DNA from: an uncultured Sphingomonadaceae bacterium
GTDB lineage: Bacteria; Pseudomonadota; Alphaproteobacteria; Sphingomonadales; Sphingomonadaceae
DNA length: 64,000 bases
Direction: 5' to 3'
NCBI GenBank assembly: GCA_903871605.1
Contig: CAIQHF010000024.1
Location: 62,001 to 126,000, forward strand
A program made the translations under genes and the position numbers. Under the pieces are notes generated by a model, which was not told the DNA's origin, did no database searches, and saw only the letters and a program-made list of their open reading frames with translations. This document shows positions 1-64,000 of this stretch, one piece after another. Within the stretch, counting starts at the first letter, position 1; every line of letters starts with the position of its first letter.

Positions 1-2757
1 CCGCACCTCGATACCGTCGCCGACATTCGCGGTGACCGTGCCGACGTCCACCTTGATGTCGCCGCCATAGGTGAAGGCGCCTATGCCGTCGGACAGGAAG
101 CCTCCGGCCGAGACATTGTCCGCCGTGACGCTGATATTGCCCTTCTGCGTGTAGGCGAGGATCGCGTCGGCATGGTCGCCGGTGCTGGAGACGTTTCCGG
201 CGTTGATCGCGATGTCGCCATAGGAGAGCGCGGTGATGCCGCGCGCATAGTTGCCGGTCGCGGCGATCGTGCCGGTTCCGGTGATCGAAACGCCGTCACC
301 GATCGCATAGATCGCGTCGCCGGTGGTGCTGACGTCGCCGACCTTGACGTTGGTGTGTCCGTAGAGCGAGGCGGCGGTGATGCCCGCCGTGTCCGCGCCG
401 GTCGTCACGATGCTGCCGGCATCGATGTTGACGTCGCCATAAGGGCTGAAGGCGACGATGCCCGTCGCGCCATCGCCGCTCGTCGCGACCGAACCGGCGT
501 GGATCGTGACGTTCGATCCCGGCTGATAGATCGATCCATAGGCACGTGCCACGAGTCCGGAACTGCCCTGCCCGCTCGTCGTGATCGTGTCGGCGGAGAT
601 CTCGATATCGCCGTACCGGCTGCGGGACAGGATGCCGGGCGCGAAGATCCCCGCGGTCGAGATGGTCCCCGCGTCGATCGTCGTGCTGCCGTTGAAAGCG
701 TAGGTCTGCATGCCGACCGCGCCCCGGCCGGCGGTGTCGATCGAGCCCACCTTGATGCTGGTGTCGCCGTCGAGGACGTTGGTCGACACGCCTTCCGAGA
801 AGATCACGGTGTGGCCCTGCGCGCCAATATCGCCCGATGTGGTGATCGATCCGACATCGACCGAAACGTCGCCGATCGACTGCACCGCGACACCGACGGC
901 ACCGTTGCCGCTGGTCTTGATCGTATCGGCGGTGATGCTGGTCTGGACTTTGCCGCTGGCGGGCTCAACGCCGTAGTAATTGGTGTTGACGTTGATGCCC
1001 GTGCCGAACAGGCCGCCTGTCGTCACGGTGCCGACATCGACGTTCGCGCCGCCCGCTACCGCGATGACCTGCACGCCGGATGAGTGATCGCCGGCGACAT
1101 CGATATCGCCGGCCTTCACGGTGGAGGCCTGGTTGGTGCCGAGATTGGTGATCGTGATCCCGCTGGCATATTCGCCGGCCGTCTTCACCTTGTCCGCCGT
1201 CACGGACACCGCGCCGTTGACCGAATAGCCGAGCACGCCGAGGCTGCCGTATCCGCTGGTCGTGATGCTGCCGGCCTGGACGGAGACGTCGCCGAAACCC
1301 TCGGCGAGGATGCCGTAGCTCTTGTCGCGGCTAGTCGAGATGCTGCCGGAGGCGACGCTGGTCTTGCCGGCTTCCGAATAGTTGAGGGCGACGATGCCCG
1401 TCGCCCCGTCTCCGCGCGTGGCTATCGTGCCGGTCGAAACGTCGATGTCGCCGCCGGTGGAGATCGCGTAGACACCCGCACCGCTGCTCTTGATGCTGTC
1501 GGCGCCGACATGGACGTCGCCCGCCGCGATCGCGGCCACGCCGATACCGTTCGCGCCCGACGTGCTGACCGACCCGACGTCGACGCTGGCGCCACCATAG
1601 AAAGAATGCGCGTAGACGCCGAAGCTGTTGGCCCCCTGGGTCGTCACGGCGCCGGCATCGATCGAGATATCGCCGTCCGCCGTGGCGGAGACGCCGTTCG
1701 AATAGTCGCCCGTCGTCAGCACGCGCGACGTCGTGATCGAGACCGCGCCATTGCCCGTCGCCGAAATCCCGTCCGCATGGGCGCCGTGCGTTGTGACGTA
1801 GTCAGCCTTGATCGCCGTATCGCCCTGGGCGACCGTGCGGACGCCGGTCGAATAGTCACTGGCGGTCGAGACCGATCCTGCGGCGACGGTGACGTTGCCG
1901 TTCACCGGCTTGTGATCGGCGTCGTAGCCCGATGTCGCCTGCGCGAGGATGCCGACGCTGGAATCGCCCGAAGTATAAGCGCCGTCGGCGGTGACCGTGA
2001 CATTGCCGCCATGCGAGCCCGCGCCGATGCCCACGCCGTTGAAGCCGTAGGTGCTGGCGGTGCCGACATCGACGTTCACGTCGCCGCCGCCATTGGCGTT
2101 CACGCCCCAGGCCTGCGCGCCCTGCGTGGAGACGTTGCCGACGCTGACATGGGTGGTGCCGGTGGTGAGGTTACCAGCATAGACGCCGTCCGCGCCGAAG
2201 CCTGCGGTCGCGATCGTACCGGCCGTCACGGTCAGGTCGGCGGGCGGGCTCACCGTCGCCGTGCCGGTCGCCGGATCGAAGACCGGCATGTCACCGGCGA
2301 CGGCGCGCACCCCGTAACCGAAATCCCCCGCCGTCTGGACGCTGCCGACGTCGATCGCAATCGCGCCGGTGCCGTTCGCGACGACCCCCGAGGAGCGCGC
2401 GCCGGACGTGGTGATGGCACCCGCGCTGATCGTCGTGGTGCCGGCCGAGCGGGTCGAGATGGCGGGCATGTCGTCGCCCGTGGTCGAGACGTCGCCGTCC
2501 TTGACGACGACATCCGTCGCCGTAGCGCGAACGGTGGGATCCCAGACGGGAGAAACCTTGGCCGATCGGCCCGCCGCAATCGGAGACGCCATGGGCGCGA
2601 GGGTGAGCGCATCGAGCCGGTAGGGCGAGGCGTGCGCGAGACCGCCGCCGGCGAGCAAGATCGCGGCCGTGCCGGACAGGCATGTACCGAGCTTCAGCCA
2701 ATGCGCGCGACGGCTCGAGATGGTTCCGCGATCGCCCGCAGCCTTGAATGTCCCCAT
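1..2757 (-). CDS. Long repeat-built exported surface protein (adhesin/autotransporter-like), C-terminus outside the window
   Basis: An uninterrupted frame runs from ATG at 2757 to the window edge (919 codons, no stop). The N-terminus has a basic stretch and a hydrophobic segment ending in AGGGLAHA, which reads as a long signal peptide cleaved near residue 45. From about residue 85 the protein is made of some thirty degenerate repeats of roughly 26 residues with the pattern GDVSVDVGSITTSGDGAxGI, rich in G, S, T, D and V. Such repeats normally form a beta-helix in secreted adhesins and autotransporter passengers. No catalytic domain is visible. A C-terminal barrel cannot be judged because the gene is cut. 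It lies 94 bases after the TonB receptor gene on the same strand, so it may be the last gene of the sigma/FecR/receptor operon. Its surface location and adhesin role are inferred from architecture. Confidence 0.8.
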   Translation of the reverse strand, partial: MGTFKAAGDRGTISSRRAHWLKLGTCLSGTAAILLAGGGLAHASPYRLDALTLAPMASPIAAGRSAKVSPVWDPTVRATATDVVVKDGDVSTTGDDMPAISTRSAGTTTISAGAITTSGARSSGVVANGTGAIAIDVGSVQTAGDFGYGVRAVAGDMPVFDPATGTATVSPPADLTVTAGTIATAGFGADGVYAGNLTTGTTHVSVGNVSTQGAQAWGVNANGGGDVNVDVGTASTYGFNGVGIGAGSHGGNVTVTADGAYTSGDSSVGILAQATSGYDADHKPVNGNVTVAAGSVSTASDYSTGVRTVAQGDTAIKADYVTTHGAHADGISATGNGAVSITTSRVLTTGDYSNGVSATADGDISIDAGAVTTQGANSFGVYAHSFYGGASVDVGSVSTSGANGIGVAAIAAGDVHVGADSIKSSGAGVYAISTGGDIDVSTGTIATRGDGATGIVALNYSEAGKTSVASGSISTSRDKSYGILAEGFGDVSVQAGSITTSGYGSLGVLGYSVNGAVSVTADKVKTAGEYASGITITNLGTNQASTVKAGDIDVAGDHSSGVQVIAVAGGANVDVGTVTTGGLFGTGINVNTNYYGVEPASGKVQTSITADTIKTSGNGAVGVAVQSIGDVSVDVGSITTSGDIGAQGHTVIFSEGVSTNVLDGDTSIKVGSIDTAGRGAVGMQTYAFNGSTTIDAGTISTAGIFAPGILSRSRYGDIEISADTITTSGQGSSGLVARAYGSIYQPGSNVTIHAGSVATSGDGATGIVAFSPYGDVNIDAGSIVTTGADTAGITAASLYGHTNVKVGDVSTTGDAIYAIGDGVSITGTGTIAATGNYARGITALSYGDIAINAGNVSSTGDHADAILAYTQKGNISVTADNVSAGGFLSDGIGAFTYGGDIKVDVGTVTANVGDGIEVR

Positions 2758-2779
2758 GTTTTCGGTCCCCGAGGTTCTG

Positions 2780-2800
2780 GCCCATCGTGTGGGGATGGGC
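2780..2800. other. Stem-loop between receptor and repeat-protein genes
   Basis: GCCCATC and GATGGGC pair perfectly around a 7-base loop, 22 bases before the repeat-protein start. In the direction of transcription (minus strand) no T-tract follows. It is therefore more likely an mRNA processing or leader structure than a simple terminator. On the plus strand it is followed by a mildly T-rich stretch. Confidence 0.35.
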
Positions 2801-2851
2801 TCTTTCTACCTCTTCAACGCCGTGCCTCGGCGCCGACCGTAAAAGGTGGGG

Positions 2852-5203
2852 TTAGAAATCCCGACGGACGCCGAGGCGGACCGAGCGTGGCCTGAGCGGC
2901 GTCGTGTAGCGCTCGTCGTACAGCACCGTCGGATTGCCGAAGGCAAAGCTGTTGGCGGCGGAATCGAGCAGATTGTCGACGAACAGCGACCATGTCGTAG
3001 CGCCGGCGCGCCACTCGCCGCCGCCGCTCAGCAGCCAATAGCCGCCCTGACGAAGCCGGGAGAGCTCGCTTCCGCTGCCCAGCACGGAATGGCCAACATG
3101 GTTCGCCCGGATCTCCGTATCGAGCAACCCCGTCCCGAGGGCATGCCGATAATCCAGCGATGCCGTGACAGCGTCGCGCGCGACATCCGGCAGGGGCGTC
3201 CGGATGATCGTGCCGGCGGTGGTATCGAAGCCACGCACATGGCCGCCTGCGATCGTGGCGGCGAAGCGGGCCTCGATCGGGCCTGCGATCCGCCAGCGCA
3301 GGCGCGCATCGAGCGAGCGCACGACGCCGTTGCCGACATTGCGGGTCACCGGCAGGCCGGTCGCGTCCAGCACGTCAGCCTGCACGTTCGTCCACCGGCC
3401 GGCCATGCCGGACAGTTCCGCCGACACCGGCATGGTCGCGGGCGACAGGCGGAATCCGATCTCGACGGCATGGAGACGGTCCGCGTCGTAGCGCTGGATG
3501 ATGCCGCTCGCGGTCTGGCCGCCCGGCCGGTAGCCCTGGCTGTAGCGCAGGAAGAAAAGTTCGCCCGTAGCCGGCGTCCAGCCGAGCGCCACGCTCGGGG
3601 CGGCGAAATGTTCGTGGCGTACCGCCTCGAACAGCGGATGGTTGCCGTCCCCGACCTTGTCCGTCTCCCCGTCCTTGGCCTGCGCGCCGACCGCGACGCC
3701 CCCGAGCCGGACCCGCGAGAGGCGGCCGCCCGCCGTCAGCGAAAGACGCCGGGACAATCGCACCGTCATCTCGCCGAACAGTGTGAGATCGGCGGTGGTG
3801 GTGCTGGCGCGCCCCAGCGAGCGGTCGAAACCGCCGATAGCGATGGTGCGGGCCTCCAACTCGCGACCCCAGAGGCCCGATGCACCGGCGACCCATTGCA
3901 GCGGGCTCGCCGATCCGCTCGACAGGCGAAGTTCCTGCGTGATCAGCCGGCTGTGATCGACCTGCCGGTAGATGTCCCCACCGTTGGCATCGTCCGGCAG
4001 GAACGCCTGGCCGAGCGACTGGTGGACCAGCCCGGCGGTCGAGGTGAGGCGCACGCCGCCGAACGGGCCGGCGAGCACGACGTCACCGGCCCGGAACAAG
4101 TTGTAGGAGGGCTGCGCGGCGATGCTGTCGCGGGTCAGCTGCGGCAGCGCGCGGTCGGCATATTGGGAGTCGCGGTTGCGGATGTTCTGCGCGATGCCGC
4201 CCGCATCGATCGTCCAGCCGCCGCCGAGCGCGACCCGCAACGCGGCGCGCCCGCCTGCCGTGCGAGTGCGGTTGACGTTGCTCACCCCCCGCCCGCGATC
4301 GTCGATATAGCCGCCGTCCTGCGCGCCATAGGCGACGATACGCAATGCCGCCGTCCCGGCGACGAGGGGAATGTTGGCGATTCCGCCGCCGTCGCCCCCG
4401 GCGCTGCCGTGCGCCAGGCTGATGCCGCCCAGCCAGAGCGAACCCTCCGCATGACCGAGGTCCGGCGCCTTGGGAACGATGCGGACAAGCCCCGCGATCG
4501 AGCCAGCGCCGTAGAGCGTCCCCTGCGGCCCTTCGAGGATCTCGACGCGATCGACGTCGAACAGGCGGAGATCCGGGTTGGGGGCATTGTAGGTGAGGCG
4601 CAGGTCGTCGAGATAGAGGCCGACGAGCGCCACCCCCGCCCCGTTGAAGCTGCTGTCGGCGATGCCGCGCAGGAAGAGCTTGTCGCGTCCCGGCCCGAGA
4701 TTGGTCGATTGCAGCGCGGACTCCTGCCGCGAAAGCGCCGTGGTATCGGGCGCTGCGCCGAAGCGTTCTAACGCCGTCCCATCGACCAGCGCGACGCTGG
4801 CCGGATAGCGAGACAGAGGCACGGCGCGCTTGGTGCCCGTGACGATGATCGCCGCCGCCGCCGCGACGGGCGGCGACGCCATCCCACGCCGCTTCGGTGG
4901 CGCGCGCGGCACGATGCGCCAGGCATGGCTCCTGACCCTGACCGCTCTGGCATTCGGGCCGAGGATAGCGGCCAGCGCGTCTCCAGTGCTCCCGTCGAGC
5001 CGGACCGCCGGAGCCTGATGTTCGAGAAAATTCGGGTCGAATGCCGCGATACTGTCGCCGGTGAGCGCGCCGATCCGGGCGATGGAACCGGCCAGAGAGC
5101 CGGCCGGCAGATCGAAATGGCGGCGCGGCGCGGCCACCGCCGGATCGCGGGTACAGACGATCAGGCCGACGGCCAGGAAAAGCCGGTCAAGACGTTCCGG
5201 CAC
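2852..5203 (-). CDS. TonB-dependent receptor with N-terminal STN signalling domain (FecA-like)
   Basis: A 783-residue outer-membrane receptor. The GTG at 5203 is chosen as start because it leads straight into a signal peptide (LDRLFLAVGLIV) and overlaps the end of the FecR gene by 17 bases, as expected for translational coupling. Longer in-frame extensions read through FecR. Order of domains: signal peptide to about residue 24; STN domain about 25-95 (begins RHFDLPAGSLAGSIARIG); TonB box/plug from about 113 (IIVTGTKRAVPLSRYP, later VEILEGPQGTLYGAGSIAG); then the 22-strand barrel ending in the typical aromatic residue (VRLGVRRDF). The STN domain is known to contact a FecR-type anti-sigma factor, and that gene is directly upstream. 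The ligand could be a ferric siderophore or another substrate; the sequence does not tell. Confidence 0.88.
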   Translation of the reverse strand: MPERLDRLFLAVGLIVCTRDPAVAAPRRHFDLPAGSLAGSIARIGALTGDSIAAFDPNFLEHQAPAVRLDGSTGDALAAILGPNARAVRVRSHAWRIVPRAPPKRRGMASPPVAAAAAIIVTGTKRAVPLSRYPASVALVDGTALERFGAAPDTTALSRQESALQSTNLGPGRDKLFLRGIADSSFNGAGVALVGLYLDDLRLTYNAPNPDLRLFDVDRVEILEGPQGTLYGAGSIAGLVRIVPKAPDLGHAEGSLWLGGISLAHGSAGGDGGGIANIPLVAGTAALRIVAYGAQDGGYIDDRGRGVSNVNRTRTAGGRAALRVALGGGWTIDAGGIAQNIRNRDSQYADRALPQLTRDSIAAQPSYNLFRAGDVVLAGPFGGVRLTSTAGLVHQSLGQAFLPDDANGGDIYRQVDHSRLITQELRLSSGSASPLQWVAGASGLWGRELEARTIAIGGFDRSLGRASTTTADLTLFGEMTVRLSRRLSLTAGGRLSRVRLGGVAVGAQAKDGETDKVGDGNHPLFEAVRHEHFAAPSVALGWTPATGELFFLRYSQGYRPGGQTASGIIQRYDADRLHAVEIGFRLSPATMPVSAELSGMAGRWTNVQADVLDATGLPVTRNVGNGVVRSLDARLRWRIAGPIEARFAATIAGGHVRGFDTTAGTIIRTPLPDVARDAVTASLDYRHALGTGLLDTEIRANHVGHSVLGSGSELSRLRQGGYWLLSGGGEWRAGATTWSLFVDNLLDSAANSFAFGNPTVLYDERYTTPLRPRSVRLGVRRDF

Positions 5204-6161
5204 CGGCGCGCTTGCTCCAAACCCAGTTTCCGCCTTGGCGATCAATCGAAATGTCAAGCACGTCGGCAAGCTGTCGGATCGCCGCTGCCCGATCCCGGCC
5301 GATGGTGATGCTTCCGGTGGCCTTGTGATCGCGCAAGGCCGGCGCGACCACCATCGGGAGGCCGGTGGCGCGCTGCAGGCGATCGGCGAGCTGGGGGAGC
5401 GGCGTCTCGGCGAAGTCGATCCTGCCCTGGCGCCAGCCGCCGATCTGACTCGGGTCACGCTCCGATCGCGCCAATATGGCCTGCGCCGTATCGACGGTGA
5501 TCATCTGGCCGACGGCGCCGTCCGCGGAGCCCCCCGGCACCGAAACGCGAACCGCTCCCTCGGCGATGCTGACGAGCGTGGACGTCCCCGCCCGTTCCAC
5601 CTCGAAGACGGTGCCGACATCGGTGACCGTCGCGCCACCTGCCTGCAGCCGGAAAGGACGAGCCGGATCGTGGGTGACGGTGAACAGCGCCTCGCCCTGG
5701 TCGAGCTGGGCGACCCGCTGGTCGTGACGGTCGAGGGTCAGGCGCGTCCCTCCGTCCATGATGACCCGCAGGGCATTGCCGATACGGACCTCGCGCGTTT
5801 CGCCCAGGCGTGTCGCAATCTCGTAGGGATCGGGCTCAGATGCCCGGTTGGAGAACCACCCGCCGCCGACGGCCGCCAACACGCTCGCGGCGAGCGCTGC
5901 CGGCAGCCAATAGGTCCGCCAGGGAGCGGCGGGCAGAGCGGTTACGATCGCCGTCGCCACGCCGGCAGTCTCCTCCGATACGACCAAGCCCTCTTCGGCG
6001 GCGATCGTCGCATCGTCATAGAGCTCGGCGTGGAGGGGATCGGCTGCGAGCCAGTCGGCGAGCGCATCCCACTCCTCGAAACTGTCCTCGTGGGCGCGGA
6101 TCGCCCAGGCAATCGCTTCCTCCCGCGCGGACGATCCGGTGGCAGTCATTGCGCTTTCCAT
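5187..6161 (-). CDS. FecR-type anti-sigma factor
   Basis: 324 residues with the classical FecR plan. A cytoplasmic DUF4880-like region comes first (about 10-60, with AIRAHEDSFEEWDALADWL and LHAELYD). One membrane segment follows (about 98-118, WLPAALAASVLAAVGGGW). Then comes the periplasmic FecR domain (TRLGETREVRI, LDRHDQRVAQLDQGEALFTV, DVGTVFEV), and a C-terminal part that resembles a half STN domain (SITIGRDRAAAIRQLADVL). Proteins of this family relay a signal from the plug/STN part of a TonB receptor to an ECF sigma factor. Here it sits between exactly those two genes: 24 bases after the sigma gene and overlapping the receptor start. A second possible start (ATG, residue 5) would shorten it by four residues. 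Confidence 0.9.
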   Translation of the reverse strand: MESAMTATGSSAREEAIAWAIRAHEDSFEEWDALADWLAADPLHAELYDDATIAAEEGLVVSEETAGVATAIVTALPAAPWRTYWLPAALAASVLAAVGGGWFSNRASEPDPYEIATRLGETREVRIGNALRVIMDGGTRLTLDRHDQRVAQLDQGEALFTVTHDPARPFRLQAGGATVTDVGTVFEVERAGTSTLVSIAEGAVRVSVPGGSADGAVGQMITVDTAQAILARSERDPSQIGGWRQGRIDFAETPLPQLADRLQRATGLPMVVAPALRDHKATGSITIGRDRAAAIRQLADVLDISIDRQGGNWVWSKRAGAGTS

Positions 6162-6185
6162 ATCCCTACGACGCCGTGCTTCCGG

Positions 6186-6716
6186 TCAATCCTCATCGAA
6201 CGTCTCCCGCACGGAAAGCAGGACGTCGTAGGCCTTGCGCAAATCCTTCTCCACGGTGCTGAGGCTGACGCCCAGCCTCATCGCGATATCCCGCTGCTCC
6301 ATGCCTTCGAGGCGGTGAAGCCGGAACGCCGTCGATGCGCGCGGTCCGGCGGCATCCAGCGCCTTGCGCACCGCATCCAGGCGCTCGCGCGCGATGAGGC
6401 GAGTCTCGGCGACGGCAGGCTCGATCGCGGTGCTCAACCGGTCGTTTAGATAGACCCAGTCATTGTCGCGCTCCCTCTGGCGGGAGGCGCCGCGCCGCCG
6501 GTCGAGAACCAGGCGATCGGCCATGCGGAAGATGTAGGGGACGGGCCTGTCGATGAAGCGATTGACCAGTTGCACCTTGAGCCAGAGTTCGTGCACGAGA
6601 TCGTCGGCGTCGTCGTTGCCGCAGCGCAGCGCAATGAAGCGGACGATCCTCGGCCGCTCGGCGATAAAGGCGGCGACAAGACCCGTTTCCGTGACGTCGG
6701 CGTCCCTCGCTTGCAC
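6186..6716 (-). CDS. ECF sigma factor, FecI-like
   Basis: 176 residues. The N-terminal half carries region 2 (FIALRCGNDDADDLVHELWLKV, with the DADDLVxE signature). The C-terminal half carries region 4, an HTH of the form MEQRDIAMRLGVSLSTVEKDL. No other domains are present. It is the first gene of the sigma/FecR/receptor set and is probably held inactive by the FecR protein until the receptor binds its ligand. The expected targets are the downstream receptor gene and possibly the repeat surface protein after it. The ATG at 6716 is followed by a charged N-terminus normal for the family. The 195 bases upstream (6717-6911) hold no gene I can support. Confidence 0.9.
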   Translation of the reverse strand: MQARDADVTETGLVAAFIAERPRIVRFIALRCGNDDADDLVHELWLKVQLVNRFIDRPVPYIFRMADRLVLDRRRGASRQRERDNDWVYLNDRLSTAIEPAVAETRLIARERLDAVRKALDAAGPRASTAFRLHRLEGMEQRDIAMRLGVSLSTVEKDLRKAYDVLLSVRETFDED

Positions 6717-6911
6717 TCACCACCCCGCAACGCGCATCCGGTTGCAGTATGTTGCATGTGCGCGACCTCAAGCAAGGGGCTTGCGCCGGGAGGATTGTCC
6801 GCTGGCCAGTCCGCGACGGGCGGCCCAAAATCATCTTACGACCGGTCCGGAACTCCTGGGCAGCGTGGACAAATTGGTGGCGGTTGATCCTGGTAGGTGT
6901 AGCTTGATGCC

Positions 6912-7373
6912 TTGATACGGAACGCGCTCCTTGCCGTCGTCGTGGTGATCGGCCTTGCTGCTTCTTCAGCCGGATGGGCCGAGCCGGCATGCTATGATGC
7001 GAAAGTTCAGGGCCGGCCCGTCGATCAGATACCGAGTGAGATCGGTGATTGCGGCAGCGATTGCCTCATCATGTCGTGGCCTTGGTTTGTCGATTTACGA
7101 GTGAAGCGTGTGATCGATGGTGCTCTTCCCAGCAAGATGATCATCGTCCTGACAGTTCAGCATACCTATCACGTGTCGCGCGAAGGAACATGGTTCCTTC
7201 GTAAGAACACCGCTGGCGGCTACAACGTCTTGGCGCCGGATGATGGATCGGCATTAGCCCAGTGTTCAGCCGAATTTGCGCCGGCTGAGCCCTACATCCG
7301 GCCAAGTGGCGGGGTTACTCTCGATGATCTCCGAAATGCAGGCATTCGTCGATACGGGCATCATACCAATTGA
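6912..7373 (+). CDS. Small exported protein of unknown function
   Basis: 153 residues from a TTG start (no in-frame ATG upstream). The N-terminus IRNALLAVVVVIGLAASSAGWAEPAC is a clear signal peptide, probably cleaved after GWA. The mature part contains four cysteines (ACYD, DCGSDC and AQCS), so disulfide bonds are likely in the periplasm. No enzyme motif is visible and I do not recognise the family. It stands alone between the divergent sigma-factor gene and an insertion-sequence remnant. The codon pattern is less GC-biased than its neighbours, which fits an accessory patch. Confidence 0.6.
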   Translation: MIRNALLAVVVVIGLAASSAGWAEPACYDAKVQGRPVDQIPSEIGDCGSDCLIMSWPWFVDLRVKRVIDGALPSKMIIVLTVQHTYHVSREGTWFLRKNTAGGYNVLAPDDGSALAQCSAEFAPAEPYIRPSGGVTLDDLRNAGIRRYGHHTN

Positions 7374-7436
7374 TTGTCTGGCGCGTGAGCCAAGAGAAGT
7401 TGACGCCGCGCAGAACGGTTTATTCAAGGCTGCCTT

Positions 7437-7697
7437 TTGGAGGCAAGCTTGAGCCGGGGCGATCTCACTGAAGCAGAATGGCGCACCCTGAAGGATCTGC
7501 TGCCGATCGAGCGCAAGAATCGGGATCGGGGCAGACCTCCCGAACAGAAGCGTTCGATCATCAACGGCATACTCTGGCGGCTGCGTTGTGGTGCGCCATG
7601 GCGTGATGTGCCGCCAAAATACGGGAGCTGGAATACCATCTATCGCCGGTTCCGGCGCTGGAGCGAGGCCGGCGTTTGGGAGATCGTGGCGGTGACG
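7437..7697 (+). mobile_element. Truncated IS5-family transposase (N-terminal part)
   Basis: From a TTG at 7437 the frame encodes the DUF4096 part of IS5-type transposases: LTEAEWRTLKDLLP, then RGRPPEQKRSIINGILWRLR, GAPWRDVPPKYGSWNTIYRRF and RRWSEAGVWEIVAVTL. In intact elements this is followed by a DDE catalytic domain, which is absent. After VAVTL, about position 7697, the frame reads unrelated sequence and stops at 7766. I cannot find terminal inverted repeats or a second half within the window, so this is a dead remnant and not a mobile copy. Confidence 0.85.
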
Positions 7698-7897
7698 CTT
7701 CACCGGCGACCACGCAACTCGAGTCCCTATCGCCCGATGTTGCGCGCCGATCGGCGCGAAGCCTAATGGGTGACGGTTACGGGCTACCCTTTATCGTAAT
7801 GTTCGATCCGCGCGGAAAGATGTGCGCCGTTCGGCGATCGGCGATCGGCCCGGCGGACATCACCAGCATGCGCTTGGAATGCGCCGCTTCCAAATGA
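7698..7897 (+). pseudogene. Gene fragment, possibly the tail of a thioredoxin-like protein
   Basis: A frame joining the transposase remnant at about 7698 and ending in TGA at 7895-7897 reads ARSLMGDGYGLPFIVMFDPR followed by GKMCAVRRSAIG. The pattern G-LP-hydrophobic-D-x-x-G-K resembles the cis-proline strand region of TlpA/thioredoxin-fold proteins. Nothing upstream supplies the CxxC part, so if this reading is right the 5' portion was lost at the insertion point. The following 7898-8109 contains a run of nine C (7926-7934) and no supported gene. The identification is tentative. Confidence 0.3.
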
Positions 7898-8109
7898 ACG
7901 GGGCCGGGTTGCCACCCTTGCGCTGCCCCCCCCCATCTTAGTGGCACAGCGCCTTTCATCCCCCCGAGGAGGCTGCTCTGCGCCAATATTGGCCGCTCAC
8001 AATCACAATCGGCGATCCCAGAAGCCGACATTCGTGCATCTGGCCGAGCGGCTGAATTTTAGGGCCTCCTCGAGTGAGGGCGGTCAAACTCGCAGAGTTG
8101 CAATAACGA

Positions 8110-10056
8110 TCAGGGAAGCTGCCACCGGATCGATTGGGTCGCCCCGCGACAGGCCGCAACCTTCCCACCGAAACGCGCAGGATCGTAGCGAACGGTCGGG
8201 ATGCGCGCCAAGGCGATCTGGTTGAAGGCATAGGGCGCGTCTTCGAGCAGGAGGCGGCCGTTCTGGGCGTTGCCGGCGGTGTCGAGATCAAACTCGAAAT
8301 AGCTGAGACCCGGCATCGACATGAACACGAGATCGCCGGGATAGTCGTCGCTGGTGATATTCGACGAGATATAGTGCGGCAGTGGATCGGAAAGGTCGCA
8401 CGCCGTCTGTGGCAACTCGACATGGGCGATGGCGGCCTTCGCGCCCTGCTCGTCGCCCGTCGTGTTGCGCAACTGATAGAGGCGCAGAGCGACCGCCGAT
8501 GTCCGCTGATCGCCCGGCAGCGCCTTCTTCTGCAGCAGGTCGAGCATCGTGCTTAGCATCGCGATCTTGAAGTCGCTCGGCATGGTTGGGATCTGCATCG
8601 TGCCCATGGTGAGCATGTAGAGCGTGTCGAGCGAAAGCGCGGGATCGCCCGCCATCTTGCCGAGGATGGCTTGCATCTCGGCCTGCCCCTGCATGGCCGT
8701 CTTGGTTTGCGCCATCACGGCCATACCGATCGACGTCAGCCGCCACATCAGCGTCAGCGATTCCGGAGCCTTGTTCTGGTCGAGGATCGCCAGGATGTGG
8801 TCCGCGACGCCGGACGCCTGCTTCCGTCCCTCAAGATCGCCGTAGTTGATCGCACCCGGCAGCATGGTGCGAAAAAGAAGCGGCAAAAGCATGACGGAGT
8901 TGGCGCCGTACTGCGCCTGACGTCGCGCCAGCTTAGCCGCGAGCGCCGATACGTCGGTATCGAACGCGTCGGCATCAGGATAAGCGCCGTGCCCGGTCAT
9001 CCAGCCGGCGATGTCCTCCTCAATCGAGTTGCGGACGACATAATCTGTGGAGGGCACTGTCCGGCAGCGCAGGGCGAAGTTCGCGACCTGCCCGTCGGTC
9101 ACCGTCGGCGAGCCGCTGCGTTCGGCGGCCAGCAGGAAGGGCGCGGCGATTCCCGGGCGGCTGGCCCAGACGAGCGAGGCGGGAGGCCGTCCTGCCCGTG
9201 CCTGATGCATGACGTCGATGATCACGACGTCCTGCGGCGTGATACCGCCGGTCCCACAGATCGGCAGGTCGCTGACGATCGATGACTGCCCATTGTTGGC
9301 GCTACGATAAGATCGATCCACCGCGAGCATCGCGATCAGCGTCTTGCGATCGCCGGCTTGCCCCGCGGCCATGGCACGATCACCGGCCACCGCGGCGACC
9401 GCGCTGTCCGCGACGGACGCATTCGGCGCTTCCGCCCAGGCGCGGTCTATGGCTGCTCGCGCATCCGCCGCCCTGCCCGGAGCAGCCATGTTTTCGGCTC
9501 TCGCCGCGAGGAGATCGACCTCCCAGACCATGTCCGGAGGAACGACTGCCGCCTTGATCGTCGACAGCGTCGCGAGCGCAGACGCCGGATCGCTCACCAG
9601 CTCAAGCCCGGCGAGGCCGAGCGTGGCGGTAAGGCTTTCATCGCGTTGGGCCTTTGGGTCGGCTGCGATCTGGCGATATTGCTGTAGAGCCTCTACCCAC
9701 GCACCCGTGCTCACGTCATAGCCGGCGAGCAGAAGCCGATAATGATCCGGGTCCGGGGTTGCCGGGTCGTTGACCACGCGCCGCAAAATGGCACCCGCTG
9801 GCGAAAGCGCGCCATTCGCCGAAAGCATGTCGGCATAGAGACGGTCGAGAACGGGATCGGGCTTGCCACTGTCTTTCATGGGCAGCCGGACCTCGACCAG
9901 ATCGTTCAACGCAGTCCCAGCTGCCGAGAGGTTGTGCTGTGCCAATGCAGCTTCGACGGCATCAGGGGTGACCATCGAGCCCGGCGCTCGCGCCGCCAAC
10001 GCAGCCGAACCCGTGAAACAAGCGATAACCCCAGCAAACCTCGCAAGACTCCGCAT
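8110..10056 (-). CDS. Large exported protein with helical (TPR-like) repeats, function unknown
   Basis: 648 residues. The signal peptide is RSLARFAGVIACFTGSAALAA. The following 400 residues are rich in alanine/leucine helices with TPR-like spacing (for example AVEAALAQHNLSAAGTALND, then WVEALQQYRQIAADPKAQRD and ADARAAIDRAWAEAP). The C-terminal part has four cysteines and ends with PTVRYDPARFGGKV and SIRWQLP. This is reminiscent of the end of TonB-C-like or periplasmic scaffold domains, but the match is weak. There is no catalytic motif I can name. It stands alone in a region of gene decay but is itself intact, with a normal start next to a plausible leader, so it is probably expressed. A role in the periplasm is inferred from the signal peptide only. 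Confidence 0.65.
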   Translation of the reverse strand: MRSLARFAGVIACFTGSAALAARAPGSMVTPDAVEAALAQHNLSAAGTALNDLVEVRLPMKDSGKPDPVLDRLYADMLSANGALSPAGAILRRVVNDPATPDPDHYRLLLAGYDVSTGAWVEALQQYRQIAADPKAQRDESLTATLGLAGLELVSDPASALATLSTIKAAVVPPDMVWEVDLLAARAENMAAPGRAADARAAIDRAWAEAPNASVADSAVAAVAGDRAMAAGQAGDRKTLIAMLAVDRSYRSANNGQSSIVSDLPICGTGGITPQDVVIIDVMHQARAGRPPASLVWASRPGIAAPFLLAAERSGSPTVTDGQVANFALRCRTVPSTDYVVRNSIEEDIAGWMTGHGAYPDADAFDTDVSALAAKLARRQAQYGANSVMLLPLLFRTMLPGAINYGDLEGRKQASGVADHILAILDQNKAPESLTLMWRLTSIGMAVMAQTKTAMQGQAEMQAILGKMAGDPALSLDTLYMLTMGTMQIPTMPSDFKIAMLSTMLDLLQKKALPGDQRTSAVALRLYQLRNTTGDEQGAKAAIAHVELPQTACDLSDPLPHYISSNITSDDYPGDLVFMSMPGLSYFEFDLDTAGNAQNGRLLLEDAPYAFNQIALARIPTVRYDPARFGGKVAACRGATQSIRWQLP

Positions 10057-10144
10057 CCCGTCCCCCCAAAACCCCGACGGCCGGTTCGGGCTCGTCAGTT
10101 TCGGTTAAGACAATCACGATATCCGCGCGGGAGCAAGCGGTGGA

Positions 10145-10516
10145 CTAAAGCCGACTGGCGCCGTCAGCTGCGCGCCAATGCCGGTCATAGGACCGCCCTA
10201 GGACCGTTCCCAATTGCCGCCCGTCAGCTTCTCGACGATCTGTGCAGCGCCGCTCGCCCGGAATGACGAGGTCTGGGACATTCCTGCCGTTCCAGCGTCC
10301 ATCGCCGTGAACCTCTCGGTGGACTGTTCGGCGATAAGGAATGCCATGAACTCGTGCACCGCCAGGTCCGCCCGCTTCCATGAGAACGCCGACGAGCTCC
10401 AAGCGGCGACCCTCGCGAAGGCTGGGATCGCAGATTTGCCACGGCAGACCGGGCACGACGAAGTAACGGCCGTCGGGGGTCACCGGATATTGCTTCGGAT
10501 CGCTGCGGTCAGCCAC
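10145..10516 (-). pseudogene. Small conserved protein gene with only the N-terminus intact
   Basis: From a GTG at 10516 the first 40 or so residues (DRSDPKQYPVTPDGRYFVV, then PWQICDPSLREGRRLELVGVLM) look like a short family that I recall being common in sphingomonads and rhizobia, usually about 100 residues. After residue 45 the frame changes character and no longer looks like that family. Another frame over 10198-10380 reads smoothly (DLAVHEFMAFLIAEQSTERF) and ends at 10198. Either a frameshift or a fusion of two remnants has occurred. The GTG overlaps the stop of the AlkB-like fragment just upstream, so the two were probably an operon. Confidence 0.4.
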
Positions 10517-10721
10517 CGAGCATGGTGCGTCCCTTCTCCGATGCGCTGCGGAAAGTGACAGACCAGCGCGGACGGTCCATCTCGACGATGCTGTGCTCCC
10601 AGTCGTGCCGCGCCTCCCCGCTCAGGTGGTAGGCGGCGCGGGGCTCCAACGGCGCGGACGCGCGATCGTAGCCGCCGGCGGCCCGGCGCCTTCGGAATCG
10701 TATGTCGACGCGCGCGCCCAT
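10509..10721 (-). pseudogene. C-terminal remnant of an AlkB-like 2OG-Fe(II) dioxygenase
   Basis: The frame reads GARVDIRFRRRRAAGGYDR, then APLEPRAAYHLSGEARHDWE and HSIVEMDRPRWSVTFRS. This corresponds to the last third of AlkB-family DNA/RNA dealkylation enzymes, where the second iron-binding histidine (here WEHSI) and the 2-oxoglutarate-binding arginines (RWSVTFR) lie. The N-terminal HxD motif is missing: a stop codon lies five codons upstream of the conserved part. The protein would be inactive. The rest of 10057-10967 contains only this fragment, the small gene after it and unassigned sequence. Confidence 0.6.
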
Positions 10722-10967
10722 CGGGTCGATTTATGAAATCCGACATCATAATTTGAGCATATCGCAAAAGACCTTAAACTCCCAGCATTCGAAGCCTCGA
10801 TTTCATGCATAATGACAGTCGCGCCCATCGCTGTCGTATCAGCTTGACGCGCTGTAAAAGGTATGTCCCCGACGCTCGGCACGTGTGTCTCCGGATGGCG
10901 GGCCAGCAGGGTGCGGGCGCGCGCCGCTCCAGCGGTGCGCGCCCCTTCCTCGGCCAAGGGCGGATGG

Positions 10968-11720
10968 TCAGATTTGAGCCTGACCGCCGTCGACGAAGAG
11001 TTCGATGCCGTTGATATAGGAGGCCTCATCGGAGGCCAGAAACATCACCGCCTTGGCGATCTCTTCGGGCTGACCGATCCGGCCGGCGGGGATCTGGCCG
11101 ACCAGATAGTCCTTGGTGCCCTGCGCTTGCTCTTCGCCGCCGAACAGATCGTTAAGACCTGCCGTCTCGGTGAGGCCAGGACTGACCGCGTTGACCCGGA
11201 TGCGCCGATCCTTGAGGTCGAGGATCCAGCTGCGAGCAAAATTGCGGATCGCCGCCTTGGTCGCCGAATAGACGCTGAACGCTCCCGTGCCCTTGATGCT
11301 GGTAGTGGACGCGGTGAGGATCACCGAACCGCCGTCGCGCAGCAGCGGTAGCGCCTTCTGTACCGTGAAAAGAACACCCTTCACGTTGCTGCCGAAGGTC
11401 TTCTCATAATGCGCCTCGGTGATCGCGCCGAGCGGAGCGAGTTCTCCACCGCCGGCGTTGGCGAAGACGACGTCGATCTGGGCATGCTTCTGCTGGACAG
11501 CATCGTAGAGCCGATCGATATCGGCGAGAACCGCCATGTCGCCGCGTACGCCTACTACCCGGCCATCGATCTGCTTGATCGCAGCATCGAGCGCGTCCTG
11601 GCGGCGACCGGTGATGAAGACCGAGGCACCTTCCCCCGCGAACGCCTTTGCCGTCGCGAGGCCGATCCCGCTCGTGCCGCCTGTGACCACCACCACCTTG
11701 TTGTCGAACCGGTTCGTCAT
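10968..11720 (-). CDS. SDR-family oxidoreductase
   Basis: A classical short-chain dehydrogenase of 250 residues. The NAD(P)-binding motif TGGTSGIG lies at residues 13-20, NAG at about 89-91 (ANAGGGELAP), and the catalytic YSATK follows near residue 150. The C-terminus LASDEASYINGIELFVDGG is typical of this family. The ATG at 11720 is used because everything upstream belongs to the opposite-strand LysR gene. It is divergent from that LysR gene with a 114-base gap, the usual arrangement for a regulator and its single target. Such SDR/LysR pairs commonly act on small carbonyl compounds. The substrate is unknown. Confidence 0.88.
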   Translation of the reverse strand: MTNRFDNKVVVVTGGTSGIGLATAKAFAGEGASVFITGRRQDALDAAIKQIDGRVVGVRGDMAVLADIDRLYDAVQQKHAQIDVVFANAGGGELAPLGAITEAHYEKTFGSNVKGVLFTVQKALPLLRDGGSVILTASTTSIKGTGAFSVYSATKAAIRNFARSWILDLKDRRIRVNAVSPGLTETAGLNDLFGGEEQAQGTKDYLVGQIPAGRIGQPEEIAKAVMFLASDEASYINGIELFVDGGQAQI

Positions 11721-11813
11721 TGTCCGTCTCCGTTGAGATCCGGCGAAGCGCCGGCGCTCGACGTAGATGCGACGAGAACGATGGTGCCTGTAGTGGGCAA
11801 ATGTGGCACTTAA

Positions 11814-11831
11814 CGTTCCACGGGAGGAACG
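11814..11831. promoter_or_regulatory. Inverted repeat over the LysR ribosome-binding site
   Basis: CGTTCC and GGAACG are perfect 6-base arms around ACGGGA. The Shine-Dalgarno sequence GGGAGG (11822-11827) falls in the loop and right arm, four bases before the ATG at 11835. Folding of the mRNA would mask the site. As DNA it could instead be an operator. Confidence 0.35.
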
Positions 11832-11834
11832 ATA

Positions 11835-12752
11835 ATGAGGGTAGACCTTAACGACTATGCCTATTTCGCCGAGGTGGTTGCCCATGGCGGCTTCGCGGCC
11901 GCGGGGCGCGCTTTGCGCGAGCCCAAGTCGAAACTGAGCCGGCGCGTTGCCGGTCTGGAGGAGCGGCTGGGTCTGCGTCTGATCGAACGGTCCAGCCGAC
12001 GCTTCCGTGTCACCGACACAGGGCAGGCATTCTATGAGCGATGCCGGGCGATGCTGGCGGAAGCCGAACAGGCCGAGGCGCTGGTCGTCCAGGCGCAGGC
12101 GGAGCCGCATGGCCGGATCCGATTCAGTTGTCCCACCGGCATGCTGCAGCCGATCTCGGGCGTCCTTTCCTCCTTTCTGGCCCGCTATCCGAAGGTACGG
12201 CTGCAACTGATCGCGACGGACCGAGCCGTCGATCTGATCGACGAGCGGATCGATCTTGCGCTGCGCGTCCGCGGCGGCCTGACCAGCGACGCCGCGCTGA
12301 CGATGCGATCGCTCGGCACCTCGACGCGCATCCTCGTCGCCAGTCCGCAGGTTGCGAGTCAGATCGGCAGCATCGAAGCGCTCGCCGCATTTCCGGCTCT
12401 GGCGACCAACGATGTCGCCGATGATATCGAATGGCATCTCGAGCTCGAGGACGGCCGCAAGCACGTCGCCCGTGTCCAGCCGCGTTTGGGATGTGAAGAC
12501 ATGGCGGCCGTGCGCGACGCCGCCGTAGACGGGCTGGGCGTGGCCATCCTGCCCGATCACGTCTGTCGCGAAGCGATAGAGGCGGGGAGACTTGCCCGTG
12601 TGTTGCCGGCCTGGCGAGGGCTGCAGGGCATCGTGCATCTCGTCTTCACAACGAGGCGCGGCTTGCCGCCAGCCGTCCGCGCGCTGATCGACCATCTGGC
12701 TGCCAACTTTCCGCGCGACGTGTCTGTCGGAGGCAAAAGCCGCGCGGACTGA
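11835..12752 (+). CDS. LysR-family transcriptional regulator
   Basis: 305 residues. The winged HTH lies in the first 60 (DYAYFAEVVAHGGFAAAGRA, then SKLSRRVAGLEERLGLRLIE), followed by a linker helix and a substrate-binding domain (GRIRFSCPTGMLQPISGVLS; DRAVDLIDERIDLALRV; DGLGVAILPDHV). The subgroup resembles CrgA/DhcR-like LysR proteins that control a divergent oxidoreductase gene. It probably binds the 114-base gap between itself and the SDR gene (11721-11834) and responds to the SDR substrate. The start is supported by GGGAGG seven bases upstream. Confidence 0.9.
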   Translation: MRVDLNDYAYFAEVVAHGGFAAAGRALREPKSKLSRRVAGLEERLGLRLIERSSRRFRVTDTGQAFYERCRAMLAEAEQAEALVVQAQAEPHGRIRFSCPTGMLQPISGVLSSFLARYPKVRLQLIATDRAVDLIDERIDLALRVRGGLTSDAALTMRSLGTSTRILVASPQVASQIGSIEALAAFPALATNDVADDIEWHLELEDGRKHVARVQPRLGCEDMAAVRDAAVDGLGVAILPDHVCREAIEAGRLARVLPAWRGLQGIVHLVFTTRRGLPPAVRALIDHLAANFPRDVSVGGKSRAD

Positions 12753-13086
12753 TCGCCACGACACGCCGCTCACGACCAACATGCGCGGTTTCGAGGCGAA
12801 ATTGGAGATGGCCGGTCACGTCGAACCCGGCCATTAGCGGGTTCGACGGCTCCCGGGCAGCAGGCCGATCCGCCCCGGGTTTGTCGGGAGGCAACTCCTG
12901 AGAAGGCGGAGTCTGTAGGCGCAAGACGATCGCCGCGATAGGTCCGGGGTCGAGCTGATCTGCCGCATTCTGTCGATCGCCCCATCTACCTATCGCGACC
13001 GCGCCGCGCAGCGACAGGATCCGACACGCAGCACCAGGCTCGCGCCTGCCATGCGGACGCGAGCCTAGGATATTATTTGCCATTAT
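12753..13086. other. Intergenic region with no supported gene
   Basis: Between the LysR gene and the first promoter of the catabolic island. Both strands have open frames here, but their composition follows the GC skew and they show no family motif or ribosome-binding site. The last 70 bases turn AT-rich (TAGGATATTATTTGCCATTATG), which marks the promoter of the FadB-like gene. Confidence 0.5.
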
Positions 13087-13102
13087 GTAATCAACCAACT
13101 AA
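13087..13102. promoter_or_regulatory. 7-2-7 operator-like element upstream of the FadB-like gene
   Basis: GTAATCA-AC-CAACTAA, a diverged copy of the 16-base inverted repeat TTARTCG-NN-CGAYTAA found at seven promoters between 13 and 43 kb. It lies 69 bases before the ATG at 13172 inside an AT-rich stretch. Confidence 0.5.
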
Positions 13103-13171
13103 TCAAACGGCGAATATATTGTGACGCTCAGCGTCGACCCTCGGCCCCCAGTATGGACAGAAAGTGCTCGT

Positions 13172-15232
13172 ATGGCTTCCGTTGTAACTCTGGAGACCGT
13201 AGGTACGGTCGCCGTAATCACCGTGGCGTCACCGCCAGTTAACGCGCTCGGCAGAGCCGTGCGCCAAGGATTATATGATAGCCTTGGCGCAGCGATGCGC
13301 GACGAAGGCGCGCAGGCGGTCCTGATCGTATGCGCCGGACGGACCTTCTTCGCGGGTGCCGATATTTCGGAATTCGGCAAGCCGTTCGAAGGGCCGGATC
13401 TCAAGGCGATCTGCGATCTGATCGACTCTTCGACCAAACCCGTGATCGCGGCCATCCATGGTACGGCGCTGGGGGGCGGGCTGGAGGTGGCGTTGGCCTG
13501 CCATTACATCGTCGCGGTGCCGTCCGCCAAGCTCGGCCTGCCGGAGGTGCATCTTGGGCTGCTGCCGGGCGCCGGCGGTACCCAGCGCCTGCCGCGTATC
13601 GTCGGCGTCGAGACGGCGCTTGATCTCATCGTGTCCGGCAAGCCGATCAGCGCCCGACGGGCTCTGGATCTGGGTATCGTTGACCACCTGGCGAGCGAAG
13701 CGGTGCTGCGGGGCGATGCGATCGCGTTCTCGGCCACTGTCGTCGGCAAGCCGCTGGTCCGGACGCGGGATCGCGATGACAAGATCGCCGCGGCGCGCGG
13801 CCGGCCGGAGATCTTCGCCGAATATCGGGCCGCCAACGCCAAGGCGTTCCGCGGCTTTCGCGCGCCCGAGGCGATCGTCCAGGCGATCGAGGCGTCCGTT
13901 ACGCTGCCGTTCGAGGCGGGGCTCGAACGCGAGTGGGAACTCTTCAAGCAGCTCGAATCGTCGCCGGAAAGTCTCGCGCAACGCTATTATTTCTTCGCCG
14001 AGCGCGAAACCGCGCGGATTCCCGATGTTCAGAAGGACAGCGTGACATTGCCGATCGCCTCGGTCGGCGTGATCGGGGCTGGCACGATGGGCGGCGGCAT
14101 CGCGATGAACTTCCTCTCCATCGGTACGCCTGTAACGCTCGTCGAAACCTCGCAGGAGGCGCTCGATCGAGGCATCGCCGTAATCCGGCGCAACTACGAT
14201 GCCAGCGCACGCAAGGGACGGATGAGTACGGACGAGGTGGAGCGCCGTATGGCGTTGATCACGCCCGCGCTCACCATCGACGCGCTGGCGGATGTCGATC
14301 TGGTCATCGAGGCGGTGTTCGAGGAGATGTCGGTCAAGAAGACGATCTTTGCGGAACTCGATCGCGTGTCGAAACCGGGTGCGATTCTTGCGTCGAACAC
14401 GTCGTTCCTCGATCTTGACGAGATCGCGGCGGCGACCGGCCGCCCCGAATGGGTGATCGGCCTGCACTTCTTCTCGCCGGCTAACGTCATGCGCCTGCTC
14501 GAGGTGGTGCGCGGCGCGAAGACGTCGGTCGAGGTGCTCGCGACCGCGATGAAGCTTGCCCGGACGATCGGCAAGGTGCCCGTGCTCAGCCGGGTCTGCG
14601 AGGGCTTCATCGCCAACCGGATCATGAAGCGCCGGCAGGATCAGGCCGATGCGCTCGTGCTGGAAGGGCCGAGCCCCGCCGAGATCGACCGGGCGCTCTA
14701 CGATTACGGCTTCGCGCTGGGGCCGTTTCGGATGATCGATCTCGTCGGACTCGATGTGATCGGCCGTAGTGCCACCGAACGCAGCGTCGTGGGCGATCTC
14801 GTAGCGCTCGGCCGGTTCGGCCAAAAGCAGGGCGGTGGCTATTACGATTATGATGCGGATCGCCGGGCGACACCTTCGGCCGTCGCGGCGGACGTGATCG
14901 CCGATTTTGCGGTGTCCCGAGGCATCGAGGCCCACGGCGGCCTGCCGGCAGAGGCGATCCTGGAGCGGCTGCTGTTCCCGGTCGTGAACGAAGGCGCGAA
15001 ACTGATCGAGGAAGGCATTGCTCTGCGTGCGTCGGACATCGATGTGGCGGCGATCCTCGGCTATAACTGGCCGGTCTATACGGGCGGGCCGATGTTCTGG
15101 GCGGACAGCGTGGGCCTGCCCCATATCGTCGAGACGTTGCGGCGGCTGGAGGCCGAGCACGGCGCCGCCTTCGCGCCCTGCGACCATCTCGTCGCGTTGG
15201 CAGAGGCGGGGCGCAGCTTCACCCGCGAATGA
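13172..15232 (+). CDS. FadB/FadJ-like enoyl-CoA hydratase / 3-hydroxyacyl-CoA dehydrogenase
   Basis: 686 residues from the ATG at 13172; a GTG at 13121 would add 17. The crotonase domain comes first (about 1-190). It has both catalytic glutamates in place ([17 protein letters not shown] and [20 protein letters not shown]), so hydration of 2-enoyl-CoA is expected. A linker leads to the NAD-binding domain at about 300 ([17 protein letters not shown]), with the dehydrogenase signatures HFFSPANVM and CEGFIANRI, and then the C-terminal 3HCDH repeats ([35 protein letters not shown]). It carries out two steps of beta-oxidation. It opens the catabolic island and is followed after 26 bases by a crotonase gene, so the two are probably co-transcribed from the promoter with the 7-2-7 element. 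Confidence 0.93.
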
Positions 15233-15258
15233 CATTCCGTACGAGGGGAGAGACGCCG

Positions 15259-16041
15259 ATGGCCTACCAGAAGATCATCGTGACCCACGACGACGGCATC
15301 GTTCGTCTGACGCTCAATCGGCCCGAGGTGCTCAATGCGCTCGACGAACAGATGGTGCTGGAGATCGACGATCTCATCGACGCCCTGCCCGGGGACGAGC
15401 GCGCCCGGGTGTTGCTGATCACGGGCGCGGGGCGTGCCTTTTCCAGCGGCGGCGATCTTGCCGGAGGCGACATCACGCCCGGCGAGGATGCCGGGGCCTT
15501 CCTGGAAAGTCACTTCAATCCTCTCGTCGAGAAGCTCTTTGCGCTGCACATCCCGATCGTTTCGGCGGTGAACGGGCCTGCGGTAGGGGCCGCATGTTCG
15601 CTGGCGCTGGCCGCGGACATCACGATCGCTGCACAATCCGCTTATTTTCTAGAGGCCTTCGTCAATATCGGTCTCGTCCCCGATGTCGGTGCGACGTGGA
15701 TATTGCCGCGCCAGATCGGCCGCGCGCGGGCCACCGGCATGCTGCTGTTGGGCGAGCGCGTCCCGGCGGACCTCGCCATGGAATGGGGCATGATCTGGAA
15801 GTCCGTGCCGGACGCTGCGCTGTCGGACGAGGCCGGACGGATCGCGCGCAAGCTGGCCGGGGGCGCGACCCGATCCTATGCGATGATCCGCCAGTCGGTG
15901 CGGCGCGCGATGGAGGGCACGCTGACCGCGACGCTGCAGGAAGAGCGGCTGAACCAGAAGGAAGCGAGCGCGTCGGGCGATTTCGCCGAGGGAGTCGCGG
16001 CCTATCTGGGAAAGCGCGCGCCCCGATTCCTGGGGAAATGA
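15259..16041 (+). CDS. Crotonase-family protein, PaaG-like isomerase type
   Basis: 260 residues; the ATG is preceded by AGGGGAGAG. The family fold is clear (VRLTLNRPEVLNALDEQMV; GRAFSSGGDLAGGD; NGPAVGAACSLALAADITIA). The first catalytic glutamate of hydratases is replaced (GAACS where hydratases have GGGCE), and the second is absent. In its place comes GLVPDVGATWILPR. The aspartate after VP is the residue used by PaaG-type enoyl-CoA isomerases. It is therefore more likely to shift double bonds or open epoxyacyl-CoA than to hydrate. It closely resembles the crotonase at 41194. It is the second gene of the FadB-like operon. Confidence 0.88.
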   Translation: MAYQKIIVTHDDGIVRLTLNRPEVLNALDEQMVLEIDDLIDALPGDERARVLLITGAGRAFSSGGDLAGGDITPGEDAGAFLESHFNPLVEKLFALHIPIVSAVNGPAVGAACSLALAADITIAAQSAYFLEAFVNIGLVPDVGATWILPRQIGRARATGMLLLGERVPADLAMEWGMIWKSVPDAALSDEAGRIARKLAGGATRSYAMIRQSVRRAMEGTLTATLQEERLNQKEASASGDFAEGVAAYLGKRAPRFLGK

Positions 16042-16102
16042 AGGCCGTCGGGCATTTATGGCGGAAGCCTATTAATCACACCATAGTTCGATTGGACCGA
16101 AT

Positions 16103-16118
16103 TTAGTCGAGCGATTAG
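16103..16118. promoter_or_regulatory. 7-2-7 operator-like element upstream of the acyl-CoA ligase gene
   Basis: TTAGTCG-AG-CGATTAG, one of the two best copies of the inverted repeat shared by seven promoters of this island. Directly left of it lies TCGATTGGACCG (16088-16099), a 12-mer that recurs at 19073-19084. Confidence 0.6.
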
Positions 16119-16164
16119 CTAGATGTCGATGGCCGATAGAGCCGCCGTTTGAGGAGAGTTGGGC

Positions 16165-16227
16165 ATGGCGCCTGCGCCGAACCATCTTGCAGCGCCGGGC
16201 CCGGCCGGCAGCCATCGACATGGCTGA
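16165..16227 (+). CDS. Short upstream reading frame overlapping the ligase start (possible leader peptide)
   Basis: ATG at 16165 has a strong Shine-Dalgarno GAGGAG eight bases upstream and opens a 20-codon frame (MAPAPNHLAAPGPAGSHRHG) that ends in TGA at 16225-16227, just after the ligase ATG at 16220. The ligase start has no good site of its own, so reinitiation or coupling is plausible. It could also be chance, or reflect an indel at the N-terminus. Confidence 0.35.
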   Translation: MAPAPNHLAAPGPAGSHRHG

Positions 16228-17812
16228 GACGTCGCGCGCCGACGTCCGGCACTACTCGATTGGTGACGTCGTCGCCGAACATGCGCGTCTCCGCCCCGAC
16301 GCCATCGTCTTCCGGTTCGAGGGCGCATCGATCAGCTATGCCGCATTCGATCGCGAGGCGAACAGGATCGCCCATGCCCTCGATGCCGCCGGGGTGACGG
16401 CGGGTTCGCGGATCGCCTATCTCGGCAAGAACAGCATCGCTTATTTTGCCCTGCTCATCGGGGCGTCGCGCATCGGCGCGGTGATGGCGCCGGTGAACTG
16501 GCGGCTTGCGGTGCCCGAGGTGGCGCACATCCTGCGCGATTCCGAAGCGTCGATCCTGTTCGTGGGATCGGATTTCGAAGCCGTGGTGAAAGCCGCGACG
16601 GTGGGCACACCCCGGATCGGGAAGATCGTCGCGGTGGAAGGCGACATCGCCGGGCTAGATACGCTGGCGTCCTTCGGTGCCGGCCATAGCGAGGCGCCGC
16701 CGGTGCATCGCGCGCGCTTCGACGATCCGCTGATCCAACTCTACACGTCAGGGACCACAGGCCTGCCGAAGGGCGTTGTGCTGTCCCACCGCGCGCTTCT
16801 CCAGCAGCGCTATGATTTGCGCGGCGCCGGCGTCGGCTGGGGATGCTGGCATCCGGGCGACGTCAGCCTGCTGGCGATGCCGGTCTTCCACGTCAGCGGT
16901 ACCGGCTGGGGCAATTATGGCATGTTCGCCGGTGCCACTTCGGTCATCGTGCGCGAATTCGATCCCAGCAAGGTCTTCGATCTGATCGAGTCACACAAGG
17001 TCAGCCAACTGTTCCTCGTGCCCGCCGCGCTCAAGATCCTGATGGACGATCCGCGCTCTGCCACGGCGGATTTCAGCCACGTCCGCGGCATCGGCTACGG
17101 ATCGAGCCCGATCTCGGCGGATCTCCTTCGAAGCGCGATCGATCGCTTCGGGCCGATTTTCGTGCAGCATTACGGGCTTACCGAGACGACCGGCTCGGTG
17201 TTGGCGCTCGACATTGCGGATCACGAACCGCTCGACAATCCGCGGTTGCGTTCCTGCGGCCGGGCGATCGTCGGCTCCGAGGCGCGGATCGTGGACAGCG
17301 CAGGCGAGCCCGTAGCGGCCGGAATTCCGGGCGAAATCCAGATTCGCTCGAGCAGTACGATGCTGCATTACTGGAAGCAGCCGGACGCGACCGCCAAGGT
17401 GCTGTCGAAAGACGGCTGGCTCAGCACCGGCGATGCCGCCTGGATGGACGAAGGCGGCTACGTCTTCATCCTCGATCGCATCAAGGACATGATCATCTCC
17501 GGCGGCGAGAACGTATATCCGATGGAAGTGGAGAATGCGATCCAGGGCCATCCGTCGGTGGACGAGGTCGCGGTGATCGGCGTTCCCGACGATCGCTGGG
17601 GCGAGGCCATTCGAGCGGTCGTCGTGCTGCGCGCTGAGGCCGAGGCCGACCCGGCTTCGATCACACGCTGGGCGCGGGAGCGGATCGCCGGCTACAAGGT
17701 GCCGAAATCCTACGACTTCGTCGCCGCTTTGCCACGCAATTCGGCCGGGAAGATATTGCGCCGCGAGCTCAGGGCCTCGGCGTGGGCGCAGCATGACCGG
17801 CAGGTCAATTGA
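16220..17812 (+). CDS. AMP-forming acyl-CoA ligase (FadD-like)
   Basis: 530 residues of the ANL superfamily. The ATP-binding P-loop LYTSGTTGLPKGVVLSH, the A5 motif YGLTETTG, the A7/A8 hinge region WLSTGDAAWMDEGGYVFILD-R-KD and the A10 lysine PRNSAGKILRREL are all present, so it should be active. It activates a carboxylic acid with ATP and CoA through an acyl-adenylate. The type is that of medium/long-chain or terpenoid acid ligases; the exact acid is not shown by sequence. A TTG at 16187 would add 11 residues. The gene follows a promoter with the 7-2-7 element and is followed 36 bases later by a thiolase gene, which places both in beta-oxidation of the acid it activates. Confidence 0.92.
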   Translation: MAETSRADVRHYSIGDVVAEHARLRPDAIVFRFEGASISYAAFDREANRIAHALDAAGVTAGSRIAYLGKNSIAYFALLIGASRIGAVMAPVNWRLAVPEVAHILRDSEASILFVGSDFEAVVKAATVGTPRIGKIVAVEGDIAGLDTLASFGAGHSEAPPVHRARFDDPLIQLYTSGTTGLPKGVVLSHRALLQQRYDLRGAGVGWGCWHPGDVSLLAMPVFHVSGTGWGNYGMFAGATSVIVREFDPSKVFDLIESHKVSQLFLVPAALKILMDDPRSATADFSHVRGIGYGSSPISADLLRSAIDRFGPIFVQHYGLTETTGSVLALDIADHEPLDNPRLRSCGRAIVGSEARIVDSAGEPVAAGIPGEIQIRSSSTMLHYWKQPDATAKVLSKDGWLSTGDAAWMDEGGYVFILDRIKDMIISGGENVYPMEVENAIQGHPSVDEVAVIGVPDDRWGEAIRAVVVLRAEAEADPASITRWARERIAGYKVPKSYDFVAALPRNSAGKILRRELRASAWAQHDRQVN

Positions 17813-17848
17813 TCCGCAGGCCATGATGGCGCGCAAGGAGATTGAACG

Positions 17849-19021
17849 ATGAGCGAAGCCTATATCGTGGAAGCGGTCCGCACGGCCGGCGGTCGGCGCA
17901 ACGGCAAGCTCGCCGGCTGGCATCCGGCCGACCTGGCTGCCGAGATGCTGAATGCGGTCATCGATCGCACCGGACTCGATCCGCGCGCCGTGGAGGACGT
18001 GATCATGGGCTGCGTGACGCAGGGCGGGGAGCAATCGACCGCGCTGGGCCGCAATGCGGTGCTCGCCTCGAAGCTGCCGCAGACCGTACCGGCGGTAACG
18101 ATCGACCGGCAGTGCGGCTCTTCGCAACAGGCCGTTCACTTTGCCGCGCAGGCGGTGATGTCGGGCACGCAGGATATCGTGATCGCCTCGGGCGTGGAGA
18201 GCATGTCGCGCGTGCCGATGGGCAGCGCGATCATGCTCTATGCCGCCCAGTCGCTCGGTACCGGTCCGTGGAGCAAGCGGGTCCAGGACCGGTTCGGCGT
18301 GAGGGAGTTCAGCCAGTTCCAGGGTGCGCAGATGATCGCGGACAAGCACGGCTTCAGCCGCGACGCGCTGGATTCCTTCGCGCTGGAGAGTCACCGGCGC
18401 GCCGCGGCGGCGACGCAGGCGGACGCCTTCAGGGACGAGATCGTCGCCATCGAGGTGGAAACCGCCGAAGGCCCGATGCTCCACGATCGTGACGAGGGCA
18501 TACGCTATGATGCGACGATGGCCTCGATCGGCTCGGTCAAGCCACTGGCGGAAGGGGGCAGCATCACCGCTGCCAATGCCAGCCAGATCTGCGACGGCGC
18601 ATCGGCCGTCCTGGTCGTCAACGAACGCGCGCTAAAGGCGCACGGGCTTACTCCGCTCGCGCGCATACACAATATCACGGTAACGGCCGGTGATCCGGTC
18701 ATCATGCTGGAAGAGCCCATCGATGCGACCAGACGTGCGCTGGCGCGGGCCGGCATGACGATCGACGACATCGATCTGTATGAAGTGAACGAGGCCTTTT
18801 CCCCAGTGCCGCTTGCATGGCTCAAGGAAATCGGCGCGGATCCCGCCAGGCTAAACGTCAATGGCGGAGCGATCGCGCTCGGCCATCCGCTCGGATCGAG
18901 CGGAACCAAGCTGATGACGACCCTGGTCCATGCATTGCGGGCACGCGGTGGGCGCTACGGTCTGCAGACGATGTGCGAGGGCGGCGGCATTGCGAACGTG
19001 ACGATCGTCGAGCGGCTCTGA
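17849..19021 (+). CDS. Acetyl-CoA acyltransferase (thiolase)
   Basis: 390 residues, full length. The nucleophile Cys89 sits in DRQCGSSQQAVHFAAQ. The other active-site elements are NEAFSPVP, GGAIALGHPLGSSG and the C-terminal acid/base cysteine in MCEGGGIANV. This is a degradative thiolase that splits 3-oxoacyl-CoA with CoA. A good AAGGAG lies eight bases before the ATG. With the ligase before it, it forms the activation and cleavage ends of a beta-oxidation spiral whose middle steps are encoded by the FadB-like gene and the dehydrogenases elsewhere in the island. Confidence 0.94.
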   Translation: MSEAYIVEAVRTAGGRRNGKLAGWHPADLAAEMLNAVIDRTGLDPRAVEDVIMGCVTQGGEQSTALGRNAVLASKLPQTVPAVTIDRQCGSSQQAVHFAAQAVMSGTQDIVIASGVESMSRVPMGSAIMLYAAQSLGTGPWSKRVQDRFGVREFSQFQGAQMIADKHGFSRDALDSFALESHRRAAAATQADAFRDEIVAIEVETAEGPMLHDRDEGIRYDATMASIGSVKPLAEGGSITAANASQICDGASAVLVVNERALKAHGLTPLARIHNITVTAGDPVIMLEEPIDATRRALARAGMTIDDIDLYEVNEAFSPVPLAWLKEIGADPARLNVNGGAIALGHPLGSSGTKLMTTLVHALRARGGRYGLQTMCEGGGIANVTIVERL

Positions 19022-19047
19022 ACCGCCGATCCGTCGCATTCATAGAG

Positions 19048-19070
19048 GTCCCGCATAGATGGTGCGGGAC
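19048..19070 (+). terminator. Hairpin after the thiolase gene
   Basis: GTCCCGCA and TGCGGGAC form a perfect 8-base stem with the loop TAGATGG, 26 bases after the thiolase stop. No T-tract follows. It probably ends or attenuates the ligase/thiolase transcript. Confidence 0.5.
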
Positions 19071-19156
19071 TATCGATTGGACCGGACGGCGGGCAGGGAT
19101 CAGCATGACATCATAACAGTCGCGGCGAAGACGTGCGACGATCACATGGAGCGGGT

Positions 19157-19624
19157 ATGGCGACTCACGACGAACTGTTGGCACCCATGGGCGTCATCGG
19201 AGAGGCTTTCGCATCGGGCAAGACCCAGGCGGAACGTGATGCGGCATGGGAAGCGGCGCTGACCGAAGACGTGGTCTGGGAGGCGCCATTTACCGATCCA
19301 CCGATCGTGGTGTCCGGTCGTCGCGCCGTCGGAAAATTCTTCGACTGGCTGATCGAGAACGTCCCCAATTTCCAGACGGCGCTCGATAACGTCTATTATT
19401 TGGAAGACGGCGGGTCCTACGTCGTCCAGGTCACCGGCGGCGGCCCGACCAAGGACGGCGACGTATACGATCAGCGCTATTTCTCGCTGATCCAGGTGCG
19501 GGACGGCAAGATTTCGTATTTCCGCGAGCACTTCAAGGTGGCCGAGACCTATCGCGCGTTCGGACGCGACAATTTCCACGATTCGATCGATCGAATTCAG
19601 AGCGGCATCCTCAGCGACGCGTAA
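19157..19624 (+). CDS. SnoaL-like / NTF2-fold protein
   Basis: 155 residues; GGAGCGGG precedes the ATG. The sequence shows the cone-shaped NTF2-like fold: helices at the start (LLAPMGVIGEAF), then TEDVVWEAPFTDPPIVVSGR and AVGKFFDWLIENVPNF, and strands with FSLIQVRDGKISYFREHFKV near the end. Members act as cyclases, isomerases, hydrolases or ligand binders, often beside monooxygenases. It lies 46 bases before the Baeyer-Villiger monooxygenase gene, so it may handle its substrate or product. The catalytic residues cannot be assigned from sequence alone. Confidence 0.75.
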   Translation: MATHDELLAPMGVIGEAFASGKTQAERDAAWEAALTEDVVWEAPFTDPPIVVSGRRAVGKFFDWLIENVPNFQTALDNVYYLEDGGSYVVQVTGGGPTKDGDVYDQRYFSLIQVRDGKISYFREHFKVAETYRAFGRDNFHDSIDRIQSGILSDA

Positions 19625-19670
19625 GCTCCGGCGAAACTCGTCGCCGTTTTTCCAAGCACCGAGGTCTCAG

Positions 19671-21338
19671 ATGATGGACTATGCAGGCATCCCGGCTCCG
19701 GATGCCGACGATCTGGAGATGGATGCAATCGTCATAGGCGCGGGCTTTGCGGGCCTTTATGCGGTGCATCGCCTACATTCCATGGGCCTCTCCGTCCTCG
19801 GCATCGAAAAGGCGATCGGCGTCGGCGGGGTCTGGTATTGGAACCGCTATCCGGGCGCCCGCTGCGACATCCCCAGCCTGGAATACAGCTATTCCTTCTC
19901 CGAGGAATTGCAGCAGGAGTGGAGCTGGAAGGAGCGCTACGCCGCGCAGCCGGAGATTCTCGACTATCTCAATCACGTCGCCGACCGCTTCGACCTTCGC
20001 CGGCATTTCCGCTTTTCGACCACGGTGAAGGCGGCGTCCTGGGACTCCGCCGACGCTCGCTGGACGGTCGATCTGGAAGCCGGCGGCCAATGCCGCTGCA
20101 AATATCTGATCCTCGCGGTGGGCGGACTGTCGACGCCCAAGGCGGTCGATTTTCCAACGCTCGATACCTTCGAGGGTCCGGTCTACCACACCAGCCACTG
20201 GCCGCAGCAGGAGGTGGATTTCGCGGGTCGCCGCGTCGCGGTGCTGGGCACCGGCTCGTCCGGCCTGCAGACGATCACGACAATCGCCAAGAGTGTCGGG
20301 CAGCTATATGTGCTGCAGCGCACGCCGCCGTTCAGCGTTCCGGCTTGGAACCGGCCGACCGACCCCGATGAGGAGAAGGCCTACAAGAGCCGGTATCGGG
20401 AGATGCGCGACAAGGCGCGGAGCACTTCCTCCGGCTTCGCCGTTGACGAGACCAGCCTGCTCGCCCTCAGTTCCAGCGAAGACCAGCGCCGCGAACGCTT
20501 CGAGAAGAGCTGGCAGGTGGGCGGCCTGCCGTTCGGCGGCGCCTTCGCGGACCTGCTCGTCTCGCAGGAGGCGAACGATCTGGCCGCCGACTTCCTGCGC
20601 GCGAAGATCGCTTCGATCGTCGAGGATCCGGACACCGCCCGGCGCCTCCTGCCGACCTCCTACCCCTTCGGTGCCAAGAGGATGTGCGTCGACACGGGCT
20701 ATTTCGAGGTCTTCAACCAAGACAATGTCGAGCTGGTCGATATCGCGAGGGACGGCGTCGAGTTCACCCGCGACGCCATCCGCGTCGGCGATCGCGATCT
20801 GCCGGTGGATGCCGTGATCATGGCGACCGGTTTTGATGCGATCACCGGCTCGATCCTCAAGATCCGGATCAGCGCCGATGGCGAAAGCCTATCCGACGCA
20901 TGGGCGCAAGGCCCGCAAACCCTGCTCGGAGTGATGACCGCCGGCTTCCCCAATCTCTTTCTCGTCACCGGGCCAGCCAGCCCCTCGGTGCTCAGCAACA
21001 TGGTAGTGTCGATCGAGCAGCATGTGGACTGGATCGCAGAGACGCTGGATCACATGGAGCGTGGCGGCATCGCCGCGATCGCCGCGCAGCCGCAAGCCCA
21101 GCGCGAATGGATGGCGCATGTCGCCGAGATCGCGGACGCGACTTTGTTTCCTCGCGCCGATTCCTGGTACGTCGGCGCCAACATCCCGGGCAAGCCACGG
21201 CAGTTCATGGTCTATCTCGGCGGGGTGAAGGCGTATGCCGACAAATGTGCGGAGATCATCCGCGAGGGCTATCCGGGATTTGACTTCACGCCGATTGCGA
21301 CCGTGTCCGACGTCGATCGATCGGAGCAGCGGGCGTGA
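19671..21338 (+). CDS. Flavin-dependent Baeyer-Villiger monooxygenase (type I)
   Basis: 555 residues. The FAD-binding GxGxxG (IGAGFAG) spans residues 23-28, followed by WYWNRYPGARCDIPS, typical of cyclohexanone-monooxygenase relatives. The type I fingerprint FxGxxxHxxxWP is exact (FEGPVYHTSHWP, 167-178). The NADPH-binding GTGSSG follows about 20 residues later, and the ATG motif (VIMATGFDAITGS) lies in the C-terminal half. Such enzymes insert oxygen next to a ketone to give an ester or lactone, using NADPH. Its stop overlaps the EthD gene. In this cluster an esterase (33638) and CoA-activating enzymes could take the product further. The substrate (cyclic, acyclic or terpenoid ketone) is not evident. 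Confidence 0.92.
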   Translation: MMDYAGIPAPDADDLEMDAIVIGAGFAGLYAVHRLHSMGLSVLGIEKAIGVGGVWYWNRYPGARCDIPSLEYSYSFSEELQQEWSWKERYAAQPEILDYLNHVADRFDLRRHFRFSTTVKAASWDSADARWTVDLEAGGQCRCKYLILAVGGLSTPKAVDFPTLDTFEGPVYHTSHWPQQEVDFAGRRVAVLGTGSSGLQTITTIAKSVGQLYVLQRTPPFSVPAWNRPTDPDEEKAYKSRYREMRDKARSTSSGFAVDETSLLALSSSEDQRRERFEKSWQVGGLPFGGAFADLLVSQEANDLAADFLRAKIASIVEDPDTARRLLPTSYPFGAKRMCVDTGYFEVFNQDNVELVDIARDGVEFTRDAIRVGDRDLPVDAVIMATGFDAITGSILKIRISADGESLSDAWAQGPQTLLGVMTAGFPNLFLVTGPASPSVLSNMVVSIEQHVDWIAETLDHMERGGIAAIAAQPQAQREWMAHVAEIADATLFPRADSWYVGANIPGKPRQFMVYLGGVKAYADKCAEIIREGYPGFDFTPIATVSDVDRSEQRA

Positions 21339-21652
21339 TCCTGACGATCTTCTATCCCGCTTCCGGCTGCACTCGTTTCGACGAGGATTATTATGCGCAA
21401 ACGCATATCCCGTTGTTGCGATCGCTGTGGGGCGGGCTGATCGACCATGTCGAGCAGATCAGCTTCCCGCCTGAAGACGGCGGAACGGCGCCGTATCGGA
21501 TGATCACGATCGTGCGCTTCCCCGGCGAGCGGGCGTTCGGCGAGGCGATGGCTCATCCGCGCATCGCCGAGCTTCAGGCCGATGTCGCCGCATTCACGGA
21601 TTGCGTTCCGGACGTCCATGTCGGCCGCGTCGCCGGGACGCGCGGGTCGTGA
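21335..21652 (+). CDS. EthD-domain protein
   Basis: 105 residues from a GTG that overlaps the monooxygenase stop by four bases. The ferredoxin-like EthD fold is indicated by the start MILTIFYPASG followed by YYAQTHIPLLRSLWGGLI, and by FPGERAFGEAMAHPRIAELQ and DVAAFTDCVPDVHVG. EthD-type proteins are small partners of oxygenases and cannot be given a reaction from sequence. The tight coupling suggests equal expression with the monooxygenase. Confidence 0.78.
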   Translation: MILTIFYPASGCTRFDEDYYAQTHIPLLRSLWGGLIDHVEQISFPPEDGGTAPYRMITIVRFPGERAFGEAMAHPRIAELQADVAAFTDCVPDVHVGRVAGTRGS

Positions 21653-21685
21653 GGCCCGTCTGACCTTTCACGCTTGAGGTGTAAT

Positions 21686-23107
21686 ATGCAGTTCGACCGA
21701 GACTATGCGATGCTGATCGACGGACGGATCGAAGCCGGGGAGCCGTCGCTCGAAGTGATCAATCCCGCGACCGAGGCGGTGATCGCGACGGTGCCGGATT
21801 GCAGCCGGGAGCAGCTCGACGCGGCGGTCGCGGCGGCACGCGCCGCGTTTCCGGCATGGCGAGCCCTGCCGATCGCCGAGCGCAAGGCGTTCGTCGTCCG
21901 CATCGGCGCCCTGATCACCGAGCACGCGTCAGCTTTGGCTCGCCTGCTGACCGCGGAACAGGGCAAGCCCGTCGCGGACGCCGAGGGGGAGATCGCGGCC
22001 GCTGCCTACTGGTGCCAGGGGATAGCGACCTACGATCTGCCGGTCCACGTCAACGAGGAGACCGAGGAGCGTCGCTCGGTCACGCACTACGTCCCGCTGG
22101 GCGTGGTCGGCGGGATCGTGCCGTGGAATTTCCCGATCCTGCTCGCCATATTCAAGATCGCGCCCGCATTGCTGGCGGGCAATACGATGGTGATCAAGCC
22201 GTCGCCCTTCACCCCGTTGTCGCTGCTCAAGCTCGGCGAACTCCTGGCCGACGAGCTGCCGGCGGGCGTTCTCAACATCGTAGCCGGCGGCGATGCGGTC
22301 GGCCCGTGGATGACCGAGCATCCCGGCATCGACAAGATCAGTTTCACGGGATCGACCCAGACCGGGCGCCGCGTGATGGCGAGCGCCGCCGCCAACCTGA
22401 AGCGGCTCACGTTGGAGTTGGGCGGAAACGACGCCGCGATCGTGCTACCCGACGTCGATGTCGATGCGGTGGCGCAGACGCTATTCTGGGCGGCGTTCGG
22501 CAATAACGGGCAGGTCTGCATCGCCGCCAAGCGCATGTACGTTCATGCCGACGTCTATGATGCCGTGCGCGACGCGCTCGTCGCCTATGCCGCCACCGTC
22601 AAGGTCGGCGACGGTGCGGAGCAGGGCACGCAGGTCGGCCCGATCCAGAACCGTCCACAGTTCGAACGCGTGAAAGCGTTGATCGCCGATGCCAGGGCGA
22701 GCGGCCTCGTCTTCGCGGCCGGTGGCGAGGTGCCGGAGGGCAAGGGCTTCTTCATTCCGCTCAGCATCGTCGACAATCCCCCCGAGGATAGCCGCGTGGT
22801 GCAGGAGGAGGCGTTCGGCCCGGTGCTGCCCCTGATCCGCTTCGACGATATCGACGATGTGATCCGTAGGGCCAATGCCAGCGATTACGGTCTCGCCGGA
22901 TCGGTGTGGACGAACGATCTCGATCGGGCGGCCGCGATCGCCGCACAGCTCGATACGGGCACGGTGTGGGTCAACGAGGTGCAATATCTCACGCCGTTCC
23001 AGCCATTTGGCGGGCACAAGCAGTCGGGTCTCGGCACCGAGAATGGGCTGGACGGCATCCTCGAATATACCAGCCCGCGGACCATCGTGGTGAAGCAGAA
23101 GCCCTGA
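21686..23107 (+). CDS. NAD(P)-dependent aldehyde dehydrogenase
   Basis: 473 residues. The general base Glu244 lies in TLELGGND and the nucleophile Cys278 in NNGQVCIAAKR. The cofactor region has VPWNFPILL and FTGSTQTGRRV, and the C-terminus PFGGHKQSGLGTENG is typical. It oxidises an aldehyde to the acid. In a terpenoid scheme it would be the counterpart of geranial dehydrogenase, acting after the alcohol dehydrogenase at 30011; this is inference from gene context. ATG 21686 is preferred to a TTG 12 bases upstream because of the GAGGTG sequence before it. Next come a hairpin and the NDP-forming CoA ligase gene, whose product would activate the acid. Confidence 0.93.
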   Translation: MQFDRDYAMLIDGRIEAGEPSLEVINPATEAVIATVPDCSREQLDAAVAAARAAFPAWRALPIAERKAFVVRIGALITEHASALARLLTAEQGKPVADAEGEIAAAAYWCQGIATYDLPVHVNEETEERRSVTHYVPLGVVGGIVPWNFPILLAIFKIAPALLAGNTMVIKPSPFTPLSLLKLGELLADELPAGVLNIVAGGDAVGPWMTEHPGIDKISFTGSTQTGRRVMASAAANLKRLTLELGGNDAAIVLPDVDVDAVAQTLFWAAFGNNGQVCIAAKRMYVHADVYDAVRDALVAYAATVKVGDGAEQGTQVGPIQNRPQFERVKALIADARASGLVFAAGGEVPEGKGFFIPLSIVDNPPEDSRVVQEEAFGPVLPLIRFDDIDDVIRRANASDYGLAGSVWTNDLDRAAAIAAQLDTGTVWVNEVQYLTPFQPFGGHKQSGLGTENGLDGILEYTSPRTIVVKQKP

Positions 23108-23128
23108 GGCGGGCGCCGCGCTGCGGAA

Positions 23129-23147
23129 GGCGACCCGCGAGGTCGCC
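23129..23147 (+). other. Hairpin between aldehyde dehydrogenase and CoA ligase genes
   Basis: GGCGACC and GGTCGCC pair perfectly around CGCGA, 21 bases after the aldehyde dehydrogenase stop. No T-tract follows, so it is probably a transcript-processing or stability element within the operon. Confidence 0.35.
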
Positions 23148-23188
23148 CCATCCGCGCCGTCGCCGGTGCCGAGCCGGAGAATGAAGCC

Positions 23189-25297
23189 ATGACACTGGTT
23201 ACCGAAAAGCCGGCGCGCACTGGGCTGTCGCGGCTGTTCAACGCGCGCTCGATCGCGCTCGTCGGCGCGACCGAGCGCTCGGTATGGTCGAACACCGCAT
23301 GGGCCAATTGCGGCGCGGTCGGCTTCGGCGGCAGGATCCATCTCGTCAACACGAAGGGCGGCGCCGTCTACGGCCAGAGCGCCGCGACGTCGTGCGCCGC
23401 GATCGGCGAACCGGTGGATGCCGCATTGCTGATGGTGCCGGGCCACGCGCTCGAGGCGGCGCTGGACGATCTGCAGGCGGCCGGCGTGCCGAACGCCATC
23501 ATCCTCTCGTCCGGCTTCGCCGAACTGGGGCATGAGGGCGGCGAGCGACAGCGGCAGCTGGCCGACGGTGCGCGGGCACGAGGCATCCGCTTCATGGGGC
23601 CGAACACGCTGGGTTTCGTCAATCTTTCGGACAAGGTCTCGATCTGGACGAGCGCGCTCCCGGCGGTGTCGAGAGGATCGATCGCGGTCGTCTCGCAGAG
23701 CGGCGCGACCGGCTCCTACATCAGCGCCTTCGCCGCGCAGCAGGGGCTTGGGCTGAGCTTCCTCGCCGCGACCGGCAACGAGGGTGACGTGCGGATCGAC
23801 GACGTGATCGATCATCTCGCCGAGGATGATGCGACCAACTGCATGCTCCTTTTCCTGGAATCGGTGCGCAATGCCGAGGCGCTGGGCCTCGCGGCCGATC
23901 GCGCGCGGGCGGCCGGCAAGCCTATCGTTGCGATCAAGATCGGTACCAGCGAGAATACCGCCAAGGCCGCGCTCGCCCACACCGGATCGCTGGTGGGTGA
24001 CGATCGCGTGTTCGACGCGGCTTGCCTGCGCCACGGGATCATCCGCGCCCGCTCGATCGACGAGGCCGTGGCGACGGTGGGGCTGATGTCCCAGACGCGG
24101 CCGCGCGCCGGCAAGGCGACGCTTGTTTCGATCTCCGGCGGCATCTGCGAGGTCAGCGCCGATCGCAGCGAGGCGGCCGGCGTGCCGCTGCTCGATTTCG
24201 ACGACGGAATGAAGGGCGCGCTCGGCGCGATCCTCGGCGATTTCGGCACGCCGCACAATCCGCTCGACGTGACGGGCGCGGCCATGCTCAAGCCTGAAAT
24301 GTTCAGCCAGTGCATGGCGACGCTCGCCGCGAGCCCGGATGTGGGTCTCTCCATCTGCCTGTTCGACGCGCCCGAGGAGCATGAGACCGGTCTTGTCCGG
24401 ACGATCGCCGAGCAGGTGGCCGAAGGTGCCGCCAAGGGCGACGCGCCGACGATGATGATGAGCGTCACGCCCCGCCCAGTATCGTCCGCGACGCGGTCCT
24501 TCGCCGGTGAGCTTGGCCTGCCCTATATCGGATCCGGGCTCGATGACGGGCTTCGGGCCGTCGCCAATGCGATGGATTGGGTTTCCCGGCAGGGGGCGGA
24601 GCATGCCCCCCGTATCGCGATGGAGGCCGCAAGCGACAGGCGGCCTGGCACGGAGCGCGAGGCGCTGGTCTTCCTTGACGAGCATGGCGTGCCGGTTATC
24701 CCGATCCGTCTCGCCCGCAGTGCCGACGAGGCGGCCGATCTGGCTGCGGCGCTGGCCTGCCCGGTCGTGATGAAGGTGTCGTCGCCCGACATCGCGCACA
24801 AGACCGAGGTCGGCGGCGTCGTCCTGCGGCTCGAAGGCCGCGAAGCCGTGGCGGATGCCTATCGCGCGATGATGGAGCGGATCTCCCGCCTGAAGCCCGA
24901 CGCCGCCATCGAGGGCGCACTGATCGCGCCGATGCGCAGCGAGGGTGTCGAATTGCTCGTCGGCGTCGTGCGGGATTCGCAATGGGGGCCGACCATCGCG
25001 GTCGGCCTCGGCGGGATTTGGGTGGAGTTGCTGAAGGATACCAGCATCCGCCTGCTGCCGGTCGACCGGGCCGACGCGCTCGCCATGCTTTCCGAATTGC
25101 GCGCCGCCAACATATTGGATGGGTTCCGCGGCGCCCCGGCGCTCGATCGCGGTGCCATCGCCGATGCGATCGTCGCGATCGGCAATGCCGCGCTGGCGCT
25201 CGGCCGCGATCTGGTCTCGCTGGAGGTCAATCCGCTGTCGGCACGCGCCGATGGCGTGGAAGCGCTCGACGCGCTGATCGGTTGGGCGGACGCATGA
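23189..25297 (+). CDS. NDP-forming acyl-CoA synthetase (fused alpha and beta parts)
   Basis: 702 residues. Order: CoA-binding domain (about 10-130, FNARSIALVGATERSVW), succinyl-CoA-ligase-like domains (about 145-440) with the phospho-histidine His264 in ALAHTGSLVGDD, then an ATP-grasp domain from about 480 (VFLDEHGVPVIPIRLA; PVVMKVSSPDIAHKTEVGGV; SLEVNPLSAR). This class makes an acyl-CoA with release of ADP and phosphate, reversibly. Members with this fused plan act on acetate, pimelate, aryl acids, feruloyl and other acyl groups. The stop overlaps the start of the crotonase gene by four bases, and a dehydrogenase for aldehydes precedes it, so it probably activates the acid formed there. Confidence 0.9.
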   Translation: MTLVTEKPARTGLSRLFNARSIALVGATERSVWSNTAWANCGAVGFGGRIHLVNTKGGAVYGQSAATSCAAIGEPVDAALLMVPGHALEAALDDLQAAGVPNAIILSSGFAELGHEGGERQRQLADGARARGIRFMGPNTLGFVNLSDKVSIWTSALPAVSRGSIAVVSQSGATGSYISAFAAQQGLGLSFLAATGNEGDVRIDDVIDHLAEDDATNCMLLFLESVRNAEALGLAADRARAAGKPIVAIKIGTSENTAKAALAHTGSLVGDDRVFDAACLRHGIIRARSIDEAVATVGLMSQTRPRAGKATLVSISGGICEVSADRSEAAGVPLLDFDDGMKGALGAILGDFGTPHNPLDVTGAAMLKPEMFSQCMATLAASPDVGLSICLFDAPEEHETGLVRTIAEQVAEGAAKGDAPTMMMSVTPRPVSSATRSFAGELGLPYIGSGLDDGLRAVANAMDWVSRQGAEHAPRIAMEAASDRRPGTEREALVFLDEHGVPVIPIRLARSADEAADLAAALACPVVMKVSSPDIAHKTEVGGVVLRLEGREAVADAYRAMMERISRLKPDAAIEGALIAPMRSEGVELLVGVVRDSQWGPTIAVGLGGIWVELLKDTSIRLLPVDRADALAMLSELRAANILDGFRGAPALDRGAIADAIVAIGNAALALGRDLVSLEVNPLSARADGVEALDALIGWADA

Positions 25298-26094
25298 CGC
25301 AGATGTCCGAGCCCGCGGTCCTTTACGAAACGAGCGGCGCCGGCATGACCCCGCACGTCGCTGTGGTCACGATCAACCGCCCGCACGCGCGCAATGCGAT
25401 CGACGGTGCCGTGGCCAGGGCCCTGGACGACATCGTCAAGCGGACCGAAGCCGATCCCGATATCTGGACAGTGCTGCTAACGAGCGCGGGCGGAAAGGCC
25501 TTCTCCGCCGGTGCCGATCTCAAGGCGGTGGCGGCTGGCGAGGGCGACTCGATCGCGACCCCCGACGGCGGCTTCGCGGGTTTCACCAGCGCGCTGCGCA
25601 GCAAGCCGTGGATCGCGGCGGTGGAAGGCTACGCGCTGGGCGGCGGATGCGAGATCGCGCTGGCCTGTGATCTGATCGTGGCGGCGCGCGATGCCAGCTT
25701 CGGCCTGCCGGAGGTCAGGCGGGGCCTGATCGCAGCGGCCGGCGGCCTCTACCGTCTGCCGCGCGTGCTGCCGCCGAGGCGCGCGCTCGAATTGATCATG
25801 ACCGGTGCGCCGGTCGAGGCGGCGGAGATGCATCGGCTGGGCGTCGTCAGCCGCCTCGCCGAGCCGGGAGATGCGCTGGGCCAGGCGCTTGTGCTCGCCG
25901 CCGGGATCAATGCTAGCGCGCCGCTCGCGGTGCGCGAGAGCCTGGGTATCGCGCGCCGGGCCATCTCGCGCGACGAAGCCGAGATGCAGGCGCTCAGCGA
26001 TGAAGCCATCGCGCGCGTCGCGCAGAGCGAAGATTTCCGAACCGGTGTGCGCGCCTTCGTGAACAAGCAGGCGCCGGAATGGAACGCGCGATGA
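25294..26094 (+). CDS. Enoyl-CoA hydratase (crotonase), both catalytic glutamates present
   Basis: 266 residues from an ATG that overlaps the stop of the ligase gene (ATGA). The oxyanion-hole segments are AFSAGADLKAV and the one around YALGGGCEIALACDLIV. Both glutamates used by hydratases are present (GGGCE and GLPEVRRG), making this the only single-domain crotonase in the window with the full catalytic pair. The end FVNKQAPEWNAR is normal for the family. Hydration of a 2-enoyl-CoA is expected. Its place between a CoA synthetase and a thiolase-like gene suggests it serves the first round of degradation. Confidence 0.9.
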   Translation: MTQMSEPAVLYETSGAGMTPHVAVVTINRPHARNAIDGAVARALDDIVKRTEADPDIWTVLLTSAGGKAFSAGADLKAVAAGEGDSIATPDGGFAGFTSALRSKPWIAAVEGYALGGGCEIALACDLIVAARDASFGLPEVRRGLIAAAGGLYRLPRVLPPRRALELIMTGAPVEAAEMHRLGVVSRLAEPGDALGQALVLAAGINASAPLAVRESLGIARRAISRDEAEMQALSDEAIARVAQSEDFRTGVRAFVNKQAPEWNAR

Positions 26095-27587
26095 CCAGCA
26101 TGCCGGACGACGATCGCACCCCGGTTATCTTCGCGATCGGCGAATGCAGTTTCAGGCCGGCATCGCTCGCGGAAAGCCTCGATCCGGTCGCGCTCATGTC
26201 GCTGGCGATCGATGCTGCCGAAGCGGAGTGCAGCATCGCCTTTGCTGCCGAGGCGGACTCGATCGACGTGGTGAGCCAGTATAGCTGGCAATATCGCGAC
26301 GCCGCACAGGCGCTGTGCCGATACCGTCGGATCGCCCCGCGGCGCGTCGTCTACGGGCAGGCTGGCGGCGAGAGCCCGATCCGGCTGATCCATGAAGCGG
26401 CGCTTCGGATAGCGCAGGGCAAGAGCGGCCTCGCCATCGTCGTCGGCGGTGAGAGCCAGCACAGCGCCACCGCCGCAGAACGCAGCGGCACGGCGCTGCC
26501 CTGGCCGGCGATGGAACCGGAGGCGGCGCCAAGGATCGGGGCGGAGGACATCCTCCTGCCAATGTCGATCCGCTACGGTCTCGTTCAGCCCGTCATCCTC
26601 TATCCCTTCTACGAGAATGCGGCGACGGCGGCATGGGGACAGACGCCGCGCGAGGCGCTCGACGAATCCGGCCGGCTCTGGAGCCATTATTCGCAGATCG
26701 CAGCCGACAATCCCTGGTCCTGGCAGAAACAGCCGCTGTCGGCCGAGGCGATCGTCACGCCGACGGCCGACAATCGCATCATCGCCTGGCCCTATACCAA
26801 GCGGATGGTCGCCAATCCCTCCGTCAACCAGTCCGCCGCGATCGGGATCGCCAGTCTGGCGTGGGCGAAGGCGCACGGCGTGCCGGAAAGCCGGATCGTC
26901 CATATCGGTGATGGCGTGGCGGCGATCGAACCGCGCGACATCCTCCAGCGGGACGATTATCGCCGCAGCCCCGCGCAGGATGTCGTGTTGGAGGAGATCG
27001 TGCGCCTCGCCGGTCCGCGCGGCTTCGCCCATCAGGAACTCTACAGCTGCTTCCCGATCGTGCCCAAGCTCGCGATGCGCCGGCTCGGCCTGTCGCCTTC
27101 CGATGCGGCGACTGTAACGGGCGGTCTGCCATATTTCGGCGCGCCGTTGAACAATTACATGACGCACGCGGCCTGCGCGATGGTGCGGTGCCTTCGTGAC
27201 GACGGGACGCGTGGGCTTCTCTACGGGCAGGGCGAGTTCCTGACCAAGCATCATGCTCTATTGTTTTCGGCGGACCGTTTCGAGACGGTGCTGCAACCTG
27301 ATTACGACAGGACAGCCATGGCGGATGCGCGGCGCGGGCCTTGCCCGGTTCTGATCGAGACGGCGGACGGCGGCGAGATCGAGACATTCACGGTCGTGCA
27401 TGGGCGAGACGGCGCGCCGTCGCTCGGCATCGTGATCGTGCGGACGCCATTGGGCGAGCGGACGTTGACCCATGTGCCGGCGGCCGATCGCTCGACGATC
27501 GATCAACTGGAAGCGCTGGATGAGTCGCCGATCGGGCTGTCCGGTCGCATAACGCGGCAAGACGAGATACAGATATTCAGCCTGTAG
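26091..27587 (+). CDS. Thiolase-like protein (TLP1-type) lacking the nucleophilic cysteine
   Basis: 498 residues; ATG overlaps the hydratase stop (ATGA). It has a thiolase fold (VVYGQAGGESPIRLIHEAA; IAQGKSGLAIVVGGESQHS; FAHQELYSCFPIVPKLA; GGLPYFGAPLNNYMTHA). There is also an extra C-terminal domain of about 90 residues (TVVHGRDGAPSLGIVIVRTP) like the one added in thiolase-like proteins type 1. Where true thiolases have the CxS nucleophile this protein reads GQAGGES, so normal thiolysis is unlikely unless another cysteine takes over. It may bind acyl-CoA, catalyse an aldol or retro-aldol reaction, or act with another subunit. It is the last tightly coupled gene of the run that starts at 19157. 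Confidence 0.8.
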   Translation: MTSMPDDDRTPVIFAIGECSFRPASLAESLDPVALMSLAIDAAEAECSIAFAAEADSIDVVSQYSWQYRDAAQALCRYRRIAPRRVVYGQAGGESPIRLIHEAALRIAQGKSGLAIVVGGESQHSATAAERSGTALPWPAMEPEAAPRIGAEDILLPMSIRYGLVQPVILYPFYENAATAAWGQTPREALDESGRLWSHYSQIAADNPWSWQKQPLSAEAIVTPTADNRIIAWPYTKRMVANPSVNQSAAIGIASLAWAKAHGVPESRIVHIGDGVAAIEPRDILQRDDYRRSPAQDVVLEEIVRLAGPRGFAHQELYSCFPIVPKLAMRRLGLSPSDAATVTGGLPYFGAPLNNYMTHAACAMVRCLRDDGTRGLLYGQGEFLTKHHALLFSADRFETVLQPDYDRTAMADARRGPCPVLIETADGGEIETFTVVHGRDGAPSLGIVIVRTPLGERTLTHVPAADRSTIDQLEALDESPIGLSGRITRQDEIQIFSL

Positions 27588-28020
27588 AGCGTTGCGCCCG
27601 TATGTTGCGCTGCAATATCGCACGCTGGAGTTCGGGCCGCGATCCAGTGCAAAGCCGAAAACCTATAGCCGCGGTCCATAGATGACCGTTCCAATTCAAT
27701 TAGACCCGGCCCGTGCCTTGGAGGACACGAGGGATAACGGCGGCGATGGATGCCCGCCGAGATTGGACTGGAGAGAGATGGCCTGCTGTGCCTTCGCGAT
27801 CTTCCTTATAGCCCGGATGCTCGATCTGGTGGAGGCGGTGCGCGCCGCCCTTTTCGGAGCGCGGCCCGTCGTCGAGGCCAGGGCTTCGGCGGCCGTCGCC
27901 TGGACTCCCGGAGGGGCCGCTCCCGCAGCCGCATCCCGGCCCATACCCTAGCATTCAGCACGACCCTTCGCGGGGTTTCGCCCGCTTGCCGAGACCCGGC
28001 CGTCGATCGGAGAATTTGAT
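27588..28020. other. Region before the isomerase gene: promoter and leader
   Basis: 433 bases between the thiolase-like and isomerase genes. It includes CAATTAG (27697-27703), a half-site like those of the 7-2-7 elements, and a weak small reading frame (27682-27951). The isomerase start is preceded by GGAGAATTT. No terminator is obvious. Confidence 0.4.
27682..27951 (+). CDS. Possible small single-span membrane protein
   Basis: 89 codons with a hydrophobic segment in the middle (MACCAFAIFLIARMLDLVEAV) and an alanine/proline-rich end. No family is recognised and no good ribosome-binding site precedes the ATG. Both other frames on the opposite strand are also open here, so this may be a chance frame. 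It is listed because the membrane segment is well formed and the next gene is also a membrane protein. Confidence 0.28.
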   Translation: MTVPIQLDPARALEDTRDNGGDGCPPRLDWREMACCAFAIFLIARMLDLVEAVRAALFGARPVVEARASAAVAWTPGGAAPAAASRPIP

Positions 28021-29943
28021 ATGCAGACCGCCTATGCCGAGGGGACGATTACCCCCCAATTCGCCAAGCCGCCCCGGGTCGGCCCGGTCACCAGATCGCG
28101 CCAGCGGCGCACGTTGATCGGCTATGCGCTCGTCTGCGTGTTGGGCGTGCTTCCCTATCTGGTCGGCGCATCGCCGGCGTTGCAGGCGGCGGGGTTCGGG
28201 CTGCTCTTCCCAGGGGCGGGCTTTTTGTGCGCTGGTGGTTTCGCGCTGCTGCTATTTCCGTTGACCCTCATTCTCTTCGGAATGAGCCTGATCGCCTGGT
28301 TCGGATCGGGCATGATCATCGCGCCGACGATCCTGTGGTTCGGCACCGCCGCGCTGGCGGCGGCGCTGACCGGTGAAGCGATCACGGTGTATGGGCCGCT
28401 CTGCTCGGTTGCGCTGGTGGCGGGTACGGCGATCTTCCTCCAGCGGCGCACGATGAAGCGTTCGGCGGCGGATCTCACGATGCTGGCGGCGCGCAAGCAA
28501 TATCTGCCGGCCGCGATCGAACGCGTGCGGGCCGAAGCCGCGCCTCCCGCCGAGCCTGCCGAGCGCGAGATGACGCCCGCCGAGCTCGGCGGCATCCGCT
28601 ACATGCTGGATCGCGCGCTGCAGCCGATCGACGGCTTCAGCGGCTTCGACAAGATCGACCAGTTTCAGACGTCGGCGCTGCGCTATCAGATCAACCTGCT
28701 GGGCTATGGCCTCGGCCTATCGCAGTGCAACGTTACTCCCAATTTCCACGGCTATGTCTCGCAGGCGCAGCGCAACCTCGTCGAGAAGTACCTGCTCAAG
28801 AAGGTGTGGGACTATTGGATCTATGAGACGGCATGGGGCCATTTCAACTTCACCAATTTCGATCCGGCCGGCCGCGACAACATCATGCTGACCGGCTGGC
28901 TCGGTCTGCAGGCCAATCTGTACATGGCCAATACCGGAGACATGCGCTACGCGCAGCCCGGCAGCCTGCCATTCCGGCTCAACAAGACCAAGACCTTCGA
29001 ACATAGCGTCCATTCGCTGGCGAAATCGGTCCACGAGAATTTCGAGGTCTCGCCGTTCGGCCTCTATGCCTGCGAACCCAACTGGATCTATCCGATCTGC
29101 AATTTCTACGGGATGACGTCGCTCGTCATTCACGATCGCCTGCACGGCACTGATTACGTTCAGCCGACACTCGCGCCGTGGCTGAACAAACTCGATCAGG
29201 AATTTACCGATCAGAAGGGCTCCGTCATCGGGCTGCGGTCCGACCTGACCGGCATCGAGGTGCCGTTCCCGACGGGCGAGATCGCGTTCGCCACCATGAC
29301 CAACAGCTTCGCGCCCGATCGTGCCGAGCGCATGTGGGCGATCGCGCGTACCGAGATCGGATCGTTGCTCACCGATGGCCTCAACAAGGCCTCGCGTCTG
29401 CCGCTTCCCGGCGCCGGCATCGATACCGGCAATTACCGGCGAGGCCATGTCGGTGCCTATGGCGGCGTCATCCAGACCGCGCACGAATTCGGCGATGCCG
29501 AGTTCGCCCGGGTGGTTCAGGATACGCTCGACGAATATGGAGCGCTCGACACGACGGGCGGAGTCTATCGCTTCGCCAAGGGTTCGAATCAGGCGAACGT
29601 CACCGCGGCCTACGCCCGTTTCTGGCGGACCGGCGATTATCGCAACGCGATCACCAAGGGGCCGCCGTCGAGCGCGTTCACCGGCCCGCTGCTCACCGAT
29701 GCGCGCTATCCCGAGGTTCTCGTAGCGGCGGCGACCAGCAAGGGCGAGGATCTGCGGCTGGTGCTGTATCCCGGCGGCGCAGGCGGCCGCGAGACGCTAC
29801 GGATCGAGCGGCTCCATCCCGGCCGATCCTACACCGTGACGGGTGCGACGGAGCCGGGCATCGTGGCGCTGCCCGATGGCACGGCGAAGCTCTCGGTCGA
29901 TCTGTCCGGTCGAACCGAAGTGCTGATCCGCCCTGCGTCCTGA
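28021..29943 (+). CDS. Membrane-anchored linalool isomerase / linalool dehydratase-isomerase family protein
   Basis: 640 residues. The first 170 contain four to five membrane segments (IGYALVCVLGVLPYLVG, GAGFLCAGGFALLLFPL, FGMSLIAWFGSGMIIAP, LCSVALVAGTAIFL). A soluble domain of the linalool dehydratase/isomerase (Ldi) family follows from about 195. Hallmarks: Cys351 and Cys360 nine residues apart in YACEPNWIYPIC, followed by the conserved DRLHGTDY; and upstream GRDNIMLTGWLGL. In the Castellaniella enzyme the paired cysteines form the active site, with the motif CEPDNYFVQC in the same spacing. A membrane-anchored relative of about this length, linalool isomerase, is known from Thauera linaloolentis. 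Expected reaction: isomerisation of a tertiary allylic alcohol (linalool type) to a primary one (geraniol type). A zinc alcohol dehydrogenase gene follows after 67 bases and would take the product. Substrates such as nerolidol remain possible. Confidence 0.85.
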   Translation: MQTAYAEGTITPQFAKPPRVGPVTRSRQRRTLIGYALVCVLGVLPYLVGASPALQAAGFGLLFPGAGFLCAGGFALLLFPLTLILFGMSLIAWFGSGMIIAPTILWFGTAALAAALTGEAITVYGPLCSVALVAGTAIFLQRRTMKRSAADLTMLAARKQYLPAAIERVRAEAAPPAEPAEREMTPAELGGIRYMLDRALQPIDGFSGFDKIDQFQTSALRYQINLLGYGLGLSQCNVTPNFHGYVSQAQRNLVEKYLLKKVWDYWIYETAWGHFNFTNFDPAGRDNIMLTGWLGLQANLYMANTGDMRYAQPGSLPFRLNKTKTFEHSVHSLAKSVHENFEVSPFGLYACEPNWIYPICNFYGMTSLVIHDRLHGTDYVQPTLAPWLNKLDQEFTDQKGSVIGLRSDLTGIEVPFPTGEIAFATMTNSFAPDRAERMWAIARTEIGSLLTDGLNKASRLPLPGAGIDTGNYRRGHVGAYGGVIQTAHEFGDAEFARVVQDTLDEYGALDTTGGVYRFAKGSNQANVTAAYARFWRTGDYRNAITKGPPSSAFTGPLLTDARYPEVLVAAATSKGEDLRLVLYPGGAGGRETLRIERLHPGRSYTVTGATEPGIVALPDGTAKLSVDLSGRTEVLIRPAS

Positions 29944-29952
29944 TATCCACGC

Positions 29953-29978
29953 CGCCCGGCCAGGTTTCCGGCCGGGCG
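29953..29978 (+). other. Hairpin between isomerase and alcohol dehydrogenase genes
   Basis: CGCCCGGCC and GGCCGGGCG form a 9-base perfect stem around AGGTTTCC, ten bases after the isomerase stop. Only a weak AT run (ATAT) follows. It could attenuate transcription or protect the 3' end of the isomerase message. Confidence 0.45.
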
Positions 29979-30010
29979 ATATGGCCACGTTCATCGCATC
30001 AGGAGAGATC

Positions 30011-31117
30011 ATGGATATCATCGCAGCGGTCGCCGAGGGCGCCGGCGCCGCCTTCTCGCTCGAGCATCTCCAGCTTGACGAGCCCCGGCCCGACGAGGTC
30101 CTCGTCCGTATCGCCGCCGTCGGCCTGTGCCATACCGACATCACCTGCCGCGATCATGGTGTCGGCAGCGTCTTTCCGGCAGTGCTCGGCCATGAGGGCG
30201 CGGGCGTGGTCGAAAAGGTCGGCAGCGCGGTCAGCAAGGTGCGACCCGGCGATCGCGTCGCGCTGACCTTCCGGTCGTGCGGACAGTGCCGCAAATGCAC
30301 GACCGGCAATCCGGCCTATTGCGAGACGATGCCGCTGCTCAATTATATCGGGCGGCGATCGGACGGGACGAGCGCGCTCCGGCGCGACGGCGCGCCGATC
30401 GGCAGCAACTTCTTCGGCCAGTCCTCGTTCGCGAGCCACGCGCTCGCCTACGAGACCAATCTCGTGATCGTACCGGACGGCATTCCGCTGTCCGTCGCGG
30501 CGCCGCTGGGATGCGGCGTGCAGACGGGTGCGGGCGCGGTGATGCGGTCGCTGGCCTGCGAGCCGGGGTCGTCGATCGTCGTCATCGGGGGCGGCACGGT
30601 CGGCCTCAGCTCGGTGATGGCGGCGAAGGTCCGCGAATGCGCGGCCATCATCGTCGTCGAGCCGGTCGAGCAGCGGCGCGCGCTGGCGCTCGAGATCGGG
30701 GCGACCGAGGCGGTCGATCCGAACGGCACCGATGTCGCCGCTGCCATCCGCGCGATCGTTCCGGCGGGCGTGGACTATGTCGTCGATACGACAGGGCGGC
30801 CCGATATCCTGGCCGCGTCGCTGGGCTATCTGGGGAGCCGCGGTGCGCTTGGCCTGGTGGGCGTGTCGGCGCAGCCCGACGCGCAGCTGGCGCTAGCGCT
30901 GGGCGGCTTCATCACCGCGGGCCATCGCGTGATCGGCATCATCGAGGGAGACAGCGAGCCGGACGCGTTCATTCCCGAACTCATAGACCTGTATCGGGCC
31001 GGGCGCTTTCCGTTCGATCGGCTGATCCGCACCTACCCGTTCGATAGGATCAACGAGGCAATAAGGGATCAGCATGATGGCCAGTGCATCAAGCCGGTCC
31101 TTCTTCTTGCCGACTGA
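30011..31117 (+). CDS. Zinc-dependent alcohol dehydrogenase (MDR), GeoA/benzyl-alcohol type
   Basis: 368 residues; AGGAGAG lies four bases before the ATG. The catalytic zinc ligands are in GLCHTDITCRD and GHEGAGVVE. The structural zinc is held by the four cysteines in CGQCRKCTTGNPAYC. The NAD-binding fold has VIGGGTVGLS. It belongs with aryl- and allyl-alcohol dehydrogenases such as benzyl alcohol and geraniol dehydrogenase, which oxidise primary allylic alcohols to aldehydes. Directly downstream of the Ldi-family gene it would convert a geraniol-type alcohol to the aldehyde, which the dehydrogenase at 21686 could oxidise further (inference from context). Confidence 0.9.
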   Translation: MDIIAAVAEGAGAAFSLEHLQLDEPRPDEVLVRIAAVGLCHTDITCRDHGVGSVFPAVLGHEGAGVVEKVGSAVSKVRPGDRVALTFRSCGQCRKCTTGNPAYCETMPLLNYIGRRSDGTSALRRDGAPIGSNFFGQSSFASHALAYETNLVIVPDGIPLSVAAPLGCGVQTGAGAVMRSLACEPGSSIVVIGGGTVGLSSVMAAKVRECAAIIVVEPVEQRRALALEIGATEAVDPNGTDVAAAIRAIVPAGVDYVVDTTGRPDILAASLGYLGSRGALGLVGVSAQPDAQLALALGGFITAGHRVIGIIEGDSEPDAFIPELIDLYRAGRFPFDRLIRTYPFDRINEAIRDQHDGQCIKPVLLLAD

Positions 31118-31178
31118 GCCTCGCCCGTCGTCAGTGGCCGATTGATAGAGCACAGTCATATATATTTTGAGATTTCTA

Positions 31179-31194
31179 TTAATCAATCAATTAA
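31179..31194. promoter_or_regulatory. 7-2-7 operator-like element upstream of the TonB receptor gene
   Basis: TTAATCA-AT-CAATTAA, five of seven positions paired between the arms, within an AT-rich promoter and 59 bases before the receptor ATG. It is one of seven related elements. Confidence 0.55.
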
Positions 31195-31253
31195 CTTTTC
31201 CATAAAGCTGATTATCGGCATACGAGAAAATATAAGCTCGGGGAGGATAGAAG

Positions 31254-33599
31254 ATGAGATCGCATATGCGCAGGTCGCTGCTGGCCGGTTGCGCCACGCT
31301 CGTTGCAATGATGGCGGTGGCGCCCGCCTGGTCCCAGGCCGCCGCGCAGGTTCCGGCCTCCGTCCCGGCCGAGCCCGCGACGCAGACTGCAGCGCCCGCC
31401 ACATCCGAAATGGCGGCCCCGCCGGCGGCGGAACCGATCGGCGACATCGTCGTGACCGCGCAGCGCCGTTCCGAATCTATCATGAAGGTGCCGATCGCGA
31501 TCACCGCGCTCAGCAACGCGACGCTCACTCAGCAGGGCATCACGCAGACCAGCAACCTCAGCGGCGCGGTGCCGTCGCTGCAGGTCAACAGCCCTTACGG
31601 CGACACCCAGCCCAACTTCACCATCCGCGGCATCGGCGTCGGCAACGAATATACGGCGAACCAGGCGTCGCCCGTCGGCATCTATGTCGACGACGCCTAT
31701 CTCGCCGCACGTGCCGATCACGGCATGCAGATATTCGATCTGCAGCGGGTGGAGGTGCTGCGCGGGCCGCAGGGCACGCTCTACGGTCGCAACACGACCG
31801 GCGGCGCGATCAACTTCATCTCGGTGAAACCGTCGCTGTCCGGCACCAGTGGCTACGGCCAGATCGGCTACGGCGATTATAATTCCTTCTCGGCGCAGGG
31901 CGCGTTCGAGACGACGCTGAAGGACGATGTCGCTGGCGTCCGTTTCGCGGTAAACTACGCGAAGGCCGACGGCTATGTGAAGAATCTGTATCCGGGCGAG
32001 CCGGACGCCAACTCCACGGATACGATCTCCGGTCGCGCGATCATCCGCGTGAAGCCGGCCAGCAATCTGGACATCACGCTCAAATTCACCGGCAGTCATG
32101 CCAACCCCACCCAGGCGGCCGTGATCGACAAGGGCCTCGGCCCGGACGGCACCAACCTCGTCCAGAATTATTCGCGCGAGGAGCGCGGGTTGGGCTTCTG
32201 GGAGGTCGAGCAGCCTCGGCTCGGCCATAGCCCGACGACGGCTTACGGCACGCAGCTGACGATGGCCTATACGCTGAACGACGCCTTCACGCTCACGTCG
32301 ATGACGTCTTACGATTATGTGAAGCAGACGCTCTCGCAGGAAGGCTCCGGCACGCGACCGGGCAATTTCCAGCAGCTGATCGACACCAATTACGGCAACA
32401 CGTTCAACATGGTGAACCAGGAGCTGCGGCTGGCCTATTCGCACGGCAACACCAATGCTCAGGGTGGCCTCTATTTCGGCTATGATCAGGATCACAACCA
32501 CAGCGACGCCTGGCTTTTCGACGGCGCGCTGATGCTGGATTACCAGTATCGCCAGATCCGCAAATCCTACGCCGCCTTCGGGCAGGTCGATCAGAAGTTC
32601 GGCGATCATATCGGGATCACCGCCGGCCTTCGTTACACGATGGATCGTTCGGAATTCAAAGACTTCTACGCCGACGCCGCCGATTCTTCCCGCTACACCG
32701 GCCAGCGCGACTTCTCGATCTTTGACGATCCGGCCACAGCGACATTCCTGCACGGTTCCTACGTGAACGGCGCGATCGTCCCCGAGGCGCCCGTCCGGCT
32801 CAGCACTAACGCTCTGACAGGCCGCGCGGCGATCAACTACACGTTCGACGGCGGCGGCCTGCTCTACGCGAGCTACAACCGCGGCTATCGCGCGGGCGCG
32901 TTCTGCGGCGGCTGCGTGACCACTCCGACGGAAGAGATCGCCAAGCCCGAAACCGTGGACGCGTTCGAGGTCGGTGCAAAGGGACATCTCTTCAACAACC
33001 TGCTGACGGTCTCGACCTCGGCCTTCTGGATGAACTATCGCAATCAGCAGCTCGACGAGATCGACGGCGTCGATACGCATCTGCGGAACGCGCCGAAATC
33101 GCGCATCCGCGGCATCGAGTTCGAGGGCACTGGCCGGATCTCGCATGATTTCCGCGCCAAGCTGCAGGTCAGCTATCTCGATGCCGAATATCGCAAGCTC
33201 GTTCTCAATTCCGGCACGTTCGGACCGCTCGATCTCAAGGGCAACACGCAACCCTTCGCCCCGAAGCTTACGGTCAATGCCGGCCTCGACTGGGACATCG
33301 CGCATATCGGCGACGGTATCCTCAACTTCGCGCCGACGGTCATTTATACGAGCAAGATATATTTCAGCCCGTATAACGATGCCGGCGGCAACGGTAATCT
33401 GAATCAGGGCAAGAACGCCAAGGTCAACGCGCAACTGTCGTGGACGGGCGGGCCGTATACGGTTCGCCTGTGGGTCAACAACCTCTTCAATCGCAAGACC
33501 TACGTCTATGGTCTCGATCTGCGATCGGCCTTCGGCTTCGACTATCTGGTGCCGGGCGCCCCCCGGATGTTCGGCGGTTCGGTGCGTTACGCGTTCTGA
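31254..33599 (+). CDS. TonB-dependent receptor of the catabolic island
   Basis: 781 residues; GGGGAGGATAGAAG precedes the ATG. Signal peptide to about residue 28, a proline/alanine-rich spacer, TonB box region DIVVTAQRRSESIMKVPIAI, plug signature VEVLRGPQGTLYGRNTTGGAIN, and a barrel ending RMFGGSVRYAF. It lacks an STN domain, so it is a plain transporter. This subgroup is common in sphingomonads for bulky or hydrophobic carbon sources. Its promoter carries the same inverted repeat as the degradation genes, and an esterase gene follows after 38 bases. It therefore probably imports the substrate, or an ester of it, degraded by the neighbouring enzymes. The substrate is not visible from sequence. 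Confidence 0.92.
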   Translation: MRSHMRRSLLAGCATLVAMMAVAPAWSQAAAQVPASVPAEPATQTAAPATSEMAAPPAAEPIGDIVVTAQRRSESIMKVPIAITALSNATLTQQGITQTSNLSGAVPSLQVNSPYGDTQPNFTIRGIGVGNEYTANQASPVGIYVDDAYLAARADHGMQIFDLQRVEVLRGPQGTLYGRNTTGGAINFISVKPSLSGTSGYGQIGYGDYNSFSAQGAFETTLKDDVAGVRFAVNYAKADGYVKNLYPGEPDANSTDTISGRAIIRVKPASNLDITLKFTGSHANPTQAAVIDKGLGPDGTNLVQNYSREERGLGFWEVEQPRLGHSPTTAYGTQLTMAYTLNDAFTLTSMTSYDYVKQTLSQEGSGTRPGNFQQLIDTNYGNTFNMVNQELRLAYSHGNTNAQGGLYFGYDQDHNHSDAWLFDGALMLDYQYRQIRKSYAAFGQVDQKFGDHIGITAGLRYTMDRSEFKDFYADAADSSRYTGQRDFSIFDDPATATFLHGSYVNGAIVPEAPVRLSTNALTGRAAINYTFDGGGLLYASYNRGYRAGAFCGGCVTTPTEEIAKPETVDAFEVGAKGHLFNNLLTVSTSAFWMNYRNQQLDEIDGVDTHLRNAPKSRIRGIEFEGTGRISHDFRAKLQVSYLDAEYRKLVLNSGTFGPLDLKGNTQPFAPKLTVNAGLDWDIAHIGDGILNFAPTVIYTSKIYFSPYNDAGGNGNLNQGKNAKVNAQLSWTGGPYTVRLWVNNLFNRKTYVYGLDLRSAFGFDYLVPGAPRMFGGSVRYAF

Positions 33600-33637
33600 T
33601 CGGCGGCGTCGGACCAGGCAGCAACAGGGTCGAGCCT

Positions 33638-34606
33638 ATGACGATCGACAGACAGCTTGACCCGGAAATGGCGCCGTTGTTCGCGATGCTCGGGCTTGCC
33701 GATCGACCGCTGTTCGATCTGGCCGATTTGGATGCGGCGCGCGCGACGATGCGGCACCTGGCCCAGGCGGGCCTGGACGCCGCGCCTGCGAGAGACGGTA
33801 TCGAGACGGTCGAGCGGATCGTGCCGGGCGGTCGTCCGGACGAGTGGGTACGGCTCCGCATCACCCGCCCGACGGACGGGGGTTCGGCAATGCCCGCATT
33901 GCTGTGGTTCCACGGCGGCGGCATGCTGCTTGGCAGCGCGGCGGATGACGATCCGCTGGCCGCACGTCTCGCCGCCACGATCGGCTGCGCGGTCGTGGCG
34001 GTCGAGTATCGGCTCGCTCCGGAACATCCTTTCCCCGCGGCGCTGGACGATGGTCACGCCGCCTATGGCTGGCTCGCCGAGCACGCGACGCAGGAAGGAA
34101 TCGCGCCAGATCGGATCGCGATCGGCGGCTTCAGCGCCGGGGCGGGGCTGGCGGCGTCGGTGGCGCTCCGCCTGCGCGACGGCGGATCGCCGTCCCCGCT
34201 GTTCCTGAGCCTCACGGCACCGATGCTCGACGATCGGCAGGACAGCCCGTCCAGCCGCGAGACATGCGCCATGGGCGTTTGGGACAGGGCCGCCAATATC
34301 GCCGCCTGGAACGCCTATCTGGGCCCGAAGGACACGGCCGAAGCGCCCTATGCCGTGCCGGCGCGCGCGCTCGATCTGTCCCGTCTGCCGCCAACGTTCA
34401 TGGCGATCGGCGAGATCGACCTGTTTCGCGACGAGGCCATGGCGTTCGTGCAGCGGCTGGTCGCTGCAGGCGTGCCAACCGAATTCCATCTTTATCCCGG
34501 CGCCTGCCATGGCTTTGACGGCCTCAACCCCGAGGCGTCCGTCAGCCGATCCTTTTCGGCAAGCTGGTTGAGCTATCTGGAGCGGATGTTCGCGCGCGGC
34601 GCATAG
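33638..34606 (+). CDS. Alpha/beta hydrolase, hormone-sensitive-lipase type esterase
   Basis: 322 residues from ATG 33638. The HSL-family oxyanion motif HGGG lies in LLWFHGGGMLLGS, the nucleophile serine in GGFSAGAGLA, the acid in GEIDLFRDEA and the histidine in ACHGFDG, so the triad is complete. There is no signal peptide, so it acts in the cytoplasm. These enzymes hydrolyse short acyl esters and lactone-like compounds. It follows the TonB receptor gene directly. In the proposed pathway it could split the ester or lactone made by the Baeyer-Villiger monooxygenase (inference). Confidence 0.9.
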   Translation: MTIDRQLDPEMAPLFAMLGLADRPLFDLADLDAARATMRHLAQAGLDAAPARDGIETVERIVPGGRPDEWVRLRITRPTDGGSAMPALLWFHGGGMLLGSAADDDPLAARLAATIGCAVVAVEYRLAPEHPFPAALDDGHAAYGWLAEHATQEGIAPDRIAIGGFSAGAGLAASVALRLRDGGSPSPLFLSLTAPMLDDRQDSPSSRETCAMGVWDRAANIAAWNAYLGPKDTAEAPYAVPARALDLSRLPPTFMAIGEIDLFRDEAMAFVQRLVAAGVPTEFHLYPGACHGFDGLNPEASVSRSFSASWLSYLERMFARGA

Positions 34607-34622
34607 GGCCGCGATCCGCTCC

Positions 34623-35606
34623 TCAGCCGTGCACGCCCCCCTTGACGAAATCGCGGTTGCGCGCGGCGAACCGCTCGGCTGTGCGCCATAACTGCATTGT
34701 CGCCTTGTTGGCGGTGACGTGGCCGCGCAGCAAAGCGAGTTCGGTGAACATGTCGATGCCCTCGATCGCGTGATAGCTGTTATCGGGATCGGGACCAGCC
34801 GGCCGGAACCAGCCCACCGAGACAACCGGCACCCGGCGTTCGCGGCCATAACGCTGGAGCCCGATCTCGTGCGCTTCCATCGGCACGTCGATGATCGCGC
34901 CCGCACCCCTCAGCGTTTCGACGATCGGGTTCGTGAACGCGCTGCCATGGCGGGGATCGAGCATGCCGATTACCTGGCCATCGAACGCACTCAAGGGGAT
35001 TTCGCCATGCTGCGCGAGGGGGTGCTCGTTGGGGACCGCCATCACGACGGGGCGTCGCGCCAGCGTGATCCTCGGCAGGTCGTCTGGAATGATGATCTCC
35101 GACGTGTCGGCCTGCACCTGCTCGGCGGCGAAATGCGAACGATCCACCACATAGCCGATCAGCAGGGCCAGATCGATGAGGTGGTTGTCGAGCTGGTCGA
35201 TCAGCTGCTGCTTGAAGGCATAGTTGATCGCGATCGAGATGCCCGGGCACTCCACCTCGAACTGGCGGAAGAGGTTCTCCCGCTCAAAGATGCCGGCCGT
35301 GTAGAAGGGGGTACCCATGCGGGACAGGCTGCGATTGCGCGTGTTCAGCCCGCTGAGCACCTTCTGGAATTCCTTCTGCGCCTCGACCACCTGAAGCGCG
35401 GCCGGCAGGATCGCCTGGCCGAATTCCGACAATTCAACCTTGCGCGTGGTACGGATGAAGAGATCTTCGCCGATGAGATGTTCCAGCCGGCGGATCTGCG
35501 CGGAAAGCGTGGGCTGCGTCATGTTCAGCAGGGAGGCCGCGACGCTGAAGTTCAATTTCTCCGCGAGCGTGACGAAGCACTGCATCGCGCGGATTTCCAC
35601 TTGCAT
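34623..35606 (-). CDS. LysR-family transcriptional regulator
   Basis: 327 residues. The ATG at 35606 starts MQVEIRAMQCF, the usual position before the HTH (NFSVAASLLNMTQPTLSAQI); longer in-frame extensions are arginine-rich and unlikely. A substrate-binding domain follows (FEVECPGISIAINYAFKQQL; VVMAVPNEHPLAQHGEIPLS). It converges with the esterase gene (17-base gap) and points away from the TetR gene. Its role in the island is unknown; the target sequence of a LysR protein (T-N11-A) would differ from the 7-2-7 element. Confidence 0.88.
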   Translation of the reverse strand: MQVEIRAMQCFVTLAEKLNFSVAASLLNMTQPTLSAQIRRLEHLIGEDLFIRTTRKVELSEFGQAILPAALQVVEAQKEFQKVLSGLNTRNRSLSRMGTPFYTAGIFERENLFRQFEVECPGISIAINYAFKQQLIDQLDNHLIDLALLIGYVVDRSHFAAEQVQADTSEIIIPDDLPRITLARRPVVMAVPNEHPLAQHGEIPLSAFDGQVIGMLDPRHGSAFTNPIVETLRGAGAIIDVPMEAHEIGLQRYGRERRVPVVSVGWFRPAGPDPDNSYHAIEGIDMFTELALLRGHVTANKATMQLWRTAERFAARNRDFVKGGVHG

Positions 35607-35843
35607 GACATCAAACTCCGTTGGGAATGCATCGACCCTCTTGCGGGGTCTTGCGGGACGGTGGGTGCTTGATGCGCGCCCGTGTGCCGGCCGACATGGT
35701 GGCGAAACCGCGTCGCACACATGCACTAGCAAAACGCTCGTGCCGTGGCAGTAACGATCTTGCCGATGCCGCGGCCACGGACTCGCCAGACGACCCCGCC
35801 ATCGCCCGGTCCCCGGCCGCTTGACCAGCAGCCCGACATTGGA

Positions 35844-35859
35844 TTAATCGCTTATATAA
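35844..35859. promoter_or_regulatory. 7-2-7 element beside the TetR gene (one good arm)
   Basis: TTAATCG-CT-TATATAA: the left arm is perfect and the right arm is diverged. It lies 12 bases before the TTG start of the TetR-type gene, where a repressor would block its own transcription. The right arm also resembles a -10 box (TATATA). Confidence 0.4.
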
Positions 35860-35871
35860 CAGCATGACAGC

Positions 35872-36513
35872 TTGATCGGACCGAACATAGCCAGGATCGA
35901 GGGTTCGCAGACGTCTCGTGACCAGTTGCTCGAGGCGGCGAGCGCGCTCATGCGCGAGCGCGACGTGCTCGATGTTTCGCTCGTCGAGATTTCGCAGCGC
36001 GCGGGCATCAACGCGGCGCTCGTCAAATATTATTTCGGCAACAAGGAAGGGCTGATCCTCGCATTGCTGGATCGCGACATGCGCGACGCCATCGCGCAGC
36101 TCAGCGCGCTCGTCGAAATGGATATCTCTGCGACCGCGAAGATGCGGATCCACCTTACCGGCCTCAACCGGATGTTTTCTAGGATTCCCTATCTCAACCG
36201 GCTGATCCACACGACCTCGCGGACCGCAAGCGAGGACAAGGTGCGCGATCTTTCCGAACGCCTGCTGCTGCCCCTGGCGCACGCCCAGGAGCGGATCCTC
36301 AAGGAGGGCATGGCTACAGGCGAATTCGAGCAGATCGACACCAAGCTGTTCTATTTCGCGTCCGTGGGGGCGTGCGATGCTCTCTACTCCTCGCGCTTCA
36401 CGCTGCGGTCGATCTTTGGCGTCAACGCGGTCGATCCGGATCTCCAGCGCCGCAACACAGACTTCCTCGTGGAATATCTCATGCGCGGGCTCCTGCGTAA
36501 GCCGGCCGCCTGA
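35872..36513 (+). CDS. TetR-family transcriptional regulator
   Basis: 213 residues from TTG 35872; no ATG is available before the HTH. The N-terminal HTH reads SLVEISQRAGINAALVKYYF, followed by GNKEGLILALLD. The C-terminal ligand domain is all-helical (LNRMFSRIPYLNRLIHTTSR; LLLPLAHAQERILKEGMA; LFYFASVGACDALYSS). TetR regulators of acyl-CoA degradation usually repress until an acyl-CoA or terpenoid acid binds. It is the only TetR gene in the window, and an inverted-repeat element lies at its own promoter. I therefore propose it as the regulator of the seven 7-2-7 sites; direct proof is lacking. Confidence 0.88.
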   Translation: MIGPNIARIEGSQTSRDQLLEAASALMRERDVLDVSLVEISQRAGINAALVKYYFGNKEGLILALLDRDMRDAIAQLSALVEMDISATAKMRIHLTGLNRMFSRIPYLNRLIHTTSRTASEDKVRDLSERLLLPLAHAQERILKEGMATGEFEQIDTKLFYFASVGACDALYSSRFTLRSIFGVNAVDPDLQRRNTDFLVEYLMRGLLRKPAA

Positions 36514-36540
36514 TCGGCTGCCATCCCTTGCCCGGAGCGG

Positions 36541-37716
36541 CTAGAGCGTGCGCGCTATCAGGATCTTCATAATCTCGTTGGTGCCGCCGTAAATCCGATT
36601 GATCCGCGCATCCTTGTAGGCCTGCGCGATCGGATATTCGTTCATGTAGCCATAGCCACCGAACAGCTGGAGGCATTCGTCCACGATCTTGCAGTGAAGG
36701 TCTGTCACCCAATATTTGGCCATGGATGCTGTCGGACTGTCGAGTTCGCCCTTCAGATGGCGCTCGACGCAATGATCGACGAAGACGCGCGCGACGGTGG
36801 CCTCCGTCTTGCACTCGGCGAGTTTGAACTGGGTGTTCTGGAAATCGAGGATCGCCTTCCCGAAGGCGCGGCGCTGCTTCACATAGTCGATCGTCAGCGC
36901 CAGCGCATATTCGATTGCCGCCATCGCCTGCACGGCAAGGATCAGCCGCTCCTGCGGGAGTTTCTGCATAAGCTGTACGAAACCCTCGCCGGCGCTCGCG
37001 CCGAGCAGGTTGGCGGTCGGCACGCGTACGTCGTTGAAGAACAGTTCCGACGTATCGGAACTGTCGCGCCCCATCTTGTCGAGGTTGCGGCCGCGCTCGA
37101 AGCCCTCGGCGTCCTCGGTCTCCAGCATGATCAGCGAGGTGCCCCTGGCGCCGAGGCTCGGATCGGTCTTGGCGACCACGACGATCAGATTGGCATTCTG
37201 GCCGTTGGTGATGAAGGTCTTGGAGCCGTTAAGGACATAGTGGTTGCCGTCCAGCCGCGCCGAGGTCTTGATCGCCTGGAGATCCGATCCCGTGCCCGGT
37301 TCGGTCATCGCGATCGCGGTGATGATCTCGCCCGAGACGATTCGCGGGAGCCAGCGCTGCTTCTGCTCCTCCGAGCCGTAAGCCTCGATATAGGGGGCGA
37401 CGATCGCGTTGTGGAGCGCAACGTCCCATCCTTCGATGCCGCGTCGGCCGATCTGCTCCATCAGGATCACTTCATGGCGGAAATCGCCGCCCGCGCCACC
37501 ATAGGCCTCGGGGATCGACAGTCCCAAAATCCCGTCGCGGCCGGCCCGCTCCCAGAAGCGGCGCGGGACGATGCCCTCGTCGCGCCAGCCTTGCACGGTT
37601 GCCGGTGCAGCATGCTGATCGAGGAAGGCGCCGACGCTGTTCTCGAAAAGGAGGATTTCCTCTTCGGCGAGAAAAGCGGGGCGCGGCACGCCCAGGACGC
37701 TTTCTACGACACCCAT
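36541..37716 (-). CDS. Acyl-CoA dehydrogenase, LCAD-like
   Basis: 391 residues. The ATG at 37716 is preferred to the longer frame because it gives the normal short lead (MGVVESVLGVPRPAFLAEEE). FAD-binding and substrate segments: AIAMTEPGTGSDLQAIKTSA, NGSKTFITNGQNANLIVVVA, YVKQRRAFGKAILDFQNTQF. At the C-terminal position where MCAD carries its catalytic glutamate this protein has IYGGTNEIMKIL, as in long-chain and isovaleryl-type enzymes. The base is then expected to be the glutamate in LPQERL, which is present. It introduces the 2,3 double bond in an acyl-CoA, possibly a branched one. A 7-2-7 element lies upstream in its leader. Confidence 0.92.
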   Translation of the reverse strand: MGVVESVLGVPRPAFLAEEEILLFENSVGAFLDQHAAPATVQGWRDEGIVPRRFWERAGRDGILGLSIPEAYGGAGGDFRHEVILMEQIGRRGIEGWDVALHNAIVAPYIEAYGSEEQKQRWLPRIVSGEIITAIAMTEPGTGSDLQAIKTSARLDGNHYVLNGSKTFITNGQNANLIVVVAKTDPSLGARGTSLIMLETEDAEGFERGRNLDKMGRDSSDTSELFFNDVRVPTANLLGASAGEGFVQLMQKLPQERLILAVQAMAAIEYALALTIDYVKQRRAFGKAILDFQNTQFKLAECKTEATVARVFVDHCVERHLKGELDSPTASMAKYWVTDLHCKIVDECLQLFGGYGYMNEYPIAQAYKDARINRIYGGTNEIMKILIARTL

Positions 37717-37873
37717 ATCATACTCCGTTGCTGGCGGGCGCCTTCGCCCGGCGTGGTCCCCAATTCGATCGCAAGCGCTTCTCGCGCAGCCGTTCAAACC
37801 AGGCACCGGCGGTGTGAAAGCGCGTAATCAAATCGGATCCGATCGCACCGATCACGAAGGCAGGATCCAATCT

Positions 37874-37889
37874 TTAATCGACCGATTAA
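37874..37889. promoter_or_regulatory. 7-2-7 operator-like element, perfect palindrome
   Basis: TTAATCG-AC-CGATTAA: both 7-base arms pair perfectly, the best copy in the window. It sits between two acyl-CoA dehydrogenase genes on the minus strand, 157 bases before the ATG of the downstream one, so it probably controls that gene. Confidence 0.65.
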
Positions 37890-37932
37890 CCGTTGTCGGG
37901 AATGTCACGAATGTCAAGCCGGGAGCCATGTC

Positions 37933-39120
37933 TCAATGGTCTTGCGCGGCCTTCCAGTCGCGCTTGATCTTTTTGGCGAGCGACCATTTGTGAACCTCGG
38001 TTGGTCCGTCGTAGATCCGAAAGGCGCGGATCTCGCGGAAGACCCTTTCGACGATGGTTTCTCCGGAAACGCCCAGGCCGCCCATCACCTGCACGCACCG
38101 ATCGGCGACGCGCATCAGAGCCTCCGACACGCAGACTTTGGTCATCGAGCTTTCCACCACCCCGAGCGCTCCTGTGTCGAGGGCGTCGGCGCACCAATAA
38201 ACCATCTGCTCGGCCAGCCGCAGATCGATCATATTCTCCGCCAGCATGAAGCCGACCCCTTCGTGATCGATCAGCGTTTTGCCGAATGCGTGGCGGCGGC
38301 AGGCATAATCCGTTGCAATCTCATGGGCACGAATGCACGCGCCGAGCCAGCGCATGCAGTGCGACAGCCGGGCAGGGGACAGGCGGATCTGGGCGTAGGC
38401 AAAGCCCTCGCCGCTGTTGCCCAGCATCTGGTCGGCGGGGATGCGCAAATCGTCGATCGTGACGACCGCGTGACCACCTGGCATGGAATTGTCGATCGTG
38501 TCGAGCACGCGCTCGATGCCGATCGCCGGATCGGGCAGATCGATCAGGAACATGCAGGCGCCGTCGTTGGATTTCGCCATGACGATCCCTATCGATGCGC
38601 CTTGCGCGCCCGTGATGAACGCCTTGCGGCCGTTCACTACCCAGTGGTTGCCGTCCAGCACCGCGGTCGTCTGCATCATCGATGGATCGGATCCGGCGCC
38701 CCCCTCCAGCGCGGGTTCGGTCATGAAGAAGGCGGAGCGGACACGGCCCGAGAGCAGAGGATCGAGAAAGCGCCGCTTCAGCGCGTCGTCGCCGACCTTG
38801 CCGATGAGATAGATGTTGCCCTCGTCGGGCGAGGCCGTGTTGCATGCCTGGGGGCCGAGCGGGGACAGGCCCGAGCGGATCAGTATCGTGGCGGTGTCAC
38901 GCTGCGAGAGATGAATGCCATGATCGAGCACATGAGGAGTGAGGACGCCTGCGGTGCGCGCCTTGTCGCGCAATTCCTGCACGAGATCGTCGTCCGGGCC
39001 GTGCTCGCCATTTCGGGGATCTTGCTCATAGGGTATGACGACATTGCGCACGAACTGCTCGACGGCGTCCGCCTTGGCCGCCGCTGTTGGCGGATCGGAG
39101 TATGCAGATTCGGCGTGCAA
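37933..39120 (-). CDS. Acyl-CoA dehydrogenase, ACAD10/11-like
   Basis: 395 residues. Family segments: FMTEPALEGGAGSDPSMMQT, NGRKAFITGAQGASIGIVMA, ACRRHAFGKTLIDHEGVGFM. The C-terminal motif is RIYDGPTEVHKWSLAKKI instead of the IYEGT of standard dehydrogenases; this DGPxEVH form is that of ACAD10/ACAD11 relatives. In animals these are fused to an APH-type kinase domain and handle 4-hydroxyacyl-CoA; bacterial LvaC of the levulinate pathway works with the kinase LvaA. Here a kinase of the same family is encoded at 40133, close by on the other strand. So this protein may eliminate phosphate from a phosphorylated hydroxyacyl-CoA instead of, or besides, normal dehydrogenation (inference). Confidence 0.88.
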   Translation of the reverse strand: MHAESAYSDPPTAAAKADAVEQFVRNVVIPYEQDPRNGEHGPDDDLVQELRDKARTAGVLTPHVLDHGIHLSQRDTATILIRSGLSPLGPQACNTASPDEGNIYLIGKVGDDALKRRFLDPLLSGRVRSAFFMTEPALEGGAGSDPSMMQTTAVLDGNHWVVNGRKAFITGAQGASIGIVMAKSNDGACMFLIDLPDPAIGIERVLDTIDNSMPGGHAVVTIDDLRIPADQMLGNSGEGFAYAQIRLSPARLSHCMRWLGACIRAHEIATDYACRRHAFGKTLIDHEGVGFMLAENMIDLRLAEQMVYWCADALDTGALGVVESSMTKVCVSEALMRVADRCVQVMGGLGVSGETIVERVFREIRAFRIYDGPTEVHKWSLAKKIKRDWKAAQDH

Positions 39121-39177
39121 TTTTCTCTCCCGGTCGATTGCGGTTGAGCCACATGGATCGATATGCCACTACGTATC

Positions 39178-39193
39178 TTCATTGAGCAATTAA
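39178..39193. promoter_or_regulatory. 7-2-7 operator-like element in a divergent promoter
   Basis: TTCATTG-AG-CAATTAA: six of seven arm positions pair. It lies midway between the divergent acyl-CoA dehydrogenase (57 bases) and crotonase (70 bases) genes, so one protein could control both directions. Confidence 0.55.
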
Positions 39194-39263
39194 ACAAGAC
39201 GAGAAGCGCGGGCGGTCTGGTGGGTATCGATCGAAATCTCGAAGTGCTGCCGTGGAGCGGAGC

Positions 39264-40085
39264 ATGATCGCCAATGCGCCCGAGTCCGGCGCCTATTCCG
39301 GCCTTGCGGTGGAGCGCGATGGCGCGCTGCTCGTCGTCACGCTCGATCAGGCGGATTCGTTCAACGCCTTGAACGACGCTCTGATCGATGGATTGACGGC
39401 TTGCCTGTCCGATCTTGTGGATGACGCAGCCGTGCGCGTGGTCATCCTGAAGGCAAATGGCCGCCATTTTTCGGCCGGCGTCGATCTGAAGGACTGGAGC
39501 GGCGAGATCGTCCAGCCGACGATCGGGGCGTCCATGAAAATGCAGAAGCGGATCGGTGCGATCGTCAAGCTGATGCGTGCCATTCCGCAGCCGATCATCG
39601 CGCTCGGCCACGGCGCGGCCGCCGGCGGTGGGTTCTCGCTGCTGCTCGCCGCCGATGTGCGTTTCGGCACTCCCGATCTACGGATGAACGCCGCCTACGT
39701 GAAGGTGGGCCTAGGCGGTTGTGACATCGGCAGCAGCTATTTCCTGCCGCGCCTTGCCGGCGGATCCATCGCCGCGGAGCTTTTGCTCACCGGCCGCTTC
39801 CTCACGGCAGAGCGCGCCCTGAGCCTGGGTTTGCTCAGCGACGTGGTGCCCGCCGACGCGCTGTTGGAGACCGGCCTCGCGCTGGCCAGCGACATGCTGG
39901 CGATCGCGCCGATGGCGCTGCGTTTCACCAAGGAGGCGCTCAACGTGAACATGGACGCGTCGGGGATCGACGCGGCCATGGCCCTCGAGGATCGCCAGCA
40001 GGTGATGCTGACGACAACACACGATCATGCCGAAGCGGTGACCGCCTTTCTCGAGAAGCGGCCGCCGTCTTTTCGCGATCGCTAG
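39264..40085 (+). CDS. Crotonase-family protein lacking both hydratase glutamates
   Basis: 273 residues from ATG 39264, six bases after GGAG; a GTG at 39252 would add four. The fold is clear (LLVVTLDQADSFNALNDALI; GRHFSAGVDLKDWSG; GHGAAAGGGFSLLLAADVRF). The segment that holds the first glutamate reads GGGFS and the second position NAAYVKVGLGGCDIGSSY, so neither catalytic glutamate is present. Hydration is unlikely; isomerase, hydrolase or lyase activity is possible. It is the first gene of the plus-strand run 39264-42792. Confidence 0.86.
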   Translation: MIANAPESGAYSGLAVERDGALLVVTLDQADSFNALNDALIDGLTACLSDLVDDAAVRVVILKANGRHFSAGVDLKDWSGEIVQPTIGASMKMQKRIGAIVKLMRAIPQPIIALGHGAAAGGGFSLLLAADVRFGTPDLRMNAAYVKVGLGGCDIGSSYFLPRLAGGSIAAELLLTGRFLTAERALSLGLLSDVVPADALLETGLALASDMLAIAPMALRFTKEALNVNMDASGIDAAMALEDRQQVMLTTTHDHAEAVTAFLEKRPPSFRDR

Positions 40086-40132
40086 GGACTGAAACGACGT
40101 CGGCTCGGCTGCGTCACGTCGAAGGAGCATGG

Positions 40133-41197
40133 ATGGACAGCCAGGATCTGAACAGCGGCACCACCGCCGTGCGGGAGGCGCATCGTTTTGACGAGACGCG
40201 TCTGGATGCATGGATGCGCGCGCACGTCGACGACTATGCGGGCCCACTGACGGTGCGGCAGTTCAAGGGCGGTCAATCCAACCCAACCTACAAACTTTCG
40301 ACGCCACGGCGCGACTATGTGCTGCGCCGCAAGCCGCCAGGCGTGCTGGTCAGCGGTGCCCACGCCGTAGAGCGTGAGGCGCGCGTGCTGGCCAGTCTTG
40401 GCGCGGTGGGATTTCCGGTCGCGCATGTCTATGGCCTCTGCACGGATGAAGCCGTCATCGGCACGTGGTTCTACGTCATGCACTGCGTCGAGGGGCGCAT
40501 CTTGTGGGACACCGGCTTTCCCGATGTGCCCAGGGACGACCGTCCGCTCTATTTCGCCGCGATGAACCGCACCATTGCGCAATTGCACGGCCTCGATCCG
40601 GTAGCGCTGGGGCTCGCCGATTACGGCAGGGCCGGCAACTATTTCGAGCGCCAGATCGCTCGCTGGTCGCGCCAATATGCCGCCGACGAGATTGCGGGAT
40701 GCGATTCGCATCTCGACAGGCTCATCGAATGGTTGCCCGCCAATATTCCGGCCGGCGACGAGACGACGCTGGTGCACGGCGATTTCCGCTGCGACAACAT
40801 GGTCTTCCATCCGACGGAGCCGCGCGTGATCGCGGTGCTGGATTGGGAACTATCGACGCTCGGCCATCCGCTCGGCGACTTCGCCTACCATTTGATGATG
40901 TACCGGATGCCGTCGATGGTGATCGCCGGATTGGTGGGCGCCGACGTCGCTGCGGCCAACATCCCGAGCGAGGCGGACTATGTGGCGGACTATTGCCGTA
41001 ACACTGGGCGATCCTGCATTCCCGAGCGTGAGCTGAATTTCTACATCGCCTTCAACATGTTCCGGCTGGCGGCGATCATCCACGGCATCAAGGCGCGTGC
41101 GATCCGCGGCACCGCCTCCTCCGCCCATGCCGCCGAGATGATCAAGTTCCTGGCGCCGCTTGCCGAACTGGCCTGGGCGCAGGCGGGCAGGACGTGA
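40133..41197 (+). CDS. APH-family phosphotransferase (LvaA / ACAD10-N-like kinase)
   Basis: 354 residues of the aminoglycoside-phosphotransferase/choline-kinase fold. The N-lobe has FKGGQSNPTYKL and the lysine strand VLRRKPPG. The catalytic loop is the Brenner motif LVHGDFRCDNMVF and the metal-binding aspartate is in VIAVLDWELSTLGHPLGDFAY. Proteins closest to this type are encoded beside or fused to acyl-CoA dehydrogenases and phosphorylate the 4-hydroxyl of hydroxyacyl-CoA. The stop overlaps the start of the next crotonase gene. With the ACAD10/11-like dehydrogenase at 37933 it would form a phosphorylation/elimination module. Antibiotic resistance is not suggested by this context. Confidence 0.88.
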   Translation: MDSQDLNSGTTAVREAHRFDETRLDAWMRAHVDDYAGPLTVRQFKGGQSNPTYKLSTPRRDYVLRRKPPGVLVSGAHAVEREARVLASLGAVGFPVAHVYGLCTDEAVIGTWFYVMHCVEGRILWDTGFPDVPRDDRPLYFAAMNRTIAQLHGLDPVALGLADYGRAGNYFERQIARWSRQYAADEIAGCDSHLDRLIEWLPANIPAGDETTLVHGDFRCDNMVFHPTEPRVIAVLDWELSTLGHPLGDFAYHLMMYRMPSMVIAGLVGADVAAANIPSEADYVADYCRNTGRSCIPERELNFYIAFNMFRLAAIIHGIKARAIRGTASSAHAAEMIKFLAPLAELAWAQAGRT

Positions 41198-41982
41198 GCG
41201 CCTATCGCTTCGTCGAGCTGTCGCGCGAAGGCGCGGTGGCGATCGTCACCCTGTCCGATCCGGGCACGCTCAATGCGGCGTCGCTCACGATGGTCGACGA
41301 GCTTCTCGACGCCCTCGGCCGATGCGCCTCCGACGGAGCGCGGGCGCTGGTGATGACCGGCAAGGGCCAGGGCTTCTGCTCCGGAGCGAAGCTCTCGGAC
41401 GCGATGAATGTCGACGATCCGGGCTATGACGCGGGTAAGCTGCTGGAGAGTCATTACAACCCCCTGATGCTGGCACTGCGCGATCTGCCGATGCCGTTCG
41501 TCACGGCGGTCAACGGCATCGCCGCCGGTATCGGCTGCGGGATGGCGCTGGCGGGGGATCTGATCGTGGCGTCCGAGACGGCCTCCTTTCTGCAGCCCTT
41601 TCGCCGCATCGGCCTGGCGCCGGACAGTGGCACGGCTTTCCTGCTGACGCGGGCGATCGGCCGCGTGCGGGCGATGGAGCTGTTGTTGCTCGGGGACCGT
41701 CTGCCCGCGGCGACCGCGCTCGCCTGGGGACTGGTGAGCCGGGTCGTGCCCGCCGATCAACTGATGGCCGAGGCGATGAGGCTGGCACAGGATCTCGCGG
41801 CAGGTCCAACGATCGCATTGAAGGCCGCCCGCGATCAGTGCTGGGCGGCACCGGGCGCGCGCTTCGACGAGATGCTCGAGCTGGAACGCAGGCACCAATA
41901 CCAGGCGGGCCGGACCGCCGATCATCGCGAGGGACTCAGAGCCTTTCTCCAGAAGCGGCCCCCTCGTTTCACGGGCGCCTGA
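41194..41982 (+). CDS. Crotonase-family protein, PaaG-like isomerase type
   Basis: 262 residues from a GTG overlapping the kinase stop by four bases. Segments: AIVTLSDPGTLNAASLTMVD, GFCSGAKLSD, NGIAAGIGCGMALAGDLIVA, and RIGLAPDSGTAFLLTRAIG. As in the protein at 15259, the hydratase glutamates are replaced and an aspartate follows P in APDSG, the PaaG-type arrangement. A double-bond isomerisation of enoyl-CoA is therefore more likely than hydration. Confidence 0.87.
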   Translation: MSAYRFVELSREGAVAIVTLSDPGTLNAASLTMVDELLDALGRCASDGARALVMTGKGQGFCSGAKLSDAMNVDDPGYDAGKLLESHYNPLMLALRDLPMPFVTAVNGIAAGIGCGMALAGDLIVASETASFLQPFRRIGLAPDSGTAFLLTRAIGRVRAMELLLLGDRLPAATALAWGLVSRVVPADQLMAEAMRLAQDLAAGPTIALKAARDQCWAAPGARFDEMLELERRHQYQAGRTADHREGLRAFLQKRPPRFTGA

Positions 41983-42012
41983 GGTTTCAATGCCCCCAGC
42001 AAGGACGATGCG

Positions 42013-42792
42013 ATGAACGATCCGTTGGTGATTGTCTCCCGGAAGGAAGCGGTCGCGATCATCACGCTGAACCGGCCGGATCGCCTGAACGCCTTGTCTC
42101 ATGCGCTTCGCGTCGCGCTGGTCGACGCGATCGGGGCGGCGGATGCGGATGCCGTGGTGCGTGCGATCGTCCTGATCGGTGCCGGAGACCGTGCCTTCTC
42201 GGCTGGGCTTGATCTGAAGGAGCTGGGTGAAGACACCGGCAGCGTGTTCGCCTCCGACGCCTTCGCTGATCGGGCCAACCCTGTCGCGGCGATAGTGGCC
42301 TGCTCGAAGCCGGTCATCGGTGCGATTAACGGTGTCGCGATCACCGGCGGCCTGGAGGTCGCGCTGGCTTGCGACATCCGGATCTGCTCGGAAACGGCCC
42401 GCTTTGCCGATACGCACGTCAAGGTCGAGGTGGTGCCCGGATGGGGACTCTCGCAGCGCCTTTCTCGCATCGTCGGTGGTTCCCGCGCCAAGGAAATGTC
42501 GCTGACGGGCATGTTCGTCGATGCATCGACCGCGCTTGCCTGGGGGCTCGTCAACCGGGTGATGGCGCAAGACGAGCTCCTGACCGAGGCCGTGCGGATC
42601 GGCGGCGCGATCGCCGAGCATGCGCCCGCGATGGTGGCACGCTACAAGGCGTTGATCGATACGGGGCTCGGCATGACGTTCGCTGATGCGATGGCGCATG
42701 AGAAGGCACAGTCGTCCGCCTTCAACGGGTCGATCGGCGGGGGCAGCATTGGCGGCCGCTACGAAGGGGTTCGCACCAGCAACCGCAGTTGA
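42013..42792 (+). CDS. Crotonase-family protein with one catalytic glutamate
   Basis: 259 residues. Segments: [54 protein letters not shown] and THVKVEVVPGWGLSQRLSRI. The first glutamate (GGLE) is present, but the second position is histidine (ADTHVKV). This one-glutamate pattern is seen in enzymes such as some EchA proteins and CoA lyases or hydrolases. The reaction cannot be fixed from sequence. It ends the kinase/crotonase run; a promoter with a 7-2-7 element follows. Confidence 0.87.
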   Translation: MNDPLVIVSRKEAVAIITLNRPDRLNALSHALRVALVDAIGAADADAVVRAIVLIGAGDRAFSAGLDLKELGEDTGSVFASDAFADRANPVAAIVACSKPVIGAINGVAITGGLEVALACDIRICSETARFADTHVKVEVVPGWGLSQRLSRIVGGSRAKEMSLTGMFVDASTALAWGLVNRVMAQDELLTEAVRIGGAIAEHAPAMVARYKALIDTGLGMTFADAMAHEKAQSSAFNGSIGGGSIGGRYEGVRTSNRS

Positions 42793-42831
42793 TGGCGACC
42801 GGCAAGCGTCGAGAAAACTCTCGACAGTTCC

Positions 42832-42847
42832 TTAACTAGTCGACTAA
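42832..42847. promoter_or_regulatory. 7-2-7 operator-like element upstream of the SDR/NMO pair
   Basis: TTAACTA-GT-CGACTAA, with a good right arm. The inner TAGTCGACTA is itself a perfect palindrome. It lies 101 bases before the SDR start at 42949, in an AT-rich promoter region. Confidence 0.5.
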
Positions 42848-42948
42848 TGATTGAACGAATGTGCTCTCGTTAGGTCCGATAGGATGTTCGACGGAGCTTC
42901 CCACGAAACGGGACCGCCGACATGGGAGGCGGGCAGGGAGGGGTCTGA

Positions 42949-44687
<1,739 letters not shown>

Positions 44688-44714
44688 CGCATGCGCGGCA
44701 CGCCACCCGGACGA

Positions 44715-45494
44715 TCAATCCGCCGTGGCAAGCCCGCCGCTCACCGGAAGCAATATGCCGGTCACATATGCGCCCGCGCGAGATGCGAGAAAGGTCACGG
44801 CGCCGACGATATCGTCGGGTTCACCCATCCGTCCCAGCGGCACGTGCTGCGGTTTTTCGTGATTGGGATGCCCTTCGTCGAAGAGAAAACGGGTCATGTG
44901 GGACGAAAAAATGCCCGGCGCGATGGCGTTTACCGTGATTCCCTCGGGCGCCAGCGTTTTCGCGAGATGGCGGGTCAGGTGCGCCAACGCCGCCTTGCTG
45001 GCGCCATAGGCATAGGATTCCCAGACGGGAATCCGGATCGCGTCGATGGAACTGATGTTGATGATCCGCGCCGGGTCGTCCGCAATCGCGCCCTTACGCA
45101 ACAGCGGCAGCATGGCGGCGACGAGCGCGAAGGGCGCCGAGAGATTGACACGCAAGATAGGATCGAAGCGCTCTGGCGGCGTTTGCTCGATTGGCGCCGC
45201 GAAGGCGGCGCCGGCATTATTGACGAGAATGTCGAGACGGCCGATCGGCTCGATCGCCGCCAGCAGGGCAGCACGCCCTTCGGGTTGCGTGACGTCGGCT
45301 GGAACGCCGGTGCAGTCGCCGATCGAGGCCAGTCCCGCCATGGCATCGTTGATGCGTTGAGGATTGCGGCCAGCGACGATCACCTTGACACCTCGCGCTG
45401 CCAGGCCTGCCGCGATCATATAGCCGATGCCGCTACTACCACCGGTGACGAGCGCGACCTTGTTTTCCAGGGAAAATAAAGACTGATCTGCCAT
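44715..45494 (-). CDS. SDR-family oxidoreductase
   Basis: 259 residues from ATG 45494; a TTG at 45509 would add five. The NAD motif TGGSSGIG, NNAG and the catalytic YGASK are present, and the C-terminus VTFLASRAGAYVTGILLPVS is typical of FabG-like dehydrogenases. It converges with the nitronate monooxygenase gene (27-base gap) and diverges from the crotonase gene at 45595 across a 100-base gap that holds the palindrome GAACGTCGTTC. Substrate unknown; a 3-hydroxyacyl or alcohol substrate fits the island. Confidence 0.88.
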   Translation of the reverse strand: MADQSLFSLENKVALVTGGSSGIGYMIAAGLAARGVKVIVAGRNPQRINDAMAGLASIGDCTGVPADVTQPEGRAALLAAIEPIGRLDILVNNAGAAFAAPIEQTPPERFDPILRVNLSAPFALVAAMLPLLRKGAIADDPARIINISSIDAIRIPVWESYAYGASKAALAHLTRHLAKTLAPEGITVNAIAPGIFSSHMTRFLFDEGHPNHEKPQHVPLGRMGEPDDIVGAVTFLASRAGAYVTGILLPVSGGLATAD

Positions 45495-45512
45495 GAGACC
45501 AGATAGCAATAT

Positions 45513-45523
45513 GAACGTCGTTC
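45513..45523. promoter_or_regulatory. Short palindrome in a divergent promoter
   Basis: GAACG-T-CGTTC, perfect arms, lies 18 bases upstream of the SDR start and 71 upstream of the crotonase start, in an AT-rich gap. It differs from the 7-2-7 elements. It is a possible operator, supported only by position. Confidence 0.3.
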
Positions 45524-45594
45524 TTGCAAGTATATATATCCATAAGATAGAATCTATGTCAAAAACCTGATACGCTGATTGTGGATTATCATTG

Positions 45595-46482
45595 ATGAAT
45601 TACGAACACATAATATTTTCCGTCAAAGAGCATATTGCTATCATCACACTGAGTCGCGTCGATGCACTCAATGCCTTCACCAACCGGATGGGGCAGGAGA
45701 TTGTCGATGCGTTCGACCATGTGGATTCCGACGATGACATTCGCGCCGTGATCGTGACAGGCCAAGGGCGAGCCTTCTGCGCGGGTGCCGATCTCACGGG
45801 GGGAGCGTCCGGCTTCCTCGTGTCTGCGCAGGAAGACCAGCCGCGCCGGCCCGACGGCCGCTTCGAGTACACGAGGGAGACCGCAAGGGATGGGGGGGGC
45901 CTCGTCACGCTACGTATCTACGCATGCCTGAAACCCGTGATCGCGGCGATCAACGGCCCGGCTGTCGGTATCGGCGCGACGATCACGCTGCCGATGGATA
46001 TCCGCATTTCCAGCGATATGGCGCGCTTCGGTTTTGTTTTCGCTCGGCGGGGCATCGTCCCCGAAGCCGCGTCTTCCTTCTTCCTGCCGAGGATCGTCGG
46101 CATCAGCAAGGCGCTCGAATGGTGCTATTCAGGCAACGTCTTCCCGGCGGCTGAGGCGCTGGCTGCCGGGCTCGTCTCGGCCATCCACCCGCCGGGCGAT
46201 CTGCTTCCCGCGGCGATGGCGATCGCGCACGCGATGACGGACAACAGCGCCCCCGTGTCGATCGCGCTGACGCGGCAGATGATGTGGCGCGGGCTCGGCT
46301 TCGCTCATCCGATGGAGGCGCATCGCATCGATAGCCGCGCCATATTGTCGCGCAGCCACAGCACGGATGCGTCCGAGGGCGTCGCCGCTTTCCTGGAGAA
46401 GCGTGACGCGCACTTTCCGGGGCGCGTCTCGGCCGACATGCCGGACTTCTTTCCTTGGTGGACAGAGCAGAGTTACAGTTAG
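45595..46482 (+). CDS. Crotonase-family protein (long form) without hydratase glutamates
   Basis: 295 residues. Segments: IAIITLSRVDALNAFTNRMG, GRAFCAGADLTGG, an insert of about 25 residues (DQPRRPDGRFEYTRETARDG), NGPAVGIGATITLPMDIRIS and RRGIVPEAASSFFLPRIVG. The insert and the PEAASSFFLPR motif define a subgroup annotated as enoyl-CoA hydratase in many alphaproteobacteria, yet the two standard glutamates are absent (GIGAT). Glutamate in VPEA may substitute. It starts a transcript divergent from the SDR gene. Confidence 0.87.
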   Translation: MNYEHIIFSVKEHIAIITLSRVDALNAFTNRMGQEIVDAFDHVDSDDDIRAVIVTGQGRAFCAGADLTGGASGFLVSAQEDQPRRPDGRFEYTRETARDGGGLVTLRIYACLKPVIAAINGPAVGIGATITLPMDIRISSDMARFGFVFARRGIVPEAASSFFLPRIVGISKALEWCYSGNVFPAAEALAAGLVSAIHPPGDLLPAAMAIAHAMTDNSAPVSIALTRQMMWRGLGFAHPMEAHRIDSRAILSRSHSTDASEGVAAFLEKRDAHFPGRVSADMPDFFPWWTEQSYS

Positions 46483-46500
46483 GGCCGGATTTCCCGGCCC
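46482..46500 (+). terminator. Hairpin at the end of the crotonase gene
   Basis: GGGCCGG and CCGGCCC pair around ATTTC. The stem starts on the last base of the stop codon. No T-tract follows and the next gene's ribosome-binding site comes seven bases later, so readthrough is likely. Confidence 0.4.
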
Positions 46501-46520
46501 CGAACGAGGAGCGTTCGGAT

Positions 46521-47159
46521 TTGAGCAACGTCGACATGTCCGTCGTAGCCGTCGTGGTGCTCAGCCTGGCGGCGTGCATGAGTCTGGCCGAGGCGGTGAT
46601 CCGCATGCCGGTCGATGCGGCGAGCACGCCGTTTACGAGCCGCGAAGCAAACATCATCCACGTCGCGATGAACGGTGGCATGGCGTTGATGTTCACCGAG
46701 CTCTACGATCATAATGCGGCATTGCTGCTGACATGCGTCTATGCGCTGCTGTCACTGGCACTGATGATGCGCATCGGATGGTTGTGGAATCGCGCGCCAC
46801 GCACGCGGCGGGCGGAAGTGGTCGGAGGCAGCGTCTACCATCTCGTCGGTCTCGTCGCGATGATCTATGCCATCCGGCTGATGCCGATGCCGGCCGGTGC
46901 CATGTCAATGGTAGGGATGACGATGCCCGCACACGACATGCCGTTGGTTGCGACCGCTCTCGGCGCCATCTTCCTGCTGGATGGCGTCGTCACCTTCCTG
47001 CTGGTCGCCTTTGCTCCCCACACTATTTTCCGGATGGGTCCGCGGCGACCGACCATTTTCCAGGCGCACGAGCCGACGCAACAACAGGTGCGATATCTGC
47101 GGATGTTGGCGATCCCGCATGTCATCATGGATGTAGGTATGGCGATCATGCTCATTTAG
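46521..47159 (+). CDS. DUF5134-like integral membrane protein
   Basis: 212 residues from TTG 46521, which has AGGAG nine bases upstream; the ATG at 46536 is an alternative. Five to six hydrophobic segments are visible (VVAVVVLSLAACMSLAEAVI; ALLLTCVYALLSLALMMRIG; VYHLVGLVAMIYAIRLM; LVATALGAIFLLDGVVTFLL; MLAIPHVIMDVGMAIMLI). Methionine- and histidine-rich loops (MPMPAGAMSMVGMTMPAHDM) suggest binding of a metal such as copper, a feature seen in this family. It has no obvious link with the catabolic genes. The following 47160-47425 holds no supported gene. Confidence 0.7.
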   Translation: MSNVDMSVVAVVVLSLAACMSLAEAVIRMPVDAASTPFTSREANIIHVAMNGGMALMFTELYDHNAALLLTCVYALLSLALMMRIGWLWNRAPRTRRAEVVGGSVYHLVGLVAMIYAIRLMPMPAGAMSMVGMTMPAHDMPLVATALGAIFLLDGVVTFLLVAFAPHTIFRMGPRRPTIFQAHEPTQQQVRYLRMLAIPHVIMDVGMAIMLI

Positions 47160-47425
47160 CGGCGAGTTACGTCAACGGGGCGCCGATCAGGCGATGAGTT
47201 AGCTCCGCGCTTGACGCCTGGACCAATCGCCGTTGAGCCAGCGCGACTCTTGCGACGCCATATGACGATCACATCATATCGTTGCGCGAACGGCCGGCGC
47301 ATCTTCCTTCACGCACGGGGAGCATGCATGACGCGGTTTCGCCTCCGTTCGGCGGCAGCGTCGGACGACCGCGGGGTGCCGGCGCGATCGCCAGAATGGC
47401 GGCCGGTCGATCCGCGCGACGACGG

Positions 47426-49654
47426 TCAGAAGTGGAAGCCCGCGGTAATCCCGTATGTCCGGGGCGGCGCCGCGACACGGTTGTCGCCCGTCGAAGTCGC
47501 ATCGAGTTGCTCGCTGTAGAGCGCGTTGGTGAGGTTCTTGCCCCAGAGCTTGACCCACAGATGCGTGTCCGGCGACGTCCAGCCGATCGATGCGTCGACG
47601 AGATGATAGTGCGGCTCGCGCACGCGGTTGCCCGGATCGACGTAATAGCCGTCGTTGTAGTAATAGCTCGCCGCGAGCGTGATCGGGCCGATCTGGTAGG
47701 TGGCGCCGATATTGGCGGTCCAGTCGGGCGTGTCCTGCAGCCTGTTGTTCGTCGAATCATAGGGCGAGAGAACGGTGAACTGGAAGGTCGCCGGGTCGAT
47801 GACCGGCTCGGTGGTATAGCCGTTGGGGAACGACTTGTAGCGGTCGTGGATCCAGCCGACGCCCGCCGTCACGGTCAGATGCTGCGTGATCCGCGCGGTG
47901 GCGTCGGCGTCGATCCCGTAGCTGCGCGCGCCCTTGCCGTCGAAGGGATAGAGCACGCCGTCGAGGATCTCGTTGATCTGGATATTCTTATAGTCGTAAT
48001 AATAAGCCGCGACGTTGAAGCGGACGCGGTGATCGAACAGATCCGATTTCAGCCCCGCTTCGAATGAATCGAGCGTTTCGGGCTTGAGCGTCTCGGCCGG
48101 GATGAGCTGCGGCACGAACGACCCGCTCTTGAACCCGCGATTGTACGAAACATAGCCGAGCAGATCGGGCGAGAAGCGATGGTCGAGCGACAGCCGCCAG
48201 GTCAGCTTCCTGAACGACTTGCTGGCGGTCGTGCTTTCGAGATCGGGACCGAACGGCGTCAGCGTGTCGGCGCTCGCGCCGATCGCGCGATCGTCGATCG
48301 TGTAGCGCAGGCCCGCGGTCAGATGCGTCGAGGCGCCCAATTCGTACGTGCCCTGCGCGAAGGCGGCATAGGAGTTGAGCGTCTGCTTGCTGTCGATCGT
48401 TGCGACGATCGTGCCGAACGGCTGGGTGATCGTCGTCCGGAGCGGATCATAGCGGCCCTGCGACCAGAAATAATAGGCGCCGACGACCCATTTGAACGCG
48501 CCGGGTGCGGTCGAGAGCAACTGCACCTCCTGGCTGAACTGCTTGTCCTTCTGCGTCTGGTCGACCGCGACGAGCGGCACCGGCGTCTGATCGCCGTCGA
48601 TGATCGCGTGCAGGAAGCTGTTGCGATAGGCGGTGATGCTGAGCAACTGAACGCCTGAAAAATCATGCTGTCCGGTCAGGCTGGCGCCCCACGTCCTGGT
48701 CTTGAGATAGGGTTGGACATTCTGATCGATGTCGCGCTCGCCGCCCGGCGACGGCACGCCAAGCAACGTGCCGTCGATCGGCCGGATCGCGGGATCGTCG
48801 CCGCGCAGATAGGAATAGTCGCCCGCCAGCGTAAATTTGGTGTCGGAACCGGGCTTCCACTGTAGCTTGCCGCGTCCGGCATAGTCGCGATGCTTCTGGA
48901 CGTCCTCGCCATTGTACAGATTCTTGCCGAAGCCGTACTGCTGGTTCTCGTATATCCCCGCAAGGCTAGCGGCGAGCGTATCGGTCAGGCCGCCCGAGAT
49001 ATAGGCGCTGCTGCTCACCGTCCGATAATTGCCGTAGCTCACCGAGGCGTCGGCGGTCGGCGTATCGCTCGGCGCGCGCGTCGAGACCTGAATCAGGCCG
49101 CCGGTGGCGTTACGGCCGAACAGCGTGCCCTGCGGCCCCTTGAGCACCGCGACCTGGTCGACATCGTTGAGCGAGAACAGCGTGCCCGCGGCCGAGCCGA
49201 TATAGACGCCGTCGACATAGGTCGCGACGGGGTTCTCGATGCCGGGGCCGGTGGTCGTCGTGCCGATGCCGCGGATGCGCGGCTGGCCGAAGCCACCGAG
49301 CGCGGTGTTGAAGCCGAGACCCGGCGTCACCGCCTTGAGATCGGATGTGTTGCTGATCTGCGCGACGGCGAGTTGCTGGCTGCTGAGCGCGGTGATCGCG
49401 ATCGGCACGTTCTGCAGGTTTTCCGAGCGCTTCTGCGCGGTGACCACGATCTCCTGGAGGCCGCCATTCTCGCCCGTCGCGGGCGGAGCGTCGGCTGGCG
49501 GCGGGCTGATCGGCGTGTTGGGCGCGCGCTGCGCGTGTGCGGGGAAGAGCGTGACCGGAAGCGCCCCCGCCGAACAGCCGAGCATCAACGACACCAGCGT
49601 CGCACGATGCCCAGACCGCAAACGCGCCGCGCGCGACCCGCTTCCCTGCGCCAT
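47426..49654 (-). CDS. TonB-dependent receptor
   Basis: 742 residues. ATG 49654 has AGGGGAGG five bases upstream, which rules out longer frames. Signal peptide (LVSLMLGCSAGALPVTLFPA, then HAQ), TonB box region LQEIVVTAQKRSENLQNVPI, plug signature VAVLKGPQGTLFGRNATGGL, and a barrel ending in PPRTYGITAGFHF. There is no STN domain. The 271 bases upstream (49655-49925) contain its promoter and separate it from the LacI gene, which runs the same way. It may belong to the sugar locus, but the LacI-type palindrome found at 52187 is not present before it. Confidence 0.9.
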   Translation of the reverse strand: MAQGSGSRAARLRSGHRATLVSLMLGCSAGALPVTLFPAHAQRAPNTPISPPPADAPPATGENGGLQEIVVTAQKRSENLQNVPIAITALSSQQLAVAQISNTSDLKAVTPGLGFNTALGGFGQPRIRGIGTTTTGPGIENPVATYVDGVYIGSAAGTLFSLNDVDQVAVLKGPQGTLFGRNATGGLIQVSTRAPSDTPTADASVSYGNYRTVSSSAYISGGLTDTLAASLAGIYENQQYGFGKNLYNGEDVQKHRDYAGRGKLQWKPGSDTKFTLAGDYSYLRGDDPAIRPIDGTLLGVPSPGGERDIDQNVQPYLKTRTWGASLTGQHDFSGVQLLSITAYRNSFLHAIIDGDQTPVPLVAVDQTQKDKQFSQEVQLLSTAPGAFKWVVGAYYFWSQGRYDPLRTTITQPFGTIVATIDSKQTLNSYAAFAQGTYELGASTHLTAGLRYTIDDRAIGASADTLTPFGPDLESTTASKSFRKLTWRLSLDHRFSPDLLGYVSYNRGFKSGSFVPQLIPAETLKPETLDSFEAGLKSDLFDHRVRFNVAAYYYDYKNIQINEILDGVLYPFDGKGARSYGIDADATARITQHLTVTAGVGWIHDRYKSFPNGYTTEPVIDPATFQFTVLSPYDSTNNRLQDTPDWTANIGATYQIGPITLAASYYYNDGYYVDPGNRVREPHYHLVDASIGWTSPDTHLWVKLWGKNLTNALYSEQLDATSTGDNRVAAPPRTYGITAGFHF

Positions 49655-49925
49655 GCCATACCTCCCCTTGATCATTCCCGGCGTTTGCCCGCCGTCGAAT
49701 GGGGTGGTTCTAGGTGATCGCCCGGCAAAGCCGATATTGAATAACCGGATCGACCGATAGTATTGATGCACGCAATGCGCCCTATTCCGGGCGATGCCGT
49801 TGAGGACCGCTTGGTCGGCCGAAGAAGACGCGCCGCGCGATCGCACAATCGCTCTGCACGACATGCATACCGGGTACTGTGGCTCGGCGCATCGGTGGCC
49901 GATGCGCCTGCCCCGATCCCTGTCG

Positions 49926-50942
49926 TCAGCGCCCGGCGGTGCTTTCGCGCCAGACGATATTATAGTGCAGGCGCTCGCGGAACCGCGCGTCGGATGGCGC
50001 GTCGCGATAACCGGGCTCGCACAGGATGCGGACCGCGGCCGCGCCCATCGCCAGCACCGGCTGATGCACCGTCGTGATCGCCGGCCATGCCAGCCTCGCG
50101 GTCGGCGCGTCGTCGAAGCCGGCGATCGACACGTCTCTTGGAACGCTCAGGCCGAGCTTGATCGCGGCGACCGACACGCCGAGCGCCATATCGTCATTGC
50201 TCGCGAAGATCGCGGTCGGCGGCAACCCGCCGGCGAGCATCGCCTCGCCTGCCTCGAGGCCGGATCGGAACGAGAAGTCGCCGGGGGCGATGCGTCCCGC
50301 AAGCACCGGCAGCCCGGCATCGCGCATCGCCGCGACGAAGCCGGCGCGCCGGGTGCGCGTGCTCGCGTGCCGCGGATCGCCTTCGATGAAGCCGATCTCG
50401 CGGTGGCCGAGCGCGATCAGGTGCGCCGTCATGTCGTGCGCGGCGCGTTCCTCGTCAATCTCGATCAACCCGACCGGCGCTTCGCCGACGCCTTCGGGCG
50501 AGATGCGCACATAGGGCAGATCGCAGGCGGCGAGATGATCGAGCAGCGCCTGGTTCTGGCTGAGCGGCGGCGCCAGGATTGCGCCGTCGAGCTTGAGCGG
50601 CATGATATTGGCATCGAAATCGCCCGCCCAGCCCGGCATGTCGAGCGCGAGCGGCTCGACGATCAGGTGATAATGCCGCCTGCGGCATTCGAGCAGCGCG
50701 CCGCGATGCAGGGCGGTGGCATATCCCGATGTCGGATCGTCGCAGAACAGGCCGAGCAGATAGGATCGTGCGCTCGACAGGCTGCGCGCGAACGCGTTGG
50801 GCCGGTAGCCGAGCGCCTCCACGACCAGCATCACCGCGTCGCGGACCGCCGCGCGGACATGCGGCTCGCCGTTCATCACGCGCGACACCGTCTTGGGCGA
50901 GACGCCGGCGCGCGCCGCGACATCCTTGATCGTCACCGTCAT
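49926..50942 (-). CDS. LacI-family transcriptional regulator
   Basis: 338 residues. The N-terminal HTH and hinge are canonical (TIKDVAARAGVSPKTVSRVM; LGYRPNAFARSLSSARSYLL). A periplasmic-binding-protein-like ligand domain follows (GLFCDDPTSGYATALHRGAL; GHREIGFIEGDPRHASTRTR; PTAIFASNDDMALGV; VSIAGFDDAPTARL). It should bind a sugar or sugar acid and release its operator. Its start overlaps the end of the permease gene by four bases, so the two form one operon. The twin palindrome GACATCGATGTC in front of this operon is of the central-CG type typical of LacI proteins and is the likely target. Confidence 0.92.
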   Translation of the reverse strand: MTVTIKDVAARAGVSPKTVSRVMNGEPHVRAAVRDAVMLVVEALGYRPNAFARSLSSARSYLLGLFCDDPTSGYATALHRGALLECRRRHYHLIVEPLALDMPGWAGDFDANIMPLKLDGAILAPPLSQNQALLDHLAACDLPYVRISPEGVGEAPVGLIEIDEERAAHDMTAHLIALGHREIGFIEGDPRHASTRTRRAGFVAAMRDAGLPVLAGRIAPGDFSFRSGLEAGEAMLAGGLPPTAIFASNDDMALGVSVAAIKLGLSVPRDVSIAGFDDAPTARLAWPAITTVHQPVLAMGAAAVRILCEPGYRDAPSDARFRERLHYNIVWRESTAGR

Positions 50943-52135
50943 GCCCGCACGCCGCGCGCGAAGAGCAGCACCGCGGCATAGCAGAGCGCGGGACATGCCA
51001 GCGCGATCGGCAGCGTCGTGCGATCGGCGAGCAGGCCCGTCGCCATCGGTATCGCCGCGCCGCCGACCACCGCCATGCACATCAGCATCGAGGCGGTGGG
51101 CACGTCCTCGGCGCTGGCCGGCATCGTCAGCGCGTAGATGGTCGGGAACATGATTGCATTGCACAGCCCGACGGCGAGCAATGCCGCACCGCCCAATTCT
51201 CCGCGCACCACGATCGCGACCGTAAGCAGCAGCACAGCGCCGGTCGCCGCCCGGCCGAGCAAGGTGGGCGCCGCGATCCGGCGCAACAGCCAGGCGCCGG
51301 CGAAGCGCCCGATCATCGCACCCAGCCAATAAAGGCTGACGAGCCGCCCCGCGTCGACCGGTCCGAGCGCCAGCGTGCCGGGCAGCATCAGGTAATTGGC
51401 CGCCAGCGTGCCGATCGTCACCTCGGCACCGACATAGACGAAGATCGCCGCCGTGCCCCGCACGATGCGGGGATTGCGGCACAGTCTCGCGAGCCGGGCG
51501 CGCGTCGGCGGCTGCCAGGCCTGTGCGTGGGGGGCGACGTCCGCGCCGGCGCGGATCGCGACCGCGAGGATGGCGAAACCCGCCGCAAAGGCGACGAAGG
51601 GCACCGGCGCAGGGCCCCGACCGAGCAGGAACCAGGCGGCGGCCAGCGGACCGAGGACCGTACCGAGCGCGTTGAACCCTTGCAGCAGCGTGAAGCGCGT
51701 GACTGCGCGCGCGCCGTCGCCCAACGTCGCCATCAGTCCGTTGCATGCGATCTGGAGGATCGTCACGCCCGACGACAGCAGCAGCAAGGCCGCGAGCAGT
51801 GCCGAGAAGCGCGCGCTCGTCTGGGCAAGCGCGACGAGCAGGCAGCCCGCCGCCATCATCGTCAGCCCTGCCGCCGTCGCGCGGATCGCGCCCATGCGCG
51901 CCGCGACGATGGTGGCGGGGATCGCGAACAGCAGATAGCCGAGATAATAGACGAGCTGGACGAGCAGCGCCTCGGCATAGCCGAGGCCGAGCGTCAGCTT
52001 GAGCCGCGGCACCAGCAACGCCTCGACCGAGGCGAGCACGCCGCCGCCCAGGAAGACGCCGATCATCAGGCCGAAGAAGCGCCGGGGGAGGGGACCGTCG
52101 AGGTCGGCGACGGTGTCGGGCAGGGTGACGGCCAT
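50939..52135 (-). CDS. MFS sugar permease (FucP/GlcP-like)
   Basis: 398 residues with about twelve membrane segments. ATG 52135 begins MAVTLPDTVADLDGPLP; a GTG at 52162 would add nine residues. Segments such as FFGLMIGVFLGGGVLASVEA, LLVQLVYYLGYLLFAIPATI, GVTILQIACNGLMATLGDG and FVYVGAEVTIGTLAANYLM follow the pattern of FucP-type proton symporters for fucose, glucose or galactose (FVYVGAEVTIG is the family's signature helix). Its partner gene encodes the LacI regulator, and a TonB receptor is divergent from it. Expected role: carries a monosaccharide across the inner membrane. Confidence 0.9.
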   Translation of the reverse strand: MAVTLPDTVADLDGPLPRRFFGLMIGVFLGGGVLASVEALLVPRLKLTLGLGYAEALLVQLVYYLGYLLFAIPATIVAARMGAIRATAAGLTMMAAGCLLVALAQTSARFSALLAALLLLSSGVTILQIACNGLMATLGDGARAVTRFTLLQGFNALGTVLGPLAAAWFLLGRGPAPVPFVAFAAGFAILAVAIRAGADVAPHAQAWQPPTRARLARLCRNPRIVRGTAAIFVYVGAEVTIGTLAANYLMLPGTLALGPVDAGRLVSLYWLGAMIGRFAGAWLLRRIAAPTLLGRAATGAVLLLTVAIVVRGELGGAALLAVGLCNAIMFPTIYALTMPASAEDVPTASMLMCMAVVGGAAIPMATGLLADRTTLPIALACPALCYAAVLLFARGVRA

Positions 52136-52186
52136 GATCCGATCGTAGTTGCGTCGCGGCACCGCGCAAGCGCGGCGTACAAGTCA

Positions 52187-52221
52187 GACATCGATGTCAG
52201 GAAGTGTTTGACATCGATGTC
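52187..52221. promoter_or_regulatory. Twin 12-bp palindromes, probable LacI-type operator
   Basis: GACATCGATGTC occurs at 52187-52198 and again at 52210-52221 (23 bases start to start, about two helix turns). Both are perfect. They lie between the divergent permease/LacI operon (52135) and the TonB receptor (52282), so a dimer pair or tetramer bound here could repress both directions. Confidence 0.75.
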
Positions 52222-52281
52222 GGACTGCGCTTGAAGGAGCCTCAAGCTCGGAACAGACGGGCGAACGACAGGGGATGGATC

Positions 52282-54759
<2,478 letters not shown>

Positions 54760-54774
54760 ATGCCTCCCCAGCCT

Positions 54775-54804
54775 GGCGCCGCTCCTTCCAGCGGCGCCAT
54801 TTTC
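54775..54804 (+). terminator. Rho-independent terminator after the receptor gene
   Basis: GGCGCCGCT and AGCGGCGCC form a 9-base stem around CCTTCC, followed by ATTTTCG. It lies 15 bases after the receptor stop. The halogenase-like gene starts 33 bases later, so that gene may be expressed by readthrough. Confidence 0.75.
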
Positions 54805-54836
54805 GTTCGCGGGCGCGCATCGCGGCGTCGATCGGC

Positions 54837-56411
54837 GTGGCCCGCCGTGTCGTGACCTCGCGCCGTATCGTCATCGTGGGCGGCGGGACGGCCGGCTGGC
54901 TGACCGCCGCCTATCTTTCGCGTGCGCTCCCCGCCGCCGCACGGTCGGACGGCTGGACGATCACGCTGGTCGAATCGGCCGACATCGGGACGATCGGCGT
55001 CGGCGAGGGCAGTTTCCCGACGCTGCGCTCGACGCTCGCCACGCTCGGCCGCAGCGAGGCCGAGTTCCTTCGTGCAAGCGACGCCACCTTCAAGCAGGGC
55101 GTGCGCTTCCTCGGCTGGGCGGGCGGCCCGACGCCGGGCCACGACGCCGACGACTATTTCCATCCGTTCAACTTGCCGTTCGGCGGTGACGAGCCGGGAT
55201 TGCTGCCCTTCTGGCTGGATAGCGCCGCCGATCCGCAGCGCCCGTCCTTCGCCGACGCGGTCACCGTGCAGGAACGGCTGATCCGCGCCGACCGCGCGCC
55301 GAAGCGGCGCGACGACGCCGATTTCTCGGGGCCGATGAACTATGCCTATCATTTCGATGCCGCCAAGCTTGCGGCATGGCTGCGCGAGGTCGCAATCGCC
55401 AATGGCGTCGCCCGCATCGAGGCGACGGTCGCCGCCGTCGCGCGCGGCGAGGATGGCGATGTCGCCGCGCTGACGCTGTCGGACGGATCGCCGCCGATCG
55501 CGGGCGACATCTTCATCGATTGCTCGGGCTTCCGCGCCGTGCTGATCGGCGACGCGCTCGGCGCCCCGTTCCGGTCGGTCGAGGCGGTGCTGTTCAACGA
55601 CCGCGCGATCGCGATGCAGATCCCCGACGACGCGCCCGGCCGGCAGATCGCGCCCTATACGCGCGCCACCGCGCACGAGGCGGGCTGGATCTGGGATATC
55701 GGCCTGCCGACCCGGCGCGGCACCGGCTGCGTATATTCCAGCCGCCATATGTCCGACGATCAGGCCGAGGCCGTGATCCGCCGCTATGCCGGGCCGGCCG
55801 GCGCGACGCTCGCCGCCCGCACGCTGCGGTTCCGCACCGGCTATCGGACCAGTCAGTGGATCGGCAACACGGTCGCGATCGGGCTGTCGGCGGGTTTCTT
55901 CGAGCCGCTCGAATCGACCGGCATCATGCTGATCGAGGTCGCCGCCCGGATCGTCGCCGACATGCTGCGCGGACCCGTCGACCGCGCGGCGCTGGCGGGT
56001 GCGGCGCGCAATTATAATCGCCAGATGGCCGCGCGCTTCGAGGCGATCGTCGAGTTCCTGAAGCTCCATTATTGCGTCAGCCGTCGCGCCGACACCGCCT
56101 ATTGGCGCGACAATCGCGATCCGGCGTCATGGCCGGAGGGGCTTCGCGACAAGATCGTGCAATGGCGCCATCGTCTGCCGTCGCGCTTCGATTTCGTGAT
56201 CGACCACCAGAGCTTCCTGCCGCCGAGCTGGGCCTTCATCCTCCACGGCCTCGGCCATGAAACCCAAGCGGGCAGCGGCGTGATCGCCGCCAGGCCCGGC
56301 GACGCGCGCGATGCGATGGCGGCCTTTGCCAGGATCCGCCAGGCGGCCTCGCAGGCGGTGCAGGCGCTTCCCGATCACCGCTCGCTCATCGACCATTATC
56401 ACCGCAGCTGA
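54837..56411 (+). CDS. Tryptophan-halogenase-family flavoprotein
   Basis: 524 residues from a GTG; no ATG lies upstream in frame. The FAD-binding GGGTAGW is at 15-21. The lysine that forms the chloramine-like intermediate in true halogenases has a counterpart, Lys86 in FKQGVRFLGW. The WxWxIP motif of halogenases is changed to WIWDIGLP. FFEPLESTGI is conserved. In sphingomonads and Caulobacter such genes often sit beside TonB receptors of glycan loci, where their role is unknown and halogenation unproven. Its stop is ten bases before the GH3 start, so they form an operon. It needs a reduced-flavin partner, which I do not see nearby. Confidence 0.85.
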   Translation: MARRVVTSRRIVIVGGGTAGWLTAAYLSRALPAAARSDGWTITLVESADIGTIGVGEGSFPTLRSTLATLGRSEAEFLRASDATFKQGVRFLGWAGGPTPGHDADDYFHPFNLPFGGDEPGLLPFWLDSAADPQRPSFADAVTVQERLIRADRAPKRRDDADFSGPMNYAYHFDAAKLAAWLREVAIANGVARIEATVAAVARGEDGDVAALTLSDGSPPIAGDIFIDCSGFRAVLIGDALGAPFRSVEAVLFNDRAIAMQIPDDAPGRQIAPYTRATAHEAGWIWDIGLPTRRGTGCVYSSRHMSDDQAEAVIRRYAGPAGATLAARTLRFRTGYRTSQWIGNTVAIGLSAGFFEPLESTGIMLIEVAARIVADMLRGPVDRAALAGAARNYNRQMAARFEAIVEFLKLHYCVSRRADTAYWRDNRDPASWPEGLRDKIVQWRHRLPSRFDFVIDHQSFLPPSWAFILHGLGHETQAGSGVIAARPGDARDAMAAFARIRQAASQAVQALPDHRSLIDHYHRS

Positions 56412-56421
56412 AGGGCTCTCC

Positions 56422-58632
56422 ATGCGCGCCTCCCGATTGTTGACCCTTCTGCTCGCCGGTGCCGCCGGAGCCGCGATCGCCGCCCCCCAGACGGGGACGC
56501 CTAGCGACCGTGCCGCGGCGCTGGTGGCGCGGATGACGCAGGCCGAGAAGCTGCAGATGGTCCACGGCTGGTGGTATCCGCCGACCGGCATCGCCTCGCC
56601 GGGCATGCCTGGCGACTTCATCCCCTCGGCCGGCCAGATCGACGGCATCCCGCGCCTGGGCATACCGACGCTGCGCGAGACCGACGCGAGCCTCGGCGTC
56701 GCCAACCAGGTCAACGAGCGCAAGGACGATGTCGCGACCGCGCTGCCCGCCGCGATCGCCACCGCCGCGAGCTTCGATCCCGACGTCGCGCGCGCAAGTG
56801 GCGCGATGATCGGCGCCGAGGCGCGCGCCAAGCGCTTCAACGTGCTGCTCGCGGGCGGCGTCAACCTGACGCGCGATCCATGGGGCGGTCGCAACTTCGA
56901 ATATATGGGCGAGGATCCGCTGCTCGCGGGGACGATGGCGGGGGCGGCGATCGCCGGCGTCCAGTCGAACCATATCGTCTCGACGGTCAAGCATTTCGTG
57001 CTCAACGCGCAGGAGACCGGCCGCATGGTGCTGAACGCGCGGCTCGGCGAGGTGCCGCTGCGCGAGAGCGACCTGCTCGCCTTCCGCATCGCGATCGATG
57101 CCGGCAAGCCGGGCTCGGTGATGTGCGCGTACATCCGCGTCAACGGCGATTATGCCTGCGAGAACCGCCACATTCTCACCGACATCCTCAAGACCGACTG
57201 GCATTATCCCGGCTGGGTGATGTCCGATTGGGGGGCGGTACATTCGACCGAGAAGGCGGCGCTCGCCGGGCTCGATCAGCAATCGGGGCAGCAACTCGAC
57301 GCGCGGGTCTTCTTCGGCGCGCCGCTGGCCGACGCGCTCGCGGCCGGGCGCGTTCCGCAGGCCAGGCTCGACGACATGGTGACGCGCATCCTGACGGGGG
57401 TGATCGCAACCGGTCTGATGGACGATCCGACCCCCGCGACGGTGCAGCCGATCGACGATGCCGCGCATGCCGCGGTCGCCGAGCGCGCAGCCCGCGAGGG
57501 GATCGTGCTACTTCGCAACGAGGGCGCGATGCTGCCGATCGCGGCATCGGCGCGCCACATCGTGCTGATCGGCGCGCATGCCGATGTCGGCGTATTGTCG
57601 GGCGGCGGATCGTCGCAGGTGCGTTCGGTCGGCGGCGTACCCGTCGAAATCCCCTTGGCCAGCGGCGAGGCCGCCAGCTTCGCGCGGATCACCTGGCACG
57701 ATTCCTCGCCGCTCGCGGCGCTGCGCGCGGCCTTGCCGGGCGCGCGGATCGATTATGTCGACGGTCGCGATCCCGCCGCCGCCGCCAGCGCGGCGGCGAG
57801 CGCCGATCTGGCGATCGTGTTCGCCTGGCAATGGCAGACCGAGTCCGAGGATGCCGAAACGCTGGCGTTGCCCGATCGTCAGGACGCGCTGATCGAGGCG
57901 GTGGCGGCGGCGAACCCGCGGACGGCGGTTGTGCTCGAGACCGGCGGCCCGGTGCTCATGCCGTGGTTGCAGCGCGTGCCGGCGATCATCGAGGCCTGGT
58001 ATCCCGGCCAGCGTGGCGGCGACGCGATCGCGGCGGTGCTGACCGGCACCGCAAACCCATCGGGGCGGCTGCCGATCACCTTCCCCGCGGCCGCGGCGCA
58101 GGCGCCCCGGCCTGTCGCGATCGGTCTCGATCTGCTCCATCGCCGCGACGCGGCGGGCAACGCCAAATCGCCCTTGCCCGGCTTCACCGTCGACTATCCC
58201 GAGGGCGCCAATGTCGGCTATCGCTGGTATCAGAAGACCGGCGCCACGCCGCTATTCCCGTTCGGCTATGGCCTGTCCTACACCGCTTTCCGCTATGCCG
58301 GGCTCAAGATCGCCGACGGCAAGATCGGCTTCACCGTCACCAACATCGGCGCCCGCGCCGGCAGCGACGTACCGCAAGTCTATGTCAGCGCCGCCGACGA
58401 GACCGATGTCACCACCCGCCGCCTCGCCGGCTGGACGCGCGTGACGTTGGCACCAGGCGAGAGCCAGGCGGTGTCGGTAACGCTCGATCCGCGCGTCGCG
58501 GCGCGATGGGATGCGGATGGCCACCGCTGGGTGGTCCCGCGCCGGCCGTCGCCGCTGATGGTCGGTCGATCGGCGACCAACCCCGTGCTGACGGGCGCGG
58601 TGCGGCTTCCGGCGGCGCCACCCTTGCCATAG
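56422..58632 (+). CDS. Glycoside hydrolase family 3 (beta-glucosidase-like), exported
   Basis: 736 residues from ATG 56422, which begins a signal peptide (ASRLLTLLLAGAAGAAIAAP). GH3 N-terminal domain with RDPWGGRNFEYMGEDPLLAG and the catalytic nucleophile Asp269 in WVMSDWGAVHS. The C-terminal alpha/beta sandwich has GIVLLRNEGAMLPI and WQTESEDAETLALPDRQDAL, where the second aspartate/glutamate region supplies the acid/base. A fibronectin-III-like domain closes the protein (FTVTNIGARAGSDVPQVYVS). It removes glucose or related residues from the non-reducing end in the periplasm. It follows the halogenase-like gene and probably shares control with the TonB receptor. Confidence 0.93.
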   Translation: MRASRLLTLLLAGAAGAAIAAPQTGTPSDRAAALVARMTQAEKLQMVHGWWYPPTGIASPGMPGDFIPSAGQIDGIPRLGIPTLRETDASLGVANQVNERKDDVATALPAAIATAASFDPDVARASGAMIGAEARAKRFNVLLAGGVNLTRDPWGGRNFEYMGEDPLLAGTMAGAAIAGVQSNHIVSTVKHFVLNAQETGRMVLNARLGEVPLRESDLLAFRIAIDAGKPGSVMCAYIRVNGDYACENRHILTDILKTDWHYPGWVMSDWGAVHSTEKAALAGLDQQSGQQLDARVFFGAPLADALAAGRVPQARLDDMVTRILTGVIATGLMDDPTPATVQPIDDAAHAAVAERAAREGIVLLRNEGAMLPIAASARHIVLIGAHADVGVLSGGGSSQVRSVGGVPVEIPLASGEAASFARITWHDSSPLAALRAALPGARIDYVDGRDPAAAASAAASADLAIVFAWQWQTESEDAETLALPDRQDALIEAVAAANPRTAVVLETGGPVLMPWLQRVPAIIEAWYPGQRGGDAIAAVLTGTANPSGRLPITFPAAAAQAPRPVAIGLDLLHRRDAAGNAKSPLPGFTVDYPEGANVGYRWYQKTGATPLFPFGYGLSYTAFRYAGLKIADGKIGFTVTNIGARAGSDVPQVYVSAADETDVTTRRLAGWTRVTLAPGESQAVSVTLDPRVAARWDADGHRWVVPRRPSPLMVGRSATNPVLTGAVRLPAAPPLP

Positions 58633-58949
58633 CCGGCGCCGCCCGGACGATCGCCACCAAGGCGATCGCCCGAGCATGTCTCCAGCGGCGATCGGCAGCA
58701 TGTCGATCTCCAGTCCACGGGAAGCATCCGTTCCCGACCATGTTGCGCTTTGCTGGCCACGCGCCGCGGCTAGTCTGCGCGGGTCCGCCCCGGACGTGCG
58801 TTACCGCCGAGCGGCGGCGCGGCGCCGGCAGATGGCGGCCGGCAACGGGGAAATGGCATGGCATTGCTGCGCAGCAAAATCGACGCGCCACATCGCGGTC
58901 GCACGGTCCTCATCGCCCCCGCCGCGCCCTGAGCCTCGCGCCGCGGCTG
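58633..58949. other. Convergent intergenic region
   Basis: Between the GH3 gene and the katG terminator. It holds the hairpin at 58648-58668. I see no other gene; short open frames here follow GC composition only. Confidence 0.5.
58648..58668 (+). terminator. Hairpin after the GH3 gene
   Basis: CGATCGCC and GGCGATCG pair perfectly around ACCAA, 15 bases after the GH3 stop. No T-tract. Position suggests a terminator or 3'-end protection. Confidence 0.5.
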
Positions 58950-58982
58950 ACCCGGCGGTGCGCTCGAGGCGCACCGCCGGGT
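58950..58982 (-). terminator. Long hairpin after katG
   Basis: ACCCGGCGGTGCGC and GCGCACCGCCGGGT are perfect 14-base arms around TCGAG, seven bases after the katG stop. It is the strongest stem in the window. No T-run follows, as is common in GC-rich genomes. Confidence 0.7.
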
Positions 58983-58989
58983 GGTCGCA

Positions 58990-61275
<2,286 letters not shown>

Positions 61276-61488
61276 CTAGCGAGCCGCACAATAGGGCCGC
61301 GGCCCTGTCCGATGTATAATTGATTTTGCGGATCAGAGATATCGACAGGCTCGGTTTGCACATCCGCCGCTGCGGTGCGCCGACGATCTTTGGCGCAGCA
61401 GGTGGCCTTCCGCGCGCACAGCGTCTATGGAGCGCTCGCCCGGACGGCGATGGCGACCGGGACACACACCCGGAGAGCATTTCGCGAT

Positions 61489-61815
61489 ATGAGTTTCTTC
61501 AAGGACCCGAGCTTCCAAGAGCGCACTGCGCTCGCCAAACAGGCGCGTCTCAAGGCGCTGGAGCAGCTCAAGGCCAAGCCGCCCGTCGACGAGGCGGTGC
61601 TGGCCGAGCGCAAGGCAGCGTTCGAAGCGAAGCGGGAAGCCGAGGCGCGAGCGCGCGAAGCCAAGAAGGCCGCGCGCGAGCAGGAAATCGCCGACAAGAA
61701 GGCCAAGGCGCTCGAGGAGGCTTCGAGGAAGGTCCAGGCGGTCGTGCTGTCCGAGGCCGAAAAGAAGGCGGCGCGCGATGCGCGCTACGCCGCGCGGAAG
61801 AACCGCAAGAAATAA
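61489..61815 (+). CDS. DUF6481 family protein, basic coiled coil
   Basis: 108 residues from ATG 61489 (the frame upstream is non-coding in character). The sequence is almost wholly helical and highly charged: SFFKDPSFQERTALAKQARL, KALEQLKAKPPVDEAVLAER, then long lysine/glutamate/alanine runs and a basic end (AARKNRKK). This matches the DUF6481 family of sphingomonads, whose function is unknown. There is no signal or membrane segment; binding to nucleic acid through the basic tail is only a guess. Confidence 0.75.
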   Translation: MSFFKDPSFQERTALAKQARLKALEQLKAKPPVDEAVLAERKAAFEAKREAEARAREAKKAAREQEIADKKAKALEEASRKVQAVVLSEAEKKAARDARYAARKNRKK

Positions 61816-61832
61816 CCGCGGTCGGGCGCGTG

Positions 61833-62585
61833 TCAGGGCGCGGCGTAAAGCGTCCGCCGAAACAGCGCGAGCGCCCAGCCGATCGATTGCAGCAAGAGTG
61901 CCGGATCATAGCGTGGCCCCTCGTCGCGCAGGAAGGCGTGCGCGGCGTTGACCTCGTGCCATTCATAGTGCGCTGCGACCTCTTCGAGACGCGCGCGGAT
62001 CGCCTGGCGGCCGGCGAACGGCACGTGCGGATCCTGGCGGCCGAAGACGAACAGCGTCTCCGCCTTGAGCTCGGCCATGCGCGAAAGGCTGTCGTCCTGC
62101 TGACCGGCGCCGAGCGTCGCCGAATGGATGTCGGTCGGATAGAAGCAGGCGGCGGCGGACACCGAGGGATCAAGCGCGGCGCGATAGGCGAGGTGGCCGC
62201 CCAGGCAGACGCCGAGCGTCGCCAGCCTGCCGGTGCAGGCGGCATGCGCCTTCAGGAATGACAGGCCGGCGCGCGCATCGGCGTCGAATGCGGCGAGCGG
62301 CTTGGCGATCTTGAGCGCATTTCCGCGATCGGTGCCCGCCGTGTCGTAACGCAGCACGGTGCCGGCGGGCTCGAAGTCGTGATAGACCTCGGGCACCGCG
62401 ACGACGAAGCCCTGGCCCGCGACCATCGTCGCCAGCCGGCGGATCGGATCGGTTACCTGATAGATTTCGGAGAAGAGCAACACGCCGGGAAATCGCCCCG
62501 GCACGGCGGGTCGGACGATGTGCATCCGCATCATCCCTCCGCCCGCGACGGGGATGTCCTCGAATTCGTCGCTGCGTATGATCAT
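61833..62585 (-). CDS. Dienelactone hydrolase family protein
   Basis: 250 residues of the alpha/beta-hydrolase fold. The nucleophile is a cysteine in LGVCLGGHLAYR, as in dienelactone hydrolase. The acid is in FVFGRQDPHVPF and the histidine in VNAAHAFLRDEGPRYD. Glu in LLFSEIYQVTD is the partner residue that activates the cysteine. It converges with the DUF6481 gene (17-base gap) and diverges from the SMP-30 gene. In this sugar-acid context it might open a lactone; the aromatic pathway is not present. Confidence 0.9.
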   Translation of the reverse strand: MIIRSDEFEDIPVAGGGMMRMHIVRPAVPGRFPGVLLFSEIYQVTDPIRRLATMVAGQGFVVAVPEVYHDFEPAGTVLRYDTAGTDRGNALKIAKPLAAFDADARAGLSFLKAHAACTGRLATLGVCLGGHLAYRAALDPSVSAAACFYPTDIHSATLGAGQQDDSLSRMAELKAETLFVFGRQDPHVPFAGRQAIRARLEEVAAHYEWHEVNAAHAFLRDEGPRYDPALLLQSIGWALALFRRTLYAAP

Positions 62586-62699
62586 GCGCCGATTGTGCCG
62601 CGATCCGCAGCGGCTGGCCAGCGCCGAGATGGCGTCGCCGCGCCTCGAGAATCGCCCGGCCCTCGAAGTCAGTGTCCGGCGTGGGCGTTGCCGCGCTAT

Positions 62700-62714
62700 T
62701 TATATGATCTATAA
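62700..62714. promoter_or_regulatory. AT-rich inverted repeat in a divergent promoter
   Basis: TTATATGATCTATAA has TTATA/TATAA arms around TGATC, in the 179-base gap between the hydrolase and SMP-30 genes, followed by AGACGTACGAC. The location fits an operator, perhaps of a GntR-type protein; no regulator gene is adjacent. Confidence 0.3.
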
Positions 62715-62764
62715 GACGTACGACTGACACTATCTGCTGCGGGGAGGTTGATCTGGAGAGCCGT

Positions 62765-63616
62765 TTGGTCTGGCCGGTTGCGGCACAATTGGGCGAGGGG
62801 CCGATCTGGATCGGCGACGAGGCGGCGCTCTGGTTCGTCGACATCAAGTCGGGCAATCTCCACCGGTTCGATCCGGCGACCGGCGATCGGCGCAGCTATG
62901 CGATCGGTGGCCAGCCCAGCTTCATCGTGCGACGCGCGGCGGGCGGCTTGCTGATCGGCCGCGGGAACGCGCTGCATCGCTTCGAGGCCGAGCAATTGGG
63001 GCCGGCCGTCGCCACGATCGACATGCCCGCGCACAACCGGACCAACGACGCCACCGTCGATGACTCCGGCCGGCTCTGGTTCGGCACGATGGACGACGAG
63101 GAGACGCGCGCGAGCGGCGCGGTCCACGTCGTCGACGAAGCCGGGCTGCGCGTCGTCGGCGGCGTCTGCACGATCACCAACGGGCCGGCGATCAGCCCCG
63201 ACGGGCAGTATCTCTACCATGTCGACACGCTGGACGGCACGGTGTGGCGTTTCGACATTCGCGACGACACGACGCTCGGCGATGGCAAGCTCTTCGTCAC
63301 CATCGCCAAGCAGGACGGATCGCCCGACGGCGTGACGATCGACTCCGAAGGCTGCCTGTGGGTGGCGCTGTGGGGGGGCTGGGGCGTGCGGCGCTATGCG
63401 CCCGACGGCGCGCTGCTCGCGACCGTCAGCCTGCCCTGCGCCAACGTCACCAAGATCGCGTTCGGCGGACCCGATCTGCGCACCGCCTATGCCACGACCG
63501 CCCGCGCCGGGCTATCGCCCGCCGATCTCGAGGCGCAGCCGCTCGCCGGCGGGCTGTTCGCCTTCGACGCACCGGCGCCCGGCCTGCCGGCGTCCGCCGT
63601 GCGCTTCGGCGGATGA
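62765..63616 (+). CDS. SMP-30/gluconolactonase family protein
   Basis: 283 residues from a TTG with GGAGAG four bases upstream. In-frame CTG at 62753 with GGGGAGG before it is an alternative. The six-bladed propeller is shown by LGEGPIWIGDEAALWFVDIK, the metal-binding Glu (GEGP), then TNDATVDDSGRLWFGTMDDE, GPAISPDGQYLYHVDTLDGT and the aspartate in SPDGVTIDSEGCLWVALWGG. It hydrolyses a sugar-acid lactone. It overlaps the kinase gene after it (ATGA), which points to a galactonate- or arabinonate-type oxidative sugar pathway. Confidence 0.9.
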   Translation: MVWPVAAQLGEGPIWIGDEAALWFVDIKSGNLHRFDPATGDRRSYAIGGQPSFIVRRAAGGLLIGRGNALHRFEAEQLGPAVATIDMPAHNRTNDATVDDSGRLWFGTMDDEETRASGAVHVVDEAGLRVVGGVCTITNGPAISPDGQYLYHVDTLDGTVWRFDIRDDTTLGDGKLFVTIAKQDGSPDGVTIDSEGCLWVALWGGWGVRRYAPDGALLATVSLPCANVTKIAFGGPDLRTAYATTARAGLSPADLEAQPLAGGLFAFDAPAPGLPASAVRFGG

Positions 63617-64000
63617 GCGGGTATCGCGTCGTCGGTGACTGGGGAACCAGCCGGCTACGCCTGTTCCGCATCGTGGACGGTGCCGCGGTCGAACGCGTCG
63701 TCGGGCCCGGCATCGCCGGTCTCGCGACGACCCCCGCCGACGCGCTGCGGGCGGGGCTCGCCGACTGGCGGCGCGAGGGCGAGCCCGATATGATCCGGCT
63801 GTGCGGCATGGTCGGCTCGCGCAACGGCTGGCTCGAAACGCCCTATGTCGAGTGTCCCGCCACCGCATCCGCCTGGCGCGCGGGTGCCGCCGCTATCGAT
63901 CTCGACGGCATCCCGGTGACGATCATGCCGGGGCTCGCCGGCACCACGCCACGCAACGCGCCCGATGTGATGCGCGGCGAGGAGACGCAGATATTCGGTG
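63613..64000 (+). CDS. dgoK: 2-dehydro-3-deoxygalactonokinase, N-terminal part (cut by window edge)
   Basis: The first 129 residues are present. The start YRVVGDWGTSRLRLFRI is the phosphate-1 loop of the DgoK family, followed by LCGMVGSRNGWLETPYVECP and PGLAGTTPRNAPDVMRGEE, all signatures of this kinase. It phosphorylates 2-dehydro-3-deoxygalactonate in the De Ley-Doudoroff route. ATG 63613 overlaps the SMP-30 stop. Partners such as the aldolase are presumably beyond the right edge. Confidence 0.88.
   Translation, partial: MSGYRVVGDWGTSRLRLFRIVDGAAVERVVGPGIAGLATTPADALRAGLADWRREGEPDMIRLCGMVGSRNGWLETPYVECPATASAWRAGAAAIDLDGIPVTIMPGLAGTTPRNAPDVMRGEETQIFG

Follow-up and report, generated by a model that had tools for sequence, protein, structure and literature searches.

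The question raised by this locus is whether a protein of the linalool dehydratase/isomerase (Ldi) family, encoded in the window (the whole 64,000-nucleotide stretch of sphingomonad DNA that was analysed), would start the use of a tertiary terpene alcohol, as the earlier note on this DNA had proposed, and what the surrounding genes could do with the product. The frame has an ATG start, encodes 640 amino acids and is free of internal stops. The claimed Ldi domain was confirmed by a Pfam search, in which PF18566 spanned residues 221-523 (E 1.9e-82; 277.8 bits, far above the cut-off of 26.1) and was covered from position 1 to 317 of its 318 positions. A phmmer search matched eight distinct PDB sequences, all of them C. 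defragrans Ldi (best E 8e-14), and a profile-profile alignment with C. defragrans Ldi extended over 343 columns with a probability of 99.4. The search against NCBIfam gave zero matches. Among 397 genomes from the family, 18 had PF18566, as did 3 among 398 from the phylum (the own genome being counted in both) and none of 14 control genomes, and since the domain is this rare among genomes the match is not a chance result. A chance reading frame was ruled out by the family match together with synteny. All gene starts except that of the Ldi frame were taken from a simple codon-usage caller trained on window genes; because the Ldi gene was included in the training, the score of the caller cannot count as independent evidence.

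The protein belongs to the Ldi/Lis family and is membrane-anchored. Hydropathy peaks were found at residues 32 to 139, and GRAVY was +0.77 for residues 1-172 vs -0.28 for residues 173-640. The AlphaFold2 model (pLDDT 92.5) placed long helices at 22-47, 73-96, 101-116 and 125-172, ahead of a helical domain at 186-545 and an extra C-terminal beta domain at 557-638, so that the N-terminal membrane segments read from the sequence earlier were borne out by both approaches. The best structural match of the model was Castellaniella Ldi (5i3t; Z 34.7, 2.6 Å, 333 residues, 22% identity), and the next fold after Ldi was GH76 (Z 20.7). To our knowledge, the linalool isomerase (Lis) of Thauera linaloolentis is the only characterised membrane-anchored relative. 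In the available part of its description, Lis (ENO87364, EC 5.4.4.4, a number under which two enzymes are counted) is membrane-anchored and similar to Ldi only in its C-terminal part (PMC4791888). The same layout of four predicted N-terminal TM helices and a C-terminal Ldi-like domain is present here, in agreement with the membrane anchor expected from Lis; the two proteins are of 640 and 644 amino acids with barrels predicted to be cytosolic, and differ in pI (8.35 for the window protein vs 6.06 for Lis). The barrel of the window protein most likely faces the cytosol. Castellaniella defragrans Ldi (LinD; 5i3t, 5hlr, 5g1u) shares the barrel fold, the Cys-x8-Cys of the CEP motif and a Met (M289, in an NIM motif), whereas it is periplasmic, as far as the available accounts go, and carries a capping disulfide, C48-C101. 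The only cysteines in the barrel of the window protein are 236, 351 and 360, Cys236 standing alone before the CEP motif, so the pair for a capping disulfide is absent and a TM anchor is found instead, consistent with a cytosolic domain.

The active site was compared next with that of LinD. The motif CEPNWIYPIC holds C351 and C360 and is followed by DRLHGTDY at residues 372-379. The spacing of 9 is that of C170 and C179 in the Castellaniella enzyme, according to the accessible part of PMC6600392, so the paired cysteines pointed out in the earlier note were correctly read. For conservation, an alignment of 55 rows (A2) was used, comprising the window protein and 54 of 77 other relatives; three of the 80 loci (L071, L092 and L122) had been dropped on account of a stop or a shifted frame within the match range. 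The cysteine pair, the CEP motif, M289 and N361 were invariant in all 55 rows. With the LinD active-site residues as listed in the available text of PMC12455561, the position of His128 was W293 in the window protein and, across the rows, Trp in 29, Phe in 18 and Tyr in 8. Asp38 of LinD fell on an alignment gap, the nearby D197 (Asp in 51/55 rows) being out of register, and neither Asp38 nor Tyr44 had a clear sequence equivalent in the profile alignment. Loss of the other active-site residues had been named beforehand as an argument against the proposal. This argument applies in part, given the aromatic His128 position in every row and the lack of a clear counterpart of Asp38 and Tyr44.

The features of the locus are collected in Table 1.

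Table 1. Coding features at the Ldi locus, with positions in the window.
Feature	Position	Strand	Remarks
Upstream beta-oxidation block	13295..19021	+	hydratase/3-hydroxyacyl-CoA dehydrogenase fusion, enoyl-CoA hydratase, AMP-forming acyl-CoA ligase, thiolase
SnoaL_2-like small protein	19187..19624	+	68% in Aquisediminimonas sediminicola (L045)
Type I Baeyer-Villiger monooxygenase (BVMO)	19671..21338	+	FEGPVYHTSHW at residue 167
EthD-domain small protein	21335..21652	+	60% in Aquisediminimonas sediminicola (L045)
Aldehyde dehydrogenase (ALDH; PF00171)	21686..23107	+	78% in Aquisediminimonas; start from gene caller
ADP-forming (ATP-grasp) acyl-CoA synthetase	23189..25297	+	
Enoyl-CoA hydratase	25294..26094	+	start from gene caller; relatives elsewhere lie next to TLP1 or are fused to it
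TLP1 thiolase-like protein	26079..27587	+	Y322-S-C324-F, without nucleophilic Cys
Ldi-family protein, 640 aa	28021..29943	+	TM helices ~22-172; (alpha/alpha)6 barrel 186-545; C351/E352/P353/C360; beta domain 557-638
Zn-dependent alcohol dehydrogenase (Zn-ADH)	29981..31117	+	nearest solved 5tnx, then benzyl alcohol dehydrogenase 1f8f
TonB-dependent receptor, candidate for substrate uptake	31308..33599	+	
Abhydrolase_3 esterase	33638..34606	+	HGGG and GFSAG motifs
LysR-type regulator, operon end	34623..35606	-	
Second acyl-CoA block	36541..44687	.	two acyl-CoA dehydrogenases, hydratases, APH-type kinase, SDR, NMO/FabK-like reductase

The genes from 19187 to 35606 are syntenic in Aquisediminimonas sediminicola at 60-78% identity. 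The Zn-ADH gene starts 38 bases past the end of the Ldi gene, and the presence of alcohol and aldehyde dehydrogenase genes in the operon beside Ldi supports the catabolic island that had been suggested. ADH and ALDH genes were also found near Ldi in several unrelated loci; one of the loci examined (L029) has ADH, ALDH and ligase, with TLP1 and BVMO absent within its stretch. In other sphingomonads, another Ldi subgroup is flanked by close relatives of several genes of the second acyl-CoA block. The new element is the gene context, the Ldi family itself not being exceptional here, and a second Ldi copy is present in the same genome.

We infer the reactions of the following route, their directions and their substrates from this context, and regard the route as a whole, isomerisation of a tertiary allylic isoprenoid alcohol by the Ldi protein and then operon-encoded degradation, as an evenly balanced proposition. 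Most likely, the Ldi protein would convert R-C(OH)(CH3)-CH=CH2 to R-C(CH3)=CH-CH2OH, moving the hydroxyl from the tertiary to the primary position, with the reduced Cys351/Cys360 pair acting as acid and base and the aromatic W293 taking the place of LinD His128. The primary allylic alcohol would be oxidized to the aldehyde by the Zn-ADH and to the acid by the ALDH, and the ADP-forming ligase would yield the acyl-CoA. The enoyl-CoA hydratase may then hydrate the 3-methyl-2-enoyl-CoA, and TLP1, using Tyr322 and Cys324, may split the 3-hydroxy-3-methylacyl-CoA by retro-aldol cleavage into a methyl ketone and acetyl-CoA. The BVMO could turn the methyl ketone into an acetate ester, to be hydrolysed by the Abhydrolase_3 esterase. 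Nerolidol, geranyllinalool, isophytol and labdane-type alcohols are at least as likely as linalool to be the substrate. We put forward more tentatively, as a possibility short of an even chance, that the island encodes an undescribed O2-dependent, carboxylase-free route for 3-methyl-branched isoprenoid alcohols, parts of which recur in actinobacteria. If true, this would explain how the beta-methyl block is broken in a bacterium in which genes for AtuA and HMG-CoA lyase were not found, and would provide new catalysts that act on allylic alcohols and on isoprenoid methyl ketones. The gene for an O2-dependent enzyme type, the BVMO, is the sole pointer to the aerobic host supposed in the earlier note, and speaks for it.

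The retro-aldol step would depend on TLP1, which carries YSCF for NEAF, lacks the nucleophilic Cys and has a TLP1_add_C domain. An ordinary thiolase was ruled out by the missing nucleophile. In the available text of PMC3406046, the TLP1 of M. smegmatis, with Cys89 replaced by Gly and NEAF by YSCF, has no thiolase activity, and its structure was solved in 2012 with the function not known; the proposed reaction would, if true, be the first function for this family. A precedent is given by the steroid side-chain systems Shy-Sal and ChsH1-ChsH2-Ltp2, in which, as here, a hydratase is paired with a thiolase-fold partner without the nucleophilic Cys (PMC12329534, PMC11321319, both in the portions available). 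These retro-aldolases have the Tyr (in Sal also the Cys) of a YDxF/Y motif; CtSal works with Tyr302 and Cys304 of its YDCY, and Gly takes the place of the nucleophile (PMC12329534). The steroid systems employ MaoC and DUF35 partners, whereas a crotonase-type hydratase and a TLP1 with its own C-terminal beta-barrel domain are found here. No word starting with TLP occurs in the main text of PMC12329534, and no proposal of TLP1 as an aldolase was found among open-licence papers. YSCF was retained in 30/30 TLP1 loci, the window's own among them, and TLP1 genes are common (144/298 genomes). Among 15 loci centred on other TLP1 relatives (L163-L177), the hydratase was adjacent in two (L166, L167) and separated from TLP1 by a few kb in three further ones (L174, L176, L177), and a BVMO was found in 0/15 at the threshold used. 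Part of the module recurs in another phylum: in Pseudonocardia a TLP1-enoyl-CoA hydratase fusion lies next to an Ldi gene, and the same stretch contains ALDH, Zn-ADH and additionally an HMGL-like gene.

The BVMO has its fingerprint between GxGxxG motifs at 23 and 193, and FxGxxxHxxxW between two Rossmann motifs is what we take to be the mark of type I enzymes. It matched 1w4x at E 5.5e-181, the nearest solved enzymes being phenylacetone and steroid monooxygenases, and also matched cyclohexanone monooxygenases. BVMO genes are common (363 matches in 50 genomes), and in the count that covered 50 of the 80 loci, largely rows of the alignment, a BVMO lay near Ldi in only 8. An R. opacus plasmid has Ldi together with a 50% identical BVMO, an Abhydrolase_3 hydrolase annotated as two CDS pieces, Zn-ADH and ALDH. 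Searches for isophytol, phytone and BVMO and for isoprenoid methyl-ketone catabolism returned no paper on this subgroup among open-licence papers. The match to cyclohexanone monooxygenases, together with extra beta-oxidation blocks and TonB receptors that suggest a bulky substrate, would agree with a different role, in which the BVMO and esterase would cleave the ring ketone of a cyclic terpenoid (e.g. a labdane) and Ldi with ADH and ALDH would only shorten the side chain. This is unlikely, though the strongest of the alternatives: phenylacetone and steroid monooxygenases are known for methyl ketones, and a methyl ketone is what TLP1 and the hydratase would deliver.

The second alternative, which we regard as improbable, is that the Ldi protein is an alkenol dehydratase or hydratase that makes or hydrates a terminal terpenoid diene, the flanking genes serving another end of the substrate. 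C. defragrans Ldi catalyses dehydration as well as isomerisation, with many alpha-methyl allyl alcohols among its substrates (PMC12455561 and PMC6600392, as far as available), and the two activities are inseparable by family membership alone. However, Lis differs from Ldi in dehydratase activity according to the available part of PMC4791888, and the closely following Zn-ADH fits a primary-alcohol product.

Ranked below this, with low probability, is that the protein, like its counterpart in Thauera linaloolentis, is a plain linalool isomerase feeding geraniol into the Atu/Liu (geranyl-CoA carboxylase) pathway. The architecture shared with Lis would agree with it, and the Atu pathway would handle the same 3-methyl-branched enoyl-CoA type as the island. 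One carboxylase pair lies beside an acyl-CoA dehydrogenase elsewhere in the genome (C36), and with this cluster a carboxylation route would be possible. Against this, AtuA had zero matches in the host genome, although 37/200 phylum genomes, some weakly, were positive in the same search, and HMG-CoA lyase was not found, since the sole PF00682 match was leuA. The Atu pathway uses both geranyl-CoA carboxylase and AtuA, and in the denitrifier the lis gene is downstream of atuCFE (PMC4847356, available portions), whereas Ldi is accompanied here by BVMO, TLP1 and esterase, and the island showed no carboxylase. Nothing points to linalool itself as the substrate, since AtuA, which had no match here, belongs to the pathway that linalool feeds in Thauera. 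The proposal that tertiary terpene alcohol use starts here is supported in part: the family, the cysteines, the membrane anchor and the catabolic operon speak for it, and the loss of His128 weakens it. The least probable explanation, that the membrane-anchored clade was repurposed for a different isoprenoid or lipid reaction unrelated to allylic alcohols, would suit the aromatic substitution of His128, the extra beta domain, a separate position in the tree and an MPAB/Lcp-type protein adjoining the Ldi gene in ten loci, but is opposed by the invariant Cys pair, CEP and N361 and by the dehydrogenase genes nearby in several unrelated loci.

In the tree, the window protein fell in a clade of its own kind, distinct both from C. 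defragrans Ldi and from another clade made up of shorter proteins (94/97). Relatives of the query were encoded in 126 public-genome stretches, of which 80 were retained for analysis, and four loci that coincide with named ones (L026, L028, L036 and L044) were left out of the later locus comparison. The retained loci include Mycobacterium, Nocardia, Solimonas and Novosphingobium, known as aerobes. The earlier note had stressed that Ldi and Lis were described for denitrifying betaproteobacteria; the novelty of an occurrence outside this group was overstated, the spread of relatives to mycobacteria, Nocardia, Solimonas and other sphingomonads ruling out that it is exceptional. Relatives that combine a membrane anchor with an altered active site occur in several phyla (Pseudomonadota, Actinomycetota and MAGs of Myxococcota and Chloroflexota), and many of these taxa are aerobic, so that isoprenoid degradation may commonly begin with chemistry of the Ldi type. 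Literature on this subgroup, searched as Ldi homologues and sphingomonad terpene-alcohol degradation, was not found among open-licence papers, and the available part of PMC10386936, on myrcene-converting isolates, holds nothing on Ldi in sphingomonads. The record of the N. resinovorum plasmid pSA1 is without annotated features in the stretch concerned. Among 399 genomes around a Methylotenera MAG, three had a match: the centre genome, one weak match, and one 100% identical to C. defragrans Ldi.

The Ldi-family open reading frame encodes a protein (computed mass 69.5 kDa, pI 8.35) whose sole Pfam domain is Ldi (PF18566, residues 221-523, E 1.9e-82); the NCBIfam search gave zero matches. With phmmer against the PDB, eight distinct sequences were matched, every one of them the linalool dehydratase/isomerase of Castellaniella defragrans (Ldi or LinD; best E 8e-14), and profile alignment with Ldi gave a probability of 99.4 over 343 columns. 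Hydrophobicity is concentrated in the N-terminal 172 residues, which have a GRAVY of +0.77 vs -0.28 over the remainder. An AlphaFold2 model built from the alignment of the protein with 54 relatives (55 members; mean pLDDT 92.5, pTM 0.92) predicts four long helices at the N terminus, then an all-alpha domain (186-545) and, at the C terminus, a beta domain (557-638) beyond the extent of the Ldi match. Ldi entries came top with VIA-align (5i3t, Z 34.7, 333 residues, 2.6 A, 22% identity), far ahead of GH76 and epimerase entries (Z 20.7 or less), and Foldseek also ranked Ldi top. The Ldi domain and N-terminal membrane segments claimed in the earlier note are thus borne out, and the protein is an Ldi-family member with the architecture of Lis, the membrane-anchored linalool isomerase of Thauera linaloolentis.

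Positions of the principal island genes in the window
Feature	Position	Strand	Length
BVMO (Baeyer-Villiger monooxygenase)	19671-21338	+	
TLP1 (thiolase-like protein type 1)	26079-27587	+	
Ldi-family ORF	28021-29943	+	640 residues

The cysteine pair noticed earlier, residues 351 and 360, has the Ldi-like spacing claimed for it, nine, as in C170/C179 of C. defragrans Ldi (PMC6600392), and both cysteines are invariant in the alignment, as are E352, P353, N361 and M289 (55/55 rows). Active-site residues given for LinD are H128, Y44, D38, C179 and C170 (PMC12455561). At the H128 column the 55 rows carry Trp (29), Phe (18) or Tyr (8) and never His; D197, an Asp in 51/55 rows, lies near D38 in the profile alignment, out of register, and this alignment offers no clear equivalent of Tyr44. 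Judged from these alignments, therefore, the catalytic cysteines are retained but the remainder of the site is changed. The aromatic residue replacing His might stabilise an allylic cation. The C48-C101 disulfide of C. defragrans Ldi (PMC6600392) has no counterpart, a single Cys, C236, being present in the barrel ahead of C351, which agrees with a barrel located in the cytosol, the placement predicted for Lis (PMC4791888). The observation of a membrane-anchored Ldi-family protein was right, but LinD-type membership fails at His128 and at the disulfide.

Between 19187 and 34606 the island carries, in order on the + strand, genes for a SnoaL-like protein, BVMO, EthD, ALDH, an ADP-forming acyl-CoA synthetase, enoyl-CoA hydratase, TLP1, the Ldi protein, Zn-ADH (closest to 5tnx, next to benzyl alcohol dehydrogenase 1f8f), a TonB receptor and Abhydrolase_3, followed on the - strand by a LysR regulator. 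The complete set was found in Aquisediminimonas sediminicola (L045) at 60-78% identity. In the simplest reading that draws on these neighbours, an allylic isomerase would supply a degradation route, every reaction of which we infer: the Ldi protein would act as the isomerase, and its product would be oxidised, activated, hydrated and cleaved by a retro-aldol reaction, with Baeyer-Villiger oxidation and ester hydrolysis to follow. The SnoaL-like and EthD proteins are given no part in this scheme. Use of a tertiary terpene alcohol had been proposed to begin here. Longer isoprenoids are suggested as the substrate by the TonB receptor, by the additional beta-oxidation blocks and by the MPAB/Lcp-type genes that adjoin Ldi-family genes elsewhere; linalool may serve as well, so that linalool isomerase is a candidate function of the protein. 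The Ldi family itself is known; the pathway around this protein is possibly new.

The FMO gene of the island encodes a type I BVMO, since the fingerprint is present and phenylacetone monooxygenase 1w4x is matched at E 5.5e-181. By tblastn within the retained stretches, a BVMO was found at 8/50 Ldi loci (weakest E 5e-46) vs 1.3 expected (Poisson P for at least eight, 6e-5), the expectation being derived from 363 hits at E 1e-40 in the same genomes with rounded genome sizes, and the two counts coming from different programs. As some of these loci are close kin in the tree (L070/L073, L067/L089, L045 and the window), there are fewer independent events (P for at least five, 0.01). Identity to the window BVMO is 66% in L045, 50-51% in L070 and L073, 38% in L069 and 27-32% in L059, L067, L089 and L105. 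A Rhodococcus opacus plasmid carries, divergent and beside its Ldi gene, a 50% identical BVMO, Abhydrolase_3 (annotated as two pieces), Zn-ADH and ALDH. A BVMO was missing from 42/50 loci within the stretch examined, so the link is limited to part of the Ldi family.

TLP1 of the window matches Mycobacterium smegmatis TLP1 (4egv, E 5.6e-44), described as lacking thiolase activity, with Cys89 replaced by Gly and NEAF by YSCF, and as of unknown function (PMC3406046). In the retro-aldolase CtSal, Tyr302 and Cys304 of the YDCY motif are used and Gly occupies the nucleophile position; the same is suggested for a trypanosome thiolase-like protein (PMC12329534). The window motif is Y322-S-C324-F. YSCF is kept in all of the best 30 TLP1 loci fetched, the window's own among them, and Cys occurs in none of them (one gapped there) at the presumed nucleophile site, six columns placed from the 4egv alignment. 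The residues shared with CtSal and the pairing with a hydratase make TLP1 a candidate retro-aldolase. The hydratase gene adjoins TLP1 in the window, L045, L166 and L167, and in Pseudonocardia halophobica (L109, 12127-14499) the two are fused in a 790-residue protein, encoded about 275 bases from an Ldi gene, and the stretch also contains ALDH and Zn-ADH; L110, with the same pattern of matches, was excluded as an independent case. Against this role, TLP1 relatives are common (144/298 genomes at E 1e-40), and L109 also has an HMGL-like gene, which offers an alternative lyase at that locus. CoA-transferase genes lie in the L109 stretch too.

An alternative is a route through a carboxylase, Thauera lis being reported downstream of atuCFE (PMC4847356). 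A search for AtuA (PF07287) gave no match in this genome, the Aquisediminimonas genome or the genome carrying C. defragrans Ldi, while 37/200 phylum genomes matched as a positive control, some weakly. HMG-CoA lyase was not found in the PF00682 search of the genome, since the single match is 2-isopropylmalate synthase. Four carboxyltransferase (PF01039) matches were obtained, two of them short. One gene, near methylmalonyl-CoA mutase, was taken as propionyl-CoA carboxylase; another, on contig C36, adjoins biotin carboxylase and acyl-CoA dehydrogenase. This C36 pair, which could be a carboxylase of methylcrotonyl-CoA or of geranyl-CoA, is the chief loose end counting against the carboxylase-free route.

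PF18566 was found in 18/397 genomes of the host's family and 3/398 drawn from the phylum (own genome counted in both), and in 0/14 control genomes. The island is patchy, as 0/9 other same-genus genomes listed had a match. As a check, the family search was run on 399 genomes around a Methylotenera MAG and recovered a gene with 100% identity to that of C. defragrans Ldi. Relatives are encoded on 126 stretches in named genomes, and the 80 retained span Mycobacterium, Nocardia, Nocardioides, Pseudonocardia, Solimonas, Hydrocarboniphaga, Parvibaculum, Novosphingobium and Sphingobium. A simple hydropathy rule, with late-starting match ranges counted as they stand, gives at least three N-terminal hydrophobic segments in 48/55 alignment rows and 0-2 in 7/55. 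In a 70-row tree, a 61-row group including every alignment row splits from eight shorter, putatively soluble proteins and C. defragrans Ldi (94/97, just below the tool's firm-support mark); the very long branch of the latter makes its exact placement unsure. The window and Aquisediminimonas proteins are sisters (100/100). Two 393-aa ORFs, L019 and L023 (genomes G042 and G380), matched PF18566 less strongly (E about 2e-22 and 3e-22), and the CEP-Cys motif was not found in them, indicating a divergent subgroup.

The same genome has a second, membrane-anchored Ldi gene (G000:C43:22456-23361, in locus L030, G000:C43:12900-32800), 33% identical. A TonB receptor gene lies upstream of it, and relatives of the window acyl-CoA dehydrogenase 37933 (76%) and APH-type gene 40133 (70%) are nearby. 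The protein of this second gene falls in a different subclade, together with Novosphingobium and Sphingobium, neighboured by Pseudonocardia L109 and R. opacus L179 (98/93). Plasmid Ldi-family genes (L179-L182; R. opacus, Variovorax, R. erythropolis BG43, Allorhizobium) are annotated as hypothetical proteins, that of R. erythropolis lying close to ALDH, ADH, AMP-binding ligase and P450 genes. At ten loci, in gammaproteobacteria such as Solimonas (L086, L090, L098, L099, L119, L100) and actinobacteria (L081, L092, L095, L103), the Ldi-family gene adjoins a gene for a protein of 257-300 aa, and these proteins fall in a single cluster. Clustering thus assigns them to the MPAB/Lcp type (rubber-oxygenase family), which Pfam confirmed for the two members tested, L081 and L098. 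In L086, L090, L098, L099 and L119 the neighbouring genes have an overlap of a few bases. Elsewhere in the window, 47426-61218 holds two TonB receptors, an MFS transporter, a tryptophan-halogenase-type gene, a GH3 glycosidase and a peroxidase-family gene.
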